Positions 1 through 64,000 of a DNA stretch of 64,000 bases are shown piece by piece. The DNA lies in assembly GCA_012719175.1 (NCBI GenBank), contig JAAYAX010000011.1, positions 62,001-126,000 of the forward strand, given 5' to 3'. This stretch comes from Methanomassiliicoccus sp. (GTDB lineage: Archaea; Thermoplasmatota; Thermoplasmata; Methanomassiliicoccales; Methanomassiliicoccaceae). A model generated the notes under the pieces. That model did not search any database. It was not told the DNA's origin and was given only the letters and a program-made list of their open reading frames with translations. Numbering within the stretch: the stretch's first letter is position 1; each line of letters begins with the position of its first letter. Made by a program: the position numbers and the translations under genes.

Positions 1-268
1 TGCTCTTCTCCACCGAGATGCCGGTCCCGATGCCCACAATTGCCTTGGCGTTGGTGGCCACCTTGGCGAACACGAAGGAATTGCCGCCGATCGGCACCAG
101 CAGCTCGTCGCCTTCCTTGGCGTTCTGGAACTGGTTCAAGGTCTCCCTCGCCCTTCCCAGCTCCTCCAGGGAGAGCTGAATGAGCTGCTGGTTCTCCGCG
201 ATGCTCTCCAACTGGGCCCGAAAGAGCTCCAGTGTGGACATCGCCTGCCGCAGCTCCTGCTCGTTCAT
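1..268 (-). CDS. pfdA: Prefoldin subunit alpha (3' end outside the window)
   Basis: Reading the minus strand from the ATG at 268 gives MNEQELRQAMSTLELFRAQL, a heptad-rich helix, then a segment with DELLVPIGGNSFVFAKV and VGIGTGISVEK, which is the beta-hairpin part typical of the alpha subunit of the archaeal prefoldin chaperone. Prefoldin captures unfolded proteins in the cytosol and passes them to the thermosome. The start overlaps the stop of the L18a/LX gene as ATGA, so the two are translationally coupled; this pairing is common in archaeal ribosomal operons. The second half of the coiled coil lies beyond base 1. Confidence 0.9.
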   Translation of the reverse strand, partial: MNEQELRQAMSTLELFRAQLESIAENQQLIQLSLEELGRARETLNQFQNAKEGDELLVPIGGNSFVFAKVATNAKAIVGIGTGISVEKS

Positions 269-498
269 CAGTGACCCTCAGCGAGGTACTTTACAGTGTG
301 GCTGATGATCTCATCGCCCTGTATGGACTTGATCTCGGCGATCCTGATCTGCGTGCGGTTGAGCTTGTGGCGGCTTCCCAAGTTAGAATAGATCTGCTCG
401 GTGACACCGGCCTCATTCTCAGCGGCGATCTCGATGCTGAACTTCTGCCAGCTGAACTTTCCGGTCTTGAACTCACCGTTAGCGCGATAGGCCTTCAT
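268..498 (-). CDS. rpl18a: 50S ribosomal protein L18a/L20e (LX)
   Basis: The 76-residue product starts MKAYRANGEFKTGKFSWQKF and contains the family signature of an N-terminal beta strand with a GxFKTG-like turn, then SNLGSRHKLNRTQIRIAEIK. Length and sequence match the short archaeal L18a/LX protein of the large ribosomal subunit. It sits directly upstream of prefoldin alpha with a 4-base overlap. Archaea usually place this gene after L31e, L39e and eIF6, which would lie elsewhere here because a plus-strand gene follows at 569. Confidence 0.93.
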   Translation of the reverse strand: MKAYRANGEFKTGKFSWQKFSIEIAAENEAGVTEQIYSNLGSRHKLNRTQIRIAEIKSIQGDEIISHTVKYLAEGH

Positions 499-568
499 AT
501 AAATCCTCTATCCTCGGAATGTAATCACTCCAATAAACCTTTTGGTATAGCAGGTCCTTGGCGCTCAT

Positions 569-1399
569 GTGGCCACCAGGGTTACCTTCTACCGTCCTGG
601 AAAGAGCTTTCCAGCGTTCTCCGTGACCGGCGAAGGGTGCTCGCTGCAGTGCGATCACTGCCGGGGGAGATACCTTCAGGGCATGCGACCCGCCCTCGAC
701 CCTGACGAGCTGGAGCGGGCGGCGGCGAGGCTGTCATTCGAGGGTGGGAGGGGCTTCCTGCTCAGCGGGGGCTGCGACCGCCGGGGCAGGGTGCCGCTCG
801 GCGACTTTTCTGGCGCCGTCCGCCGCATCAGGGCCACCACTGGCCTGCAGGTGAACGTTCACCCCGGGCTCCTGGACGAGGAGGACGCGGCGGCGGTCAT
901 CTCGAGCGGGGCGGAAGCGTTCTCCGTAGATGTCGTGCAGGACCCTCTCACCATCTCCGGAACGCTGCACCTTCAGGCGTCCCCCCGTGACTACTGCCGC
1001 ACCATGGAGCTGCTCGAGCCCACGGGGCGGCTGGTCCCCCACGTGTGCGTGGGCCTGCAGTCCGAGAGGGGGGAGGAGGGCACACTGGAAACTATCTCCG
1101 CGCACAGCGTCCGCGCCCTCATCATCCTGGGCCTCATGGGGGCCAGGGGTACGATGTATGAGCATAGGTCCGTCCCCCCGGAACGATTGGTCCGCGCCGT
1201 GGGCAAGGCGGTCGCCACCGTCCCCGCCCCGGTCCTCCTGGGCTGCATGCGCCCAAGAGGTCAGTGGGAGGTGGAGGTGCAGGCCATCGAGGATGGGGCC
1301 GCGGGGGTGGTGAACCCCTCCCCACGGACGGTGCAGTGGGCCCTTGACCAAGGCTATCGCGTGGAGAACGTTCCCAGCTGCTGCGCCCTTCACTTGTAG
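569..1399 (+). CDS. Radical SAM protein of archaeal type
   Basis: A 276-residue protein with the radical SAM iron-sulfur motif CSLQCDHC (CxxxCxxC) at about residues 24-31, followed by LSGGCDRRGRVPL, the usual SAM-binding GGE-like loop. The rest fits a TIM-barrel with QVNVHPGLLDEED and SVDVVQD strands. It resembles the archaeal biotin-synthase-like radical SAM group (COG1856 type), some members of which act in lipoate synthesis; that link is from general knowledge and not shown here. The C-terminus ends with a Cys pair (SCCALHL), as if a second metal site or disulfide were possible. Its 3' end overlaps the convergent membrane-protein gene by 10 bases. The substrate is unknown. Confidence 0.75.
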   Translation: MATRVTFYRPGKSFPAFSVTGEGCSLQCDHCRGRYLQGMRPALDPDELERAAARLSFEGGRGFLLSGGCDRRGRVPLGDFSGAVRRIRATTGLQVNVHPGLLDEEDAAAVISSGAEAFSVDVVQDPLTISGTLHLQASPRDYCRTMELLEPTGRLVPHVCVGLQSERGEEGTLETISAHSVRALIILGLMGARGTMYEHRSVPPERLVRAVGKAVATVPAPVLLGCMRPRGQWEVEVQAIEDGAAGVVNPSPRTVQWALDQGYRVENVPSCCALHL

Positions 1400-2199
1400 A
1401 TGGCGCCCTTGGTGAACTGCTTCCGGGTCTGGTAGGCGAAAGCGACCCATCCCGAGTAGGCGGCGATGAACGCCAGCGCGAACAGAGTGACGAAGGCAAC
1501 GAAGGTGGGCGAGGGCGTCCGGTGCACGGTATAGGACACTTCCACGGGGTTCTCGGGATCTACGACGATATAGTACATGCCGAAAGGTGTCTGGGGAAAC
1601 TCCAGTTCCACCCCCGCCGACGTTTCTGTGGTGGTCATGACGGCATACTGCCGCAGCTCATCAGCGTCACCCTTGTACGACATATAGTTGGAGTCGGAGA
1701 TGATGATGACCTCGGCCCCCGACGCGCTGTCCAACCATATGTGATCGACGGTGGTGAGGCCCAGGGGGTCACGGTTGTTGAACGGGGCCGCCGTGGTGGT
1801 GGTGCCCGTCTCACTGGAAAAGTTGGCCACGGCGTTGGCCAGGAACGGCGCCACCACTATGACGAGTACGGCGCCGGATATGGCGATGATGATGAGGCTG
1901 CGGTAGATGGAGGTCTTGAGCATGTAGGACTTGGCGCTCTGGCTCTTCATGTGCTTCAGTTCCAGATAGCGGAAGAAGAACCCCTCCACACCCACGATCA
2001 GGGCCATCAATATGATGAAGTACAGGATGGAACCGATGTTGAAGTAGAACGGCTTCACCTGGACCTCCCCGCCCAGCGCCGTCAGCAGTGCGACCGCTAG
2101 CAGGACGATGGCGACCTGTACCAGCATGAGCTTCTTCTTGGTCGCGCGGACGTGGGTCAGATGAACTCCACCCTCCAACGCTTCCCGGTTCAATCCCAT
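1390..2199 (-). CDS. Membrane protein with an extracellular beta domain, unknown function
   Basis: From the ATG at 2199 the product is about 269 residues. It has three N-terminal hydrophobic helices (near VQVAIVLLAVALLTAL, SILYFIILMALIVGVEGFFF and SLIIIAISGAVLVIVVAPFL), then a soluble stretch of roughly 100 residues with the look of an extracellular beta sandwich, and a last helix near FVAFVTLFALAFIAAYSGWV before a basic tail. A TATA-like AGATATTTATC lies about 30 bases upstream of the ATG at 2199, which favours that start over an in-frame TTG at 2223. I do not recognise the family. It converges on the radical SAM gene with a 10-base overlap. Confidence 0.65.
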   Translation of the reverse strand: MGLNREALEGGVHLTHVRATKKKLMLVQVAIVLLAVALLTALGGEVQVKPFYFNIGSILYFIILMALIVGVEGFFFRYLELKHMKSQSAKSYMLKTSIYRSLIIIAISGAVLVIVVAPFLANAVANFSSETGTTTTAAPFNNRDPLGLTTVDHIWLDSASGAEVIIISDSNYMSYKGDADELRQYAVMTTTETSAGVELEFPQTPFGMYYIVVDPENPVEVSYTVHRTPSPTFVAFVTLFALAFIAAYSGWVAFAYQTRKQFTKGAIYK

Positions 2200-2271
2200 A
2201 AGAATCGTGCGAAAATTATACAATGCAGATAAATATCTTTGCTCCTGACTCCTCTCTCTGGATATTATCGT

Positions 2272-3489
2272 TCACTCCTCCGGGGGGACCTCCAGAGTGG
2301 CCATGCGGCGGCCTATCATGAAGATCGCCGCATACGTCGGCACCTCGCATATTCCTTGCACGCGGAAACGCTCGCCCTTGATCTCGACCTCGGCGGGCCG
2401 GGGCACGTAGACCTCGATCGGCCGTTCGGGGAAGATGTCGGGCACGGCATCGCGCAGAGGGTCAAAGGAGCTCAGCTGCTCTCGGCTCATGGGTGTGACC
2501 CTGAGGCCGGTCTTCCCATGCAGGGAGAGGGGCAGGCGGATCAGTCGCTTGATGTCACTGGTCACCGGCTCATCGATCTCCGCCGTGAACCGGGGCTTGA
2601 CCTCCACCTCCAGGAGGCGGAGGAACAGGTCCAGATGCCTCCGGTCGGTGAAGCTCGAGAAGGCGTTGCCAGAGAGCATAAGGTCCGCGCCCTCCCTGCT
2701 CCCGCTCTTGGAGTACAGGTCCCGCAGCATCCCCTGGATCATGGTGTCCGATTCCTGGGCCAGCGTGGGCAGCCGCGCCCGCAGGTCATCCAGGTCCCGG
2801 GAGCGCATCTCCTCCACCAGCCATACGATGCCGTCGCGCATCCTCCGACGCCACCCCCCGGAGCTGATGGACGGAATGCTGCGCACCCTGCTCTCCTGGG
2901 CCCCGGCACGGAACGTCTTCACATTGGTGATCCGCTCCGGGAACACCCACTCCATGTTCAGGTCGGTGCCCGCTATGTAGTCCACGATCTCCCGCCGCTC
3001 GTGGCTGCGGAGCGTGGCCAGTCTGGCATCGACCACGTGGATATGGTAGCCCCGACCGCCGGAGAAGACGATCTTTAGGTGCGACACGTCCAGGCCTAGG
3101 TCCCCCAGCAGGAAGTCGTCCAGGAGGCGGAGCAGCTCCACCTTGATGCGCGCCAGCATCTCCGCGTAGGTTAGCGTCTCCGCGCCCTTGACGTGGTCGG
3201 CATCGAGGTCGAACACCACGTCTGCCCCCAGCCATTTCTTCTCCTCCATGGTGGCCGCGGCGGGCAGCTGGTAGTACGCAGAGGAGTAGTAGGTATGGGA
3301 CGGCACCTGCCCCTGCAGGAAGGAGTGCAGCTGGCCCACCTCCCCGAACCCCAGATGCCTCTGGACGTAGTCCCGGTCGAAGAACATGAACCCGAACTCC
3401 CTCCGGTCCAGCCTCTCCGGTGCCCTGGGGGGACGGCTCTGGTAGTACCGCTGGAACCATCCCCTCATGAATGCCTGGTCGGGGCCCAT
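2272..3489 (-). CDS. priS: DNA primase small subunit PriS
   Basis: The 405-residue protein carries the archaeo-eukaryotic primase signatures: the catalytic acidic motif in DVVFDLDADH and the nucleotide-binding SGGRGYHIHV motif, followed by a long C-terminal region typical of archaeal PriS. It synthesises RNA/DNA primers at replication forks together with PriL, which is not in this window. Length is normal for archaeal PriS. It is a single-gene unit here, 48 bases or more from its neighbours, and is transcribed away from the plus-strand gene at 3583. The start chosen is the first ATG; a second in-frame ATG lies seven codons in. Confidence 0.95.
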   Translation of the reverse strand: MGPDQAFMRGWFQRYYQSRPPRAPERLDRREFGFMFFDRDYVQRHLGFGEVGQLHSFLQGQVPSHTYYSSAYYQLPAAATMEEKKWLGADVVFDLDADHVKGAETLTYAEMLARIKVELLRLLDDFLLGDLGLDVSHLKIVFSGGRGYHIHVVDARLATLRSHERREIVDYIAGTDLNMEWVFPERITNVKTFRAGAQESRVRSIPSISSGGWRRRMRDGIVWLVEEMRSRDLDDLRARLPTLAQESDTMIQGMLRDLYSKSGSREGADLMLSGNAFSSFTDRRHLDLFLRLLEVEVKPRFTAEIDEPVTSDIKRLIRLPLSLHGKTGLRVTPMSREQLSSFDPLRDAVPDIFPERPIEVYVPRPAEVEIKGERFRVQGICEVPTYAAIFMIGRRMATLEVPPEE

Positions 3490-3582
3490 GGGGCTAAGAA
3501 CGCTTCCGCATTATTAGAAATGCGGTAGTCAGGGCGCGGATGGACGAAATCATAATTACCACCAGGCTGGGATTCAGCCCCC

Positions 3583-4035
3583 ATGATAGCCTACATCTCG
3601 CTCGAGTACTCCAGTGACGGCCCCTCCCCCTCCGACATCGATCAGATGTTGGAATCGGCGGGACTGCGGCGCCAGGGCGCGTTCTACTATCTGGAGGTAC
3701 GCAGCGAGGATGAGCTGGCACCCGCCCTTGACCGCCTTCACATATCGCTCAAAGGCAGCGGGGTGCGCTACCGCCTCTCCGAGGTCCGGGAACAGGACGC
3801 TCCCGCGGCCGGGGGGACCGTCAGCAGGGAGAGCATGGACGTCATCGCCGCCCAGCTGCGGGACACCGGGGGCTCCAACATCCAGGAGCTCCAGTTCAGC
3901 ACCTCCATGGAGGAAGAGGAGCTGGAAAGGGCGTTGGACAAGCTCATCGAGGAGGGGCGGGTGATGGCGCATTTCGAGGGGACGACCACCATCTACCATT
4001 ACGCCGGCCCCATGCTCCGCTCCCTCTGCCGCTGA
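3583..4035 (+). CDS. Hypothetical protein with a C-terminal winged-helix-like half
   Basis: 150 residues, start ATG at 3583. The N-terminal half (MIAYISLEYSSDG...) has alternating strands and helices. After an acidic/Gly linker near residue 85, the second half (MDVIAAQLRDTGGSNIQEL then EEELERALDKLIEEGRVMAHF) has the spacing of a helix-turn-helix followed by a wing, so it could bind nucleic acid. No family was recognised. It lies alone between PriS and HtpX. Confidence 0.5.
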   Translation: MIAYISLEYSSDGPSPSDIDQMLESAGLRRQGAFYYLEVRSEDELAPALDRLHISLKGSGVRYRLSEVREQDAPAAGGTVSRESMDVIAAQLRDTGGSNIQELQFSTSMEEEELERALDKLIEEGRVMAHFEGTTTIYHYAGPMLRSLCR

Positions 4036-4132
4036 CCCGTCCACGAGGCGGACGCGGGCATGCCAGCGCTCAAAAAGAGAACGCCTTCCTAACAACGCGC
4101 CTCACCGGGAGCATACCATTCATTCGACAACG

Positions 4133-4139
4133 ATTTATA
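4133..4139 (+). promoter_or_regulatory. TATA box for htpX
   Basis: The sequence ATTTATA lies about 45 bases upstream of the ATG at 4181. With the usual archaeal spacing of about 25 bases, transcription would start near 4160-4165, which places the GTG at 4145 outside the transcript and supports the ATG at 4181 as the start of htpX. Confidence 0.45.
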
Positions 4140-4180
4140 CTCCTGTGATAGTCTATTGGAACTTTGCAGGTGTTAGTAAC

Positions 4181-5062
4181 ATGGGAGCGGCCTCCGCTAA
4201 TCTACGTGTATTCATGATGTTCGCGGTCCTGACGGTGATCTTCGTCGTCGTAGGATGGGCCGTCGGCACATACTTTGTGGGCAACTGGGTCCTGGGAGCC
4301 TTGGTGTTCCTGGTGTTTGCCGCGGTCATGAACTTCGTGTCGTACTTCTTCTCCTCCAAGATCGTTCTGGCGTCCTACCGGGCCAAGGTGGTGACCGAGG
4401 CCGATTCACCTCGGCTGTACCGTATCGTGAGGTCCATCGCCTCCACCGCCGATCTCCCCATGCCCAAGGTCGCCATCGTGCCCTCGCAGACCCCCAACGC
4501 CTTCGCCACGGGGCGCAACCCCAAGAACGCCACCGTCGCTGCCACGGAAGGCATCCTCCAGCTGCTCAACGATGACGAGCTGACCGGAGTGCTGGCGCAC
4601 GAGATGGCGCACGTCAAGAACCATGATATGCTGGTCATGACCGTGGCCTCCACCCTGGCCGGGGCCATCTCCTTCGCCTCCCGCACCCTCCTCTATGGCT
4701 CCATGTTCGGAGGGGGCGGTGACCGCGACAACAGCGGCTTCATAATCGCCCTAGTGGTCGCCATAACCGCGCCCATAGCGGCCATGCTGGTGCAGCTGGC
4801 GGTGTCGCGCAGCCGGGAGTACAAGGCCGACTACGAGGGCGCCATGATGATCGGCCGACCCATGTCGCTGGCCAAGGCCCTCAGGAAGCTGGAGGCCGGC
4901 AACAAGGCCAGGCCCATGACCGTAGGCAACCCCGCGTCGTCCAACCTATGGATCGTCAACCCCTTCTCCGCGAAGGGGCTGGCCAACCTGTTCGCGACCC
5001 ACCCCCCCATGGACGAGAGGATACGCCGCCTCGAGGCCATGGCCGGCGGTATAAGGTTCTGA
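4181..5062 (+). CDS. htpX: HtpX-type membrane zinc metalloprotease (M48)
   Basis: About 293 residues. Two N-terminal membrane helices (FMMFAVLTVIFVVVGWAV and WVLGALVFLVFAAVMNFV) are followed by the catalytic zinc motif HEMAHVKNHD (HExxH) and a further membrane region, then the downstream zinc ligand region SREYKADYEGA. The conserved FATGRNPKNATVAAT segment before the active site is also typical of HtpX. It degrades misfolded membrane proteins on the cytoplasmic face. The upstream GTG at 4145 would add 12 non-conserved residues; the TATA position argues against it. It converges on the PHP gene only 5 bases away. Confidence 0.93.
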   Translation: MGAASANLRVFMMFAVLTVIFVVVGWAVGTYFVGNWVLGALVFLVFAAVMNFVSYFFSSKIVLASYRAKVVTEADSPRLYRIVRSIASTADLPMPKVAIVPSQTPNAFATGRNPKNATVAATEGILQLLNDDELTGVLAHEMAHVKNHDMLVMTVASTLAGAISFASRTLLYGSMFGGGGDRDNSGFIIALVVAITAPIAAMLVQLAVSRSREYKADYEGAMMIGRPMSLAKALRKLEAGNKARPMTVGNPASSNLWIVNPFSAKGLANLFATHPPMDERIRRLEAMAGGIRF

Positions 5063-5067
5063 GCCGG

Positions 5068-5736
5068 TCAGCGCACCACGAGGTCGTCCATCAGCCCCAC
5101 CCGCCGAAGGAAATGGTACGCCTTGTCGAGGTTGTAGACCTCGGCGAGGCTGTGATGGACGTCCGTGCCTACCGACACCAGGACCTTCCCGGTGAACGCC
5201 TGGTAGTACCTTTCGGCCCTCTCCCAGAACATAAGGCCGTCCCGTTTGTACGGCCACGCGGTGTTGACCTCCACGAAGATGTCGAACGTGGAGAGGTAAT
5301 CGGCCACCGCCTCCGGGCCCCAGGGAGCGAAGTTCTTCTCCAGGTCGTTGTGCGCCAGCCCGCAGGGTACGTTGATGTCCTTCAGCAGCGGCTCCAGGTT
5401 CTCCAGTGACGTACCTTCCTTGGTCTGCACGAACTCGAAGAGCACGTAGTCCAGGCGGTTCAGGTCGTCGATGGGCAGGCTCTCCAGGTCGCAGTGGTCC
5501 GGCCGGGTGTCGATCTCCACCCCGGCGAGCACATCGATGTGACGGTGCCTCCGCCCCAGCTCCCGCAGGACATCTATGTAGTTACCGAGGTCGCCGGCGA
5601 ACATGGAGCGGCACTTGTCCGTCATGAGGTGGTCGGTTATGCCGATGTGCGAGAGGTGGTGCTCCGCCGCGGTGATGATGATCTGCTCCGCTGTGAAGTC
5701 CCCGTCCGAGAACCTCGTGTGCGTGTGCAGGTTCAT
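5068..5736 (-). CDS. PHP-domain phosphoesterase
   Basis: 222 residues starting at the ATG at 5736 (MNLHTHTRFSDGDF). The HTHTRFSDG motif and IGITDHLM are the first two metal-binding motifs of the PHP family; VEIDTRP, GLAHND and GTDVHHS later in the protein supply further His/Asp ligands. Members are histidinol phosphatases or trinuclear-metal phosphoesterases acting on nucleotides. The start overlaps the stop of the upstream hps-rraA gene as ATGA, so the two are co-translated; an ATG at 5754 is also in frame but is less consistent with this coupling. The substrate cannot be told from sequence. Confidence 0.8.
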   Translation of the reverse strand: MNLHTHTRFSDGDFTAEQIIITAAEHHLSHIGITDHLMTDKCRSMFAGDLGNYIDVLRELGRRHRHIDVLAGVEIDTRPDHCDLESLPIDDLNRLDYVLFEFVQTKEGTSLENLEPLLKDINVPCGLAHNDLEKNFAPWGPEAVADYLSTFDIFVEVNTAWPYKRDGLMFWERAERYYQAFTGKVLVSVGTDVHHSLAEVYNLDKAYHFLRRVGLMDDLVVR

Positions 5737-7031
5737 CAACGGATCTGTTCCCATTTCTCCAGCTCCTGGACCTTGGACAGCGTTCCCCCGCGCTTGATCT
5801 CCTCGCGGATGCGGACCTCCCTCTCCGCCACGTCCACCGCGCGGTTGGCGATCTCCACCGCCCTCTCCTGGGGGATGACCACCACCCCGCTCTCGTCCCC
5901 CACGATCCAGTCCCCGGTGCGGACGAGCTGCTCGCCGCACACGATCTCATGCCCGATGCCGCCGTAGCCCTTGGGCTCCCCGGCGTTGGGGGCGATGTAA
6001 CGGGAGAAGGCTGGGAACCCCATCTCGAAGATGGCGTCCACGTCCCGCAGCGCGCCCTCGATGACCACGCCGCGGACCCCCTTGCTGCGGCAGCTCCACG
6101 CCGCCAGCTCCCCGAAGCAGGCGATCTCGGAGCCCCCTGCATCGATGACCAGGACGTCCCCCTCCTCGGCACGGTCGATCGCTTCCACGGGCTTGGCCCA
6201 GTCCCCCTTGGAGGTCTGCACCGTCAGGGCCCGGCCGATCATCTTGACGCCATGATCGATGCGCGGGTGTATCAGCCTCATCACCCCGGCCTTGTGCATG
6301 GCATCGGCGACGTTGCAGGTGGAGACCTTTGACAGAGCAAGGGCGATCTCCCCCTCTCCGTACTTCTTGGACGTGGTGCCGGCGATAGCCTCACCAGAGG
6401 CCATGGCCTCCTTGACGCGCCGCGCGGCCCCGGCCACGTCCTCGGCCTTGATGATGTTGCCCCCCACGATGATGACCGACGCTCCCGCCGCGAGCAGCGC
6501 CGGGGCCGTCTCCGAGGTGATCCCCCCGGCCACCGCCACCGGTATGCCCACCGCGCTGGACACCCTTTTCACGAGGTCAGCTGGCGCGGCCCCGCCCTTC
6601 ATCTGCTCATCGATCCCCACGTGCAGGCACACCAGCGACGCGCCCAGCTCCTCGGCCCTCCTGGCCCGGGAGACCTTGTCCTCCGTGCCGATGAGGTCCA
6701 CCATGACCTTGGCGCCGTACTGCCGGGCGGAGAGCACCGCCTCGTGAACGGTCCCGTCGTCAGCGAGGCCGAGCACGCTGATGACGTCGGCCCCGGCCTT
6801 GGCGGCGATCTCCACCTCAAAGGAGCCGACGTCCATGGTCTTCATGTCCGCCACGATCACGTGCCCCGGGAACGCCTTCTTAAGCTGACGCAGCGCGTCC
6901 GCACCCTCGGACTTGATGAGCGGGGTCCCCGCCTCGATCCAATCCGCTCCCCCCTCCACCGCCTCGGAGGCTATCTCCAAGGCCCGTTTCAGGTGCATGA
7001 GGTCCAGAGCCACCTGCAAGACCGGTCTCAT
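5736..7031 (-). CDS. Bifunctional 3-hexulose-6-phosphate synthase / RraA-like protein
   Basis: 431 residues in two domains. Residues about 1-215 are a phosphate-binding TIM barrel of the OMP-decarboxylase superfamily with the HPS signature VIVADMKTMD, GAD-VSVLG and the phosphate loop VAGGITSETAP and IIVGGNI. Residues about 225-395 match the RraA/HMG-aldolase family (STCNVADAMHKAGVM, RALTVQTSKGD, GDVLVIDAGGS, GVVIEGALRD). HPS condenses ribulose 5-phosphate and formaldehyde; in archaea lacking the oxidative pentose phosphate pathway it runs in reverse to make ribulose 5-phosphate. The same fusion is known in other archaea and bacteria. The RraA-like part may act as an aldolase or scaffold. An in-frame GTG at 7043 is an alternative start. 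Confidence 0.88.
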   Translation of the reverse strand: MRPVLQVALDLMHLKRALEIASEAVEGGADWIEAGTPLIKSEGADALRQLKKAFPGHVIVADMKTMDVGSFEVEIAAKAGADVISVLGLADDGTVHEAVLSARQYGAKVMVDLIGTEDKVSRARRAEELGASLVCLHVGIDEQMKGGAAPADLVKRVSSAVGIPVAVAGGITSETAPALLAAGASVIIVGGNIIKAEDVAGAARRVKEAMASGEAIAGTTSKKYGEGEIALALSKVSTCNVADAMHKAGVMRLIHPRIDHGVKMIGRALTVQTSKGDWAKPVEAIDRAEEGDVLVIDAGGSEIACFGELAAWSCRSKGVRGVVIEGALRDVDAIFEMGFPAFSRYIAPNAGEPKGYGGIGHEIVCGEQLVRTGDWIVGDESGVVVIPQERAVEIANRAVDVAEREVRIREEIKRGGTLSKVQELEKWEQIR

Positions 7032-7195
7032 GACCTCCAGCACGCTCTGGAATCACTTAATCCTTTGGCGGCTCCGACCATGCTGTGATTTCCCCCGATA
7101 ATGATACATCCAGAGGTTCTTGTATAAGCTATCTATTTCAAAATATAATAATTAGCTCATTAATAATATTACCCCCCGGTCTCGTATCACATGTC

Positions 7196-7918
7196 ATGAA
7201 AGATACCGCGGTACGGGCCAGATGCGTCACCGGCATCGTAGGCCTGGACTCCATACTGGGGGGAGGCATACCCACCGGCAGCCTGGTGCTCGTCACCGGC
7301 GTCCCCGGCGTAGGTAAGACCTCGCTTGCCCTGGAGTTCGCCGTACGCGGTGCGGCCATGGGCGAGCGCTCCCTGGTGCTCACCACCGTGGAGAGGCCGG
7401 AGAAACTGATAGCGTCGGTACCGGAGTTCGACTTCTTCGACAACAGGCTCATGGAGAAGGGCATCCTGACCTTCCTGGAACTGAGCGACTTCCTGGACGG
7501 AAGCTCCATATCTGGGCGACCCGAGACCAGCGAGGAGTTCAGCAGGCTGGGGGAGAACATCTCCAAGTACATCCTGGAGCACAACATCAAGAGGCTGGTC
7601 ATCGACACCTACCACACCATCTTCTACGGCATCAAGGACGACTCCATCCCCCGGGACCTGCTGTTGACGCTGTCGGAAACGATGTACGTCAAGAACTGCA
7701 CCGGGATCCTGGTCGCGGATGCCAACCCCAGCACCAGCATCGAGAGCATCATCTCCGACGGGGTCATCATCCTCGGGAACCTGGAGAGGCGTTCGGACCT
7801 TCTGCGTACCATGCAGGTGTTAAAGATGAAGGCCACCTGTCACTCAAGAGCCAAGTACGTCATCGACCTCACCACCTGCGGCGTTCTCGTAACACCGCTG
7901 TTAAGAGGTGGACTATGA
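7196..7918 (+). CDS. KaiC-like RecA-superfamily ATPase
   Basis: 240 residues from ATG 7196 (MKDTAVRARCVTGIVGLD). The GLDSILGGGIPTGS entry segment and Walker A TGVPGVGKTS are those of KaiC/RadA-type ATPases; Walker B is at about KRLVIDTYHTI. Single KaiC domain, cytoplasmic. The stop overlaps the start of the next gene (ATGA at 7915), and a type IV pilin follows, a context reminiscent of ArlH/FlaH-like regulators of archaeal surface filaments. The role in pilus control is inferred. The AT-rich sequence 7130-7170 just upstream contains several TATA-like stretches. Confidence 0.8.
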   Translation: MKDTAVRARCVTGIVGLDSILGGGIPTGSLVLVTGVPGVGKTSLALEFAVRGAAMGERSLVLTTVERPEKLIASVPEFDFFDNRLMEKGILTFLELSDFLDGSSISGRPETSEEFSRLGENISKYILEHNIKRLVIDTYHTIFYGIKDDSIPRDLLLTLSETMYVKNCTGILVADANPSTSIESIISDGVIILGNLERRSDLLRTMQVLKMKATCHSRAKYVIDLTTCGVLVTPLLRGGL

Positions 7919-8496
7919 GCGAGGATGTCGGTTCTATAGTCGCAAAGCGCCTGAACGATGTGGGACCTTCAGTGGCAGTCGCTCTGGAGTTCCCCATGGG
8001 CTCCTACTTCGACGTGCTGCGTGGTCTGGTGGACGACTTCGCCCAAAGCCAGAAGGTCAGCTGCGTGTACATCACCTCCGCGGTGCCGGCTACGACCATA
8101 AATGCCTCTCTGGACGCGCTGGAGATCGACACCACCAACATCCTTTTCGTGGACACCATATCGCAGATGATAATGGGAGATATGGAGAGGATCTCCAACA
8201 AGATCATCTACGTGGAGAGCCCGACCGTTCTGGAGAACGTCATCCTCAAGGTAGACTTCCTCTCCCGCCGTCTCAAGGGGTCGCCCATGCTCGTTGTTGT
8301 AGACTCCATAAACTCGCTGGCGATCCACAACGACACCAAGATGCTGTCCGAGTTCCTTCATGTCCTCATTAGTGGGCTGAGCGCCAAGGAGGCCTATCCT
8401 GTTATACTTAGTATAAAGGAGCAGCTGCGCCCGGAGGTCCATGAGATGCTCAATCTGGTGTGCGATCAGGTCATCGACCTGGGGCACCCAGAGTAA
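7915..8496 (+). CDS. KaiC-like ATPase partner lacking Walker A
   Basis: 193 residues with a RecA-like pattern of strands (VAVALEFPMGSYFDVLRGLV, VSCVYITSAVPA, NILFVDTIS, MLVVVDSINSL) but no P-loop: the position where GxxGxGKT is expected reads EFPMGSYFD. A Walker B-like LVVVDS is kept. Such degenerate proteins occur beside functional KaiC-like ATPases in archaea and probably pair with them. Coupled to the gene at 7196 by a 4-base overlap, and followed by a pilin with its own promoter. Biochemical role unknown. Confidence 0.65.
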   Translation: MSEDVGSIVAKRLNDVGPSVAVALEFPMGSYFDVLRGLVDDFAQSQKVSCVYITSAVPATTINASLDALEIDTTNILFVDTISQMIMGDMERISNKIIYVESPTVLENVILKVDFLSRRLKGSPMLVVVDSINSLAIHNDTKMLSEFLHVLISGLSAKEAYPVILSIKEQLRPEVHEMLNLVCDQVIDLGHPE

Positions 8497-8576
8497 TCTC
8501 TATATCTTTTTATATTATATTAGAATCATTATCATTGCTGATTTCGAGAGCGATAGAAAGATATTCACAGCAAAAT

Positions 8577-8634
8577 GTTTATTAGCGCTACTAGGGTAGC
8601 TGATACTGGTAGCTTGTCTACCAAAGAATGGAGG
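8577..8634 (+). promoter_or_regulatory. TATA box, 5' UTR hairpin and ribosome-binding site of the pilin
   Basis: TGTTTATTA at 8577-8585 is a good TATA box. GGTAGC occurs twice 13 bases apart (8595-8600, 8608-8613); the second copy forms a perfect stem with CTACC at 8618-8622 around a 5-base loop. GGAGG at 8630-8634 is a strong Shine-Dalgarno 8 bases before the ATG at 8643. The stem just upstream of the ribosome-binding site could tune translation of an abundant structural protein. Confidence 0.45.
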
Positions 8635-8642
8635 ACTATACA

Positions 8643-9134
8643 ATGATGAAGAAGAGCTTTAAGAACCGCTCCGCGGTGTCCCCGGTCATCGCGACCATTT
8701 TGATGGTCGCTATCACCGTCGTGCTGGCCGCGGTATTGTACGTAATGGTCATGGGATTCGGAGGAACTAGCTCCTCTGCGCCCACTGGATCGGTTGCATC
8801 TGTTGAAAAGGTTGATAACGACGAGCTTAGGTTCACCTTCGGTACGTTCAGCAAGGAGACCCAGTTTACCGATTGCAAGGTAGCCTTTGGCTTTGATGGT
8901 GTGATGGGGGGCGCTGTGGTTATGAACACTGCTATCCCTGATGTCACTTTTGACACCGTGGTCTGTGAGATTTCTTATACTGATCTCGGTGCGGATGGTA
9001 AGATCAGCATGGGTGACTACATTACTGTAAAGACCACCGCTTCTACCATTGACCTTGCAGAGGGTGAGTACACCTGCACCATTATATGGGGACAGGATGG
9101 ATCCGTGATTGGAACCAAGAGCATCACCGTTTAA
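8643..9134 (+). CDS. Archaeal type IV pilin (class III signal peptide)
   Basis: 163 residues, start at ATG 8643 (MMKKSFKNRSAVSPVIATIL). The basic N-terminus followed by SAVSPVIATILMVAITVVLAAVLYVMVMG is the hallmark of archaeal type IV pilins with the PilinN/DUF1628-like domain. The signal is expected to be cut by a PibD/EppA-type peptidase, and the hydrophobic helix then forms the filament core. The rest is a beta-rich extracellular domain. The strong ribosome-binding site and a following T-run suggest high expression from a single-gene transcript. The motor genes at 55-61 kb are far away in the window, so this could be a substrate of that or another pilus machine. Confidence 0.88.
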   Translation: MMKKSFKNRSAVSPVIATILMVAITVVLAAVLYVMVMGFGGTSSSAPTGSVASVEKVDNDELRFTFGTFSKETQFTDCKVAFGFDGVMGGAVVMNTAIPDVTFDTVVCEISYTDLGADGKISMGDYITVKTTASTIDLAEGEYTCTIIWGQDGSVIGTKSITV

Positions 9135-9156
9135 ACCAATTAACTAACCCCTTTCT

Positions 9157-9190
9157 TTTTTTATTCCATTTATTCCTGACATTTTTTTAT
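9157..9190 (+). terminator. Poly-T terminator region after the pilin
   Basis: Two T-runs follow the pilin stop closely: CTTTCTTTTTTTATTCC near 9154-9170 and CATTTTTTTATG near 9180-9191. T-runs without a strong hairpin are the usual archaeal terminator signal. Confidence 0.5.
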
Positions 9191-9243
9191 GTCCATTTGC
9201 TATCTAGCCAATGATTTTATCACACTCTTACCTATGCCTTCTT

Positions 9244-9456
9244 ATGGTCTCCCCGGAGGAGCGCTACCCCATAATAGTCGATAAGCTGCGAGGTCACGCT
9301 CTTACCACCATAGAACTCGAGAACCAACTAGCGGAGGAGGGCGTTCGCTGCCCGGACGACCTGGCCAGGACGCTCAACGTCATGCGCCGCAAAGGCCTCA
9401 TCAGTGGAAAGGTCTCCACCGAGCGCGGTGGCTGGGTGTGGTGGGTCGAGGGGTAA
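9244..9456 (+). CDS. Small winged-helix-like protein
   Basis: 70 residues from ATG 9244 (MVSPEERYPIIVDKLRGHAL). The pattern TTIELENQLAEEGVRCPDDLARTLNVMRRKGLISGKVSTERGG reads as a helix-turn-helix with a recognition helix and a beta wing ending in GWVWWVEG. It is probably a DNA-binding regulator or a nucleic-acid adaptor. It is a single gene between the pilin and the esterase. No named family recognised. Confidence 0.55.
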   Translation: MVSPEERYPIIVDKLRGHALTTIELENQLAEEGVRCPDDLARTLNVMRRKGLISGKVSTERGGWVWWVEG

Positions 9457-9487
9457 CCTGTAATAACATATTCGCCATCACCCAGGC

Positions 9488-10279
9488 ATGGAGAGGCTCC
9501 TCGTCGACGGACGGACGCGATCGTTCTTTCTTCACCTTCCGCCCGAGCCGCGGGGGGCGCCGCTCATCATCGCCCTCCACGCCCTGGGCAGCAACCCCTA
9601 CCTCATGGAGGCCATGACCGAACTCTCTCTCCTCTCCGATAGGGAGGACGTCATCGTCGCCTACCCCATAGGCATCCACGCCTCGGACCGGGGTGAGAGG
9701 GCTTGGAACGCCTGGTTCTGCTGCCGCGACGCTCTGTACGAGAAGGTGGATGATGTCGGCTTTCTCTCAGCGATCATCGACGAGCTGGACTACCGCTACG
9801 ACGTCGACGGCACACTGATCACCGGCATGTCCAACGGGGGCATGCTCGCGCACCTCGCGGGCATCCAGCTCGCCGACAAGGTGACGGCCATCGCCCCCGT
9901 GGCCGCCACCATTGGGGATGTCATCCTGGAGCTCAGACCGAAGAGACCGCTGCCTGTCCTCATGGTCAACGGCGGCGCGGACGAGCTGGTGCCGTTCTAC
10001 CACAGCCACAGGTACAACCTTTTACCGGCGGAGGAGGCGGTGGACTACTGGGTCAGGGTGAACGAGTGCTTCGCAACGCCCACGATCAGGGAGAAGAACG
10101 GTGTCCTGGTGGAGCACTACCGATCGCGGGACAGGAAGGCCGACGTCCTATCCTACAGATCGAAGGACGCGGGCCACGTGTGGCCGGGAGGTCGCGTACG
10201 CATGCATAATGAGGATGACCCCATGACCATGAACGCCACGGCCGTCATCTGGAAGTTCTTCCAGGACCAGCTGCGGTAG
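9488..10279 (+). CDS. Alpha/beta hydrolase of the LpqC/PHB-depolymerase esterase type
   Basis: 263 residues. LIIALHALGSNPYLME provides the oxyanion-hole strand, GMSNGGMLAH the nucleophile elbow (GxSxG with Ser as nucleophile), NGGADELVPF the acid region, and DAGHVWPGG the catalytic His. The family includes polyhydroxybutyrate depolymerases, feruloyl esterases and LpqC-like proteins, usually secreted. No signal peptide is visible here, so the protein is probably cytoplasmic. Substrate unknown. The gene starts 31 bases after the winged-helix gene. Confidence 0.8.
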   Translation: MERLLVDGRTRSFFLHLPPEPRGAPLIIALHALGSNPYLMEAMTELSLLSDREDVIVAYPIGIHASDRGERAWNAWFCCRDALYEKVDDVGFLSAIIDELDYRYDVDGTLITGMSNGGMLAHLAGIQLADKVTAIAPVAATIGDVILELRPKRPLPVLMVNGGADELVPFYHSHRYNLLPAEEAVDYWVRVNECFATPTIREKNGVLVEHYRSRDRKADVLSYRSKDAGHVWPGGRVRMHNEDDPMTMNATAVIWKFFQDQLR

Positions 10280-10280
10280 C

Positions 10281-10781
10281 TCAGAGGTCGAACTTGCCTT
10301 CCCGGCGGTGCATGCGCGGCTGCGCCCGGGGCACCTTTCGGGCCCGGGACACTGAGGGGTAGTATGCTATCACTAGCGTGTGGGCCACGCCATCGGACCA
10401 CCGCTTGCGCGGATCACCCTCCGTGGCAAGCCCAGCGAACACGTCGAAGGGCAGGAAGATGAACCAGAACAGCTTGGGGACGGACCGGATGAACGTCTGC
10501 CGGTAGTTGCGGTGCTCGCGCATGGACACCACCTTGTGCCGCACCAGTAGCTTGCCCACGGTGCGGCCGTAGCGGCCCTCCAGGAACCCCGCGTACAGGA
10601 ACCACCCCACCCCGGCGCTAACGCCAGTGGCGATGGTGAGGTCCGGAACCTCAAGATAGGATAGAACCATCCAGATCGGTACGAAGACGATGATCATGTC
10701 CACCAGCCCGGCGATGAGCCTGCGGACCCAATGGCGTCGGAGAGCGCCACTGCTCTCCAAGATATCGAACCCTGTGTGCAT
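10281..10781 (-). CDS. RDD family membrane protein
   Basis: About 166 residues from ATG 10781 (MHTGFDILESSGALRRHW). It has the RDD layout: an Arg before a first membrane helix with Asp (RRLIAGLVDMIIVFVPIWMVL), a second helix, and a conserved GKLLVRHKVV cytoplasmic loop with the GRTVGK motif before the third helix (FWFIFLPFDVFAG). Function of RDD proteins is poorly known; some act in ion transport. An in-frame TTG at 10835 would add 18 residues. Converges on the esterase with a 1-base gap. Confidence 0.8.
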   Translation of the reverse strand: MHTGFDILESSGALRRHWVRRLIAGLVDMIIVFVPIWMVLSYLEVPDLTIATGVSAGVGWFLYAGFLEGRYGRTVGKLLVRHKVVSMREHRNYRQTFIRSVPKLFWFIFLPFDVFAGLATEGDPRKRWSDGVAHTLVIAYYPSVSRARKVPRAQPRMHRREGKFDL

Positions 10782-10966
10782 CCTTACCCCAAAAGGTGAA
10801 TGGGCCGCGGGCGGATAAGGCTTTGTGTCTGACAATCGTCATGCAGGAATATTTTTATATGATAGTTTCGATGTTTTATGGACCATCCAGCATCATCAAC
10901 GGACTTTCAATTTTCGGGGACCTCTTTGATTAAGCTTTTTTAATACAATTGCCCGTTCTAATATTG

Positions 10967-12163
10967 ATGGCAATTCGAAAGTACGAATATCGGTTATACC
11001 CAGACAAGAAACAAATACGTCGATTAGAAGAGCAAATTCGGATCGGTACTGAGGTATACAACCGTCTTCTCACCATCTACAAGGAAGAATATCTGGAAAA
11101 AGGCATCAAGATTAGGAAATATGATCTAGAGTACCACGTAACATCATTACGAAAAGAAAACGTTGCTTATGGAGCAATGTATCGAATTACCTTAACAAGC
11201 ATCGCAAAGCGGATATCAAGAGGTTTAGACTATTACTTCCGTCAAATGTCCGAATGGAAAGAAGGTAAGGCAAGAAAACCAGGGCTTCCCAGATATAAAA
11301 AGAGCTTACGTAGTATAGAGTTCGCTCCTCTCTCAGTTAAAATTATTGACGATAAAACAGTAAAAATCGGGAGGATCGGAAAGATTGAAGCGGTCGTTCA
11401 CAGAGAGACTGAAGGGGAGATAAAGGAGGTCACAGTAATCAGGAAACCTTCAGGAAAGTGGCACATCATATTTACCTGCGACATTCCTGATGAAATAGTT
11501 GAACGTACTGCTGGAGGGGAGATCGGTATCGATATGGGGGTGCTCAGTTTTGCTACACTCTCAGATGGCACCAAGATAGAGAATCCTCGTTTTCTGGCAA
11601 AATCAGAAAAAAGGATCAGGAGGCTCCATAAAGACCTCTCTCGAAAAGTAAAGGGCAGCAATAACTGGATGCGCACCAAGGACCTTATCGCTTCAGCTTA
11701 TGAAACAGTAGAGAACCAGAGAAACGATTTTCTTCACAAAACATCCAGAGCGTTGGTGGATGAATACCGTTTAATCGCAGTCGAATCATTGGGTATTTCA
11801 AGAATGATTGTAGGCCAGAGAACAGCCAAATCGATCTCGGATGTTTCTTGGTATAAGTTCAGAAGGATGCTTGAGTATAAGGCTTCAAGTGCTGGTACTC
11901 AAGTTATATTCGATAAACCATTTTCTCCAACAAGTAAAACATGCTCAGCGTGTGGTAATATTATCGAGATGCCATTAAGCGAGAGAACGTTTGTTTGTCC
12001 CTCTTGTGGCCTCACCATTGATAGGGACATTAACGCTGCGATCAACATACTTAATAACTGTAGGGCGGGGAGCGCCCGAATCGACGCCTGTGGAGATGGG
12101 TCCTCCACTTCTCTCATCAGAGAGAAGCGAGTCCTGTCGTTGAATCAGGAACTATATGTTTGA
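10967..12163 (+). CDS. tnpB: RNA-guided endonuclease TnpB (transposase OrfB)
   Basis: 398 residues from ATG 10967 (MAIRKYEYRLYPDKKQIRRL). It has the N-terminal HTH_OrfB-type helices, the RuvC motif I GIDMGVLSFA (Asp), RuvC II in LIAVESLGIS (Glu), a zinc ribbon CSACG...CPSCG at about residues 326-346, and RuvC III DRDINAAINI (Asp). All three catalytic acids and the four cysteines are present, so the nuclease should be active. TnpB uses an RNA made from the element's 3' end to cut DNA next to a short motif. Codon use is much more AT-rich than that of the flanking genes, which fits recent acquisition. No tnpA neighbour. Confidence 0.95.
   Translation: MAIRKYEYRLYPDKKQIRRLEEQIRIGTEVYNRLLTIYKEEYLEKGIKIRKYDLEYHVTSLRKENVAYGAMYRITLTSIAKRISRGLDYYFRQMSEWKEGKARKPGLPRYKKSLRSIEFAPLSVKIIDDKTVKIGRIGKIEAVVHRETEGEIKEVTVIRKPSGKWHIIFTCDIPDEIVERTAGGEIGIDMGVLSFATLSDGTKIENPRFLAKSEKRIRRLHKDLSRKVKGSNNWMRTKDLIASAYETVENQRNDFLHKTSRALVDEYRLIAVESLGISRMIVGQRTAKSISDVSWYKFRRMLEYKASSAGTQVIFDKPFSPTSKTCSACGNIIEMPLSERTFVCPSCGLTIDRDINAAINILNNCRAGSARIDACGDGSSTSLIREKRVLSLNQELYV
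12060..12155 (+). ncRNA. Candidate omega RNA (TnpB guide RNA) 3' scaffold
   Basis: The end of tnpB and the bases after it hold three perfect small hairpins in a row: GGGCG/CGCCC at 12063-12077 (5-base loop), CTTCTCTC/GAGAGAAG at 12108-12127 (8 bp, 4-base loop), and TCCTG/CAGGA at 12132-12150. TnpB guide RNAs are known to overlap the 3' end of tnpB and to take their guide from the DNA just beyond the element. This placement and structure fit, but the exact end and the guide (expected just after about 12150-12170) are inferred. Confidence 0.5.
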
Positions 12164-12243
12164 CAACATTCAAAATGAACGCAGCCAGATGCTGCTGGAC
12201 TCCCCTCGGATCGCCCATCATTCATCATTTAATCAGTTCAGAT

Positions 12244-12269
12244 GTTATCTTCATCGGGGAGAAGATAAC
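12244..12269. promoter_or_regulatory. Perfect inverted repeat upstream of arsC
   Basis: GTTATCTTC and GAAGATAAC form a 9-base perfect inverted repeat around an 8-base spacer, about 87 bases before the arsC ATG. It could be an operator for a dimeric regulator or a hairpin. The rest of 12164-12355 is AT-rich and shows no convincing gene. Confidence 0.4.
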
Positions 12270-12355
12270 CATGAACTCATTGACAATAAACGTTGCGTTC
12301 TCTCGTTCCGGCATCATCTTATCATATCCGGACCGCATAATCAGGGGCGATCGCC

Positions 12356-12838
12356 ATGGCCCCGTACGACAGTAAAAAACGGACAGTTCAGAACGTTCTC
12401 TTTGTCTGCCACCATAACTCCGCCCGTTCCCAGATGGCCGAGGCCTTCCTGAACGACCGCTACGGGGAGTACTTCCAGGCGTTCTCGGCCGGCACCGAGC
12501 CCTCGGCCGAGCTGGACCCTCGGGCGGTGGAGGTCATGCGCGAGGTCGGTCTGGACATTTCTAACAAGACGCCGAAGAGCGTGGACGAGTTCATCCGTGC
12601 TGGCACTCGGTTCGAGTACGTGGTCACTACCTGCTACGAGGCTAAGCGCCACTGCCCCTACATCCCCGCGCCGGAGCAGGTCCACGCCCGCTTCGACGAC
12701 CCCCGGACCTTCGAGGGGAACGACGAAGAGCAGCTGGAACAGATGAGGCGGCTGCGTGACCAGATATCCGAATGGGTGGACCGTTTCTTCGGTCCCCGGG
12801 CCTCCTTACAGGAACTCGAGGAACAGCCAGTACGTTAG
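12356..12838 (+). CDS. arsC: Arsenate reductase, LMW phosphatase type
   Basis: 160 residues. After a short tail the protein begins NVLFVCHHNSARSQMAEAFL, the P-loop CxxxxxRS of low-molecular-weight phosphatases, followed by FSAGTEPS. The segment VVTTCYEAKRHCPYIP carries the second and third Cys used by thioredoxin-coupled arsenate reductases, and ARFDDPRTFEG holds the general acid. It reduces arsenate to arsenite. The convergent neighbour is an ion permease that might export a product, although it is not a clear ArsB. The 3' ends overlap by 33 bases. Confidence 0.88.
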   Translation: MAPYDSKKRTVQNVLFVCHHNSARSQMAEAFLNDRYGEYFQAFSAGTEPSAELDPRAVEVMREVGLDISNKTPKSVDEFIRAGTRFEYVVTTCYEAKRHCPYIPAPEQVHARFDDPRTFEGNDEEQLEQMRRLRDQISEWVDRFFGPRASLQELEEQPVR

Positions 12839-14047
12839 GCAGTTGAGCAGAGTAAGCGGAATGCCCACGCGGGCGAACTCCAGGAAGGTCAGGGTCTGCC
12901 CCTCCCTCTCGGCGTTCTGGATAATTATAACATTGCTGGCCGCCCCCAGGATGAGGAGGTTCCCGGCGATGGTGCTGCCTGCGGCCAGGGCTATCATCTC
13001 CGTAGTCCCTCCGCCGGCCTCCAGCAGCAGCGGCATGTACAATGCCACGAACGGTACGTTGGATATGAACTGGCTCAGCACCACGCTCACCCCCAGGACC
13101 ATGGGCAGGGAGGTCAGGCCGGTCACGCCGTCCAGCAGTCCCTGGAAGAAGCCAGCGTTCCACACCGCGGCCATGAGGACGAACATGGAGGCGAAGAACA
13201 CCAGGGTCGACCAGTCGACGTTCCTGACCACCTCGGCACGCCGAGAGGAGAATAACACTATGGGGGTGGCCCCGGCCAGGGCGATGTACGTCAGGCGGAA
13301 GTCGAGGTCCGGCCGGACCATCACCAGTACGATCTTCAGGGCGATCATGGCGATGATGAGCACCAGCGAGACCTTGCACCACTTCGCGAGGACGAGGTCC
13401 TTGACACCATCATCCTCCATCGGGGGGAGCTCCCGCCGGAACTCGTCCCTATAGAACCATCGCAGGACCGCGTATGCCAGGAGGAGATTGACGATCGTCG
13501 GGACGAACAGCCGAGAGAAGAAGGTCACGAAGGGAGCATCGATGCCGTCGTTCAGCGCGATGAGCAGGTTCTGGGGGTTCCCTATGGGGCTCATGGCGCT
13601 GCCGATGGTGACCGCGAAGGCCAATGCCAGAAGCAGGAGCTTGGGGGACACCTTCTGCTTGAGCGCGAAGTGCAGCACCAGGGGCGTGCCGATGATGGCC
13701 AGGGTGTCGTTCATGAGCAGCACCGACAACCCGCCGATGGAGAACAATACGAGGAGGACGAGCGCGTCTACGCTCCCCGCCCGGCGGAACACCCGGTGTC
13801 CGAGATGGAACAATAGGCCGCTGCGGTGGAGCGCCTCCCCCACGATGAACATACCCAGGAGGAACAGCATCACGTCGATGTTGATCGCCGCCAATGCATC
13901 CAAGGGAGAGATCTGCAGGGTCAGCAGCACTACCAGCGCGCCACCCAGCATGACCTGCCAGATCTGGAGGCGGTACCCGCCCACCTGCCGCACAGCGATG
14001 AGCAGGAAGACCGCGCACAGGACCACCACCGGGATGCTGAGCTCCAT
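12806..14047 (-). CDS. SLC13/ArsB-type anion permease
   Basis: About 413 residues from ATG 14047 (MELSIPVVVLCAVFLLIAVR) with 10 to 12 hydrophobic helices. LLMNDTLAIIGTPLVLHFAL, GSAMSPIGNPQNLLIA in the first half and SQFISNVPFVALYMPLLLEA, GNLLILGAASNVIIIQNAE in the second are the paired helix-hairpin motifs of the ion transporter superfamily (SLC13, CitM, ArsB). Substrate could be arsenite, dicarboxylate or sulfate. Convergent placement against arsC is suggestive of an arsenic role only. An in-frame alternative start lies at 14071. Confidence 0.8.
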   Translation of the reverse strand: MELSIPVVVLCAVFLLIAVRQVGGYRLQIWQVMLGGALVVLLTLQISPLDALAAINIDVMLFLLGMFIVGEALHRSGLLFHLGHRVFRRAGSVDALVLLVLFSIGGLSVLLMNDTLAIIGTPLVLHFALKQKVSPKLLLLALAFAVTIGSAMSPIGNPQNLLIALNDGIDAPFVTFFSRLFVPTIVNLLLAYAVLRWFYRDEFRRELPPMEDDGVKDLVLAKWCKVSLVLIIAMIALKIVLVMVRPDLDFRLTYIALAGATPIVLFSSRRAEVVRNVDWSTLVFFASMFVLMAAVWNAGFFQGLLDGVTGLTSLPMVLGVSVVLSQFISNVPFVALYMPLLLEAGGGTTEMIALAAGSTIAGNLLILGAASNVIIIQNAEREGQTLTFLEFARVGIPLTLLNCLTYWLFLEFL

Positions 14048-14124
14048 CTTTGAGGTGTAAGCTCCGGTCAAATAAAGACATGCTCTGGTGAAGTCTTTAT
14101 GCGAAGAGCGCTTAGTGCGTGACG

Positions 14125-14649
14125 ATGGCCGTCCGCCTGTACGTGTACGATGAGGACCAGTGCGATCCCAAGAAGTGCACCGGAAAGAAGCTCATCCGCT
14201 TCAACCTGGCCCAGGAGATCGCGTCCCTGAAGCGCGCGCCCTACGGGGCCATAGTCCTCACGCCCTTCTCCCAGAAGGCCGTCTCCCGCGAGGACCGACG
14301 TGCCGCGGAGGCCCATGGCATCATGGTGATGGACATGTCGTGGAACCAGATCGATACCTTTCCAAAACTGAGGAGGGACCTGAGGCAGAGGTCCCTGCCG
14401 TACATGCTCGCGGCCAACCCCGTGAACTGGGGGAAGCCGTTCAAGCTCTCCAGCGTGGAGGCCCTGGCCGCGTCGCTGTACATCATGGGCTACAAGGAGC
14501 AGGCCGTGCAGGCGCTGTCCAAGTTCGGCTGGGGGGAGCAGTTCCTGAAGCTTAACCAGGAACCGCTCGACCGCTATTCGGAAGTGGAGACCAGCGCCGA
14601 GGTGGTGCGCATCCAGATGGAGTACCTCCCCCCGGAGCGTCCCGAGTGA
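14125..14649 (+). CDS. tsr3: 18S/16S rRNA aminocarboxypropyltransferase Tsr3
   Basis: 174 residues from ATG 14125 (MAVRLYVYDEDQCDPKKCTG). The DPKKCTGKKLIRF motif, GAIVLTPFSQKAVS, LPYMLAANPVNWGKPFKLSSVEA and YKEQAVQALSKFGWG are diagnostic of Tsr3/DUF367. The enzyme transfers the 3-amino-3-carboxypropyl group of SAM onto the small-subunit rRNA during ribosome maturation. Normal length. A GTG two codons upstream (14119) is an alternative start. Confidence 0.95.
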   Translation: MAVRLYVYDEDQCDPKKCTGKKLIRFNLAQEIASLKRAPYGAIVLTPFSQKAVSREDRRAAEAHGIMVMDMSWNQIDTFPKLRRDLRQRSLPYMLAANPVNWGKPFKLSSVEALAASLYIMGYKEQAVQALSKFGWGEQFLKLNQEPLDRYSEVETSAEVVRIQMEYLPPERPE

Positions 14650-14825
14650 GGTCGTCCCGCACTTTCGGGGCCCCCAGGGATACGTTCATCAAGCGTCGAG
14701 GCCTAACTGTGGTGCGAGGAGAGAAGACCAAGGGATGCGGGTCCTGCACAGGAGATTGAGGAAATCAACCTATATTACTTGGCGGATAGGGAGGAAGCGG
14801 TTCTGCAGCAGGGAGGCGTGAGGGT

Positions 14826-17800
14826 TTGCCAGGGGAAGAGGACTACTCGGAAGATGCGGTAGTGAACGGCGCCGCTGATGACGACCAGCAGAGGGACGAG
14901 AAGCTGAAGCCAGGCGTGGACATCAGCATGGTCTCCAAGTGGGAGGCGTTCTTCCAGGGCACCGAGTACATGCAGAAGGTCAGGGAGGTCGCCGACCTCT
15001 ACCCCGAGCTTAGGAGCGTCAACGTGGTGTACGCCGACCTGGACCGCTTCGACGCGGACCTCGCCGCTTACCTTCTCGATCACCCCGACCTGTGCCTCTT
15101 GGCCGGAAAGCAGGCGCTGAAGAACCTCATGCACCAGGAGATGAGGACGGCGGACATCAACCTCCGGCTCATCAACCTCCCCCGGGACTCCCGAGTGGAG
15201 ATTCGCGATCTCAGGGCCAAGCACGTTGGCAAGCTGGTGTCCGTGGAAGGCCTGGTCCGCAAGGCCACCGAGGTGAGGCCGAAGATCACCGACGGGCTGT
15301 TCCAGTGCCTCCGCTGTGGCCATGTCATCAAGGAGGCGCAGGAGGGGCTGTTCTTCAAGGAGCCCATGGAGTGCTACAAGGAGCAGGACGGGTGCGGGCG
15401 CAGCGCCGGCTCCACCAAGTTCAAGCTCCTCACCGAGGAGTCGCGGTTCGTGGACACCCAGAAGGTGGAGGTCCAGGAGAGCCCCGAAGGGTTGCGTGGA
15501 GGAGCGCAGCCGGAGCGTCTGACCGGATACCTGGAGGACGATGCCGCGGGCAGCGTCTCCCCGGGGGACAGGGTCATCCTGAACGGCATCCTGCGCTCGG
15601 TGCAGAAGGGTCAGCCGGCGAAGTCCACCTTGTTCGACATCAACCTCGACATCGTCGCCGCGGAATCCCAGCGCACCGAGTATGAGGAGATCCACATCAC
15701 CCCGGAGGACGAGGCCCGGATCGTGGAGGTGGCCCACTCCCCCGATGTGTTCAGGAAGATCGTGGCCTCGATCTCACCCTCCATATTCGGTTACGACGTA
15801 GAGAAGGAGTCTCTGGCCCTGCAGCTGTTCGGTGGTGTTCCAAAGAACCTCGACGACGGCACCAGGATCAGGGGCGACATCCACATCCTCCTCATCGGAG
15901 ATCCGGGAGTTGCGAAGTGCGTGACCGGGGATACCAGGGTACTTCTCTCAGATGGCAGGATGGAACAGATCCATAAGCTAGTGGAGGAAGCGGAAAGCAC
16001 TGGTGCGGTAGAAAGAATTGATGATGGCATTAACATAAAAACGAACATCGGAGTGATGTCCCTCACTGAAGATGGTAGGATAGCACCGGCAAAGGCAGAC
16101 CTGATGTGGAAGAGGACAGCTCCTAGCAAGATGATCAAGGTTCGGACCAAGTCTGGAAAGCAGATTGTTGTGACTCCTACGCACCCTTTCTTCACCTGGG
16201 AGGACGGACTTGTCGGTCTAGAAGCTAGGAGATTAAAAGAGGGGGATTTCCTGGCAGCACCCAGGTCCATAAGGATCTTTGGTAAGAGCCAATCTCTACA
16301 GGAAATTAATTACGAGAAATCTAGAGCCAATAACAGGAGAGAGCTAAGTCTGCCAGAACATACTACTCCAGAATTTTGGAGATTCGTCGGTCTGATGATG
16401 GGAGACGGTTATGTCCAAATCTCAAAACAGAATAGTGGGACGAGCTACTTCACGAACAATGATGACAGTCTGTTGGAAGAAGTAAAATGTTTTGCGTGTA
16501 GCATAGGTCTCGAACCCAAGTTGAGGCGATCACACCCTGAGAAAACTGCAAAGGAAGTCTACTTTTGCGGGCTGGAGCAGGCATCCTTCCTGAACCAAAT
16601 GTTGGGTGGCATATCATCAAGTAAGAGATGGCCATCCATACTGTTCAAGTGCCCTGAAGATGAGGTAGCAGCAGCCATATCTGGCCTTTTTGATGCCGAA
16701 GGATCGGTCAGTTTAGATTCGAGGAAACTATCGATTGCTTCTGCCTCGAGGGGGCTTATGGAGGACACCCAGCATCTCCTCCTGAGAATGGGCATACAAT
16801 CCAGGGTCAAAGAGTTCATGAGCAAGGAGTATGGGAGGAAATACTACCGCCTCATGATTGGTGGGGGGGAGGTAACCACCTTCAGGAATAAGATCCCGAT
16901 AAGAGTAAAGGATAAACAAGAGAGATTGACTAATCTGACACAATCTGAGGTGGACTATAACACAAATCTGGACGTTGTCCCTAAGGTCAATAAGGGGATT
17001 GAGAGACTCCGTAAAGAACTAGGACTTTTCCAAAGGGAGATGGGTGTTCCAAGGCCTACAATGGTCCACTATGAGACCGGGGATAGAAATCCATCAGTAC
17101 AGGCCTTCCGAACGATAATGGAAAGTCTAATGAGCGCCTGGAAATCTTCCGAAAAGGTTCTATCTGTTGAAACAGAAGAACTCATGTTCCGTATGGTGGA
17201 ACTATCCAAGGCAGATATCTACTGGGACCAGGTGGAGGAAGTTGAGGAGGTTGAGCCACAGGAGATGATGGTCTATGACCTCCAGGTAGACAAGTGGCAC
17301 AATTTCATAGCCAATGGGCTTGTGGTCCATAATAGCCAGATGCTCCGATACATGTCCAAGCTGGCCCCCCGCGGCATCTACGCGTCCGGCAAGTCCTCCT
17401 CTGCCGCCGGCCTTTGTGTGGCCCCGGAGACGATCATCGTGGTGGACGGCTCACCGACGAGGATCGGAGACTTCGTGGAGTCCCGCATCCGTTCCCCAGT
17501 GGAAGTGCAGCCCGGTCAATGGAGCGAGAAGATCGCCGACCAGTGCTCCGTGACCACCATGTCGGACGGATGCCAGACGTCCCGAGAGGTGGAGGCCATA
17601 TGGCGGATCAAGCCCCCTTCATTTCTTGTGGAACTCGAGGATCTGTCCGGGAGCCGGCTGACGCTCACTCCAGAGACCAAGGTGTGGAGCAAGCCAGATG
17701 GTGAAAGGGAGGGGTGGGTGAAGGTGTCCGATCTGGCCGTGGGTCAGCCGATCATGGTATCGGATAACGAAACGTACTTCCGATGGAGCAAGGTGAGCCG

Positions 17801-19967
17801 GGTCTATCGCAGGGACGCGGGGCTTCCTCAGTTCGTTTACGACCTCACCGTCAAGGACAGCCACAGCTTCCTGGCCAACGGTTTCGTGGTGCACAACACC
17901 GCCGCTGCGGTTAAGGACGATTTCGGCGAGGGGCGGTGGACCCTGGAGGCCGGCGCCCTGGTGCTGGCCGACCTGGGTCTGGCATCCATCGATGAGATGG
18001 ACAAGATGACCGACCAGGACCGCTCGTCCATGCACGAGGCCATGGAGTCGCAGTGCTACGACGAGAGCACCGAGGTGCTCACCGACCAAGGGTGGAAGTA
18101 CTTCCGGGACGTGGAAAGTAGCGATCTGGTGGCCGCCCTGTCTGAAGAGGGCGAACTGCAGTTCGTCAGGCCGACCATGTACGTGGACGTCCGCCGTGAG
18201 GGGGACATGTACCGACTCCAGGGGAAGGACGTGGACCTCGTGGTCACGCCCAACCACAACATGTACGTCTCCGTGGCCGGCGAGGATGGCTTCGGTCCCT
18301 ACTCCCTATGCCGCATGGACGAGCTCCTCCTGAGCTCCAAGGTCCGCTTCCAGACCAGCGCTTCCTGGAAGGGGAAGGAGACGAAGAGCTTCACCTTGCC
18401 GGCGGTCCCCGGGCAGAAGGACAAGCCCCGGAAACTGGCGATGGACGACTGCCTGGAGCTGTTCGGCTACTACCTGGCGGCAGGGCGGGTCCACCGCAAG
18501 GACGGGAAGCCGGACGGCATCCGCATCGGAAACCTCTCCACCTCTTCCAAGGAGGAGTGCATAGGCGGGTGCATCGAGCGGCTGGGCTTCCAGCAGGGCT
18601 TCGAGGACGGCGAGATCACCGTAACGGACGGTCCCCTCGCCGCATATCTTGCATCACTGGGCCGGAGGGACGAGGAGCACATCCCCCGGGAGGTTATGGC
18701 ATTACCACAGCGGCAGCTGCGCATCCTTTATGAGGCGCTCATGCTCGGCTACGAGGGCCCCGGGCGGGGCAGCGGGCAGGAGTTCCGCACCCGCTCCAGG
18801 AGGCTGGCCGACGACATCCAGGAGCTGGCACTGCGGATCGGCATGTCCGCCCAGATCTCCATGTCCATGCCGGGCAGGTACCGCTCCCGGTCCCGGTCCG
18901 GCCATGAGGCCGCCGTGCCCCGGTACACCGTCACCATGAGTGAGGGCGAGGACGGCGGCGCGGTGGAAGTGGAGCTCGATCCCTCGCAGCCCCATGCGGT
19001 GGAGCGCGTCCCGTACCGCGGACGGGTGTACTGCGTAGAGGTCCCCGACCACATACTGTACGTTCGCAGGAACGGCAAGGCCCTGTGGTGCGGCAACACC
19101 ATCTCCGTGGCCAAGGCCGGTATCACCGCCACCCTGCAATGCCGCTGCTCCCTGTTGGGGGCGGCCAACCCTAAGTATGGAAGGTTCCAGGAGCACCAGT
19201 ACATAGCGGAGCAGATCAACATGCCTCCGGCGCTGCTGTCGAGGTTCGACCTCATCTTCGCCCTCACAGACAAACCTTCCGTGGACAAGGACGCCAACAT
19301 CACGCAGCACATCCTGAAGTCGCACCGCCGGGGGCAGGTCCGCAAGTACGCCGACCCCTCCGCGCTGGTGGGGGTCGACGGGGAGAAGATCCTCAGCGAC
19401 ACCACCACCATGCAGCCCGTCCTGGAGAGGGACTTCTTCCGCAAGTACGTGGCCTACTCCAAGAAGATATTCCCCGTGCTTTCCGACGATGCCATGGCCA
19501 TCATCTCCCAGTTCTACCTGAAGATAAGGAAGCAGGGGGAGGGGGAGGGCGCCTCGGTGCCCATAACCGCCCGTCAGCTGGAGGCGTTCGTGCGTTTATC
19601 AGAGGCTAGCGCCCGTGCCCGCCTCTCGCCGGTGGTAACGGCCGATGACGCGCAGCGCGCCGTAAGGATCGTGGAGTACTACCTGCGCCGCATCGCCGGC
19701 GAGGGGGACAAGCTCGACTTTGACATAATAGCCACGGGAACTTCGCACTCGCAGAGGGAGCAGATCGGGATAATCAAGAAGCTCATCTCCCAGCTGTCGA
19801 AGAGCGCCGACAGCAAGAGAGGTGTTCCCGCGGACGAGATATACAAGTCGGCGCTGGCCGAGGGCATTGCCGAGGACCGCGCCAAGACGCTCATAAAACG
19901 GCTGGGACAGAACGGCGAGATTTACTCGCCTGCGCCCGGGTTCTACAAGCTGGCATCGGAGGGATGA
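14826..19967 (+). CDS. mcm: MCM replicative helicase interrupted by three inteins
   Basis: 1713 residues encoded; removing three inteins leaves about 732, normal for an archaeal MCM. The N-terminal domain has KWEAFFQGTEYMQKVREVAD, the zinc site CLRCGH...CYKEQDGCG and the OB-fold hairpin region. The AAA+ domain carries Walker A GDPGVAKS (split by intein 1), GKSSSAAGLT (split by intein 2), Walker B IDEMDKM, and HEAMESQTISVAKAGI (split by intein 3), then the arginine finger in LLSRFDLIF. The C-terminal winged helix is at about 1640-1713. The start is a TTG preceded by GGGAGG 9 bases upstream and by a TATA-like CTATATTA at 14770-14777. DUF424 and NMD3 follow closely in the same direction. Confidence 0.95.
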   Translation: MPGEEDYSEDAVVNGAADDDQQRDEKLKPGVDISMVSKWEAFFQGTEYMQKVREVADLYPELRSVNVVYADLDRFDADLAAYLLDHPDLCLLAGKQALKNLMHQEMRTADINLRLINLPRDSRVEIRDLRAKHVGKLVSVEGLVRKATEVRPKITDGLFQCLRCGHVIKEAQEGLFFKEPMECYKEQDGCGRSAGSTKFKLLTEESRFVDTQKVEVQESPEGLRGGAQPERLTGYLEDDAAGSVSPGDRVILNGILRSVQKGQPAKSTLFDINLDIVAAESQRTEYEEIHITPEDEARIVEVAHSPDVFRKIVASISPSIFGYDVEKESLALQLFGGVPKNLDDGTRIRGDIHILLIGDPGVAKCVTGDTRVLLSDGRMEQIHKLVEEAESTGAVERIDDGINIKTNIGVMSLTEDGRIAPAKADLMWKRTAPSKMIKVRTKSGKQIVVTPTHPFFTWEDGLVGLEARRLKEGDFLAAPRSIRIFGKSQSLQEINYEKSRANNRRELSLPEHTTPEFWRFVGLMMGDGYVQISKQNSGTSYFTNNDDSLLEEVKCFACSIGLEPKLRRSHPEKTAKEVYFCGLEQASFLNQMLGGISSSKRWPSILFKCPEDEVAAAISGLFDAEGSVSLDSRKLSIASASRGLMEDTQHLLLRMGIQSRVKEFMSKEYGRKYYRLMIGGGEVTTFRNKIPIRVKDKQERLTNLTQSEVDYNTNLDVVPKVNKGIERLRKELGLFQREMGVPRPTMVHYETGDRNPSVQAFRTIMESLMSAWKSSEKVLSVETEELMFRMVELSKADIYWDQVEEVEEVEPQEMMVYDLQVDKWHNFIANGLVVHNSQMLRYMSKLAPRGIYASGKSSSAAGLCVAPETIIVVDGSPTRIGDFVESRIRSPVEVQPGQWSEKIADQCSVTTMSDGCQTSREVEAIWRIKPPSFLVELEDLSGSRLTLTPETKVWSKPDGEREGWVKVSDLAVGQPIMVSDNETYFRWSKVSRVYRRDAGLPQFVYDLTVKDSHSFLANGFVVHNTAAAVKDDFGEGRWTLEAGALVLADLGLASIDEMDKMTDQDRSSMHEAMESQCYDESTEVLTDQGWKYFRDVESSDLVAALSEEGELQFVRPTMYVDVRREGDMYRLQGKDVDLVVTPNHNMYVSVAGEDGFGPYSLCRMDELLLSSKVRFQTSASWKGKETKSFTLPAVPGQKDKPRKLAMDDCLELFGYYLAAGRVHRKDGKPDGIRIGNLSTSSKEECIGGCIERLGFQQGFEDGEITVTDGPLAAYLASLGRRDEEHIPREVMALPQRQLRILYEALMLGYEGPGRGSGQEFRTRSRRLADDIQELALRIGMSAQISMSMPGRYRSRSRSGHEAAVPRYTVTMSEGEDGGAVEVELDPSQPHAVERVPYRGRVYCVEVPDHILYVRRNGKALWCGNTISVAKAGITATLQCRCSLLGAANPKYGRFQEHQYIAEQINMPPALLSRFDLIFALTDKPSVDKDANITQHILKSHRRGQVRKYADPSALVGVDGEKILSDTTTMQPVLERDFFRKYVAYSKKIFPVLSDDAMAIISQFYLKIRKQGEGEGASVPITARQLEAFVRLSEASARARLSPVVTADDAQRAVRIVEYYLRRIAGEGDKLDFDIIATGTSHSQREQIGIIKKLISQLSKSADSKRGVPADEIYKSALAEGIAEDRAKTLIKRLGQNGEIYSPAPGFYKLASEG
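15918..17333 (+). other. MCM intein 1: full intein with LAGLIDADG endonuclease and HTH
   Basis: 472 residues (365-836) inserted in Walker A after GDPGVAK. Starts CVTGDTRVLLSDGRM, has block B TPTHPF, and ends NGLVVHN before Ser +1. Endonuclease motifs FVGLMMGDGYV and ISGLFDAEGSV each keep their acidic residue, so homing activity is likely. Between the endonuclease and the C-terminal splicing block lies an XRE-like helix-turn-helix (LRKELGLFQREMGV ... VHYETGDRNPS). The DNA is clearly more AT-rich than the flanking mcm exteins, which suggests a recent arrival. Confidence 0.92.
17415..17897 (+). other. MCM intein 2: mini-intein without endonuclease
   Basis: 161 residues (864-1024) inserted after GKSSSAAGL. 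Starts CVAPETIIVVDG and ends LANGFVVHN before Thr +1. There is no endonuclease domain. The usual block B TxxH is LTPETKV, with Thr where the His is expected, so splicing must rely on other residues. Base composition matches the host gene. Confidence 0.9.
18054..19097 (+). other. MCM intein 3: intein with a decayed endonuclease
   Basis: 348 residues (1077-1424) inserted after HEAMESQ. Starts CYDESTEVLTDQGWKYF, block B is TPNHNM, and it ends ALWCGN before Thr +1, with Gly rather than His before the terminal Asn. The LAGLIDADG-like motifs are LFGYYLAAGRV, where Ala replaces the catalytic acid, and LYEALMLGYEG, where Glu is kept. The endonuclease is therefore probably dead. GC-rich like the host gene. 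Confidence 0.88.
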
Positions 19968-19968
19968 C

Positions 19969-20262
19969 ATGTTCTTGATAAGGATGCACAGGCACGGCCG
20001 GGAGATGGTCCTGGCAGCGGCGGACAAGGAGCTGGTGGGTACGGTCCTCAGGGACGAGGACCTGAGGCTCGATGTATGCCCGGAGTTCTATGAGGGCGAG
20101 GAAGGCGACGAGGACGTGCTCCTAAACCGCCTCACCATGTGCACCGTGGCCAACCTCGTAGGGGAGCGCGCGGTGGCCGTGGCCATCCGCGAGGGCTACA
20201 TCGACGACGAATGCATCCTGAGGATCGCTGGGGTCCCCCACGCCCAGCTGGCGAAGATGTAA
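19969..20262 (+). CDS. DUF424 family protein
   Basis: 97 residues, ATG one base after the mcm stop. MFLIRMHRHGREMVLAAADKEL, the FYEGEE motif and TVANLVGERAVAVAIREGYI ... RIAGVPHAQ match the archaeal DUF424 family throughout its length. The function is unknown; the family is conserved in archaea and is often next to translation or ribosome genes, here NMD3, whose ATG follows the stop directly. Confidence 0.9.
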   Translation: MFLIRMHRHGREMVLAAADKELVGTVLRDEDLRLDVCPEFYEGEEGDEDVLLNRLTMCTVANLVGERAVAVAIREGYIDDECILRIAGVPHAQLAKM

Positions 20263-21291
20263 ATGTTCTGCGTCAAGTGCGGGCGGGAGGGGAGGACGTA
20301 CAGCGCCTTGTGCCCGGAGTGCTTCCTGCAGAGCAACCGCTTCACCTCCATCCCCGAGTTCCTGGACCTGAACGTGTGTGCACACTGCGACGATTACCTC
20401 ATCGGGAAGCGGTGGAAGCACTACGATGATGAGGTGGAAGCGGTCAAGGACTACGCCACCGAGAACCTCCAGGCGCGGCAGGACGGCAGGCTCTATGACC
20501 TCGAGATAGGGGTCCAGCAAATGGACGCCAAGCACTACCAAGTGCATCTGGTGGCCCGGCTGATGCACGACGACCTGGAGGTCGAGGAGACGTTGGACAC
20601 CACCGTGCGGGTGCGCCGCAACGTGTGCCCCAAGTGCAACAAGATCCAGGGCAACTACTTCGAGTCCATAGTGCAGGTGCGCCCCTCGGACAGGCGCTTC
20701 TCCGAGGAGGAGAAGGAGCAGGTGCTGAACCGGGCGCTGGAATACGTGCGTGGGGTCGCCAAGGAGAGCCGGGAGGCGTTCATCGCCAAGGTCGTGCAGG
20801 AGCACGGTGGCTTCGACCTCTACGTGAGCACCATAGCGCTGGGAAAAGGACTGTCGCGTGACCTGGTGTCCACCTACGGGGCGGAGTACAAGGAGTCGTC
20901 GAGCCTGCAGGGGCAAAAGGACGGGCACGACATATACCGCGTAACATACCTGGTGCGCCTACCGCCCTACCGGGTTCGGGATATCCTGCTAATCAACAAG
21001 CGGCTGTACTTGGTGCACAGCACCGGGCCGCAGTCGGCGAAGGTCCGCGACCTCAGGAGCAACGAGATGATCGTGGTACCCAATTCCGACCTGAGGGAGG
21101 TGAACGTGGTGGGCACGAGCAAGGACGTCCTCGACGCCGTGGTCCTGATGGAGACGGAGAGGGAGTTCCAGATCATGCATCCCCTGACCTTCAGGACGGT
21201 GGAGATCAAGCATCCCCGGAACTTCGAGAGGAAGGGGGACACCATCAAGGTGTTCCCCTACGAGGGGGACCTGTACTTCATCGGAAACTGA
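20263..21291 (+). CDS. nmd3: NMD3-like ribosomal subunit adaptor
   Basis: 342 residues. The N-terminal zinc sites MFCVKCGREGRTYSALCPEC and VCAHCDDYLIG and the later VCPKCNKIQGNYFESIVQVR are the signature of NMD3. In eukaryotes NMD3 exports the 60S subunit; the archaeal protein is thought to act in late large-subunit maturation. Directly abuts DUF424 (adjacent stop and start), so they are one operon with mcm. The 3' end overlaps the convergent CinA-like gene by 14 bases. Confidence 0.95.
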   Translation: MFCVKCGREGRTYSALCPECFLQSNRFTSIPEFLDLNVCAHCDDYLIGKRWKHYDDEVEAVKDYATENLQARQDGRLYDLEIGVQQMDAKHYQVHLVARLMHDDLEVEETLDTTVRVRRNVCPKCNKIQGNYFESIVQVRPSDRRFSEEEKEQVLNRALEYVRGVAKESREAFIAKVVQEHGGFDLYVSTIALGKGLSRDLVSTYGAEYKESSSLQGQKDGHDIYRVTYLVRLPPYRVRDILLINKRLYLVHSTGPQSAKVRDLRSNEMIVVPNSDLREVNVVGTSKDVLDAVVLMETEREFQIMHPLTFRTVEIKHPRNFERKGDTIKVFPYEGDLYFIGN

Positions 21292-22030
21292 CGTCCTGGG
21301 GGAGCTTCTCCAGCAGCCGGAGGAAGTGGGAGCGGGCCTCCTCCGCCTGCTCCCGGGGGCCTTTGAAGATGACCTTATTGCCCTCCTCCCGCCACCTCGT
21401 GGAGGGAAGGGAGGCGATGCGCACGCGGTGCGCGGACACCACCTCCTGGAACAATGGCTCCAGTATGGACTCGCCCTGCCACACCTGGACCGTCAGCTCC
21501 ATGTCGCCGCTCTCCTGGATGCGCGGTAGGATGTGCTCCCGGAACATGGGCACCATCTCGTTGGGGAACCCCGGAAGGAGGAAGATGATCATCCCCCCGA
21601 TGGTGGCCTCCACCCCACATGCCGCCCCGGTGATGTTCCTCAGCGCCTTCGTACCCCGGGGGACGCGAGCCATGCGGCGCTGGATTTCGTTCAGCAACTC
21701 GCTCCGGCCGTGCCATCGGGACAGCGCCTCCAGCAGCGCCCTCTCCGCCTCCTCGTCCACTACCAGGTCCGCGCCCAGGTACCGGGCCAGGGCCTCCCGG
21801 GTGACATCGTCCAGTGTTGGACCGAGGCCCCCGGTGACGATCAGGATGTCGATTCCCAGGGCCTGGGCGTGCTGGAACCCCTTGACGATATCGTCCTCCC
21901 TGTCGCCTAGGACCTCCAGCATGTCCAGGTTGGACCCCCTGTCCCGCATCATGGCGATGATCTCCTTCGGGTAAGGATCGATGTCGCCTGTTAGCAGCTC
22001 GTCACCGATGTGCATGATCCCCGTTCGCAT
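21278..22030 (-). CDS. CinA-like molybdopterin-binding-domain protein
   Basis: About 250 residues from ATG 22030 (MRTGIMHIGDELLTGDIDPY). IGDELLTG, ILIVTGGLGPTLDDVTREAL and FLLPGFPNEM are the motifs of the MoCF_biosynth fold seen in CinA. There is no C-terminal NMN-deamidase domain, as usual for the archaeal homologues, so the reaction may be ADP-ribose pyrophosphatase-like or unknown. An in-frame start at 22078 is possible. Convergent with nmd3. Confidence 0.82.
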   Translation of the reverse strand: MRTGIMHIGDELLTGDIDPYPKEIIAMMRDRGSNLDMLEVLGDREDDIVKGFQHAQALGIDILIVTGGLGPTLDDVTREALARYLGADLVVDEEAERALLEALSRWHGRSELLNEIQRRMARVPRGTKALRNITGAACGVEATIGGMIIFLLPGFPNEMVPMFREHILPRIQESGDMELTVQVWQGESILEPLFQEVVSAHRVRIASLPSTRWREEGNKVIFKGPREQAEEARSHFLRLLEKLPQDVSFR

Positions 22031-22106
22031 GCCGGCCACCAACGCCTTGCGCGGGATTAAGGTTGGGGTCGATGCCACGATGTCAAAGGAAAAGAGGGTA
22101 AGGGGT

Positions 22107-22973
22107 TTAGGCGGACATCTCCCTGCGCCTGAAGATCAGGTATGCCAGGACCAGGGCGACCACTGCGTACGCCACCATCACGGCGATGGAGAGGCCGATG
22201 TCCGGGTAGAAGGAGTAGAAGGTGAACGACTGCCCACCACCGATATCCAGGGTCTCGACCGAGTCCACAGGGAAGGGATCGGTGGTCACGTACGACAGGC
22301 TCGAGCCCGCGAAGTTGAGCAGGAACCACGGCTTGATCCCTCCGAGCTGGCCCATTATGGACGAGATGATGTCGAGCACGAAGAAGAACAGCGCGAAGGT
22401 CAGGATCAGAGAACCGGCCGTGCCCTTCATGAACGAGCTGATCAGGAACGCCACCGCCAGCGCGGAGATGCCGTAGAGGATGGCCAACCCCAGGGAGGCC
22501 AGCCCCAGCGTGGAGAACCCGTTGCCCATAACCAGCCCCGCCACCAGGGCGATGGCGTAGTAGATGACCAGTATAAGCACCATGGCCGCCACCGCGGAGA
22601 TGAACTTGCCGATGATGATGCTCACCTTCTTGATGGGGTTGGGGAAGAGCAGGTAGCCGGTCCGGCCCTGGTACTCGGAGACGATGGCATCGCCGCCGAA
22701 CAACGTGGCCCCGATCACGATGAGAATGGTGGCAAAGCCTGCGTACTGACCGACCACACCGTCGGCCGTCTTGGGGTTGCTCGACGTGGCCAGCAGGACC
22801 GTTATCGCGATGAGCACGATGGCCTCGATGATCAGCATGCCCAGGAGCCTGCGGCTGCGAAGATATTTCATCACATCGTACTTCGCCACCACCCCGACCT
22901 GCTTCAGGTCGGACGGCAGCGCCCTCGCCTCTCGGGGTGTCGAATTCACACTCACTTCGGCCATCATCATCAC
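22107..22973 (-). CDS. ABC-2 type exporter permease
   Basis: 288 residues with six hydrophobic helices (for example LLGMLIIEAIVLIAITVLLA, FISAVAAMVLILVIYYAIAL, SIAVMVAYAVVALVLAYLIF) and the soluble loop typical of ABC-2 permeases between helices 1 and 2. Begins with four Met codons in a row; the ATGA overlap with the ATPase gene shows coupled translation. It forms the membrane pore of the exporter with the ATPase upstream. Substrate unknown. Confidence 0.85.
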   Translation of the reverse strand: MMMMAEVSVNSTPREARALPSDLKQVGVVAKYDVMKYLRSRRLLGMLIIEAIVLIAITVLLATSSNPKTADGVVGQYAGFATILIVIGATLFGGDAIVSEYQGRTGYLLFPNPIKKVSIIIGKFISAVAAMVLILVIYYAIALVAGLVMGNGFSTLGLASLGLAILYGISALAVAFLISSFMKGTAGSLILTFALFFFVLDIISSIMGQLGGIKPWFLLNFAGSSLSYVTTDPFPVDSVETLDIGGGQSFTFYSFYPDIGLSIAVMVAYAVVALVLAYLIFRRREMSA

Positions 22974-23905
22974 CTCGAATCCTTGATCAGGGACATGTAC
23001 AGCGACTCCAGCGCCAGCCCCGACTCCTTGTAGGAGACCACGTTCAGTCCCAGCGATTGCAACCTCAGCAGCATCTGCGCCTGCTCCTCATCCTTTCCGG
23101 TGAGGGAGAACATGAACTGGTTCTCTCCCGAGGCCCGCAGCTCCTGCACCCCCTCGAGCTTGGAGATGCTGTTCAGAAGCTCCCCGCTCATCTGCTGCTT
23201 GGTGCGGACCTCGATCCTCTTCACGGAGGCCTGTTCCAGCAGCTCCTCCACCGACCCTGACCTCAGCAGCCTGCCGCGATTGATGAGGGCCACGTCCGAG
23301 CACACCTCCTGGACCTCGTTCAGAAGGTGGGAGGACATGAAGATGGTGTAGTCATGCTTACTCAGCTCGTTGAGGATCTCCCTGACCTCGTACATGCCCC
23401 GGGGGTCCAGGCCCGACGTGGGCTCGTCCAGGATGATCACCGAAGGTTCGTGCAGCATGGCCTGGGCGATGGCCACGCGCTGCTTCATCCCCTTGGAGAA
23501 CTTGCCTATGCGCTTGTCCGCCCACTCGGTCATCTTCACCGTCTCCAGCACCTCCTTGGTGCGGCGGGAGATGTCCTCCCTGGTCATCCCCCTTATCTCA
23601 CCCAGGTAGGCCAAGGTCTCGTTCGGTGTGAGGTAGGGGTAGAACTCCGGCGTCTCCACCACCGCACCCACCTGGGCCAGGGCCTCCTTGGGATGCTGCA
23701 CCACATCGATACCGTTGAGCACGGCCGACCCCCCGCTGGCTGCCAGCAGATTGGTCATTATCTTGATGGTCGTGGTCTTCCCCGCCCCGTTGGGGCCGAG
23801 GAAGCCGAGGAAGGACCCCTGGCGTACCGTCAGGCTGAGATCGTCCACTGCGCGGAAACCATCGAAGTCCTTGGTCAGTCTGTCTATAACTATAGGATCT
23901 CCCAA
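22970..23905 (-). CDS. ABC transporter ATP-binding protein
   Basis: 311 residues. Walker A GPNGAGKTTTIK, signature FSKGMKQRVAIAQAML (a KGMKQR variant of LSGGQ), Walker B VIILDEPTSGLD and H-loop MSSHLLNE. The C-terminal about 80 residues form the extra domain common to ABC-2 exporter ATPases. Coupled to the permease by a 4-base overlap. The gene is divergent from fumarase alpha. Confidence 0.93.
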   Translation of the reverse strand: MGDPIVIDRLTKDFDGFRAVDDLSLTVRQGSFLGFLGPNGAGKTTTIKIMTNLLAASGGSAVLNGIDVVQHPKEALAQVGAVVETPEFYPYLTPNETLAYLGEIRGMTREDISRRTKEVLETVKMTEWADKRIGKFSKGMKQRVAIAQAMLHEPSVIILDEPTSGLDPRGMYEVREILNELSKHDYTIFMSSHLLNEVQEVCSDVALINRGRLLRSGSVEELLEQASVKRIEVRTKQQMSGELLNSISKLEGVQELRASGENQFMFSLTGKDEEQAQMLLRLQSLGLNVVSYKESGLALESLYMSLIKDSR

Positions 23906-24000
23906 CTTCTCTCCTCCTGTGGCTCGTGTGATTATTGGACCTGGTTATATATCCTTGTGGCCCTGTGACACGCTAGGATATCCTGGATGCCGGTCAATGA

Positions 24001-24012
24001 AGTGATATATCC
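24001..24012 (+). promoter_or_regulatory. TATA box for the fumarase genes
   Basis: GTGATATATCC ends about 22 bases before the ATG at 24034, so transcription would start at or next to the start codon (leaderless). A second TATA-like GTTATATATCC lies at 23943-23953. The 128-base gap also holds the promoter for the divergent ABC operon. Confidence 0.45.
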
Positions 24013-24033
24013 GGCGGGGGGATACCCTGGAAC

Positions 24034-24891
24034 ATGGACCTGGTGGCGGTCATAGAGGAAGCGGTGGTGACCATACTTCGGGAAGCGGTGATACGCTTGC
24101 CCGATGATGTGAAGTATGCGCTCCACAGGGCGGCGGAGGAGGAGACCAGCGACACTGCCAGGACGCAGCTGGCGACCATCCTGAGGAACCTGGAGGATGC
24201 CGAACAGTTATCCCTGCCCCTGTGCCAGGACACCGGGGTCCCCGTCTTCTTCGTCTCCGGAAGGATCTGCGTCGAGATCGAGGAAGGGATCCGCAGAGGC
24301 GTGGAGAGGGCGACCAGGGAGGTACCGCTCCGACCCAACGCGGTACATCCGCTCACCAGGGAGAACCCCGGGACCAACGTCGGCGACGGTCTCCCGCGCA
24401 TCGTGTACCGGCCGAGAGGCGAGGCGTACACGGACATCACCGTCCTCCCCAAGGGGGCGGGTTCGGAGAACATGTCCGCACTGGCCATGCTCACCCCCTC
24501 GGATGGTCTGAAGGGGGTGAAGCGCTTCGTTCTGGACACCGTGGTAAGGGCGGGAGGAAGGCCCTGCCCCCCCACCATCGTCGGCGTGGGTATCGGAGGC
24601 ACCGCGGACCTCGCCGTGGAGATGGCCAAGGAAGCGCTCCTCCGCCCGCTAACAGACGACCACCCCGATCCCACCATCCGGGAGTTGGAGGACGAGCTCA
24701 AGGAGGCACTGAACCGCACGGGGGTGGGACCTATGGGCCTGGGGGGACGCACCACCGTGCTGGGGGTGAGGATCGGGGCGTCGTACTGCCATACCGCCTC
24801 CCTTCCGGTGGCGGTGAACCTCCAGTGCTGGGCCGCCCGCAGGGCCACGGCGCGCGTCCATCCGGACGGGCGGTGGGAGGTGGTGAGGTGA
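24034..24891 (+). CDS. fumA: Class I fumarate hydratase, alpha subunit
   Basis: 285 residues (MDLVAVIEEAVVTILREAVI). Contains SLPLCQDTGVPVFFV, with the cluster Cys, ENPGTNVGDG, KGAGSENMSALAMLTPSDGLKG and GGTADLAVEMAKEALLRP, all diagnostic of the 4Fe-4S fumarase/tartrate dehydratase alpha unit. The two-subunit form is normal in archaea. It interconverts fumarate and malate. The stop overlaps the GTG start of the beta subunit. Confidence 0.93.
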   Translation: MDLVAVIEEAVVTILREAVIRLPDDVKYALHRAAEEETSDTARTQLATILRNLEDAEQLSLPLCQDTGVPVFFVSGRICVEIEEGIRRGVERATREVPLRPNAVHPLTRENPGTNVGDGLPRIVYRPRGEAYTDITVLPKGAGSENMSALAMLTPSDGLKGVKRFVLDTVVRAGGRPCPPTIVGVGIGGTADLAVEMAKEALLRPLTDDHPDPTIRELEDELKEALNRTGVGPMGLGGRTTVLGVRIGASYCHTASLPVAVNLQCWAARRATARVHPDGRWEVVR

Positions 24892-25478
24892 GGAAGCTTA
24901 AGGCACCGCTGAGCGAGAGCACCGTGCGCTCCCTGAAGCTGGGGGAGGAGGTGCTCGTCGAGGGCAGGGTCCATATCGGAAGGGACGAGGTGCACATCCG
25001 CGCCCTGGAGATGCGTGATAAGGGGGAGGAGGTGCCCTTCGACCTGAGGGACGGGGTGCTGTTCCACTGCGGGCCCATATCCCGGAAGGAAGACGGGTGG
25101 AAGATACTAGCCGCTGGGCCTACCACCTCCGCGAGGATGAACGCCCTGGAGCCCCGCTTCATAAGGGAGTTCGGGGTCCGCGCCATCATCGGCAAGGGCG
25201 GCATGTCCCGGGCCACGCTGGAGGCCATGAGGGAGAGGGGATGCGTGTACCTGGCCTTCACCGGCGGGGCCGCGGTCCTGGCGGCCAATGGCATAATGAG
25301 AGTGGAGCGCGTGGAGTGGTTGGACCTGGGGATGCCCGAGGCCCTCTGGGTGGTGGAGGCGGAGGACCTGGGACCGCTGGTGGTGGCCATGGACGCCCAC
25401 GGCAGCTCGCTGTACGAGCAGGTGGACCGCAGGGCGGAGGAGAACCTGGCCGCGATAAAGAGGGACCTAGGCCTGTGA
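24888..25478 (+). CDS. fumB: Class I fumarate hydratase, beta subunit
   Basis: 196 residues starting at a GTG that overlaps the alpha stop (GTGA). LKAPLSESTVRSLKLGEEVL, FHCGPISRKEDGWKILAAGPTTSARMN, IIGKGGMSRATLEAM and GVYLAFTGGAAVL-like YLAFTGGAAVL are the fumarase C-terminal domain motifs. It completes the iron-sulfur fumarase. The 3' end overlaps the convergent surface-protein gene by 12 bases. Confidence 0.93.
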   Translation: MRKLKAPLSESTVRSLKLGEEVLVEGRVHIGRDEVHIRALEMRDKGEEVPFDLRDGVLFHCGPISRKEDGWKILAAGPTTSARMNALEPRFIREFGVRAIIGKGGMSRATLEAMRERGCVYLAFTGGAAVLAANGIMRVERVEWLDLGMPEALWVVEAEDLGPLVVAMDAHGSSLYEQVDRRAEENLAAIKRDLGL

Positions 25479-26492
25479 CTTCTCGCTCGGCTCCGGTTCC
25501 TCTTTCTCCAGCAGCTCCGGGCGGCCCCGTATGCGTCTCATGATGAGCAGGGACACCAGGCTGACGGTCAAAGCCAGCACCAGGCCTATGACCATAAGGG
25601 AATGGGAGAGGTCGAAGTCCCTCACGAAGCCGCTGGTCCCAGGGAGGGAGTCCCTCTTCAGGGACGCGTCCTGTGTGATCTGGGTGAGGGGCGAGATGTT
25701 CACGCTATAGGATGTTCCTACGTACCCGTTCTTGGACAGCAGGAGCTCATAGGCACCGGGCGGCACCTGGTTGAAGGTGTAGTTCCCGTCGCTATCCGAG
25801 GACGTGACCTGGTTGGCCTTGCCCTCGGCGGAGAGCATGACCTTGACCCCCTGCAGCGGGTTACCGTTGTAGACCACCCTCCCGCTCAGACCCCCATAGA
25901 AGTTGGAGGAGGCATCCAGCGTGAGGTCGATCACCACATCGCTTCCCTTGGCGATGGTGATGGGGTCCGGGTATACCGTGGTGTTATAGCCGATCTTGGA
26001 GGCCTTGATGATGTAGACCCCCGGGGTTATGTTCTCCACCCTGAAGGCGCCGTACGGCGAGGTCGACTGAGCAGAGAAGTTGGCCACGGAGTTGATGAGG
26101 GAGACCGTCACATTGCTAAGGGTGGTGACCCCGTCGGTAACCCGGCCGCTCACCGTTCCCAGCACCTCGTACAGGACGAAGGACAGAGTGCTGATGCTGG
26201 CCGATATGTTCGAGTAGGACGTGGTAGCTTTATAGCCCTCGTAGGAGGCGGTTATCTCGTAGGTGCCAGCAGGCAGCGAGATCTCGAAGTTGCCCCCGGC
26301 ATTGGTTAGGACGGGAGCGTGGAACACGTCGGTCTCCATGTTGCGGATGGATATGGAGACGCCCTGGAAGGGGCTGCCGTTGACCCTCTCCACGTGGCCG
26401 CTGAGGGTGATGTCGTCGGCCCCCGCTGCCATGCCCGGTACGATAGCGATGCCCACCACCAGCAGCGCGAGCAGGAACGCGGAGGCCCTCAT
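25467..26492 (-). CDS. Surface protein with carboxypeptidase-regulatory-like repeats
   Basis: About 341 residues from ATG 26492 (MRASAFLLALLVVGIAIVPG), giving a clear signal peptide cut near AAGADD. Three to four repeats of the carboxypeptidase regulatory beta-sandwich follow: LSGHVERVNGSPFQGVSISI, VSGRVTDGVTTLSNVTVSLI, LSGRVVYNGNPLQGVKVMLS, each closing with GxYxIxAS-like strands. A C-terminal membrane helix (LMVIGLVLALTVSLVSLLIM) with an RRIRGR stop signal anchors it. Several NxT/S sites suggest glycosylation outside. An upstream in-frame ATG at 26519 is possible. Function unknown, probably cell-surface structure or binding. Confidence 0.72.
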   Translation of the reverse strand: MRASAFLLALLVVGIAIVPGMAAGADDITLSGHVERVNGSPFQGVSISIRNMETDVFHAPVLTNAGGNFEISLPAGTYEITASYEGYKATTSYSNISASISTLSFVLYEVLGTVSGRVTDGVTTLSNVTVSLINSVANFSAQSTSPYGAFRVENITPGVYIIKASKIGYNTTVYPDPITIAKGSDVVIDLTLDASSNFYGGLSGRVVYNGNPLQGVKVMLSAEGKANQVTSSDSDGNYTFNQVPPGAYELLLSKNGYVGTSYSVNISPLTQITQDASLKRDSLPGTSGFVRDFDLSHSLMVIGLVLALTVSLVSLLIMRRIRGRPELLEKEEPEPSEKSQA

Positions 26493-26699
26493 ATTTTCAG
26501 CCCATGGTCCTTCGCACATAAAACTTTTCTTCTGTGCGTGGACGCTTCCAGCACCATGGAGGAAGCGCTCTTCAACGCCCTGCGGTGAGGCCAGATAGGC
26601 CCCGAGATCGGTGGGAAGCGCCCGCACTTTCGATTATCTGCCCGAAAGCTAGTAATATCGGAAAGGGGAATCGAGCATGATTTCAACGGTGTAAGAGAG

Positions 26700-29600
26700 A
26701 TGCATAAGGTTTCTAGGAAGTTCAAAAAGGACGAGGTCATCTCCTTGCTGGACCCCCTCATCGCGAAGTGGTTCAACGGTAAGTTCAAGGATTTCACGGA
26801 GCCCCAGTCGTTCGCCATACCCCTCATCCACAGGCGGGAGAACGTCCTGGTGTCCTCACCCACGGGGTCTGGCAAGACCCTCACCGCTTTCACATCCATA
26901 ATCAACGAGCTGTTCAAGTACTCCCAGGAAGGACGTCTGGAGGACCGCGTTTACGCCGTCTACATATCGCCCCTCAAGGCCCTGGCCAACGACATCAACC
27001 GCAACCTCGAGGAGCCCCTGCGGGAGATGAAGGAGGTGGCCGATAAGGAGGGGATCGAGTTCCCCAAGATCCGGGTGGGTGTTCGTACAGGGGACACCTC
27101 CCAGGCTGAGCGGCAGAAGATGCTCCGCAAGCCCCCTCACATACTCATCACCACTCCCGAATCGCTGGCCCTGGTGCTCGCGGCCCCCAAGTTCCGCGAG
27201 AAGCTGGCGCAGGTGGAGTATGTCATCCTGGACGAGATCCACGAGGTGTGCGACTCCAAGCGCGGGGTGTTCCTGTCACTGACATTGGAGAGGCTGCAGG
27301 AGCTGTGCGCCCGCCCCTTCGTGCGCGTAGGCCTATCTGCCACTCTGGCCCCCATCGAGGAGGTGGCCGAGTACCTGGTGGGCTATGAGAACGGTAAGCC
27401 ACGAGAGGTGAACGTGGTGGAGATCATGCGCCAGAGGGACCTCGACGTCAGGGTGGAGTGCCCCACCGACGACATGACCGCCCTGCCCTACGAGATAGTC
27501 AACTCCAAGATGTACGACCAGCTTTTCGAGATGATCCAGGAGCACCGCACCACCATAGTGTTCACCAACACCCGGTCGGGCACGGAGAACGTGGTGTACA
27601 AGCTGAAGGAGAGAGGACTGGAGAACATCGAGGCCCACCACGGGTCCCTTGCCAAGGAGATAAGGCTGGACGTTGAGGAGAGGCTCAAGAAGGGCGAGCT
27701 GAAGTGCGTCGTCTCCTCCACCTCCCTGGAACTGGGCATTGACATCGGGTTCGTGGACCTGGTGGTGCAGATAGGCTCGCCGAAATCGGTGGCCAAGGGC
27801 CTGCAGCGCATCGGCCGGAGCGGGCACGGTCTTGGTCTCACGTCCAAGGGCCGCATGCTGGTGTTCGAGAAGGACGACCTGGTGGAGTGCGCGGTGCTGT
27901 GCCGGGCCGCGCACCGCAAGCACATCGACCGGGTGGCCATATCCGAGAACTGCCTCGACGTGCTGTCCCAGAGCCTCGTGGGAATGTCCCTGGAGCAGCG
28001 GTGGGACGTGGACAAGGCCTTGGAGGTGGTCCGCCGATCGTACTGCTACCGCAACCTCCCCAAGCAGCAGTACCTGGAGGTGCTGAGGTACCTGGGCAGC
28101 AAGGACGCCTTCGAGGGTGTGTACCCCAAGCTGTGGTATGACGAGGCGGAGGGGCGGTTCGGGCGCCGGTCCGGCTCCCGCATGATCTACTTCCTGAACC
28201 TTGGTACCATACCGGAGGAGGCCAACTACAAGGTGTTCACGGAGAAGGGTGGTCTGATCGGCGACCTTACCGAGAAGTTCGTGGAGAGGCTCTCCTCCCG
28301 GGATGTGTTCGTTCTCGGCGGTAAATCGTATGAGTACGTGAGGACCAAGGGCATGAAGGCGTTCGTGAAGGAGGCCGCCGGCCGCAAACCCACGGTACCC
28401 ACGTGGAGCGGCGAGATGCTGCCCCGGTCCTTCGACCTGTCCATGAACATCGCCACCTTCCGCCGTGAGCTGATGCACAAGTTGGGCCGCGAGGACCGGG
28501 AGATAATCGAGTGGCTGTGCTCCTTCGGCATCGACCATGGCTCCGCCCGCTCCATCCTCTCCTACTTCCGGGAGCAGAAGGCCGCCTGCGACTTCATCCC
28601 CAACGACAAGGAGCTGGCGATCGAGGGCTACATGGACATGAGCGGCAACCACAGCGTCATCTTCCACTTCCCCTTCGGGCGGCGGGTGAACGATGCCCTC
28701 TCCCGGGCGTACGCCTTCATGCTCACCCAGCAGATCGGCGGGAACGTATCGGTCACCATAACCGATGACACGTTCATGGTGTCCTCGCCCAAACGCATCG
28801 AGCTTCAGGGGCTGGAAGGCATAGTCCGTTCCACGATGCTGGAGGACGTCCTGATGAGAGCTGTCAAGGACTCGGAGCTGTTCAAGCAGAGGTTCCGCCA
28901 TACCGCCTCCCGAAGCTTCATGATCCTCCGTAACTACAAGGGCAGGGAGGTGTCCGTGGGCAGGCAGCAGGTGCGCTCCACTTACCTCCTTGAGGCGCTA
29001 AGCAACATGAAAGGTGTCCCCGTCATCGATGAGACCTACCGGGAGATCATGGAGGACGTGATGGACATCAAGAACGCCCAGGTGGTGCTGCGCTCCATCG
29101 AGAGCGGCGATGTTAAGGTAAGGTCCATCGACTACACCTCCACGCCCTCGCCGTTCGCCCACAATGCCGTCCTCGCGGGAATATCGGACATGGTCCTCAT
29201 GGAGGACCGCGGCGCCCTCCTGAGGGAGCTGCACCGCAAGGTGCTCTCCAAGGTCATGGGCTCGGAGGTCTCGGAGTTCGAGTTCACCGAGGATCAGGTG
29301 GTGCCCTACTTCCGCAAGCGGCTAGGTACAGTGACCAGTAAAGAGGATCTCCTATCCCTGGTCCGGCGGGCCGCCCCCATACGAGTGCTGAAGGAGAAGG
29401 GCCGTAACGTCTATCCCTACACCATATCCTCACGTGAGCAGGTGGACGCGTGGTCCCGGGAGCTCATCGAGGAGGGGGCCATATCCTCAGTGTACATCGA
29501 CGACGCTTACTTCGTTCCCGCGGAGGACCTTCCCACATACATCTCGGTGCTGTCCCGGGACCGGACCTTGGGAGAACTGGAGAGCTCCATTCTGCAGGAG

Positions 29601-32078
29601 CTTTCAGATCCGCGCACGCCGCAGGAGCTGGCGGAGAGGTTGGACATCGCCAGCGACAAGGTCTATCCGGCTTTGCGTAAGCTGGAGGCAACGGGAGGGG
29701 TGGGACGAGTCGTTTACAAGGACGGCAGGTGGTCATACCGACGGCGGGAGGTCGAGCGCAGACCTTACCAGGAGGCCCTGGACGAGGTCCTGCTACGCCA
29801 CATGGAATGCTATGCTCCGGCCACCGCGGAGGAGGCAGCCTACGCCCTCGGCATCGATGATGCTGGGGTCCGTCAGGCCCTGGACGACCTGTCGCAGGAG
29901 GGCCGCGTCGCCAAGGGCCGCTTCCTGGTGTCCGAGCACGAGCAGTACATGCTCAAGCGGGACTACCTTCGTCTCAAGACCAATGACCTCAAGGCTTACG
30001 ATCACCGCACTGTGGAGAGGTACCGCCGCTCCAAACAGGAGCGGGTGTTCCCGTCCGTCGAGGCCCTGTTCGACCACTACGGGGACCTGGGCATGCCCCT
30101 GGACGCGTTCTACCGCGTCGAGGGGTTCCAGCTCAAGGACTGGGAGGAGATGCGCCGCTCCGGGGACCTGCTGCTGGGGCGCTTCCTGCGCGGCCGGGTG
30201 AGGTACGTGCGGGCCAGGGACGCCCCGGCATACGTGGCGGCGTACCGCAACGGTCCCCTAAGGCCTCTGGACCAGCGGGTGCTGGACGTCATCCGCTCTA
30301 GCGATGAGGGCACGTCCCTGCGGCAGATCGTGCCCTTGGTGGGCGCCGGTAAGGATGAGGTGAAGGAGAGCGTGGACCGCCTGGACCGCAACATGCACAT
30401 CGTCAGGAGGTTCGAGGAGAGGGAGGAGTGGTCGTCGGAGAACGTCTACCTTGCGTACGACGCTCCCGCCTACGAGGGCGATCCCTACAGGGACATCGTG
30501 GAGAGGTTCGTGAGGGTCCACGGCCCCGTGTCCATATACTCTATCACCACCGCCACCCAGTTCCCCATGGCCCAGGTGGCCGCGGTGCTCGATTCCCTGG
30601 ACGTGGAGACCATCAGCGTGGGCGAGTCCCGGGAGGAGATGTACCTCTTCAAGGACGAGATGGACGCCCTCCGAAGCGCGCCCAGCCCCTCCACGGGGAT
30701 GAGGGTGGTCTCGCTCTACGATCCCTCGGTGCAGTCTCTGTGGGCCTCCATAGCCGCCCGCTATGGGGACCGGTGGATCTTCCCCATCGTCGCCGACGGA
30801 CGCCTGGTGGGAGGTGCAGAGAAGTGGAACATGAGCGGCTGCGTGGAGATCAGGGAGCTGGACCTCGAGGACCCAGCGCTTTTGCCACAGGCCCTGGAGG
30901 CGCTGGACCGGTTCATGGCCTTCTACTCCATGATGGGCTTCGACATCGTCCGCCTCCGCGAGGTCCTGGACACTGCCCCGCAGGACGTGCCCGAGGACAT
31001 TGAGAAGGTGCTCATCGAGCACGACTACGTGCGCATGGGGGCCATGTTCGCCAAGGGCTCCATGGTCCTGGACCGCCATCCCTGGGAGGACGTCATGTCC
31101 TTCGTCCTGTGGAAGCAGCACATAGAAACCAAGCGCCATTTCACCAACGTCCTGGAGGCGATGAAGACCGTCGGGGGGTTGAGGTCGGACGCGGCCGCGG
31201 CCCTGCGGTGCAAGAACCGCATTCCCCTGAAGAAGATGTTCGAGATGGGCTTCCTGATCAAGGTGCAGGCCATCCCCGACTATGTCACCTTCTGCTCCCT
31301 GGAGTTCGCGTCCCTGTGCCGCCGGGCCAAGGACCGGGAGATAACGGACGAGATGGCCTCGGTCATCCAGACCATTGCCGAGAACAAGCCCCTGTCGCGG
31401 AACCAGCTCTTCGACCGCTCTCCCCTGGGCCACCGGGGCACGCACGATGCGCTCAAGGCCCTGAACAACGCCACCATAACCTACGTGGACCAGAACAAGA
31501 GGGTGCGCCTGATCCCTCCCAGCACGCTCAGCGTTCCCGAGGCCAGGAAGGAGATCGTACGGCACTGCTTCCGCAACTTCGGCCTGTTCACGGCGGAGAA
31601 CCTGGCACGGTTCATACGGTACGAGCTGTCCATGAAGGAGCTCCGCACCACCCTGGCCGAGCTGGAGAGGGACGGATCCCTAGCGAAGGGGTTCCTGGTG
31701 GAGGGTGAGGAGAACGTGTACTGGGTAATGAGGGAGGACCTGGGAAGGATCGGAAAGATGAAGGCCACGGAGAAGTTCGTGCTCGGTCCCGAGGATGCCC
31801 TGCACACCTACCTGGGGGAGAGGATAAGGCAGGACCTGGGAGGCAGCTATTACTCCCTGGTCATGGACGGCCCCCGAACGGTGGGCTCCTTCTGGGGGAG
31901 GATCAAGGCCACGGATATGATGGTCCAGAACTTCAAGGGGGACGCGGATGCGCGCCTCATACTGAACCGCTATCTGAGGTCCCTGGGCCTATCCATCAGG
32001 GTGGCCGACAACGTCCCCACCATTCCCGACTGGGAGGTCCAGGCCTTCTATGAGAAGACCCATCCGGGCGAGGTCTGA
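26700..32078 (+). CDS. Giant Lhr-family DNA helicase with an extended C-terminus
   Basis: 1792 residues. Residues 1-870 are an Lhr core: Walker A SSPTGSGKT, VILDEIHEV (DEIH), SATLAP, TNTRSGTENV, STSLELGIDIG and QRIGRSGHGLG, then the winged-helix and DUF4145-like Lhr bundle with GEMLPRSFDLS. The roughly 900-residue remainder is mostly tandem winged-helix units (for example TPQELAERLDIASDKVYPALRKL; TAEEAAYALGIDDAGVRQAL; FTAENLARFIRYELSMKELRT) plus a stretch near 1353-1375, RYGDRWIFPIVADGRLVGG, like the AlkZ/Lhr C-terminal beta domain. Archaeal Lhr is usually only the core, about 850-950 residues. It is expected to translocate on single-stranded DNA in repair. Single gene with an ATG at 26700. 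Confidence 0.85.
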   Translation: MHKVSRKFKKDEVISLLDPLIAKWFNGKFKDFTEPQSFAIPLIHRRENVLVSSPTGSGKTLTAFTSIINELFKYSQEGRLEDRVYAVYISPLKALANDINRNLEEPLREMKEVADKEGIEFPKIRVGVRTGDTSQAERQKMLRKPPHILITTPESLALVLAAPKFREKLAQVEYVILDEIHEVCDSKRGVFLSLTLERLQELCARPFVRVGLSATLAPIEEVAEYLVGYENGKPREVNVVEIMRQRDLDVRVECPTDDMTALPYEIVNSKMYDQLFEMIQEHRTTIVFTNTRSGTENVVYKLKERGLENIEAHHGSLAKEIRLDVEERLKKGELKCVVSSTSLELGIDIGFVDLVVQIGSPKSVAKGLQRIGRSGHGLGLTSKGRMLVFEKDDLVECAVLCRAAHRKHIDRVAISENCLDVLSQSLVGMSLEQRWDVDKALEVVRRSYCYRNLPKQQYLEVLRYLGSKDAFEGVYPKLWYDEAEGRFGRRSGSRMIYFLNLGTIPEEANYKVFTEKGGLIGDLTEKFVERLSSRDVFVLGGKSYEYVRTKGMKAFVKEAAGRKPTVPTWSGEMLPRSFDLSMNIATFRRELMHKLGREDREIIEWLCSFGIDHGSARSILSYFREQKAACDFIPNDKELAIEGYMDMSGNHSVIFHFPFGRRVNDALSRAYAFMLTQQIGGNVSVTITDDTFMVSSPKRIELQGLEGIVRSTMLEDVLMRAVKDSELFKQRFRHTASRSFMILRNYKGREVSVGRQQVRSTYLLEALSNMKGVPVIDETYREIMEDVMDIKNAQVVLRSIESGDVKVRSIDYTSTPSPFAHNAVLAGISDMVLMEDRGALLRELHRKVLSKVMGSEVSEFEFTEDQVVPYFRKRLGTVTSKEDLLSLVRRAAPIRVLKEKGRNVYPYTISSREQVDAWSRELIEEGAISSVYIDDAYFVPAEDLPTYISVLSRDRTLGELESSILQELSDPRTPQELAERLDIASDKVYPALRKLEATGGVGRVVYKDGRWSYRRREVERRPYQEALDEVLLRHMECYAPATAEEAAYALGIDDAGVRQALDDLSQEGRVAKGRFLVSEHEQYMLKRDYLRLKTNDLKAYDHRTVERYRRSKQERVFPSVEALFDHYGDLGMPLDAFYRVEGFQLKDWEEMRRSGDLLLGRFLRGRVRYVRARDAPAYVAAYRNGPLRPLDQRVLDVIRSSDEGTSLRQIVPLVGAGKDEVKESVDRLDRNMHIVRRFEEREEWSSENVYLAYDAPAYEGDPYRDIVERFVRVHGPVSIYSITTATQFPMAQVAAVLDSLDVETISVGESREEMYLFKDEMDALRSAPSPSTGMRVVSLYDPSVQSLWASIAARYGDRWIFPIVADGRLVGGAEKWNMSGCVEIRELDLEDPALLPQALEALDRFMAFYSMMGFDIVRLREVLDTAPQDVPEDIEKVLIEHDYVRMGAMFAKGSMVLDRHPWEDVMSFVLWKQHIETKRHFTNVLEAMKTVGGLRSDAAAALRCKNRIPLKKMFEMGFLIKVQAIPDYVTFCSLEFASLCRRAKDREITDEMASVIQTIAENKPLSRNQLFDRSPLGHRGTHDALKALNNATITYVDQNKRVRLIPPSTLSVPEARKEIVRHCFRNFGLFTAENLARFIRYELSMKELRTTLAELERDGSLAKGFLVEGEENVYWVMREDLGRIGKMKATEKFVLGPEDALHTYLGERIRQDLGGSYYSLVMDGPRTVGSFWGRIKATDMMVQNFKGDADARLILNRYLRSLGLSIRVADNVPTIPDWEVQAFYEKTHPGEV

Positions 32079-32113
32079 GCGACCCTCCCCGCTTCCGGTC
32101 TTTAATACCGTTA

Positions 32114-32126
32114 ATGTTTAAATATT
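32114..32126 (+). promoter_or_regulatory. TATA box for the HTH regulator
   Basis: GTTTAAATATTG lies about 25-30 bases before the ATG at 32148, so the transcript is nearly leaderless. Confidence 0.45.
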
Positions 32127-32147
32127 GTTAACTCGTTCCGATGCCTC

Positions 32148-32540
32148 ATGAAGATCCCCTGCGAGCTTATTGTCTGGTATGTACTCCCATCAATAAGACG
32201 CGAGCTGGCGAGGGAGCTTGTGGAGAAGCACAGGTTCACCCAGGCGGAGGTGGCTAGGCGTTTCGGGGTCACTGACGCCGCCATATCCCAGTATCTGAAG
32301 TCCAAGAGAGGGACCAACAGGGAGCTGGAGGGAAGCGGGAAGTACGAGGAGTTCCGCGAGGAGATCGCCCGCTCCGCCCAGCGCATCGTGGCCGGCTCCG
32401 ACATCGTGACCGAGACCTGCCGGGTATGCGACATGGTGAAGCGCAGCGGGATGCTCGTGAAGGTCTACGAGACCCATACGGGGATAAAGGCGCCCGAGTG
32501 CGTGTGCACTACGTGCTCGACGAACGACACGAGGGCATAG
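32148..32540 (+). CDS. HTH transcriptional regulator (COG2522 type)
   Basis: 130 residues. MKIPCELIVWYVLPSIRREL is followed by FTQAEVARRFGVTDAAISQYLKSKRG, an XRE-like helix-turn-helix, then a helical segment and a C-terminal Cys cluster (CRVCDM ... CVCTTC) that could bind zinc or an Fe-S cluster. Matches a conserved archaeal family of predicted DNA-binding proteins. The 3' end overlaps the convergent glycosylase gene by 32 bases. Confidence 0.85.
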   Translation: MKIPCELIVWYVLPSIRRELARELVEKHRFTQAEVARRFGVTDAAISQYLKSKRGTNRELEGSGKYEEFREEIARSAQRIVAGSDIVTETCRVCDMVKRSGMLVKVYETHTGIKAPECVCTTCSTNDTRA

Positions 32541-33351
32541 GCGCCCGCTCTCTCTTGTTCTCCCGGTCCTCGGCGATGTACAGGTACTCCTGGGCATAAC
32601 CGGCATACCTACCGAAATGCCGCCGGGCATGCTCGCTCACCTTCTTGTAGCTCCCGGAGACCCCATAGATCTCTTTCATGGCCCGGGCGATGCGGACGTC
32701 CACCGGGCATGCTTGCAGATGGTCAAGTGAGAACAGGGCAATGCAGTCCGCGACCTTGTCTCCGATACCCTTTGCTCTCTTCAGGTAGCTTATTGCTTCC
32801 TCGTACGCCAGCCCCTGAAGGTGCTCCAGGTCGAACTCCCCGTCCCTGACGGCGCGGGCATAGCACCTTATCCAGTCCGCGCGGTAGCCCAGCCGGCAGG
32901 TGCCGATGTCCCCGGCCCCCTCCGCTATCTCCTCCGGCGTCGGGAAAGCATACTGGCCGTCGGGGAGCCGACGCCCGTAGGTGCGGCACAGGGCCTCGAT
33001 CATCTTCTTGATGCGGGGCACATTGGAGTAGGACGCCAGAAGGTAAGAGGCCGAGCACTCCCACACCTCCTGGCGGATCAGCCGCATTCCCCGGAAGCGG
33101 TCGATGATGGCGGATATGCACCGGTCCCGGGAAATGTCCTCGTAAATGGCCTCCAGGTCATCGTCCAGACGGAGATAGCGGCGCAGAAAGGCGGTGCTGA
33201 CGTCCCCATCGACGCGCAGTCGGTCGCCCTCCTGAAGAAGACGTACGGGCCTGGAGCCCACCACGCCCTTCCACCAGTCGCCCTCCCGGGACCATCGGAA
33301 CACCTGGCCGTTGTCCAGGGTGGACCTCAGGTCGAGCAGGGGAACCTTCAT
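32509..33351 (-). CDS. ogg: 8-oxoguanine DNA glycosylase (OGG1/AlkA type)
   Basis: 280 residues from ATG 33351 (MKVPLLDLRSTLDNGQVFRW). The LDNGQVFRW motif and the helix-hairpin-helix LKRAKGIGDKVADCIALFSL with catalytic Lys in GDK and Asp in CPVDVRIARAM match OGG1-like glycosylase/lyases. It removes 8-oxoguanine and nicks the strand. The start overlaps the methyltransferase stop as ATGA, so the two are co-translated with the adenosine kinase gene upstream. Confidence 0.9.
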   Translation of the reverse strand: MKVPLLDLRSTLDNGQVFRWSREGDWWKGVVGSRPVRLLQEGDRLRVDGDVSTAFLRRYLRLDDDLEAIYEDISRDRCISAIIDRFRGMRLIRQEVWECSASYLLASYSNVPRIKKMIEALCRTYGRRLPDGQYAFPTPEEIAEGAGDIGTCRLGYRADWIRCYARAVRDGEFDLEHLQGLAYEEAISYLKRAKGIGDKVADCIALFSLDHLQACPVDVRIARAMKEIYGVSGSYKKVSEHARRHFGRYAGYAQEYLYIAEDRENKRERAPMPSCRSSST

Positions 33352-34181
33352 CCTTTCTTCCTGGCTACGAACATCATGAGCTCGCTGGTGGCCTTGTAGG
33401 GTCCCCCCTCGTAATCCCCGTAGACCTCCTGGACATCGAAGCCGCATCGGTCCAGAAGCTCCAGGGCCTCGCGGTGAAAGAGGTAGCGGAGGGTGAACAC
33501 GGAGGTCACCCGCCGCAGGGTGCCGTCCTGACGGGAGATGTCGTAGAAGTAGGTGACCATCGTCCTCTGGTTGGGCTGGTCGAATATCTGGGACTCGAAC
33601 CAGGAGATGATCTCGCCCTGCTTGGTGAGCCTGGTCCCGCGGTGCCGCAGCAGGTGCTCGGGCCGGTCCAGGCGCGGGGAGAACACCACGAACGCGAACA
33701 GGCCCCCGTCCTCGAGGTGATCGCGGATATTGGTCAGCGCCGTCTCCTGGTCCTTGACCTCCAGGAGGTGAAGGAAGGAGTTGTACGGTATGAAGGCCAG
33801 CTTGAACTTGCGGTCCAGCTTGATGTCCCTGATATCTCCCTGGATGATGTCGACGCGCTGCTGCACATCGACGTCCTCGAGGTAGAGCTTGGTCGCGCAG
33901 TTGTCCATCATGGCGGTGCTGCGGTCCACGCCGGTGATCTCATATCCTGCGCGGGCGAAGGGAAGGAGGATGCGGCCGGTGCCGCTCATGCCCTCCAGGA
34001 TAGGTCCTCCGGTCCTATCGGCCAGCTTCAGATAGAACCTCACGTCCTCCTGATAGTCCTCGTGCCAGATATCGTAGTACTTGGCCGAGGCCTCGTACAG
34101 GTCCAGGTTCTCAACATCAGCGCTTGTATCCGATGCGTCGAAGGAACTCTCTCCTTTTCTTGGCGTCCTCATCTTTCTCAA
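33348..34181 (-). CDS. Class I SAM-dependent methyltransferase
   Basis: 277 residues. YYDIWHEDYQEDVRFYLKLA precedes motif I ILEGMSGTGRILLPFARAG (E/GxGxG-type), GVDRSTAMMD (motif II acid) and IIQGDIRDIKLDRKF, FIPYNSFLHLL. The family resembles small-molecule or ubiquinone/tRNA-type methyltransferases with LEDGGLFAFVVFSP. The 5' end overlaps the adenosine-specific kinase by about 65 bases if the first Met is used; the Met four codons in is an alternative start. Substrate unknown. Confidence 0.8.
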   Translation of the reverse strand: MRKMRTPRKGESSFDASDTSADVENLDLYEASAKYYDIWHEDYQEDVRFYLKLADRTGGPILEGMSGTGRILLPFARAGYEITGVDRSTAMMDNCATKLYLEDVDVQQRVDIIQGDIRDIKLDRKFKLAFIPYNSFLHLLEVKDQETALTNIRDHLEDGGLFAFVVFSPRLDRPEHLLRHRGTRLTKQGEIISWFESQIFDQPNQRTMVTYFYDISRQDGTLRRVTSVFTLRYLFHREALELLDRCGFDVQEVYGDYEGGPYKATSELMMFVARKKG

Positions 34182-34599
34182 CCCCCAGTGGCGTCTGTCC
34201 GTCGACCACTCCGATGATGCCTCTCCCCTTCTCGGTCTCAGCCACCAGCACCTCGGCCTCGTTCGCCGTGGCGCAGAAGATGCCGCACACCTCGGGCACC
34301 GCCTTGATGGCCCCCAGAACGTTGATGGGATAGGCCTGCGAGAGCACTACGACGAAGGTGTGTCCGGCCGCAATACGTTGGGCGTTGTCCACGGCGGCCG
34401 CGCGCAGCTCATCATCATTCCCCTCGACCCTGATGAGCCTGTCCGCCGAGGCCTCACAGAACGCGATCCCGAACTTGATCCCGGGCACCGAGTTGACCAA
34501 TGCTTCGTAGATGTCCTCGGCCGTCTTGATGAAATGGGACTGCCCGACGATGATGTTGGCATCGGCGGGTTTCCTCAGCTCCACTGCGTCCGTCCTCAT
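34117..34599 (-). CDS. Adenosine-specific kinase
   Basis: 160 residues that match the small archaeal adenosine-specific kinase family (PF04008) over the whole length: NIIVGQSHFIKTAEDIYEAL, FGIAFCEASADRLIRVEGND, AGHTFVVVLSQAYPINVLGA, VCGIFCATANEAEVLVAETE and GRGIIGVVDGQTPLGVE. It phosphorylates adenosine. First gene of the three-gene minus-strand group with the methyltransferase and glycosylase. Confidence 0.9.
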   Translation of the reverse strand: MRTDAVELRKPADANIIVGQSHFIKTAEDIYEALVNSVPGIKFGIAFCEASADRLIRVEGNDDELRAAAVDNAQRIAAGHTFVVVLSQAYPINVLGAIKAVPEVCGIFCATANEAEVLVAETEKGRGIIGVVDGQTPLGVEKDEDAKKRREFLRRIGYKR

Positions 34600-34694
34600 G
34601 CTCTCTCATACCGAAGTGCCCCTCCCGTGATAAATATCCTTGCTATCTGGGCTCAGGGAGAATCTTATTAGGCGGGCGGTGTGATGGCCTGCGC

Positions 34695-35495
34695 ATGATA
34701 TACTTCGGTCCTGCGGGTTACCCTCCGGGAAGCAAGGGTGCGGTCAAGGCCGTGGAGAACGTCAAGGCCCTGGGCCTCGACGCCCTGGAGGTCCAGTTCG
34801 GACGGGGAGTGAACCTCAGCGTGGAGAAGGCCCAGGAACTGGCGCCGCGGGCGAGGGAGCTGGGCATATCGCTAAGCGCCCATGCCCCGTACTACATCAA
34901 CTTCAACTCCGACAAGGAGGGCAAGGCCAAGAGCGAGGATTGGCTCATCCGGTCCCTGCGCTCCGCCGATGCCTTCGGTGGACGCATCGTGGTGGTGCAT
35001 GCCGCCTCCTACATGGGACGAAAACCGGAGGCCGCGACCGCCGCCGTGGTGGAAAGCCTCAAGCGGGTGCGGAAGGTGGCAACGGACGAGGGCCTGAGCC
35101 CCATCATCGGCCTGGAGATCATGGGCAAGACGGGCAGTTGGGGGACCTTCGAGGAGATCGCCGATGTCATGGCCGAGATCGAGGGGGCGGAGCCGGTCCC
35201 GGACTTCGCCCACATCCATGCCCGGGGGCAGGGATGCCTGCGCACCAGGGAGGACTTCAAGGCAGCCCTGGAGGCTGGTCTGGACATGATCCCGGGGAGG
35301 CTGCACTGCCACTTCAGCTGTATCGAGTACACGGCGAAGGGGGAGAAACGCCACCTGCTCTTGGAGGCCAAGGAACCGGACTTCTCCCTGCTGAGCGGCC
35401 TGCTGCGGGAGTGCGGGAGGGACGTCACCATAATCTCTGAGACGCCTGATCCCTCGGGCGATGCGGTGCGCATGAAATCCATGCTGGATGGGTGA
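34695..35495 (+). CDS. TIM-barrel protein of the endonuclease IV / xylose-isomerase-like family
   Basis: 266 residues. IYFGPAGYPPGSKGAVKAVE, LDALEVQFGRGVNLS, SLSAHAPYYINFNSD, VVVHAASYMG, IIGLEIMGKTGSWGTFEEIA, PDFAHIHARGQG and LHCHFSCIEYT give the usual His/Glu/Asp metal sites of AP-endonuclease-2-like barrels. It is annotated in related archaea as an endonuclease IV homologue. A true AP endonuclease would fit beside the OGG glycosylase, though the two genes are divergent, so this is only suggestive. Confidence 0.78.
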   Translation: MIYFGPAGYPPGSKGAVKAVENVKALGLDALEVQFGRGVNLSVEKAQELAPRARELGISLSAHAPYYINFNSDKEGKAKSEDWLIRSLRSADAFGGRIVVVHAASYMGRKPEAATAAVVESLKRVRKVATDEGLSPIIGLEIMGKTGSWGTFEEIADVMAEIEGAEPVPDFAHIHARGQGCLRTREDFKAALEAGLDMIPGRLHCHFSCIEYTAKGEKRHLLLEAKEPDFSLLSGLLRECGRDVTIISETPDPSGDAVRMKSMLDG

Positions 35496-35562
35496 GTCAT
35501 TCTCACTTTGCGTTGGCAGTTCGACAATTATTTAACCAAACAGGGTCTCGTACGTTAGCTTA

Positions 35563-36717
35563 TTGGCCAGAGGTGATGGTCTGTCAGGTACCGCCACTAA
35601 CGATCAGATCGAGGACGATTTCGAGTTCGATTGCCCGGAGTGCGGGACGCATATCCATGGAGAGGTGGACCACTGCCCCAAGTGCGGCGTGGAGTTCGTG
35701 ATAGAAGAGGTCGCGGACATCGAGTGCCCCCATTGTCACGCAACGATATCGGGGGAGAGCGTGACCTGCCCGGAGTGCGGCCGCGACATCGACCTGACAG
35801 AGCCGACCCCTGAGCCCGAGCCGGCACCGGCCCCGCTGCCCCCGGCTCCTGCCCCCCCTGTGAACGCTCCACCTGTGAGCTCTCCTCCTCCCGCGGCGCC
35901 GGAACCGGCGGCGGTCCCAGAGGCCGAATCTCCGGATAAGATCAAGGCGGCCAAGGAGAAGGAGATGAAGGAGGAGTTCTCCGACCTTGTCAACGAGGTC
36001 GGTCCCCTGTTGACCCTGGCCAAGGATTACTCCATAGACACCACGGCCACGCGCAGGCTCATAGATAAGGCCGTGGCCCTGGGAAAGCGCCGGGAGATAG
36101 AGCCGGCGGTGGAGACGATGCGGGAGTGCCGGGGAATGCTGGAGCGTGTGATCACCGACAGGCTGGAACGGGACATAATGTACCTGGAGAACCTGGAGGA
36201 CGTGGCCCGCAAGATGGGCTCCGACCACGAGACCATCTCCAGCAACATCGTCGAATCAAAGGACAGGTTGGCGGAGAAGGATTACGCCGCGGCGTTAGAA
36301 CTGGCACGCTCGGGGAAGCACCAGGCCGAGGTCCTCACAGGGAAGTACGTCGAAGCCCACGAGCTGTACGAGTCCCTGGAAAAGCTGATCCTCAATTCAG
36401 AGCGCTTCTACCTTGACGTCAGGGAGTCGCGCAAGCTCCTCAATGAGGCCCGGGACGCGGGGGAGACCGGGGACTGGAACACCATGGGCATCCTCTCCCG
36501 CAAGGGAAGGGAGGAGCTGAACAGGGCCCTGCCGGACATGCTCGCGGAGGAGCTGCGCAAGGCCAAGCAATCTCTCCTGGAGGCTAAATCCAAGGGCAAG
36601 GACGTCACCTTAATGGTGAAGCTCCTGAAGGACGCGGGCGTGTCCATGAAGAGGGGACGCCACGAAGAGGTCCTGGACCGCCTTATCGAGTTCCGTGCGG
36701 AAGAGAAGAAGCTGTGA
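35563..36717 (+). CDS. Double zinc-ribbon protein with coiled-coil domain
   Basis: 384 residues: zinc ribbons CPECGTHIHGEVDHCPKCG and CPHCHATISGESVTCPECG in the first 75 residues, a Pro/Ala/Glu linker (about 80-125), then a helical region of about 250 residues with charged heptads and regular KxxL/RELL patterns. Soluble; likely an adaptor or scaffold. The start is uncertain: TTG at 35563 is given, but a strong AGAGGTGA at 35570-35577 sits downstream of it and just before an in-frame CTG at 35581. A TATA-like AATTATTTAA is at about 35526-35534. Confidence 0.7.
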   Translation: MARGDGLSGTATNDQIEDDFEFDCPECGTHIHGEVDHCPKCGVEFVIEEVADIECPHCHATISGESVTCPECGRDIDLTEPTPEPEPAPAPLPPAPAPPVNAPPVSSPPPAAPEPAAVPEAESPDKIKAAKEKEMKEEFSDLVNEVGPLLTLAKDYSIDTTATRRLIDKAVALGKRREIEPAVETMRECRGMLERVITDRLERDIMYLENLEDVARKMGSDHETISSNIVESKDRLAEKDYAAALELARSGKHQAEVLTGKYVEAHELYESLEKLILNSERFYLDVRESRKLLNEARDAGETGDWNTMGILSRKGREELNRALPDMLAEELRKAKQSLLEAKSKGKDVTLMVKLLKDAGVSMKRGRHEEVLDRLIEFRAEEKKL

Positions 36718-38571
36718 TCACGGCCGCACCGACTCCAGCTCCCGCTCGATGATCGAGCGCTCCTGGAGCCTGAGGCTCTCCGGGCTGATGGACACCACGA
36801 AGATGGCCTGGCGCTCCGAGACCGTGTCCACCATGGCCCGCAGGAACCTCACTACGCCCTCGAAGGTGGCGTTGCTTATCAGGTAGTGAAGATCGTCCAG
36901 GACCACGATCGAGGGACCGTCCAGGCGCATATGCTCCTCCGATAGCATGACTATCTTCTCCAACGAAGGGGGCACGGTCTTGACCTTCTTGGACTCATGC
37001 TCAGTCAGCCAGTAGATCTCCGCCTTTCGGCCAGGGATCTTCTCCCGCACCGAGTTGGGGTTGCTGCGGCTGAACACCAGGCCCCGGTAGCCTTCGTCCA
37101 GCTTGGCGGCCATCAGCTCGTAGGTGAGCTCGGGTCGGGACTCCTCCACCACATAGGAGCGGTGCTCCTCCAGCCTGGCCTTCCGGACGTGGGGAACGGC
37201 CTTCTCGGTCCCCAGCACCTCACGCGCTATGTCCAGGGTGATCTCGGAGCGCATGAGGGAGGCGAACGCGAGGACGCGGTTCATGCCTCCCTCGAGCTGT
37301 CGCACATTGTCCGGGCACCTCTCGGCCACGAAGGCCATGACATCGTCGGGGATCTCCAGCTCAGCATCGCTGGCCAGCCTCTGGAGGATGGCCAGCCTGC
37401 TGGGATGGTCCAGGGGCCCGATGTCCACCACCAGGCCCGACTCCACCCTAGAGGTCAGCCTCTCCAACAGCGCGGGGATCTCCCGCGGGGCGCGGTCGGC
37501 GGTGATGACGATCTGTATCCCTGTGGGCACCAGCTTGTTGATGACCTTCAGCAGCTCCTCCTGCACCCGGTCCTTTCCCGAGAGGTACTGGAGGTCGTCT
37601 ATCAGCAGCAGGCCGGTCTGCTCCAGCTCCTGCCTGGGGCCCTCATAGCGGTTGCCGATGGACTGCAGATACTCCTCGTCCAGGGACTCCAGAGGCAGGT
37701 AGGTCACGCTCAAGCTGGCGTCGATGCCCTTCAGCAGGTGCCCGATGGACTGGAGGAGATGGGTCTTGCCCAGCCCCGTCCTGCCGTGGATGAAGAGGGG
37801 ATTGTACAGATAGCCTGGATCGGCGGCGACCGCGCGCGCCGCCGCCTCCGCGAAGCGGGACCCGCTCCCCACCACGAACGAGTCGAAGGTGAACCGCGGG
37901 TCCATCCTCGGTATCAGCACCTCAGGCGGCTCGCCCTCGCCCGGCGCGCACTTGGGGCAGTAACCCAGGAGGTCCACCGGTCCACCGCATCTCTCGCACG
38001 TTCCTCCGCTGGTCACGTTGGAGCGCATCTTGTGGTACTGTAGGATCAGGTCGTACACGCCCTTGGCCTGCTGGTCCACCTTCTTGCGGTCGGCATCCTC
38101 AGTTGCCGACGAGCCCAGGAGGTCCGCCCCCCGCTGCCCTCCGCCCTGCTCCCCGCGCAGCTTCTCCTGTCGGATCTCGGCCGGCGGCATGGGCCTCCGG
38201 GGGGCCTCCAGCTTCTTGATCCGGGCCTTGGGGAACAACTGCTCGAAGTCCCGCAGGTTGACGTCGCCGTGCAGGGTGATGACCGCCTCGGGCTGGGCCG
38301 CGTCCGCGAACATGTACTCCGTGGCCCTGTCCCCCAGGAACCATATCTCCTCCATGCCATAGGGCTGGAAGACGTTGAGGCAGAAGGTGGGCGCCCCGCT
38401 GGCGAAGGAGAGCAAAGCCTCCGAGCGGTCGCCCTCCTTGGACAGGCTGATCTTAAGGTACCCTGTGAACGAGGCGGCCTTCACACGGCCCAGTGCTTCT
38501 CTTAAGATACCTTCACCTCCCTTCCAACGGGAGACGACCTGTCCCTGCGGTACACCCAGTTCCAGAAGCAC
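36718..38571 (-). CDS. DnaA-like AAA+ ATPase fused to DUF4388-like, zinc-ribbon and DUF835 domains
   Basis: About 617 residues from GTG 38571. Residues about 20-120 are like DUF4388 (LREALGRVKAASFTGYLKIS); 190-208 a zinc ribbon CERCGGPVDLLGYCPKC; 228-470 a bacterial-type DnaA AAA+ core with RFTFDSFVVGSGSRFAEAAA, YNPLFIHGRTGLGKTHLLQSIG (Walker A), LLIDDLQYLSGKDRVQEEL (Walker B) and QIVITADRAPREIPALLERL; 494-615 a DUF835 domain (EIYWLTEHESKKV, IVVLDDLHYLI). DnaA domain IV (DNA-binding HTH) is absent. Archaea normally use Orc1/Cdc6, so this is more likely a signalling or chaperone-like ATPase. The start is unclear: a Met codon at 38694 would overlap the tRNA, and GGAGGTGA at 38513-38520 precedes an ATC codon. 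Confidence 0.75.
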   Translation of the reverse strand: MLLELGVPQGQVVSRWKGGEGILREALGRVKAASFTGYLKISLSKEGDRSEALLSFASGAPTFCLNVFQPYGMEEIWFLGDRATEYMFADAAQPEAVITLHGDVNLRDFEQLFPKARIKKLEAPRRPMPPAEIRQEKLRGEQGGGQRGADLLGSSATEDADRKKVDQQAKGVYDLILQYHKMRSNVTSGGTCERCGGPVDLLGYCPKCAPGEGEPPEVLIPRMDPRFTFDSFVVGSGSRFAEAAARAVAADPGYLYNPLFIHGRTGLGKTHLLQSIGHLLKGIDASLSVTYLPLESLDEEYLQSIGNRYEGPRQELEQTGLLLIDDLQYLSGKDRVQEELLKVINKLVPTGIQIVITADRAPREIPALLERLTSRVESGLVVDIGPLDHPSRLAILQRLASDAELEIPDDVMAFVAERCPDNVRQLEGGMNRVLAFASLMRSEITLDIAREVLGTEKAVPHVRKARLEEHRSYVVEESRPELTYELMAAKLDEGYRGLVFSRSNPNSVREKIPGRKAEIYWLTEHESKKVKTVPPSLEKIVMLSEEHMRLDGPSIVVLDDLHYLISNATFEGVVRFLRAMVDTVSERQAIFVVSISPESLRLQERSIIERELESVRP

Positions 38572-38653
38572 GGCTACCAAGAGAATAACGTGGAGTCGAT
38601 TTAAAGTGTTTATGTCCTCGTTAGTGGACCAGCATAATCGACCACGGTGGAAA

Positions 38654-38663
38654 CCTATAAATT
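38654..38663 (+). promoter_or_regulatory. TATA box for tRNA-Thr
   Basis: CTATAAATT lies about 30 bases before the tRNA 5' end at 38690, the normal spacing for an archaeal tRNA promoter. Confidence 0.55.
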
Positions 38664-38689
38664 GAGGGATGGCTTGATGGATTTCGTCC

Positions 38690-38792
38690 GCCACTGTAGC
38701 TCAGCGGCAGTTCCAGAGGTCCTCTGGGACCGCGAAAGAGCGACAGTTTCGTAAACTGTAGGTCGGGGGTTCGAAACCCCTCAGTGGCTCCA
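38690..38792 (+). tRNA. tRNA-Thr(CGT) with an intron in the D loop
   Basis: Acceptor GCCACTG/CAGTGGC, D stem GCTC/GAGC, anticodon arm ACAGT-TTCGTAA-ACTGT with CGT anticodon (reads ACG), T arm with TTCGAAA loop, discriminator T and encoded CCA at 38790-38792. The D arm is interrupted: 38703-38737 folds into a bulge-helix-bulge (see intron). After removal of 26 bases the D loop is AGCGGCAAA, keeping A14, GG18-19 and A21. The thiC stop lies 3 bases beyond the CCA end on the other strand. Confidence 0.9.
38710..38735 (+). other. Predicted tRNA intron (26 nt) with bulge-helix-bulge in the D loop
   Basis: GCGG (38704-38707) pairs with CCGC (38730-38733) as the central 4-bp helix. Three-base bulges CAG (38708-38710) and GAA (38734-38736) flank it on opposite strands. 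The inner helix TTCCAGAG/CTCTGGGA (38711-38718, 38722-38729; one G-U pair) has a 3-base loop; the outer helix is the D stem. Cutting after the second base of each bulge releases 38710-38735. This is an exact match to the substrate of the archaeal tRNA splicing endonuclease. Position in the D loop is not the usual 37/38 site. Confidence 0.85.
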
Positions 38793-38794
38793 TC

Positions 38795-40057
38795 TCACTC
38801 CCTTTTCAGGTACTCCTTGACTATCTTGATGGCGCACACATCACCGCACATCGAGCACCCCTCGCTCTCCTCGGTGGTCCCCCGGGCGCGGTACTCCCTG
38901 GCCTTCTTCTCATCGATGGCCTCGCGGTACATGCCCGGCCAGTCCAGCGCCTTGCGGGCGGTGGACATCCGAAGGTCCCGGTCCCGCCCCCGGCCCCGGG
39001 CCACGTCCGCGGCGTGGGCGGCGATCTTGCTGGCGATCAGCCCCTCCTTGACGTCCTGGGGCGTGGGGAGGGAGAGGTGCTCGGCGGGGGTGACATAGCA
39101 CAGGAAGTCCGCGCCGTGGTAGGCGGCGATGGCCCCCCCGATGGCCCCGGTGATGTGGTCGTACCCTGGGGCGATGTCGGTGACCAGGGGACCGAGCACG
39201 TAGAAGGGGGCGCCGTCGCACACGCTCTTCTCCAGGCGGACGTTGGCGGCGATCTGGTCGATGGGCACATGACCCGGGCCCTCCACCATGGTCTGCACCC
39301 CGGCCTGGCGGCTGCGCCTCACCAGCTCCCCCAGGTTCAGTAGCTCCTGCACCTGCGCCGCGTCGGTGGCATCATGTATACACCCGGGCCGGAAACCGTC
39401 CCCCAGGGACAGGGCGAACTGGTGCTCCTTGGCCAGGTCCAGGAGGTAATCGAAGCTCCGGTAGAGGGGGTTCTCCTCCCCGTTGTGCAGGATCCACGCC
39501 ACCAGGAAGGACCCGCCCCGGGAGACCACATCGGTGACCCGGGGGGTGCGCTTCAATCGCTCCACGGCCTCCTTGGTGATCCCGCAGTGCACCGTCATGA
39601 AGTCCACACCGTCCTTGGCGTGCTGCACGATGCCGTTGAAGATGTCGTCCTCGTCCATGTCCACCAGCGCCCCCTGGCGGGCCATCCTCAGCCCCGTCTG
39701 GTAGATGGGCACGGTGCCCACGGGAAGAGGGCAGGAGGCGATGATCTTCCGGCGGATGGCGTCGATGTCCCCGCCGGTGCTCAGGTCCATGATGGCATCG
39801 GCGCCGTACTCCATGGACAGGCGGACCTTCTCCAGTTCCTCCTCCACTTCCACGCGGTCTCGGGACGTGCCCACGTTGACGTTCACCTTGACGCTCAGAC
39901 CCTCCCCTATACCACAGGCTCGGGGACCGTGCACGGGGTTGAACGGGATGACCACCCTCCCCTCCCGGACCCGCCGGGCGAGTACGCTCTCCTCAAGCCC
40001 CTCCTTGCGGGCCACCTCCTTGATCTGCTCCACGTAGGGTTCGACCGAAACGACCAT
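38795..40057 (-). CDS. thiC: Phosphomethylpyrimidine synthase ThiC
   Basis: 420 residues. VVIPFNPVHGPRACGIGEGL, SMEYGADAIMDLSTGGDIDA, FMTVHCGITKEAV, SRGGSFLVAWILHNGEENP, GDGFRPGCIHDATDAAQ, TMVEGPGHVPIDQI and the C-terminal cluster motif CSMCGDVC (CxxCxxxxC with the upstream Ser variant) are those of ThiC. It makes the HMP-phosphate part of thiamine from AIR using a radical SAM-like reaction. I saw no TPP riboswitch in the 5' region. The archaeal form lacks the N-terminal domain of bacterial ThiC, which fits the shorter length. Confidence 0.95.
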   Translation of the reverse strand: MVVSVEPYVEQIKEVARKEGLEESVLARRVREGRVVIPFNPVHGPRACGIGEGLSVKVNVNVGTSRDRVEVEEELEKVRLSMEYGADAIMDLSTGGDIDAIRRKIIASCPLPVGTVPIYQTGLRMARQGALVDMDEDDIFNGIVQHAKDGVDFMTVHCGITKEAVERLKRTPRVTDVVSRGGSFLVAWILHNGEENPLYRSFDYLLDLAKEHQFALSLGDGFRPGCIHDATDAAQVQELLNLGELVRRSRQAGVQTMVEGPGHVPIDQIAANVRLEKSVCDGAPFYVLGPLVTDIAPGYDHITGAIGGAIAAYHGADFLCYVTPAEHLSLPTPQDVKEGLIASKIAAHAADVARGRGRDRDLRMSTARKALDWPGMYREAIDEKKAREYRARGTTEESEGCSMCGDVCAIKIVKEYLKRE

Positions 40058-40270
40058 CAGCTATCGTCAAATCCTAAGTCCATCAAACTAAAAGACATTT
40101 CCGCCCCCGGGGGTACCGGAGATTATAAAAAAAGCGCCTCCGAGCACCACTTTCCCCTCATGTCGCCGACAGTGGTTTTACTTATATAGCCAGATGTAGT
40201 TCGAAGGGTATTAATACATAGAGACTATTACATTGATGGTCGAAGTAGGAGAAGGGATGCACAGCTTCTA

Positions 40271-43551
<3,281 letters not shown>

Positions 43552-43561
43552 AGGTGATCAC

Positions 43562-46102
43562 ATGACAGATACCAACGAATCACAAGAGGCTCCAAAGACC
43601 CCGGCCCGGGAGATCATCCGCCCCATCGAGCAGGAGATGAAGAAATCGTATATCGACTACGCGATGAGCGTCATCGTCGGCCGCGCGCTCCCGGACGTCC
43701 GGGACGGGCTCAAGCCGGTTCACCGCAGGATATTGTATGGCATGTACGATCTGGGCATGGCCTCAAATAAACCTCATAAGAAGAGTGCCAGAGTAGTCGG
43801 CGAGATTTTGGGAAAATACCATCCACACGGTGACTCCGCAGTCTACGACGCCCTGGTGCGCATGGCCCAGGACTTCTCGCTACGGTACACGCTCATCAAC
43901 GGTCACGGCAACTTCGGGAGCGTGGACGGCGACGAGGCGGCGGCCATGCGTTATACCGAGTGCCGACTGGAGAAGGTGGCCGAAGACCTGCTTATGGACA
44001 TCGACAAAGAGACCGTGGACTTCACCGACAACTTCGATGCCTCGCTGAAGGAACCGGTGGTGCTCCCATCGAAGGTGCCCAACCTCCTGATCAACGGCTC
44101 CTCGGGCATCGCCGTGGGCATGGCGACCAACATCCCGCCCCATAACCTCCGGGAGATATGCGACGCCCTCATCCACCTGATCGATGAGCCGTCGGCGGAC
44201 AACCTCGACCTCATGGCCTTCGTCCGGGGGCCGGACTTCCCCACCGGGGGCATAATCTACGGTACCAACGGCATCATCGAGGCCTACTCCACCGGAAAGG
44301 GCCGGTTGAGGGTGCGGGCGCGGACCAACATTGAAGAGCATGAAGGTAAGAAGCGCATCATCGTCACCGAGATCCCCTACCAGGTCAACAAATCGGCCAT
44401 GATCGAGAACATCGCCGAGCTGGTCAAGGACAAGAGGATCGAGGGCATCACCGACCTGCGGGATGAGAGCGACCGCGACGGCATGCGCGTGGTCATCGAG
44501 CTGCGGCGCGACGCCATGGAGGAGATAGTTCTCAATCAGCTGTTCACCCATACCCAGATGCAGGTTACCTTCGGGGTCATCAACCTGGCCCTGGTCAACA
44601 ACGAGCCCAAGGTCCTCACGCTCCGGGACATGCTCCAGGCGTTCGTAGATTACCGCAGGATGGTCGTCATCCGGCGCACCCAGTACGACCTGCGGCAGGC
44701 GCAGGCGCGGGACCATATCCTGCAGGGACTGATCAAGGCGGTGGACTCGCTGGACGAGGCGGTGCGCATCATCCGGGAGGCTCGGACCACCGACGACGCG
44801 CGGGACGGCCTCATGAAGAGGTTCGAGCTGGACGAGGTGCAGGCCAAGGCCATCTTGGACATGAGGCTCCGGGCCCTCACCGGCCTGGAGATCGAGGACC
44901 TGAGGAAGGAGTTCGCGGAGATAGAGCAGAGCATCCGCGACCTCGAGGCCATCCTGGCCGACGAGTCCAAGGTCATGGGCATCATCAAGGCCGAGCTGGC
45001 CGAGGTCCGCGAGGCCTACGGCGACGAACGGAAGACGGAGATAGTCATCGACACCGGCGAGCTGGACATCGAGGACCTCATCCCCAACGAGGAGATGGTG
45101 GTCATGATCTCCAGCGACAACTACATCAAGCGCCTGCCGCTGGACACCTACAAGCAGCAGCACCGCGGCGGTCAAGGCCTTCTGGGAATGGAGACCAAGG
45201 AGGACGACCGCGTGGTGGACCTGTTCGTCACCATGACGCACAACACCATCCTGTTCTTCACCGACCGGGGCCGGGTGTACCAGCTCAAGGCCTACCGCAT
45301 ACCGGTGGCCGGGCGGCACTCCAAGGGCAAGCCCATCGTGAACCTCCTGCCCAAGCTGGAGGAGGGCGAGAAGGTGGAGAACAACCTCCCCCTGGATGGA
45401 CTGGGGGACGGAGTGGACCTGATGTTCGCCACCAGGAACGGCATCGTCAAGAGGACCGCCCTCAGGGAGTACCGCAACATCCGCTCCAACGGGATCATCG
45501 CCATAAGCCTGGAGGACGGGGACTCGCTCGTGGACACCAAATTGGTCCAAGGGGACGACGAGATAGTCCTGGCCACCCAGAACGGGCAGGCAGCGCGCTT
45601 CGACGCCTCGGAGGTCCGCACCGTGGGGAGGCCGGCCATCGGGGTCATCGGCATGCGCCCCGAGCCGGGTGACGAGATCGTGAGCATGGCCGTGGTGAGG
45701 CCGGAGGACAAGCTCCTCAGCATCACCGAGAACGGCTACGGCAAGATCTCCCTCGTCTCCGATTACCGCAAGATCCACCGCGGAGGGAAGGGCGTGATCA
45801 CCATCAAGACCACCGACCGCAATGGCAAGGTGGTCTCGGTGAGCACCATCGCCGATGACGATCAGATCATCCTCACCACCGTGCAGGGAAATGTGATCCG
45901 AACCCGGGCGGAGGAGATCCGCACCATGGGCCGCTCCACCCAAGGGGTGACCATAATGGGCCTCACCAATGGGGACAAGATCACCGCGGTGGCCCGCCTG
46001 GTGCGAGCGGAGGAGGAGATGAAGGTGGCGCACACCGAGTCCAAGGAGGACGCGTCCATGCTCCCGATGGAAGAGGACAGAGAGGACGACGGCGAAACAT
46101 GA
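43562..46102 (+). CDS. gyrA: DNA gyrase subunit A
   Basis: 846 residues from ATG 43562 ([20 protein letters not shown]), preceded by [60 protein letters not shown] and [12 protein letters not shown] with the active-site Tyr are typical. The C-terminal beta-pinwheel carries the gyrase box [19 protein letters not shown] and repeated blades, so it should be a true gyrase rather than a Topo IV. Cotranscribed with gyrB. Confidence 0.95.
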
Positions 46103-46109
46103 GCCAGAT

Positions 46110-46140
46110 ACCGCCGATAAGGCGGTGGGTCCACTTTTTT
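46110..46140 (+). terminator. Hairpin plus T-run after gyrA
   Basis: ACCGCC-GATAA-GGCGGT forms a 6-bp stem with a 5-base loop at 46110-46126, followed by TTTTTT at 46135-46140. It looks like a hairpin terminator for gyrBA; the T-run itself runs into the TATA-like region of the next gene. Confidence 0.55.
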
Positions 46141-46165
46141 AATTTTATCGTCGCAACCTTTTTAA

Positions 46166-46900
46166 TTGGTTGTAGTTTTGAATGTCCGGGGTAAGACTAC
46201 GCTAACCGACTCCATACCGGGGCTCGACCGGATATTCCGGTCGGACATCGAAGCACCAAAGGTGATACTGGTCACCGGCCCTCCGGGCTCGATGAAGACC
46301 AGCTTCTGCTACTCGGTCATGTCGAACTATCTCGAGAAGTCTGGCGAAGTCGGCCTCTACGTGACGCTCGAGGAGACGACGGCCAGCCACCGCAATAACA
46401 TGCAGAGCCTGGGCATCGATCCCAGCCCTAACATGGAGATATCGGACATCACCGACCTCCGGGAGCTGGACGACGTCATCGAGGAGGACAGCCCGACCGA
46501 CTACATCCAATTCATTGAGCAGACCATAGAATATTACAAGAAGAAGCATGGGGAAAAGTTCTCCGTCTTCACCCTGGACTCCCTGGGAGCCCTCTATTCC
46601 CTGATGGAGCACCAGGAGAACATGCGTAAGAAGATGTTCTATTTCTTCAAGACCCTGCGCGATCAGAACCTGATATGCTTCATCGTTATGGAGCGTGTGC
46701 GCGGGGGCCCGTCCGATCTAATGGGGAACGAAGGATTCCTGGTGGACGGCATCATCGAGCTGGGCCTCGACCGAAACAAGGGGAAGTTGGTCCGGTTCAT
46801 TAGGGTAGAGAAGATGAGGGCCTGCAAGCACAGTATGGAAAAGCATACAGTGGAGGTCGGGGAGAGCGGGTTGAACGTCCTGGGGCCGTCCCTGGGATAA
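46166..46900 (+). CDS. KaiC-like RecA-superfamily ATPase
   Basis: 244 residues. LTDSIPGLDRIF is the KaiC-type entry, followed by Walker A VTGPPGSMKTSF and Walker B FSVFTLDSLGAL. GPPGSMKT has Ser-Met in place of the usual Gly-Val but keeps Lys-Thr. Single domain, cytoplasmic. The start is uncertain: TTG 46166 is given, with another TTG at 46178; T-rich TATA-like sequence covers 46135-46165. It precedes the coiled-coil zinc-ribbon gene by 52 bases and begins the block that runs into surface-protein genes. Confidence 0.75.
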   Translation: MVVVLNVRGKTTLTDSIPGLDRIFRSDIEAPKVILVTGPPGSMKTSFCYSVMSNYLEKSGEVGLYVTLEETTASHRNNMQSLGIDPSPNMEISDITDLRELDDVIEEDSPTDYIQFIEQTIEYYKKKHGEKFSVFTLDSLGALYSLMEHQENMRKKMFYFFKTLRDQNLICFIVMERVRGGPSDLMGNEGFLVDGIIELGLDRNKGKLVRFIRVEKMRACKHSMEKHTVEVGESGLNVLGPSLG

Positions 46901-46952
46901 TGTCGCGATCGCGCGGACCGCCTTGTTGGCAAGGATCAATGGAGGGATACAC

Positions 46953-48068
46953 ATGACTACTGATGAGACCCCCATATGGGAGGTCATCGAGCAGTTCAAG
47001 GACAAGGTTAAGACCCAGGAGTCCGAGCTCAAGAAGAGGCGCGACAAGATCGAGTCCTTCGAGGCCGAGCTTGACAAGACCCGTAAGGAGCTTGATGCCC
47101 GCGCCGCCAGGCTGGACGCCCACGAGAAGGACATCCAGTCTCGGTTGGCCGACCTGACGCCGCGAGAGAGTGCGGTCCAAGAGCGGGAGGCCAAGGTGGT
47201 GAAGTTCGAGAAGGAGCTGCTCCAGCGCGAGGAGCAGGTCAACACCTTCCGCAACGAGATGGAGAGGAGGCAGCAGGAGCTGACCCGCAGGGAGGAGGGC
47301 ATCGCCGCCCTGTCCGAGCGGAGCGCCAGCTACGAGAGCAACATCCAGGCCATGAGCGAACACATCCGGCAGATGGAGGAAGGCATCCTCAAGGACCAGG
47401 AGAGGTCCCACCAGCTGCTGGACGAGCTGTCCGCCGCGAGGGAGAATCTGTTGGCCAAGGCCAAGGTACTGGCTGATCAGGAGGCCCTGCTGGCCGAGGG
47501 CCGCAAGGTGGTCCTGGAGGAACAGAAGCGTTTCGTCAAGTGGGAAAAGTCGCTCAACCAGCGCGAGCAAGGTTTAGTCCGGAACGCCTCACCCGCCCCT
47601 GCATCGACGTTCGATTCCGAGCCCGAGCCGATCATCGAGGCAGAGCCTGTCGTGGAGAAGGAGCCCGAGCCGGAGCCCGAGCCGATCATCGAGGCAGACA
47701 CTGTCGTGGAGAAGGAGCCCGAGCCGGAGCCCGAGCCGGAGCTTGAGATCCCCGAGGAGAAGGAGGAGGAAGAGCCCACCCCGGTCTTCAAGGCCGAAGA
47801 AGAAGAGGAGGCGCCTACGCCGGTCTTCAAGGCCGAGCCTGAGGAGGAAGAGCCCACCCCGGTCTTCAAGGCCGAGGAGAAGCCTAGCGGCCCTACCTGC
47901 CCTAGCTGCTCCAAGATCATATCCGAGGACGATGCCTCCTGCCCCCACTGCGAGCACGTCATCAAGGCTCCTCCGACGAAGAAAAAGCCATCTGAAAAGA
48001 AGGACGAGGCAGCCGACGATCCCTCGAAAAAACCGGTTTCCATTCGTAAAATAATTCGCCGAAAGTAG
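46953..48068 (+). CDS. Coiled-coil protein with acidic repeats and a C-terminal zinc ribbon
   Basis: 371 residues from ATG 46953 (MTTDETPIWEVIEQFKDKVK), with GGAGG 10 bases upstream. Residues 1-210 are a long coiled coil (KTQESELKKRRDKIESFEAE and following heptads). Residues 215-310 are acidic repeats: PEPIIEAEPVVEKEPEPE twice and EEPTPVFKAE three times. A zinc ribbon CPSCSKIISEDDASCPHC is near 320-335, and the tail is KKPVSIRKIIRRK. No membrane helix. Probably a scaffold; the basic tail is similar to one in the giant surface protein downstream (PLRRIVRRPVEKK). Confidence 0.7.
   Translation: MTTDETPIWEVIEQFKDKVKTQESELKKRRDKIESFEAELDKTRKELDARAARLDAHEKDIQSRLADLTPRESAVQEREAKVVKFEKELLQREEQVNTFRNEMERRQQELTRREEGIAALSERSASYESNIQAMSEHIRQMEEGILKDQERSHQLLDELSAARENLLAKAKVLADQEALLAEGRKVVLEEQKRFVKWEKSLNQREQGLVRNASPAPASTFDSEPEPIIEAEPVVEKEPEPEPEPIIEADTVVEKEPEPEPEPELEIPEEKEEEEPTPVFKAEEEEEAPTPVFKAEPEEEEPTPVFKAEEKPSGPTCPSCSKIISEDDASCPHCEHVIKAPPTKKKPSEKKDEAADDPSKKPVSIRKIIRRK
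47620..47885 (+). repeat. In-gene acidic tandem repeats
   Basis: Two near-identical copies of a roughly 60-base unit encoding PEPIIEA-x-x-VVEKEPEPEP, then three copies encoding EEPTPVFKAE, all in frame inside the coiled-coil gene. Low-complexity coding repeat, not a CRISPR. Confidence 0.7.
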
Positions 48069-48139
48069 GGAGCCAGTCTCTACCCAGGCATGTTTTTTTA
48101 TTTTCCCGTTCGTTTAATTTTTTGTTAATTGTATGCTCA

Positions 48140-48149
48140 GATATAAATA
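48140..48149 (+). promoter_or_regulatory. TATA box for the giant surface protein
   Basis: GATATAAATA sits about 60 bases before the ATG at 48210, giving a leader of about 40 bases. The T-runs at 48090-48125 just before probably terminate the coiled-coil gene. Confidence 0.5.
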
Positions 48150-48209
48150 AACTGACACTTCTGATAGCGACGAATTCCCGAAGTAAAAAACATAGGGATC
48201 GGTGGGTTT

Positions 48210-51200
48210 ATGAAAGGTCGTATTGTCGCCAATCGAGCTGCGAGCATCCTGATCGCGATAGGTCTCCTGATGTCATCATTCGCTGGAGTGGTGATATTGA
48301 TGGTGAGCTCAAACGAGGCCCAGGCCTCTTTGCCTTCTGACTATTCCAATGGGGACCGTATCATCGGTTCCGATTACTCCATTAAAAGTTGGAACATCAC
48401 CTCGACGTACACGATGAACGGCAACCTGACCATTAGGGACGGTGGCGTGGTCACCGTCACCAGCGGAGGTCTGGTGTTCGCCGAGAACATCGGGGGCGAC
48501 AAGACCGCCGGGACCGCCGACGATCGCGTCTACACATTGATAATCGAGGACGGAGGGAAGCTGGTCCTCAACAACTCGACCCTTTCCACCAACCTCAATC
48601 AGCTGAACGCCTTCCCCAGCTTGGCCGTGATGGTGCGCAACGGCGGGACCCTGGAGGCATATGACAGCGTTCTCAGCTTCCCCGGGCACATGATCGTGGA
48701 CGACTCCACCCTCACCATGTGGCGCTCCAGCATCACCGGCAACGACCAGGTGGGCTCCTACTGCAATGAGACCTACTTCCCTGAATCGTCCTTTAGTTAT
48801 GCTCCGGTCCTGCTCTTCATGTCCTCGACCGTGAACATATACGACTCTTCCCTACCCAACATCTACCAGACCCCTGATCCCGATACTCCCTTCCTAAACC
48901 AGATATACACGGGAATGTACGACCACTCCTACTCCTTCGTCGCTGACAACGATAATGGTTCCAGCGGCGCCAGGGAAGCCGCGGACTACTTCCTTTCCAG
49001 GATGCCCTCGGCCAAGGCCAGCAATGATACCACCGGTTCTGACCTGGACTCCCTGCTGCGTTCCGACATGGAGAACTATGCGGTCGCCAACACCAAGACC
49101 ATGTGGCTGGATGGCTTCGACAGCGGCGGACTGGTGTTCAACGCTGCGGACAACGTGCTGGCCACCCTGCATGTCCAGTACTATACCGGTAACACCTTCT
49201 CCAGCGCCTCCAAGGTGCTGTACCAGTACGAGAACGGGGCCGTAGGGTCCACCGCCATGACCTTCAGCAACACCCCTGTCAATCCCGTAACGGGCACAGC
49301 CGATCAGGTGATCGCCAGCGCGTCCCTGCCGTTCATGTCCTCCCTGGACCTCTCCGGTCTGAACATCGGGTTCTACAACAATGGCGGACAGACACTGTAC
49401 ATCAACAAGGTCTGGATAACCTTCGAGATCACCCTGCCCACCTACACCAGCATAACTCTGGCTGGTAACACGCAGTTCACGGCCGTGAACTCCATGATAG
49501 GCGTGGACTTCTCCGACAAGGAGAACCACAACACCATGGTCCTGCGTGACAACTCCATGGCCTACCTGTATGGTGTCAGCATGGATCCCGATTCTGAGAA
49601 GGAGCCAACAATGGTCGCCAACAGGCAGCCTGCGTTCGTGACCGTTGAGAAGACCATCACCTCAATAGTATCGAACAAGACAGCTGTAGTCGATACCACT
49701 GGATCGTCAATTTCCGCTGCGACTGCAAAAGACGCAAGCTACTATAATGTTCCATATGGTACAACACTCAGCTTACAAAATTTCAACACTAGCGGCCTCT
49801 CTGGTCCGATTAGTGGGGCTTCTTTAGTATTCGACTATTCAGCTAACACATACACTGGCTCAAACTATGTCAAATATAGTGTAAATGGTGGAGCTCTAAC
49901 AAACACCAACATCAGAGTGTCACAGACAACCCATGAAATTGCACCTGAGTTTGACCTATACTCTCAAGGTGTAAACTCAATAGCAGATATTGATACAGTA
50001 GTCGTTCAAACTGTTAATAATGGGGCTTCAGGACAATACTTCGCTGTCAACTGTGTTTGGATAAACATTACACTAAGCCCCACGGTCAACATCTACCGCT
50101 GGGCTAACGTCACTGTATCCGACGTCCAGACCCTGCCTGTCAACGGGGCGATCGTAAGCTCTGTGATAGAGAGCTCTGGAGTTAACGCATACTACAACAC
50201 CCCCGCGGGTGTCCAGAACTATCCATCCAGCGAGGTCCTGCTGTACCTGAACAAGAACTCCAACACCTACAACGTCACCGACAACGAGGGCAAGGCTCAG
50301 ATCCCCCTCCTCTCGGAGGTGCTGGACCCTAAGAACCCCAACCCGTACGCTGCGTTCGCCTACGAGATGACCGTTTCGTACGAGAACACCACCGGCGCCC
50401 TGTTCATGAACAGCACCGGAGTTTCCTTCCAGCCATATCCGGACATGACCCCGGAAAACACCTGGAAGCAGATCAACGTGACCCTGCCCAGCCTGGCCCT
50501 GGAGCTTCCGGACCTGGTGGTGCTGCCAATAACGGTCACGCCTCTGACCGCCTACGAGGGCGACAGCGTACAGATATCGGCCACCGTTCACAACCGCGGC
50601 AAGACCACTGCCACCAAGGTGCAAGTGACCATTGTCGGATATGTCGGAGGTACCAACGCGGCCTTCTGGAACAATCAGACGATCGACACCATAGCTATCG
50701 GCTCTGAGAACGATTACACGCTGTCGACGGTCACCTGGAGCAACCTGCCCGCAGGTACACACACGATAAGCGTGTTCATCGACCCTGAGAGGAAGATATC
50801 CGAGGAGAGCAAGACCAACAACGTGATGTCCAAGCAGCTAACGGTCCTGAAGAACCTGGCCGAGCTCAGCGTGACCGCGGCCGACATAAGCTTCAGCCCC
50901 CAGCCCGCCTCGTCCATCGAGACAGTTACTGCCACCATCTACCTGAACAACACCGGTCGGGCCTCCGCTAACAACGTCACCGTTGACCTCTATGCTGGCA
51001 ATGCCCAGTCGGGCGGCCTGTATATCGGTTCCACGGTCCTAACGGTGTCCATGGGCAGCTTCGCCCAGACCACCTACACATGGATGCCATCCCAGATCGG
51101 TACCTACCCCATCTATGTGTATGTGAACTCGAACCACAACGTCGAGGAGTACGATTACGACAACAACATGGCGTACAAGTCCCTCACCGTCAACATAGCT

Positions 51201-54200
51201 AGCACCGGCTCTGACCTGGTGGTCGGCGAGGCCCAGTACCCCACCCTTACCATAACCGGCCCCAACGCCTTCAACTGGGCGTACAATGTGCTGGTCGTCA
51301 ACGACGGTGTGCTGACCATAACCAACACCGCGTTCACCGAGGTGCAGTCGAGCTCCTATCAGCTGAAGATCATCGTCAAGGACGACGCGACCCTCAGGCT
51401 GATGTCAGGCACGTCCCTGAACTCCAATCTGCACATCGACCTCTATCTGATGGACAACGCCAACCTGACGGTGGAAGGTTCCACCATATCGTCGGCGGTG
51501 CACATCCGGGCCGATGGCAACGCCCAGGTCTACATGACCTCGTCCACGGTAGCGGGGGACCTGGTCACTCCGGAGACCTCCTACGCCGAGGTGGTGGCCA
51601 TCGATACCAACTTCGGTCAGTCCTGGTCCTCCTTTGGAGGCCACGCGACCGCATATGTGACAAACATCTCGATCCCGTCCCTCAACCCCAAGGACTCCGC
51701 CACCATCTACCACTACCGCTGGGTAAAGGTCGTGGTGCTGGACGGTACGGGGGAGAGGCTCCCCGGAGCTGACGTCTCCATATACCACCCTGTCAATGGA
51801 GCATACGGGGACGACCAGACCGGTGCCGACGGCTCGATCAACTTCCGCGTGCTGACCGATATACGGACCGCGGGCATGTCCACCTTCGAGGGCTTCCTCG
51901 GCAGTTATTTCGCCAACGCCAGCTACACCTATGGAGGCCAGACGTTCTATGGAATGTACACCATGAACGTGGGCGTCGTCGGCTACTCTGAGCCGGTGAC
52001 CAGGACATCGATGGCGCCGGTGACCATCAGCATCGCCGATGCCCTCCCCGACCTGGACCCGCCCCTCGATCTGACCACGACCACACCATACCACTACCAA
52101 CAGGTGACCGTCAGTACCGAGGTCTCCAACATCGGAGTGGTGGCCGCCCGTGACGTGGACGTGTACTTCTACGAGACCGGTGTCACGTTCTACCACACCA
52201 CGATCGGCTACATCGCTCCCGGTGAGACCGTGTCCGTTTCCACCATATGGACCGCTTCCATCCTAGGGCAGCGGAACATCAGCGTGGCCATCGATCCCTT
52301 CAACCGCATAGCGGAGTTCGACAACACCAACAACGGCAACTACACCCTGGTGTCCGTCCATGGGATACCCGATCTGTACGTGGCCTCTGGCGATGTCGTG
52401 CTCACTCCCTCCTCTCCGATCAGGGACCAGAGCGCGACCATCAAGGCCAAGGTCCATAACAACGGGGACGTCTCCGCCGAGGACGTGAGGGTCAGCTTCT
52501 ACGCGACCGATCCCTCTGGAGGAGTTAGAACCCTACTGTCCGACACCACCCTCAGCTACATAGACGTCAACGACTATGCCGAGGCCTCCATATCCTGGAA
52601 CCCCAGCATGGCCGGGACCTACATACTGGAGGTCGTCATAGACAGGTTGGGAACGATAACCGAGATCTCGGAGGCCAATAACACCTATTCCTTCGAGCAG
52701 AAGGTCCTGAACTTCGCCGACCTCAGGGTCAGCTACGTCGTGTTCGACCCTGCCAGCCCGGTGAGCGTCAACGATGATGTGAGCATCGAAGCCTCGATCA
52801 AGAACATCGGGGACATCGCCGCCACCAACGTGCTGGTCCACTACTATCTGGGCAGCAGCTCCACGGGCACCCTCGTGGACACTGAGGTGATATCCACCAT
52901 AGCTGCCGGACAGACGGTGACGATGACGGGCCACTGGATCGCAAGCATCCCCGATGGGGAGGGCAGCCAGGACGTACAGATCACCGTGCTCGTGAACCCT
53001 GACCTCCCCGGCCGCATAGGCGAGGTCTCCTACACCAACAACGAGGCCGTCATGACCCTCGCGGTCAATGACCAGCGGGCGGACCTGACCTTCGATAACG
53101 ATATGGAGATCACCCGGGCGAACATCGAGGTCACCCATGCCAGCCAGGGTGAGACGGTTAACATCACCGTCACTGCCATGAACATCGGCAGCACCTCCGC
53201 CAGTGCCGTGAAGGTCCTCTTCTATGCTGTGGACGAGGATGGCAACCCAGTGCGGTTCGCCACCGTGACCAAGGACATCGGCATCGGCAAGGAGGTAGTG
53301 GTCAACACCACATGGCTGATCAACCGGGCCATGGGCAACTACACTATCCTCATCACCATCAACGAGGACGGGCTGATCGAGGAGAGCGACCACATCAACA
53401 ACAACATAACCAAGGCCTTCGTCATCGATGCCCCCAACGCCAAGATCGACCTGAACCCCCTGGAGGGTTCAGACTACAAGCCTGGTGAGAGCATCCTGGT
53501 GACCGGCAAGGTCACCAATGAGAACACCAGCGAGGCCATTTCCGGCGTGACCGTCACCGCCTACCTGGTCAAGAACGGACAGATGGTTGGCGAGCCCTTC
53601 ACCGCCAAGACCGGCGCCAAGGGTACCTACACCATATCCCTGTACGTGCCTGACGGTGCCAGCGGCGACTACCAGGTGCACACCTCGGTGACCATCGGCG
53701 ACAAGACCACCAGCACCTTCAAGAACGTCAGCATAAAGGGCGTGACGGAGGGCGGCGTCCCCTGGTACCTGTACCTGGTGATCCTCGCGGTCATCGCCGC
53801 GGCCATCTTATTCTTCTCCGTATGGCTGTACAAGTACGGCCTGGGGAAGATGGTGGAGTGCGGCGAATGCGGCGCTCTGATACCTGAGGCCTCGAAGCGC
53901 TGCCCCAAGTGCGGCGTGGAGTTCGAGGTCGGTACCGCGAAGTGCAGCGAGTGCGCAGCATGGATACCGTCCAACTCCTCCACTTGTCCAGAGTGTGGCG
54001 CCAAGTTCATCAACGAGGCCATCGCGGAGGAGGAGAACGCCTACCTCGCCAAGATGAGGGAGCAGTACGATGCCTACGCCGAGACCTTCCGGGCCGAGGC
54101 CAAGGTGGCCATGGGCAAGAAGTACTCCGACACCAAGTTCACGGAGTGGTGGAAGAAGCAGCCGACCTTCGTCAGCTTCGAGAGCTGGCTGTCCAAGGAG

Positions 54201-54536
54201 GAGGAGAAGCGCAAGTTCAGCGGATCCTCCTGCCCCACCTGCGGAACCCTCAACCCCCGCGGCGCCACCATCTGCCACAAGTGCGGCTCCAACCTGGAGC
54301 AGCCCAAGGCGGAGGAGCCCAAGGCGGAGGAGCTGAAGGTGGACGCGGCGCCGGCACCGGCCGAGGAGGCCAAGACGGAGAAGGCTCCGGCCAAGCCCCT
54401 GAGGCGCATAGTGCGCCGGCCAGTGGAGAAGAAGGCCGTCCCCAAGCTGGAGGACATGAAGCCGGTCGAAGGCCAGGAGGCTCCCCTCGAGGAGAAGCCG
54501 GAGGAGAGTCCCGAGGGGAAGAAGCCTGAGAACTGA
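48210..54536 (+). CDS. Giant CARDB-repeat surface protein with cytosolic zinc ribbons
   Basis: 2108 residues. Signal/anchor helix at 11-32 (ASILIAIGLLMSSFAGVVIL). Residues 45-760 are beta-rich and include two related jelly-roll-like units, around 300-410 and 485-625. CARDB domains begin near 765, 883, 1278, 1386, 1502 and 1624 (for example LPDLVVLPITVTP, IPDLYVASGDVVLTP, FADLRVSYVVFDP), with a beta-helix-like part near 1000-1230. A membrane helix at about 1852-1874 (YLYLVILAVIAAAILFFSVW) is followed by cytosolic zinc ribbons CGECG/CPKCG, CSECA/CPECG and CPTCG/CHKCG, and a Pro/Glu tail. Long extracellular stalk plus cytosolic zinc ribbons suggests an adhesin or sensor tied to a cytosolic partner. 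The DNA at 49660-50085 is AT-rich against GC-rich flanks. Confidence 0.82.
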   Translation: MKGRIVANRAASILIAIGLLMSSFAGVVILMVSSNEAQASLPSDYSNGDRIIGSDYSIKSWNITSTYTMNGNLTIRDGGVVTVTSGGLVFAENIGGDKTAGTADDRVYTLIIEDGGKLVLNNSTLSTNLNQLNAFPSLAVMVRNGGTLEAYDSVLSFPGHMIVDDSTLTMWRSSITGNDQVGSYCNETYFPESSFSYAPVLLFMSSTVNIYDSSLPNIYQTPDPDTPFLNQIYTGMYDHSYSFVADNDNGSSGAREAADYFLSRMPSAKASNDTTGSDLDSLLRSDMENYAVANTKTMWLDGFDSGGLVFNAADNVLATLHVQYYTGNTFSSASKVLYQYENGAVGSTAMTFSNTPVNPVTGTADQVIASASLPFMSSLDLSGLNIGFYNNGGQTLYINKVWITFEITLPTYTSITLAGNTQFTAVNSMIGVDFSDKENHNTMVLRDNSMAYLYGVSMDPDSEKEPTMVANRQPAFVTVEKTITSIVSNKTAVVDTTGSSISAATAKDASYYNVPYGTTLSLQNFNTSGLSGPISGASLVFDYSANTYTGSNYVKYSVNGGALTNTNIRVSQTTHEIAPEFDLYSQGVNSIADIDTVVVQTVNNGASGQYFAVNCVWINITLSPTVNIYRWANVTVSDVQTLPVNGAIVSSVIESSGVNAYYNTPAGVQNYPSSEVLLYLNKNSNTYNVTDNEGKAQIPLLSEVLDPKNPNPYAAFAYEMTVSYENTTGALFMNSTGVSFQPYPDMTPENTWKQINVTLPSLALELPDLVVLPITVTPLTAYEGDSVQISATVHNRGKTTATKVQVTIVGYVGGTNAAFWNNQTIDTIAIGSENDYTLSTVTWSNLPAGTHTISVFIDPERKISEESKTNNVMSKQLTVLKNLAELSVTAADISFSPQPASSIETVTATIYLNNTGRASANNVTVDLYAGNAQSGGLYIGSTVLTVSMGSFAQTTYTWMPSQIGTYPIYVYVNSNHNVEEYDYDNNMAYKSLTVNIASTGSDLVVGEAQYPTLTITGPNAFNWAYNVLVVNDGVLTITNTAFTEVQSSSYQLKIIVKDDATLRLMSGTSLNSNLHIDLYLMDNANLTVEGSTISSAVHIRADGNAQVYMTSSTVAGDLVTPETSYAEVVAIDTNFGQSWSSFGGHATAYVTNISIPSLNPKDSATIYHYRWVKVVVLDGTGERLPGADVSIYHPVNGAYGDDQTGADGSINFRVLTDIRTAGMSTFEGFLGSYFANASYTYGGQTFYGMYTMNVGVVGYSEPVTRTSMAPVTISIADALPDLDPPLDLTTTTPYHYQQVTVSTEVSNIGVVAARDVDVYFYETGVTFYHTTIGYIAPGETVSVSTIWTASILGQRNISVAIDPFNRIAEFDNTNNGNYTLVSVHGIPDLYVASGDVVLTPSSPIRDQSATIKAKVHNNGDVSAEDVRVSFYATDPSGGVRTLLSDTTLSYIDVNDYAEASISWNPSMAGTYILEVVIDRLGTITEISEANNTYSFEQKVLNFADLRVSYVVFDPASPVSVNDDVSIEASIKNIGDIAATNVLVHYYLGSSSTGTLVDTEVISTIAAGQTVTMTGHWIASIPDGEGSQDVQITVLVNPDLPGRIGEVSYTNNEAVMTLAVNDQRADLTFDNDMEITRANIEVTHASQGETVNITVTAMNIGSTSASAVKVLFYAVDEDGNPVRFATVTKDIGIGKEVVVNTTWLINRAMGNYTILITINEDGLIEESDHINNNITKAFVIDAPNAKIDLNPLEGSDYKPGESILVTGKVTNENTSEAISGVTVTAYLVKNGQMVGEPFTAKTGAKGTYTISLYVPDGASGDYQVHTSVTIGDKTTSTFKNVSIKGVTEGGVPWYLYLVILAVIAAAILFFSVWLYKYGLGKMVECGECGALIPEASKRCPKCGVEFEVGTAKCSECAAWIPSNSSTCPECGAKFINEAIAEEENAYLAKMREQYDAYAETFRAEAKVAMGKKYSDTKFTEWWKKQPTFVSFESWLSKEEEKRKFSGSSCPTCGTLNPRGATICHKCGSNLEQPKAEEPKAEELKVDAAPAPAEEAKTEKAPAKPLRRIVRRPVEKKAVPKLEDMKPVEGQEAPLEEKPEESPEGKKPEN

Positions 54537-54642
54537 GGCTAGGCGGAAACCTCTTCCTAAACCTTTCCTTCTTTTATCTTTATCCTATCTGCACCAACTC
54601 GTTATCGCAATCTTTAATCGACACCGGAATAATGTCGGGTGG

Positions 54643-55233
54643 ATGAACACGAGCTGTCCGCAGTGCGGGGGCGGTGTGCCTGACGGTGACAACCTCTGTC
54701 CCTTCTGCGGCGCTTTTCTGGAATCAAGAACAGATGCCGAAGTCGCAGGGGGCAAGGACGCCACCAACCTCAAGACCGAGGTCCTGCGGTGCCAGAACTG
54801 CGGCGTGGTGATGAACGGGGGGGAGAGGTTCTGCGGCCGTTGCGGCTTCCTCGCCGATGATCCATATGTCTGCCAAAGCTGCCAGGCCAAGATCGGCCCG
54901 GAGGACCGGTTCTGCACCAGCTGCGGACGTCTGCTCCGCCCGGACAAGCTGTACCGGTCCCGGTCCCGCCCCATCGCCGCTCTGATCCTGGGACTGGTTC
55001 CCGGATTGTTCTCGATATGGGGGCTGGGGCAGTTCTTCAACCTGTCATTCTACAAAGGAGCGCTGTTCTTCGTCCTGGGGGTGGCACTGCTGCTGGTGGC
55101 GCCCACCGCGCTCATAGTGACAATAAGCGGACTGCACGACCTGGCGGGGATCGCCGTCCTGGGCGCGGTGCTGTGGTGCGCTCTGTGGGTACTGCAGGCG
55201 ATGGACGCGTACTGGGGTGCAGGCGGAGAATAA
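54643..55233 (+). CDS. Triple zinc-ribbon membrane protein
   Basis: 196 residues. Three zinc ribbons: CPQCGGGVPDGDNLCPFCG, CQNCGVVMNGGERFCGRCG and CQSCQAKIGPEDRFCTSCG, then a basic RSRSRP and three hydrophobic helices (AALILGLVPGLFSIWGLGQF, GALFFVLGVALLLVAPTALI, LAGIAVLGAVLWCALWVLQA). The soluble part faces the cytosol. It lies between the giant surface protein, which also has zinc ribbons, and the pilus operon. Function unknown. Confidence 0.78.
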   Translation: MNTSCPQCGGGVPDGDNLCPFCGAFLESRTDAEVAGGKDATNLKTEVLRCQNCGVVMNGGERFCGRCGFLADDPYVCQSCQAKIGPEDRFCTSCGRLLRPDKLYRSRSRPIAALILGLVPGLFSIWGLGQFFNLSFYKGALFFVLGVALLLVAPTALIVTISGLHDLAGIAVLGAVLWCALWVLQAMDAYWGAGGE

Positions 55234-55258
55234 TAAAAGAAAAAAATCAGGGAACGGC

Positions 55259-56941
55259 TCAATCGGCCATCTTTTCCTTGACCTCTTTCATGACCTTCTC
55301 GGGGTCCTTGTAGTACGCGGACACGATCTTGGCCACCTGTCGGTAGTTGTTGACCCCGATCTTCTTCATGTACTCCAGGATCTCGATGCGGCGCCGCACC
55401 TCCCTCTCCATCTCTCGGGGGGACCAGTTGCGCACCGCGCGGACCTTCTCGTAGGTGTAGGAGTGCCCGGAATAGGTGAAGCTGTCGTCCGCGGGGTTCC
55501 ATGTGAACACCGAGTTGGTGATGAGCTCCCCGGTCTCGGGGTCCATGCCCACTATCTCCGTCAACCCCTTGACGCGACGGGTCATCTTCGTCCCCACCTT
55601 CACCTGTCCCTGCAGCAGCACCAGGTTCAGTGCGGTGAGAAGGGCACGGGGCAGATCGATGGGTTCGTTCTCCAGCCTGTGGACCATGGCTTGCACGTCC
55701 TCGGCGTGGAAGGTGGAGTAGGATATGTGGCCGGTGGCCATGGCCTGGAAGACGACGTATGCCTCCTTGCCACGGACCTCACCGACCATCAGGTACTGGG
55801 GTCTCTGCCTCAGCGCGGCGGTGAGGAGGTCGAACATATTGATCGATCCGCTCAAGGCCCCGCTCTTGCCCCCGAACCCCTCCCTGGTCAGGCCAGGGAT
55901 CCAGTTCTCATGGGGAAGGTTCAGCTCCCTGGTGTCCTCGATGCTAACGATCTTCATCTGAGGAGGGATGAACAGCAGGATGGCGTTGAGGGTGGTGGTC
56001 TTCCCCGACGCCGTTCCCCCGCAGACCAGCATGGATGAGCCGAACTCGACGGAGATCCACAGGTATGACATCATCTCCGTGGACATGGTCTTGAACTTCA
56101 GCAGGTCGACGGGGGTGAAGGGGTTGTCCTTGAAACGCCGGATGGTGAACGACGATCCACGCTTGGTGACATGCTTCCCCAGTGTGGCGTTGAGCCTGGA
56201 GCCGTCGGGGATGGTGGCGTCCAGCAGGGGGTTGGCCACCGAGATGTGCTTGCCGCACTTCTGGGCCAGCCACACCACGTAGGCGTCCAGTTCCTGTTCG
56301 TCATCGAAGGTGATGTTGCTCTTTATGCTCCCATACTTGCGGTGGTAGATGTACAGGGGGATGCCCACGCCATCGCAGGACGCGTCCTCGATGCTGGGAT
56401 CGAACATCATGACGTTGATGACCCCGTATCCGGTGAAGTCACGGCGCAGGAAGTACAGGATCCTCTCCTTGGAGATGGGGTTGAGGTTCACGTTGAGCTT
56501 GGACAGCACCCTCTCGGTGGCCTTGTTGAGGATGTCCCTCTTCTGCTCCAGGTCGTTGGTCTCGGCCAGATTGAGGGATATGATGAGGGAGCTCTTCAGG
56601 AGGTCCAATACGTTGTGCTCGTCCTCCGTTAGCATGGGCTCGATGACCTCATATAGGTACTCCCCGGCCACGGTATCGTACTTTATCCTGACGAAGGAGT
56701 ACGGTTCCTCTATGGGTGTGACCTCCACCTCCTCTATGTTGGGGTCGGAGATCTTGGGTATCTCGGTTATGGCCGACGCTTCCGTGGTGGTGCCGGAGGG
56801 CAGCCTGACCCTCATGGGCTTGCTTCGGACCTTCACCAGGAAGGACATATAGCGGGAGGCCACGGAGAGCTTCTCCTTCTTGACCTTATTCTCGTCCTCG
56901 AACAGAGGCTCGATCTCTTCTTGCCGCATCGCTTCGTCCAT
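55259..56941 (-). CDS. Type IV pilus assembly ATPase 2 (TadA/ArlI-like)
   Basis: 560 residues. MRQEEIEPLFEDENKVKKEK, then the secretion ATPase core: VCGGTASGKTTTLNAILLFI (Walker A), QMKIVSIEDTRELNLP (Asp box), RQRPQYLMVGEVRGKEAYV (Walker B) and ATGHISYSTFHAED (His box). Hexameric motor that energises pilin assembly. Last gene of the minus-strand operon; its ATG overlaps the region of the upstream stop (1-base gap). Closely resembles the ATPase at 58885 but clearly distinct in sequence. Confidence 0.92.
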   Translation of the reverse strand: MDEAMRQEEIEPLFEDENKVKKEKLSVASRYMSFLVKVRSKPMRVRLPSGTTTEASAITEIPKISDPNIEEVEVTPIEEPYSFVRIKYDTVAGEYLYEVIEPMLTEDEHNVLDLLKSSLIISLNLAETNDLEQKRDILNKATERVLSKLNVNLNPISKERILYFLRRDFTGYGVINVMMFDPSIEDASCDGVGIPLYIYHRKYGSIKSNITFDDEQELDAYVVWLAQKCGKHISVANPLLDATIPDGSRLNATLGKHVTKRGSSFTIRRFKDNPFTPVDLLKFKTMSTEMMSYLWISVEFGSSMLVCGGTASGKTTTLNAILLFIPPQMKIVSIEDTRELNLPHENWIPGLTREGFGGKSGALSGSINMFDLLTAALRQRPQYLMVGEVRGKEAYVVFQAMATGHISYSTFHAEDVQAMVHRLENEPIDLPRALLTALNLVLLQGQVKVGTKMTRRVKGLTEIVGMDPETGELITNSVFTWNPADDSFTYSGHSYTYEKVRAVRNWSPREMEREVRRRIEILEYMKKIGVNNYRQVAKIVSAYYKDPEKVMKEVKEKMAD

Positions 56942-56942
56942 G

Positions 56943-57845
56943 TCAGATCAACCTCGTTCCTAATAGACCTATCAGCAGCATGATGAAGCTGTGCTTCAGG
57001 CCAGTGGATATCTGCCCATCCGAGAGCACACCTGCCAGTATACCATCGCCGAACGCGTGTATGACCACGGATATGATGAACAGCAGCTGCACCGTGGGTA
57101 TGATGTTGACGCGGATGGTGGCTATGGAGCTGGTATCGATCCCTGCCTTCTCTGCGCCCTCGGCCACCGCCGCCCCCGCCTCTGTCATCTTCGGCAGGAA
57201 GGTGGAGTTCAGGATGAAGATGGTGGCGATGAACACCGCGAACGCGATGTAGATGACCATCATGTAGGTGGACATGGCGATCTTGCGCTCGGCCTGGTTG
57301 AGCATGTTCTCGCGGGCATCGTGGGCGACCATAGTGAGCACGTCCGCGACCGATCCCCCGGCGTCGTTGGCCTTGATGATGATGGAGGTCATTCTCCTGA
57401 TCAGGGGTGTGTCCACCCTCTCCGCGAACAGGCGCATGGCCTCGGATGCAGGCACCCCCCAGTCGATCTGGGCGGCCATCCGGCGTATCTCCGGGGTCAG
57501 CTTGCCGTAGCGGCCCCGGGAGGCCACCTTGATGGCCTGGGCCAGGGTCATGCCGAAGCGGCCGGCCTCGGCCACATCCCGCAGGAACTCCGGAAGGCGC
57601 TTCTCGATCTCCTGTATCTTCTTCCTCCGGGAGGACACGTAGAACCCATATGGCCCGCTGATGGCCATGAGCGCCAGGCTCACATAGTCTATCCATAGCA
57701 GGGGGGTGTCCAATCCGCCGATACCGTCCAATAGTCCGATGACCAGTAGTATCGCCGCTATCACCGCGGATACCATGAGGATGGTGCGGCTGTAGTCGAG
57801 CTTCTGAATGTCCAGTTGATCCAGGTCCATTATGTCCTCGGCCAT
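56943..57845 (-). CDS. Type II/IV secretion F-domain platform protein (TadC-like) 2
   Basis: 300 residues with membrane helices at about 20-40 and 60-75, a cytoplasmic T2SSF domain (RRKKIQEIEKRLPEFLRDVAEAGRFGMTLAQAI ... SEAMRLFAERVDTPLIRRMT), then helices near 190, 250 and 280. The F-domain repeats GMTLAQAI and PxSxAMxxF are typical of the pilus inner-membrane platform. Sits between two ATPase genes with the second platform gene 9 bases upstream. Confidence 0.88.
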   Translation of the reverse strand: MAEDIMDLDQLDIQKLDYSRTILMVSAVIAAILLVIGLLDGIGGLDTPLLWIDYVSLALMAISGPYGFYVSSRRKKIQEIEKRLPEFLRDVAEAGRFGMTLAQAIKVASRGRYGKLTPEIRRMAAQIDWGVPASEAMRLFAERVDTPLIRRMTSIIIKANDAGGSVADVLTMVAHDARENMLNQAERKIAMSTYMMVIYIAFAVFIATIFILNSTFLPKMTEAGAAVAEGAEKAGIDTSSIATIRVNIIPTVQLLFIISVVIHAFGDGILAGVLSDGQISTGLKHSFIMLLIGLLGTRLI

Positions 57846-57854
57846 GCCATCACC

Positions 57855-58895
57855 TCACATCGTTGACTCCTTGGTCATGTTCCAAATGAAGAATATGAAA
57901 CCGAACTGGCTCATGGGGATCATGAGCCCGATCACCAGTTGCAGCAGAAGTATGGTCATGGAGCTGTCCCCGCCACCACCCGGGACAATGGCCATTATGG
58001 CCATGATGACCACCAGGAATAGCGGGAACGCGACCACCACGGTGACGAACGACTCCGCCATTAGCCCCAGGCTTTCCAGCTGGGACTTCATCTCCAGCTT
58101 TCCCTCCTTCTCGTACTGCTCCGCCTTCTGCAGGAAGTAGGGCTTGAGCTGCCCACCGGAGGTGGAGCTGGTGACCACGCCCTGCAGGAACTCCTGGAAC
58201 TTTACCGACGGCGTCCTCTGGGCGGCGCGGTTGATGGCTGTAAGGATATCGATGCCCAGGAGCTCAGTGTCACGAGTGATCCACTCCGCCTCGTGCTTTA
58301 TCTCACCATAGATGTCCTGCTTGGCAAGCTCCTTGAAGATGACGTCCACGTTGACATCAGCGGACGCCATTGCGGAGATGAAGCTCATGGCCGCCCCTAT
58401 GCGCTTGTTGATGTCGCGGGCACGGGTCTTGGCCTTCGAGCCCGGGATCGACATCAGGACCATGTACGTGAGCAAGGGAGGCATGGCAATGAGCAGTACG
58501 GTGAACACCAGCACCAGGGCCGGTTGGACGTTGAAGAAGGCCAGGAGCAGACCTCCGAAGAGGGCGGCTATGGCCGTGCTGATGGCGAACACGATGAAGG
58601 TGCTCATCCAGACGTAGGCTACGTACTCCTCGGGCCTCATCCTCATGTGGGCCTGCAGAAGTTGCTGCTCCAGCTTGGGATTGGGCTTAGCTCGTAGCTT
58701 CGCCGCCTTCCCCATCGTCCTCCAGCACAGCATCTGATAGGGAGTGAGGGCGATGTAGTCGGGAATGACCCCTTCAGGCAACTTGATGATATGGGGTCCC
58801 CAGACCTCAGTATGCTCCGAGGTCCTCTTGGTCTTCATGTAGTTCTTGTTCTTGGCATCGAACTTGGTGAATGAATCGGAGATATCAGGCGCCAA
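57855..58895 (-). CDS. Type II/IV secretion F-domain platform protein (TadC-like) 1
   Basis: 346 residues with a long N-terminal cytoplasmic part, paired helices (YVWMSTFIVFAISTAIAALF, PALVLVFTVLLIAMPPLLTY), a T2SSF domain (INKRIGAAMSFISAMASADVNVDVIFKEL ... GIDILTAINRAAQRTPSVKF) and C-terminal helices (FPLFLVVIMAIMAIVP, VIGLMIPMSQFGFIFFIWNM). It forms the membrane platform with the next gene. Its start overlaps the upstream ATPase stop by 11 bases. Confidence 0.88.
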   Translation of the reverse strand: MAPDISDSFTKFDAKNKNYMKTKRTSEHTEVWGPHIIKLPEGVIPDYIALTPYQMLCWRTMGKAAKLRAKPNPKLEQQLLQAHMRMRPEEYVAYVWMSTFIVFAISTAIAALFGGLLLAFFNVQPALVLVFTVLLIAMPPLLTYMVLMSIPGSKAKTRARDINKRIGAAMSFISAMASADVNVDVIFKELAKQDIYGEIKHEAEWITRDTELLGIDILTAINRAAQRTPSVKFQEFLQGVVTSSTSGGQLKPYFLQKAEQYEKEGKLEMKSQLESLGLMAESFVTVVVAFPLFLVVIMAIMAIVPGGGGDSSMTILLLQLVIGLMIPMSQFGFIFFIWNMTKESTM

Positions 58896-60633
58896 CGGCG
58901 ATCCCCCCTTCCTGCAGCTCCCGGCGGACCTTGGTAACGGTCTTGTCCGGGTCCTTGAGGTACTGGTTGATCAGCTCCCAGATCTTGTGGTGATCGGTGA
59001 TATCTCTGAACACCATGTACTTGATGAGGTCCACCCGCCGGTCGAACTCGGCGGACATCTCCTCGTTGGTGAGGTTCTTCATCTCCATGATCTTGTCGAA
59101 GAGGAAGCTGTGGCCCTTGAACACGAAGCGGTCCGTGGCCTGGTCCCACTCGTACACCGTGTTGGAAATGAGCTCATTGGTGTCGGGCTCGAAGCCAACG
59201 ATCTCGATGACCTGCTTCATGCGCCTGGTGAGGTCCTGGCCTACCCTGACCTGAGATTGTATGATGACGTTCCTGAGGGCCGTGAGCAATATACGGGGAC
59301 AGTTGATAGGCTGGTTCTCCAGCCTGTTGACCATTGATTGGACGGAGTCGGCGTGCATGGTGGAGTAAGTGGTATGCCCGGTGGCCATGGCCTGGAACAT
59401 AGTGTACGTCTCCTTACCTCGGACCTCTCCCACGATGATGTAGTTGGGCCTCTGACGCAGCGAGGCCCGCATCAGATCGTACATGTCGATCTCTCCTGCG
59501 GTCTTCCCGTCCGGACCCCTTTCTCCCACACCGGACCGGGTCGTACCCGGGATCCAGTTCATGTGCGGGAGGTTGATCTCACGGGTATCCTCCATGGTAA
59601 CGATCTTGGCGCCGGGAGGAATGAACAGTGCCAGGGAGTTCAGCGTGGAGGTCTTCCCCGACGCCGTGCCGCCGCAGATGATCATCGATTCCCCGTTCTC
59701 CACGCCCAGCCAGAAGTACGCGATCATCTCCGCGCTGGCGGTCTTGGACTTCACCAGGTGCACGGGGGTGAAAGGCTTCTCCTTGAACCGCCGTATGGTG
59801 AAGGTGGAGCCTCTTGTGGTCACCTCGCGGGCGTACGTGGCCTGTATACGGTGACCTTCCGGGGATGTGCCGTCCAATATGGGGTTGGACACCGAGATCT
59901 GCTTACCCGATCTCTGGCCAAGAGCGACCACATAGTTATTGAGCGCATCCTCATCATCGAAGATCAGTCCGGTCTTGAGGCTTCCGTACTTGCGGTGGTA
60001 TATGAACAGGGGGATGCCCACTCCGTCACAGGAGATATCCTCGATGTTCTCGTCGCGCATGAGGATGTCCACCTTTCCGTAGCCGACGAAGTCGCGCAAG
60101 ATGTAGTAGTTGAGCTTCTTCTTCAGCAGAGGATCGACCTTCATCCCCCTGCTGGTGAGATATGACTCCACGCTCTCCACCAAGTATTCCTTCTTGTCCA
60201 GGCTGGTGAGCTTGGTCCACTCGTACCCCAGGGCACGTCCCAGGGTGTCCTTGATAAGGAGGAGGAGCTTCTCATCATCCTCCGTGAGCTGGGGCTCCAG
60301 CGACTCCATGAAGTACTCGCTGGTCTCATTGTCATAGGTGATGCGGGCGTAGCTGTATGGCTCCAGCACCGGGTACAGCTCGACCGATTCCACATGCGTG
60401 TTCTCTATCTTGGGTATCTCCGTGATGATGGAGCCTACGCCCTTGGACCACTCGATCTTCTGCTTGACCTCGGCCTTGGAGAGCATGACCCTGCCGGCCC
60501 TGTTGGGAGCCACCCTCCGTATGAACTTCAGGTACCTGTCCCGCGCCTTCTCCACGGCCCTATCCTTGGGGGGCTCAGGATCGACCATTTTGGTCCTCTT
60601 CCCCTTCTTGTTCATCGGTTCGGCCTCATGCAT
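58885..60633 (-). CDS. Type IV pilus assembly ATPase 1 (TadA/ArlI-like)
   Basis: 582 residues. After a basic N-terminus (KKGKRTKMVDPEPPKDRAVE) comes the same core as ATPase 2: ICGGTASGKTSTLNSLALFI, GAKIVTMEDTREINLP, RQRPNYIIVGEVRGKETY and ATGHTTYSTMHADSVQSMV. All nucleotide-binding elements are intact, so both motors in this operon should be active. An in-frame Met six codons in is an alternative start. Lies 9 bases after the pilin-like gene. Confidence 0.92.
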   Translation of the reverse strand: MHEAEPMNKKGKRTKMVDPEPPKDRAVEKARDRYLKFIRRVAPNRAGRVMLSKAEVKQKIEWSKGVGSIITEIPKIENTHVESVELYPVLEPYSYARITYDNETSEYFMESLEPQLTEDDEKLLLLIKDTLGRALGYEWTKLTSLDKKEYLVESVESYLTSRGMKVDPLLKKKLNYYILRDFVGYGKVDILMRDENIEDISCDGVGIPLFIYHRKYGSLKTGLIFDDEDALNNYVVALGQRSGKQISVSNPILDGTSPEGHRIQATYAREVTTRGSTFTIRRFKEKPFTPVHLVKSKTASAEMIAYFWLGVENGESMIICGGTASGKTSTLNSLALFIPPGAKIVTMEDTREINLPHMNWIPGTTRSGVGERGPDGKTAGEIDMYDLMRASLRQRPNYIIVGEVRGKETYTMFQAMATGHTTYSTMHADSVQSMVNRLENQPINCPRILLTALRNVIIQSQVRVGQDLTRRMKQVIEIVGFEPDTNELISNTVYEWDQATDRFVFKGHSFLFDKIMEMKNLTNEEMSAEFDRRVDLIKYMVFRDITDHHKIWELINQYLKDPDKTVTKVRRELQEGGIAVGA

Positions 60634-60642
60634 GTTCTCACC

Positions 60643-61584
60643 TCAGGACGTCAGCATGGTCATGCTGACGTAGGCACGGTTGTAGGCGATGGTCCCACAG
60701 TTGTTCAAGGTCAGGCTTATCTGCACAACATCATCGGAGGCGACCACAGGGAGCGCGGGCGTGAGCACGTAATCCGTACCTGAGACCAGGCCTGCACCGG
60801 CCAAGGCGTCATTGAAGTATCTCCACCATGCCGCACCGTAGGTGGTGTTCATGGTCATCTTCCATGTCTTGTCCCCGGCCGCGGCGTACGTCTGTGCATC
60901 TATGTACAGCAGGTCCAGGCTGAATCCCACGGTCTCCGAACCGGTCAAGGACTGGTTGGTACCGATTATGTCCACCTCAGTGAAGCCCACGTTGATGCTC
61001 CCGGCGTTCTTGGATATGTCCAGGTTAGGGAAGGCCCTCATGGTTTGGCCATCCTGCTGCTTGATGAGGATGGCCCCGTTTTCATACGCTATCCACTGCT
61101 GCACGTAGTACCGGTTGGGCGCGTACAGTTCTATCTTACCCCCACCGGAGACGTCCACCTTGATGTCCTCAGTGGTGGTCGCGTAACTGAACTGAATGTT
61201 CAATCCGGTTGTGCCCACTCCTTGTGGGACCCGCGATATCAGTCCAGCTGTGGGAGTGGCGAACACCGGCACCCCCTCCGAGCCCACGGTTATAGGCGCG
61301 TACATGTTGAGCGAGGTATCTCCCGTCGTCCTCTCCTGGGCGATCATGCTGTCGACCTTCCCCTTGAGCTCTCCGAACTGGTCCATGACCTTGTTCATGT
61401 GCGAGCGCTCATTGTCCAGCATCCATGCGGGGACATAGGAGTTGACGATCAGGGACATGAAAGCCAGGAAGACCAACAGGGCCATGATCGTACCGATGGT
61501 GGAGGCGACCCCCTGGCGGTCCTTCTTTAAAAGAGCTACCCTGCGAGATCTTGTCAGAGCCCTAGTGCGCACTGGTACCACCAT
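60643..61584 (-). CDS. Large pilin-like protein (class III signal peptide)
   Basis: 313 residues. A basic N-terminus ending KKDRQG precedes VASTIGTIMALLVFLAFMSLI, matching the class III signal and hydrophobic helix of archaeal pilins. About 260 extracellular residues follow, with many beta strands and the strands ending CGTIAYNRAYVSMTMLTS. First gene of the operon, with both motors and both platform proteins downstream. Unlike the small pilin at 8643, this large head may be a minor or tip pilin, or anchor protein. Confidence 0.8.
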   Translation of the reverse strand: MVVPVRTRALTRSRRVALLKKDRQGVASTIGTIMALLVFLAFMSLIVNSYVPAWMLDNERSHMNKVMDQFGELKGKVDSMIAQERTTGDTSLNMYAPITVGSEGVPVFATPTAGLISRVPQGVGTTGLNIQFSYATTTEDIKVDVSGGGKIELYAPNRYYVQQWIAYENGAILIKQQDGQTMRAFPNLDISKNAGSINVGFTEVDIIGTNQSLTGSETVGFSLDLLYIDAQTYAAAGDKTWKMTMNTTYGAAWWRYFNDALAGAGLVSGTDYVLTPALPVVASDDVVQISLTLNNCGTIAYNRAYVSMTMLTS

Positions 61585-61891
61585 GATCCTTTACTCCACA
61601 ATCGAGCTTTGAAAAACATGGGCTCCATCTTAAAGCCTTCTAGCTGGATTGCAAAAACACATAGTGACATGTTGGAACAGATAATTATATTCAAGATGAC
61701 ACATGAATAAAGTTGCATGGCCATGGCCGGCGGGGTGATTATCAGAAGCGTGAACGAAGGCCCTCACGGCCCGGTTCAGACCGCCTTCCTATCGTTTATC
61801 GGAACGCTTTGCCGACCTCATGCATTCTATTTTCTTGGGTCGGCTCGACTAGGAAGATTTATAATGCGGGTGCCGTTTACTCACCGGCAAC
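61585..61891. promoter_or_regulatory. Intergenic region with promoters for the pilus operon and tRNA-Phe
   Basis: 307 bases with no supported gene. A clear TATA box ATTTATAATG at 61857-61866 lies 27 bases upstream of tRNA-Phe. Upstream AT-rich stretches near 61610-61700 probably contain the promoter of the pilus operon on the minus strand. The short open frames in this gap lack ribosome-binding sites and coding features. Confidence 0.5.
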
Positions 61892-61964
61892 GCCGCAGTA
61901 ACTCAGCTGGGAGAGTGCAAGACTGAAGATCTTGAAGTCGCTGGTTCAAGTCCGGCCTGCGGCA
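61892..61964 (+). tRNA. tRNA-Phe(GAA)
   Basis: Acceptor GCCGCAG/CTGCGGC, D stem ACTC/GAGT with AGCTGGGA loop, anticodon arm CAAGA-CTGAAGA-TCTTG with GAA anticodon and T33, T arm GCTGG-TTCAAGT-CCGGC, discriminator A. No intron and no encoded CCA. Confidence 0.95.
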
Positions 61965-62036
61965 CTCCTTCTAATTTTCTGATCCCTGGTGCAAATCTCT
62001 ATTAGTGGTCCCGGTTATCGCCTCTGGGGCGCAACA

Positions 62037-62468
62037 ATGCAGCTATTGGGTTTTGAGACCAACACCATCGAGGCCAAACGCTTCTCCAAGGCTGGAGAGC
62101 ATATGGCGAACATCCGCATAGATCACAACAGCACAGTCACTCAGATCAGCCGTTCCTCCGACAGGACGGCCTCCGTGGAGTTCAGGTTCACCGTCAACTA
62201 CGTGGGGATGGGATACATCAAGATAGAGGGGAACGTGCTCTTGGAGGGCGAGGTCGATCCGCTCATAAAGGAATGGAGCGCCACTTCGTCGATGCCCAAT
62301 GAGGACGCGAACATCGTTCACAATATCGTGGTCTCCAACTGCATTCCCACCGCGCTTCTCATCGCCCGGGACATAAGGCTCCCTCCCCCATTCCCCTTGC
62401 CCCGCATCAACATCGAGAAGAAGGCCGGGCCCGCCCCTCGCACCCAGCCGGGGCCGGAGTTCGCCTGA
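62037..62468 (+). CDS. Hypothetical protein, beta-rich with a proline-rich C-terminal end
   Basis: 143 residues from ATG 62037 (MQLLGFETNTIEAKRFSKAG). Alternating beta strands (NIRIDHNSTVTQISRSSDRT, ASVEFRFTVNYVGMGYIKIE) are followed by a helix with IVHNIVVSNCIPTALLIARD and IRLPPPFPLPRI. The end bears a faint likeness to SecB-type chaperones, which I hold only as a possibility. Upstream in-frame codons from 61989 overlap no promoter. Located between tRNA-Phe and the coiled-coil KaiC gene. Confidence 0.5.
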   Translation: MQLLGFETNTIEAKRFSKAGEHMANIRIDHNSTVTQISRSSDRTASVEFRFTVNYVGMGYIKIEGNVLLEGEVDPLIKEWSATSSMPNEDANIVHNIVVSNCIPTALLIARDIRLPPPFPLPRINIEKKAGPAPRTQPGPEFA

Positions 62469-62544
62469 GGGTTGAGCTTAAGGAATGTCGGCATGCACAA
62501 TGCATCGACCTGAGCCCGTCCCTCTTTGATCGGAGGGCGCACCC

Positions 62545-64000
62545 TCACTTGATGTGGTCCAGAGCGAAGGACCCGATGCTTAGGCCATGGCGGGTGGCAG
62601 TATAGCGGATATACGACCGTGACTGCACATCCGTTATTCCCTTGATCATGAAGAACAGCTTCAGCTGGTCGACCTTGAAGTCCACCATTCCGTCCATGAT
62701 GGAGCCGAGCATCTGTATCTCCTGCTCGCCGTGCATACCTTTCTCGATGGTATACATGGAGACGGCCCGGTCCCTCTTCCTCCGGCCGCAGAAGGGGCTA
62801 AGGAAGCGGAACGCGGTGTTGGGATCAGAGTAGGCGATCAACGTGGATATGGTGCGGAAGGCCAGGCGATAGTACTCATGCTTCTCCCGGAACGCCTTGG
62901 CCGCTTCGTCCACAGCCTCCATGATCTTGTCGTGGGCGGTGGGCTCGTCGATATATACTGTATATTTGTCGACGGTGGTGTCTCCCATGCTTCGGGAGTA
63001 GGAGTCGACGTACTTGACCAGCCCCAGGGCCTCGTAGTCCTCGTATGACGGGAGGACCAGCTTCATCTCCTCCCTCAGGTCCGAGGTGGTCTTGTCGGTG
63101 GACACCCATATGGCAGGGATGCCCTTCTTCAGTCCCTCGGCGATGAACTGGTTAACCATGGTCTCCTTCCCCACGAAGGGGGGGCCGTGCACCAGCACGT
63201 TCGAACCGAAGGGTATGCCTCCCAGAAGGAGGTCGTCCAGGCGGGGGTTGCCGGTCTTGACCTTTGCAGAATCGGCCTCCAGGGCGATGTCCGCCTCCTT
63301 GTGCTTGAGCTCCTCTTCGATGGCTCCCTGTTCCCTGGTCCTCAGCTCCGCTTCCTTGTTGCGGATGTACTCCTCTTTGGCCTTGAGGTCCCGCTCCTTC
63401 TTGTCGACCTCTGCCTTCAGCTCGTCCAGGCGCTTCTTCAGCTCCGCTTCCTCCAGGCCTCCGGTGATGCGCTTGGCCTCTTCCAGGCGGCGCTTCTCCT
63501 CGGTGACCTTGCGCTCGCGGAAGCTGAGGTCCTCCTCCCTGCGGGCCAGCTCGTTCTCGCGGTAGCTGATGATCTCCTTCAGCCCTTTGAGCTCATCCTC
63601 CCTCTCGTTCAGGAGGTCCCTCAAGCTATTGACGGTATCCTGCATCTCCAGGACCCTTCTCTCCCGGTCCTGGTAGCCCTTGAGCTTCTGCTCCATCTCC
63701 TTGTTGGCCTCTGGCTTGGACATCTTGGAAAGCTTCAGCTCGTCATCTCTCAGCTTGATCTCTATCTCCTTGGCCCTCAGGTCCGCCTCCGTCCGCTCCA
63801 GCTGGGCACGGAGCTCGGCCTCCTTCCTCTGCGCCTCAGCGTCCTTTTCGCTGATCTCGGCCTTGTACCGTTCCAGCATGACCGGGTCGCCCAAACCGTT
63901 GAGGTTGATGGCCCTCTCCCTGGCCTCCAGATCGTTCTCCCTCTCCCGAAGCTGCGCCTCCCTCTCCTGAAGCGACTCCGGGGTCGTGGCCGAGGCACGC
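62545..64000 (-). CDS. Coiled-coil protein with a C-terminal KaiC-like ATPase domain (5' end outside the window)
   Basis: At least 485 residues; the reading frame stays open to the window edge (reverse strand), so the N-terminus is missing. The first part is a long coiled coil rich in EREAQLRERE and EELKKRLDEL heptads. The C-terminal about 230 residues are KaiC-like: TGNPRLDDLLLGGIPFGSNV, Walker A VHGPPFVGKETMVN, then AIWVSTDKTTSDL. The P-loop GPPFVGKE has Glu after Lys where Ser/Thr is usual, so ATP binding may be altered. The coiled coil could tether the ATPase to a membrane or filament base. No start seen in the window. Confidence 0.8.
   Translation of the reverse strand, partial: RASATTPESLQEREAQLRERENDLEARERAINLNGLGDPVMLERYKAEISEKDAEAQRKEAELRAQLERTEADLRAKEIEIKLRDDELKLSKMSKPEANKEMEQKLKGYQDRERRVLEMQDTVNSLRDLLNEREDELKGLKEIISYRENELARREEDLSFRERKVTEEKRRLEEAKRITGGLEEAELKKRLDELKAEVDKKERDLKAKEEYIRNKEAELRTREQGAIEEELKHKEADIALEADSAKVKTGNPRLDDLLLGGIPFGSNVLVHGPPFVGKETMVNQFIAEGLKKGIPAIWVSTDKTTSDLREEMKLVLPSYEDYEALGLVKYVDSYSRSMGDTTVDKYTVYIDEPTAHDKIMEAVDEAAKAFREKHEYYRLAFRTISTLIAYSDPNTAFRFLSPFCGRRKRDRAVSMYTIEKGMHGEQEIQMLGSIMDGMVDFKVDQLKLFFMIKGITDVQSRSYIRYTATRHGLSIGSFALDHIK

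Follow-up and report, generated by a model that had tools for sequence, protein, structure and literature searches.

What would an archaeon do with the motor domain of DnaA? In parts of the archaeal replication literature, DnaA of bacteria is set against Orc1/Cdc6 of archaea. A DnaA-type ATPase is encoded in the genome of a Methanomassiliicoccus sp. (GenBank assembly GCA_012719175.1), within a stretch of 64,000 nucleotides that is referred to below as the window (contig JAAYAX010000011.1, positions 62,001 to 126,000), and its AAA+ core is joined to a DUF835 domain. A preliminary description, made from the sequence alone, suggested that the oligomer-forming machinery of DnaA is used here for another purpose, such as signalling or the control of surface proteins. 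Here, the domains of the protein, its distribution and its neighbourhood are considered in turn, and the possible roles are weighed.

Domain architecture of the fusion protein

The gene and its parts are located as follows:

36718..38694, minus strand: DnaA-type AAA+/DUF835 fusion protein (open reading frame; Pfam, NCBIfam and PDB matches; structure model)
38227..38556, minus strand: N-terminal domain, residues ~47-156, weakly DUF2226/DUF4388-like (family HMM 2e-34; pLDDT ~80-90)
37948..37998, minus strand: zinc ribbon CERC-x9-CPKC, residues 233-249 (sequence; CxxC scan)
37213..37902, minus strand: DnaA domain III AAA+ core, residues ~265-494 (PF00308; Foldseek match to 8bv3)
37753..37788, minus strand: Walker A (HGRTGLGKTHLL)
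37432..37470, minus strand: Box VII arginine finger region (LLERLTSRVESGL)
36733..37161, minus strand: DUF835, FlaH/KaiC-like fold without Walker A, residues ~512-654 (PF05763; model; Foldseek; ArlH/FlaH HMMs)

The fusion of a DnaA-like AAA+ domain, a zinc ribbon and DUF835 that had been described is real, and its open reading frame extends further than noted, encoding 658 amino acids from a GTG at 38694. The start given earlier, 38571, is a second in-frame GTG and an alternative start of the gene; it may be the true one, because the first ~40 residues have pLDDT <50 and lower conservation than the remainder of the protein. From the N to the C terminus, the protein consists of the N-terminal domain, the zinc ribbon, DnaA domain III and DUF835, and its AlphaFold model has three separate blocks of good quality. 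An orthologue of the same genus is 95% identical across the 658 amino acids, and over DUF835 the closest named relative (97%) is a Methanomassiliicoccus MAG.

The AAA+ core is of the DnaA type, and not of the Hda, DnaC or Orc1 type. Bac_DnaA (PF00308) matches the window protein at 4.2e-46 (157 bits, cut-off 23), and in Foldseek the core model aligns with domain III of B. subtilis DnaA (8bv3) at a TM score of 0.93 and 46% identity. The best sequence match in the PDB is likewise B. subtilis DnaA (~209 bits), followed by the DnaA proteins of T. maritima and A. aeolicus, with Hda far behind. The Hda model TIGR03420 scores 110.3 bits, short of its cut-off of 194.8, and Orc1/Cdc6-type matches in the protein are limited to ORC1 at E 0.01-0.04, two of them falling on DUF835. 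The full-length DnaA model TIGR00362 gives 5.7e-74 (249.7 bits), under its cut-off of 343.9, and domain IV (PF08299) has no match in the window protein or in its genome, so that the earlier reading of the core as bacterial DnaA domain III without domain IV holds.

The Walker A motif GKTH is conserved in 24 of 24 aligned fusions, most of which also retain Walker B, sensor I, the Box VII arginine and the sensor II region. The motifs are degenerate in families f7 and f11, and some family members have no arginine finger. Walker B is followed by GKDR, basic residues that we take to be equivalent to the ssDNA-contact region of DnaA. At the DnaA ISM position, the Methanomassiliicoccales members have a hydrophobic residue, and neither this residue nor the basic residues are conserved across the class.

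At the C terminus, DUF835 was recovered well above its cut-off (PF05763, 4.1e-23, 82 bits against 33.1). The preliminary description had named two findings that would refute it, a core that belongs to another AAA+ clade and a missing DUF835, and neither is the case. The 154-residue DUF835 model has a mean pLDDT of 94, and Foldseek places FlaH (4yds, TMq 0.66) at the top, followed by BcsE, RecA and KaiC. The FlaH HMM matches 17 of the 24 DUF835 members (best 8.5e-6), and the ArlH HMM matches 10. No GxxxxGK[ST] Walker A is conserved in the aligned DUF835 domains. When compared as profiles, DUF835 and the neighbouring KaiC do not match significantly, so that their kinship rests on the fold and on the ArlH/FlaH HMMs. 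As judged from its predicted structure, DUF835 is a pseudo-KaiC/FlaH fold from which the P-loop is absent; it has been classed as iKaiC and is known in response regulators (Galperin 2018, PMC5847659). Nine further matches to the DUF835 part are found in the same genome (contigs C4, C5, C8 and C13; loci L002-L008), one of them in a 1471-aa open frame.

The N-terminal domain had been labelled DUF4388-like, which was not confirmed: PF14332 (cut-off 25 bits) has zero matches in the window protein or in its genome, and a single one of 21 family members matches DUF4388, at E 0.028. The nearest weak match within the family is DUF2226 (PF09987), found in the N-domains of 7 of the 21 members (best 4.6e-4), the window protein not being among them. 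No winged-helix or HTH domain exceeds the Pfam cut-off in the protein.

Distribution, descent and loss of the AAA+ domain

The phylum was surveyed with PF00308, and strong matches were found in many families among 390 Thermoplasmatota genomes; many relatives have no such gene, and genome-level matches to PF00308 are also seen in control archaea. The spread of DnaA-type genes across Thermoplasmatota, which the preliminary description had proposed to check, makes them a lineage trait. Four architectures are seen among the 46 strong-PF00308 proteins that were read:

Architecture 1: N-domain, (zinc ribbon), DnaA III, DUF835
Architecture 2: N-domain, long helical repeats, DnaA III, double zinc ribbons
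Architecture 3: short forms of ~420 aa
Architecture 4: divergent form of 600-700 aa (families f34/f42)

In group f34 (loci L073, L075 and L076), the divergent DnaA-III-like protein of 600-700 aa is present in ~69 of the 72 sampled genomes with different neighbours, e.g., citrate synthase, and constitutes a separate, nearly universal lineage trait.

In maximum-likelihood trees, the archaeal cores are placed among bacterial DnaA, near Gram-positive sequences, and Hda is on a very long branch. The DUF835 fusions of the class group together (support 93/77), with a branching that tracks the genome families, which fits vertical descent. A single clade of all archaeal DnaA-type cores is neither shown nor rejected (p-AU 0.27). 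All 24 loci recovered with the order-level DUF835 alignment are in archaeal MAGs, labelled as Methanomassiliicoccales, Thermoplasmata or unplaced Euryarchaeota/archaeon. Bacterial contamination was rejected as the source of the window gene, given the vertical branching and flanks that are syntenic across families. A bacterial-type DnaA domain III ATPase may have been captured in Thermoplasmatota, with the DnaA-box-binding domain IV either lost or never present.

The relatives provide built-in natural controls in the form of orthologues without the AAA+ domain. In a subset of family f3, of which six genomes were read, the orthologue at the same locus is ~335-356 aa long and consists of the N-domain and DUF835 only, the neighbourhood being retained as well. 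These AAA+-less orthologues group in one clade nested within AAA+-bearing lineages; the tree has a single change, which we interpret as one loss of a domain that this clade can do without. In three other genomes (f1, g3), the DnaA-type gene is gone and the gene of its partner, described below, remains.

Neighbourhood and the linked KaiC ATPase

The neighbouring genes considered here are the following, the last five forming a type IV pilus (T4P) block:

35563..36717, plus strand: partner, a zinc-ribbon and helical protein, tail-to-tail with the DnaA-type gene
46166..46900, plus strand: KaiC-family ATPase with Walker A GPPGSMKTS (PF06745 2e-37; sequence; co-occurrence)
46923..48068, plus strand: coiled-coil protein with a C-terminal zinc ribbon
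48210..54536, plus strand: giant CARDB surface protein (CARDB 6e-72, DZR 3e-9; sequence)
55259..56941, minus strand: PilB/GspE-type ATPase (PF00437 5e-32)
56943..57845, minus strand: PilC/TadC-type membrane protein (PF00482 2e-21)
57855..58895, minus strand: PilC/TadC-type membrane protein (PF00482 2e-13)
58885..60633, minus strand: second PilB/GspE-type ATPase (PF00437 1e-31)
60643..61584, minus strand: pilin-like protein (DUF7289 4.5e-5, below the family cut-off; syntenic in relatives)

The DnaA-type gene and its partner meet at their stop codons (36717/36718), and at least nine families have this pair. KaiC is separated from the DnaA-type gene in the window by thiC, gyrB and gyrA, and it is on the opposite strand from the T4P block. 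The gyrase genes had been described as not adjacent, which is literally correct with thiC in between, but thiC-gyrB-gyrA-kaiC is a stretch conserved within the order Methanomassiliicoccales. The same three genes are interposed in the supercluster in Methanomassiliicoccales and in family f10. Families f12 and f19 carry the DnaA-type gene, the partner, KaiC, the coiled-coil/CARDB genes and the T4P block uninterrupted, and KaiC directly adjoins the partner in f12, f15, f18 and f19. With the window counted, KaiC, CARDB and T4P genes are found together at 12 loci in seven families, in two arrangements. The window's GyrB (40333-43551, plus strand) is 1072 aa long, against ~630 aa in several relatives; its insert is intein-like, with a homing-endonuclease-like middle, and is present in some same-genus copies too.

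The CARDB protein (2108 aa) has a C-terminal membrane-like segment followed by zinc ribbons. Several proteins of the supercluster contain zinc ribbons, including the DnaA-type protein (also 35563-36717, 46923-48068 and 48210-54536), and KaiC has none. The shared zinc ribbons may point to a zinc-ribbon-mediated assembly of the supercluster proteins.

A conserved genome neighbourhood is not proof of shared function. Among 150 genomes of the class, this KaiC orthologue and the DnaA-type gene are both present in 72 and both absent from 66, with KaiC alone in 6 and the DnaA-type gene alone in 6 (P = 6e-28, Fisher test, uncorrected for phylogeny). Two of the six KaiC-alone genomes carry the AAA+-less orthologue. 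Where the two genes share a contig, the distance between them is 2.7-13.1 kb in 35 of 36 cases. PilB1 matches are found in 142 of the 150 genomes, and T4P homologues are widespread without KaiC or DnaA-type genes. Since PilB1 is far more widespread, the tie between the KaiC and DnaA-type genes goes beyond the pilus. In the distant families f25 and f35, the DnaA-DUF835 gene overlaps at its end with, or is followed by, a small gene for a RadA/KaiC-like ATPase (L048:3575-4267).

Candidate roles and known systems

Orc1/Cdc6 is present in 390 of 390 Thermoplasmatota genomes, which rules out its replacement by the DnaA-type protein. A role of the fusion as replication initiator is unlikely: domain IV is missing throughout the family, every genome has Orc1/Cdc6, and one clade does without the AAA+ domain. 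For the same reasons, there is good support for the proposal that a DnaA-type module is re-used for something other than origin recognition. Domain IV exceeds its cut-off in 1 of the 390 genomes of the phylum, a Thermoplasmatota MAG with a full-length bacterial-type dnaA (L079, G335:C23) on what is probably a contaminant contig. The window has 0 matches to the DnaA box TTWTNCACA, 1.1 being expected by chance. A special link to orc1 was considered and rejected: the spacing of ~40-45 kb is also seen with AAA+-less versions (G083, G168) and is thus ordinary synteny.

Could the protein regulate replication instead, in an Hda-like or Orc1-assisting manner, through AAA+ contacts and ssDNA binding, with DUF835 as signal input? 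The ATP switch motifs of DnaA are intact, the basic GKDR presumably matches the ssDNA-contact region, orc1 is ~40-48 kb away in several genomes (45 kb in that of the window), and gyrB-gyrA are close. We nevertheless regard such a role as improbable, considering the missing domain IV and DnaA boxes, the universal Orc1/Cdc6, an orc1 spacing that is kept where the AAA+ domain is lost, the absence of the arginine finger in some family members and the many relatives without the gene. A regulator of transcription or of the nucleoid, in which an AAA+ filament and zinc ribbons act on DNA, would agree with the zinc ribbons that both the protein and its partner carry and with the hydrophobic ISM-position residue in Methanomassiliicoccales; it is highly unlikely, as winged-helix and HTH matches above the Pfam cut-off are lacking in the protein and the basic and ISM residues vary across the class. 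Scarcely credible is an AAA+ domain that is a vestigial passenger of an N-domain/DUF835 protein: its single loss from a clade that keeps the rest and the degenerate motifs in f7 and f11 could be so explained, but Walker A is intact in every aligned member and the domain has been retained with family-consistent branching. A more serious alternative, though still a doubtful one, is a signal-transduction hub that is linked to KaiC but not to the pilus in particular; chromosomal conservation would then account for the nearby T4P and CARDB genes. In its favour, the distribution of KaiC matches that of the DnaA-type gene much more closely than either matches that of the T4P ATPase, and DUF835 occurs in response regulators (PMC5847659). 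Against it, KaiC, CARDB and T4P genes are together in seven families in two different arrangements, and the association of KaiC with T4P is known in other archaea (PMC4858521).

The reading we prefer, to which we give an even chance, is that a DnaA domain III motor has been re-used, at a locus for surface filaments, in a control system linked to KaiC. By analogy with DnaA, ATP binding would lead to head-to-tail oligomerisation of the AAA+ domains. The oligomer would array the C-terminal DUF835 pseudo-ATPases, which could then pair with, or compete within, the rings of the neighbouring KaiC. A possible model for this step is provided by ArlH rings acting on the archaellum motor ATPase, ArlH being known to act on ArlI (PMC8978795). 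The zinc-ribbon helical partner, the coiled-coil zinc-ribbon protein and, through its zinc ribbons, the CARDB protein may serve as adaptors, and the likely output would be the controlled assembly or activity of a T4P/CARDB surface apparatus. The earlier suggestion of signalling or surface-protein control has gained context from a linked and co-occurring KaiC, a CARDB protein and a T4P block, and the function itself is inferred. More tentatively, the DnaA-type helical AAA+ assembly could be the missing second component of a KaiC switch for T4P and CARDB, with no role in replication. FlaH-like/KaiC ATPases have been predicted to be T4P regulators whose second component is mostly not known (Makarova 2016, PMC4858521), and the DnaA-type protein is a concrete candidate for this partner. 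Some observations weigh against the preferred reading: the three interposed genes and the opposite strand of the T4P block in the window, the wide occurrence of T4P homologues without KaiC or DnaA-type genes, the lack of a significant profile match between DUF835 and KaiC, and the report that Methanomassiliicoccus luminyensis is non-motile (cited in PMC4858521). The DnaA motor domain, widespread across one phylum of archaea, lacks the DNA-anchoring domain there and is tied to a KaiC ATPase; it offers a natural case in which the uses of the DnaA oligomerisation switch outside oriC can be seen.

A literature search with most subscription journals outside its scope found no paper in which DnaA and DUF835 occur together, and parts of the archaeal replication and T4P literature, most subscription journals aside, contain no mention that we found of an archaeal DnaA-type protein. 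The archaeal T4P loci with KaiC regulators (PMC4858521) resemble the window in having KaiC beside PilB/PilC-type genes, and the main text on them does not mention DnaA or CARDB. Bacterial DnaA (B. subtilis, 8bv3/8btg) shares the AAA+ core and all nucleotide-switch motifs with the window protein, in which domain IV and a recognised domain I are absent, a zinc ribbon and DUF835 are found instead, and the host has Orc1/Cdc6. Hda, the regulatory inactivator of DnaA, is alike in combining a DnaA-type AAA+ domain with the lack of domain IV, but its model (TIGR03420) scores 110 bits here against a 195-bit cut-off, its branch is very long, and the present host has no full DnaA to inactivate. DUF835 (iKaiC) signalling proteins, e.g., REC-DUF835, share PF05763, whereas theirs is joined to receiver and PAS domains. 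ArlH/FlaH and the archaeal KaiC-like ATPases share the DUF835 fold, the T4P/archaellum context and, in the window, a true KaiC neighbour; in contrast to them, the DUF835 domain studied here has no Walker A and is fused to a DnaA-type ATPase.
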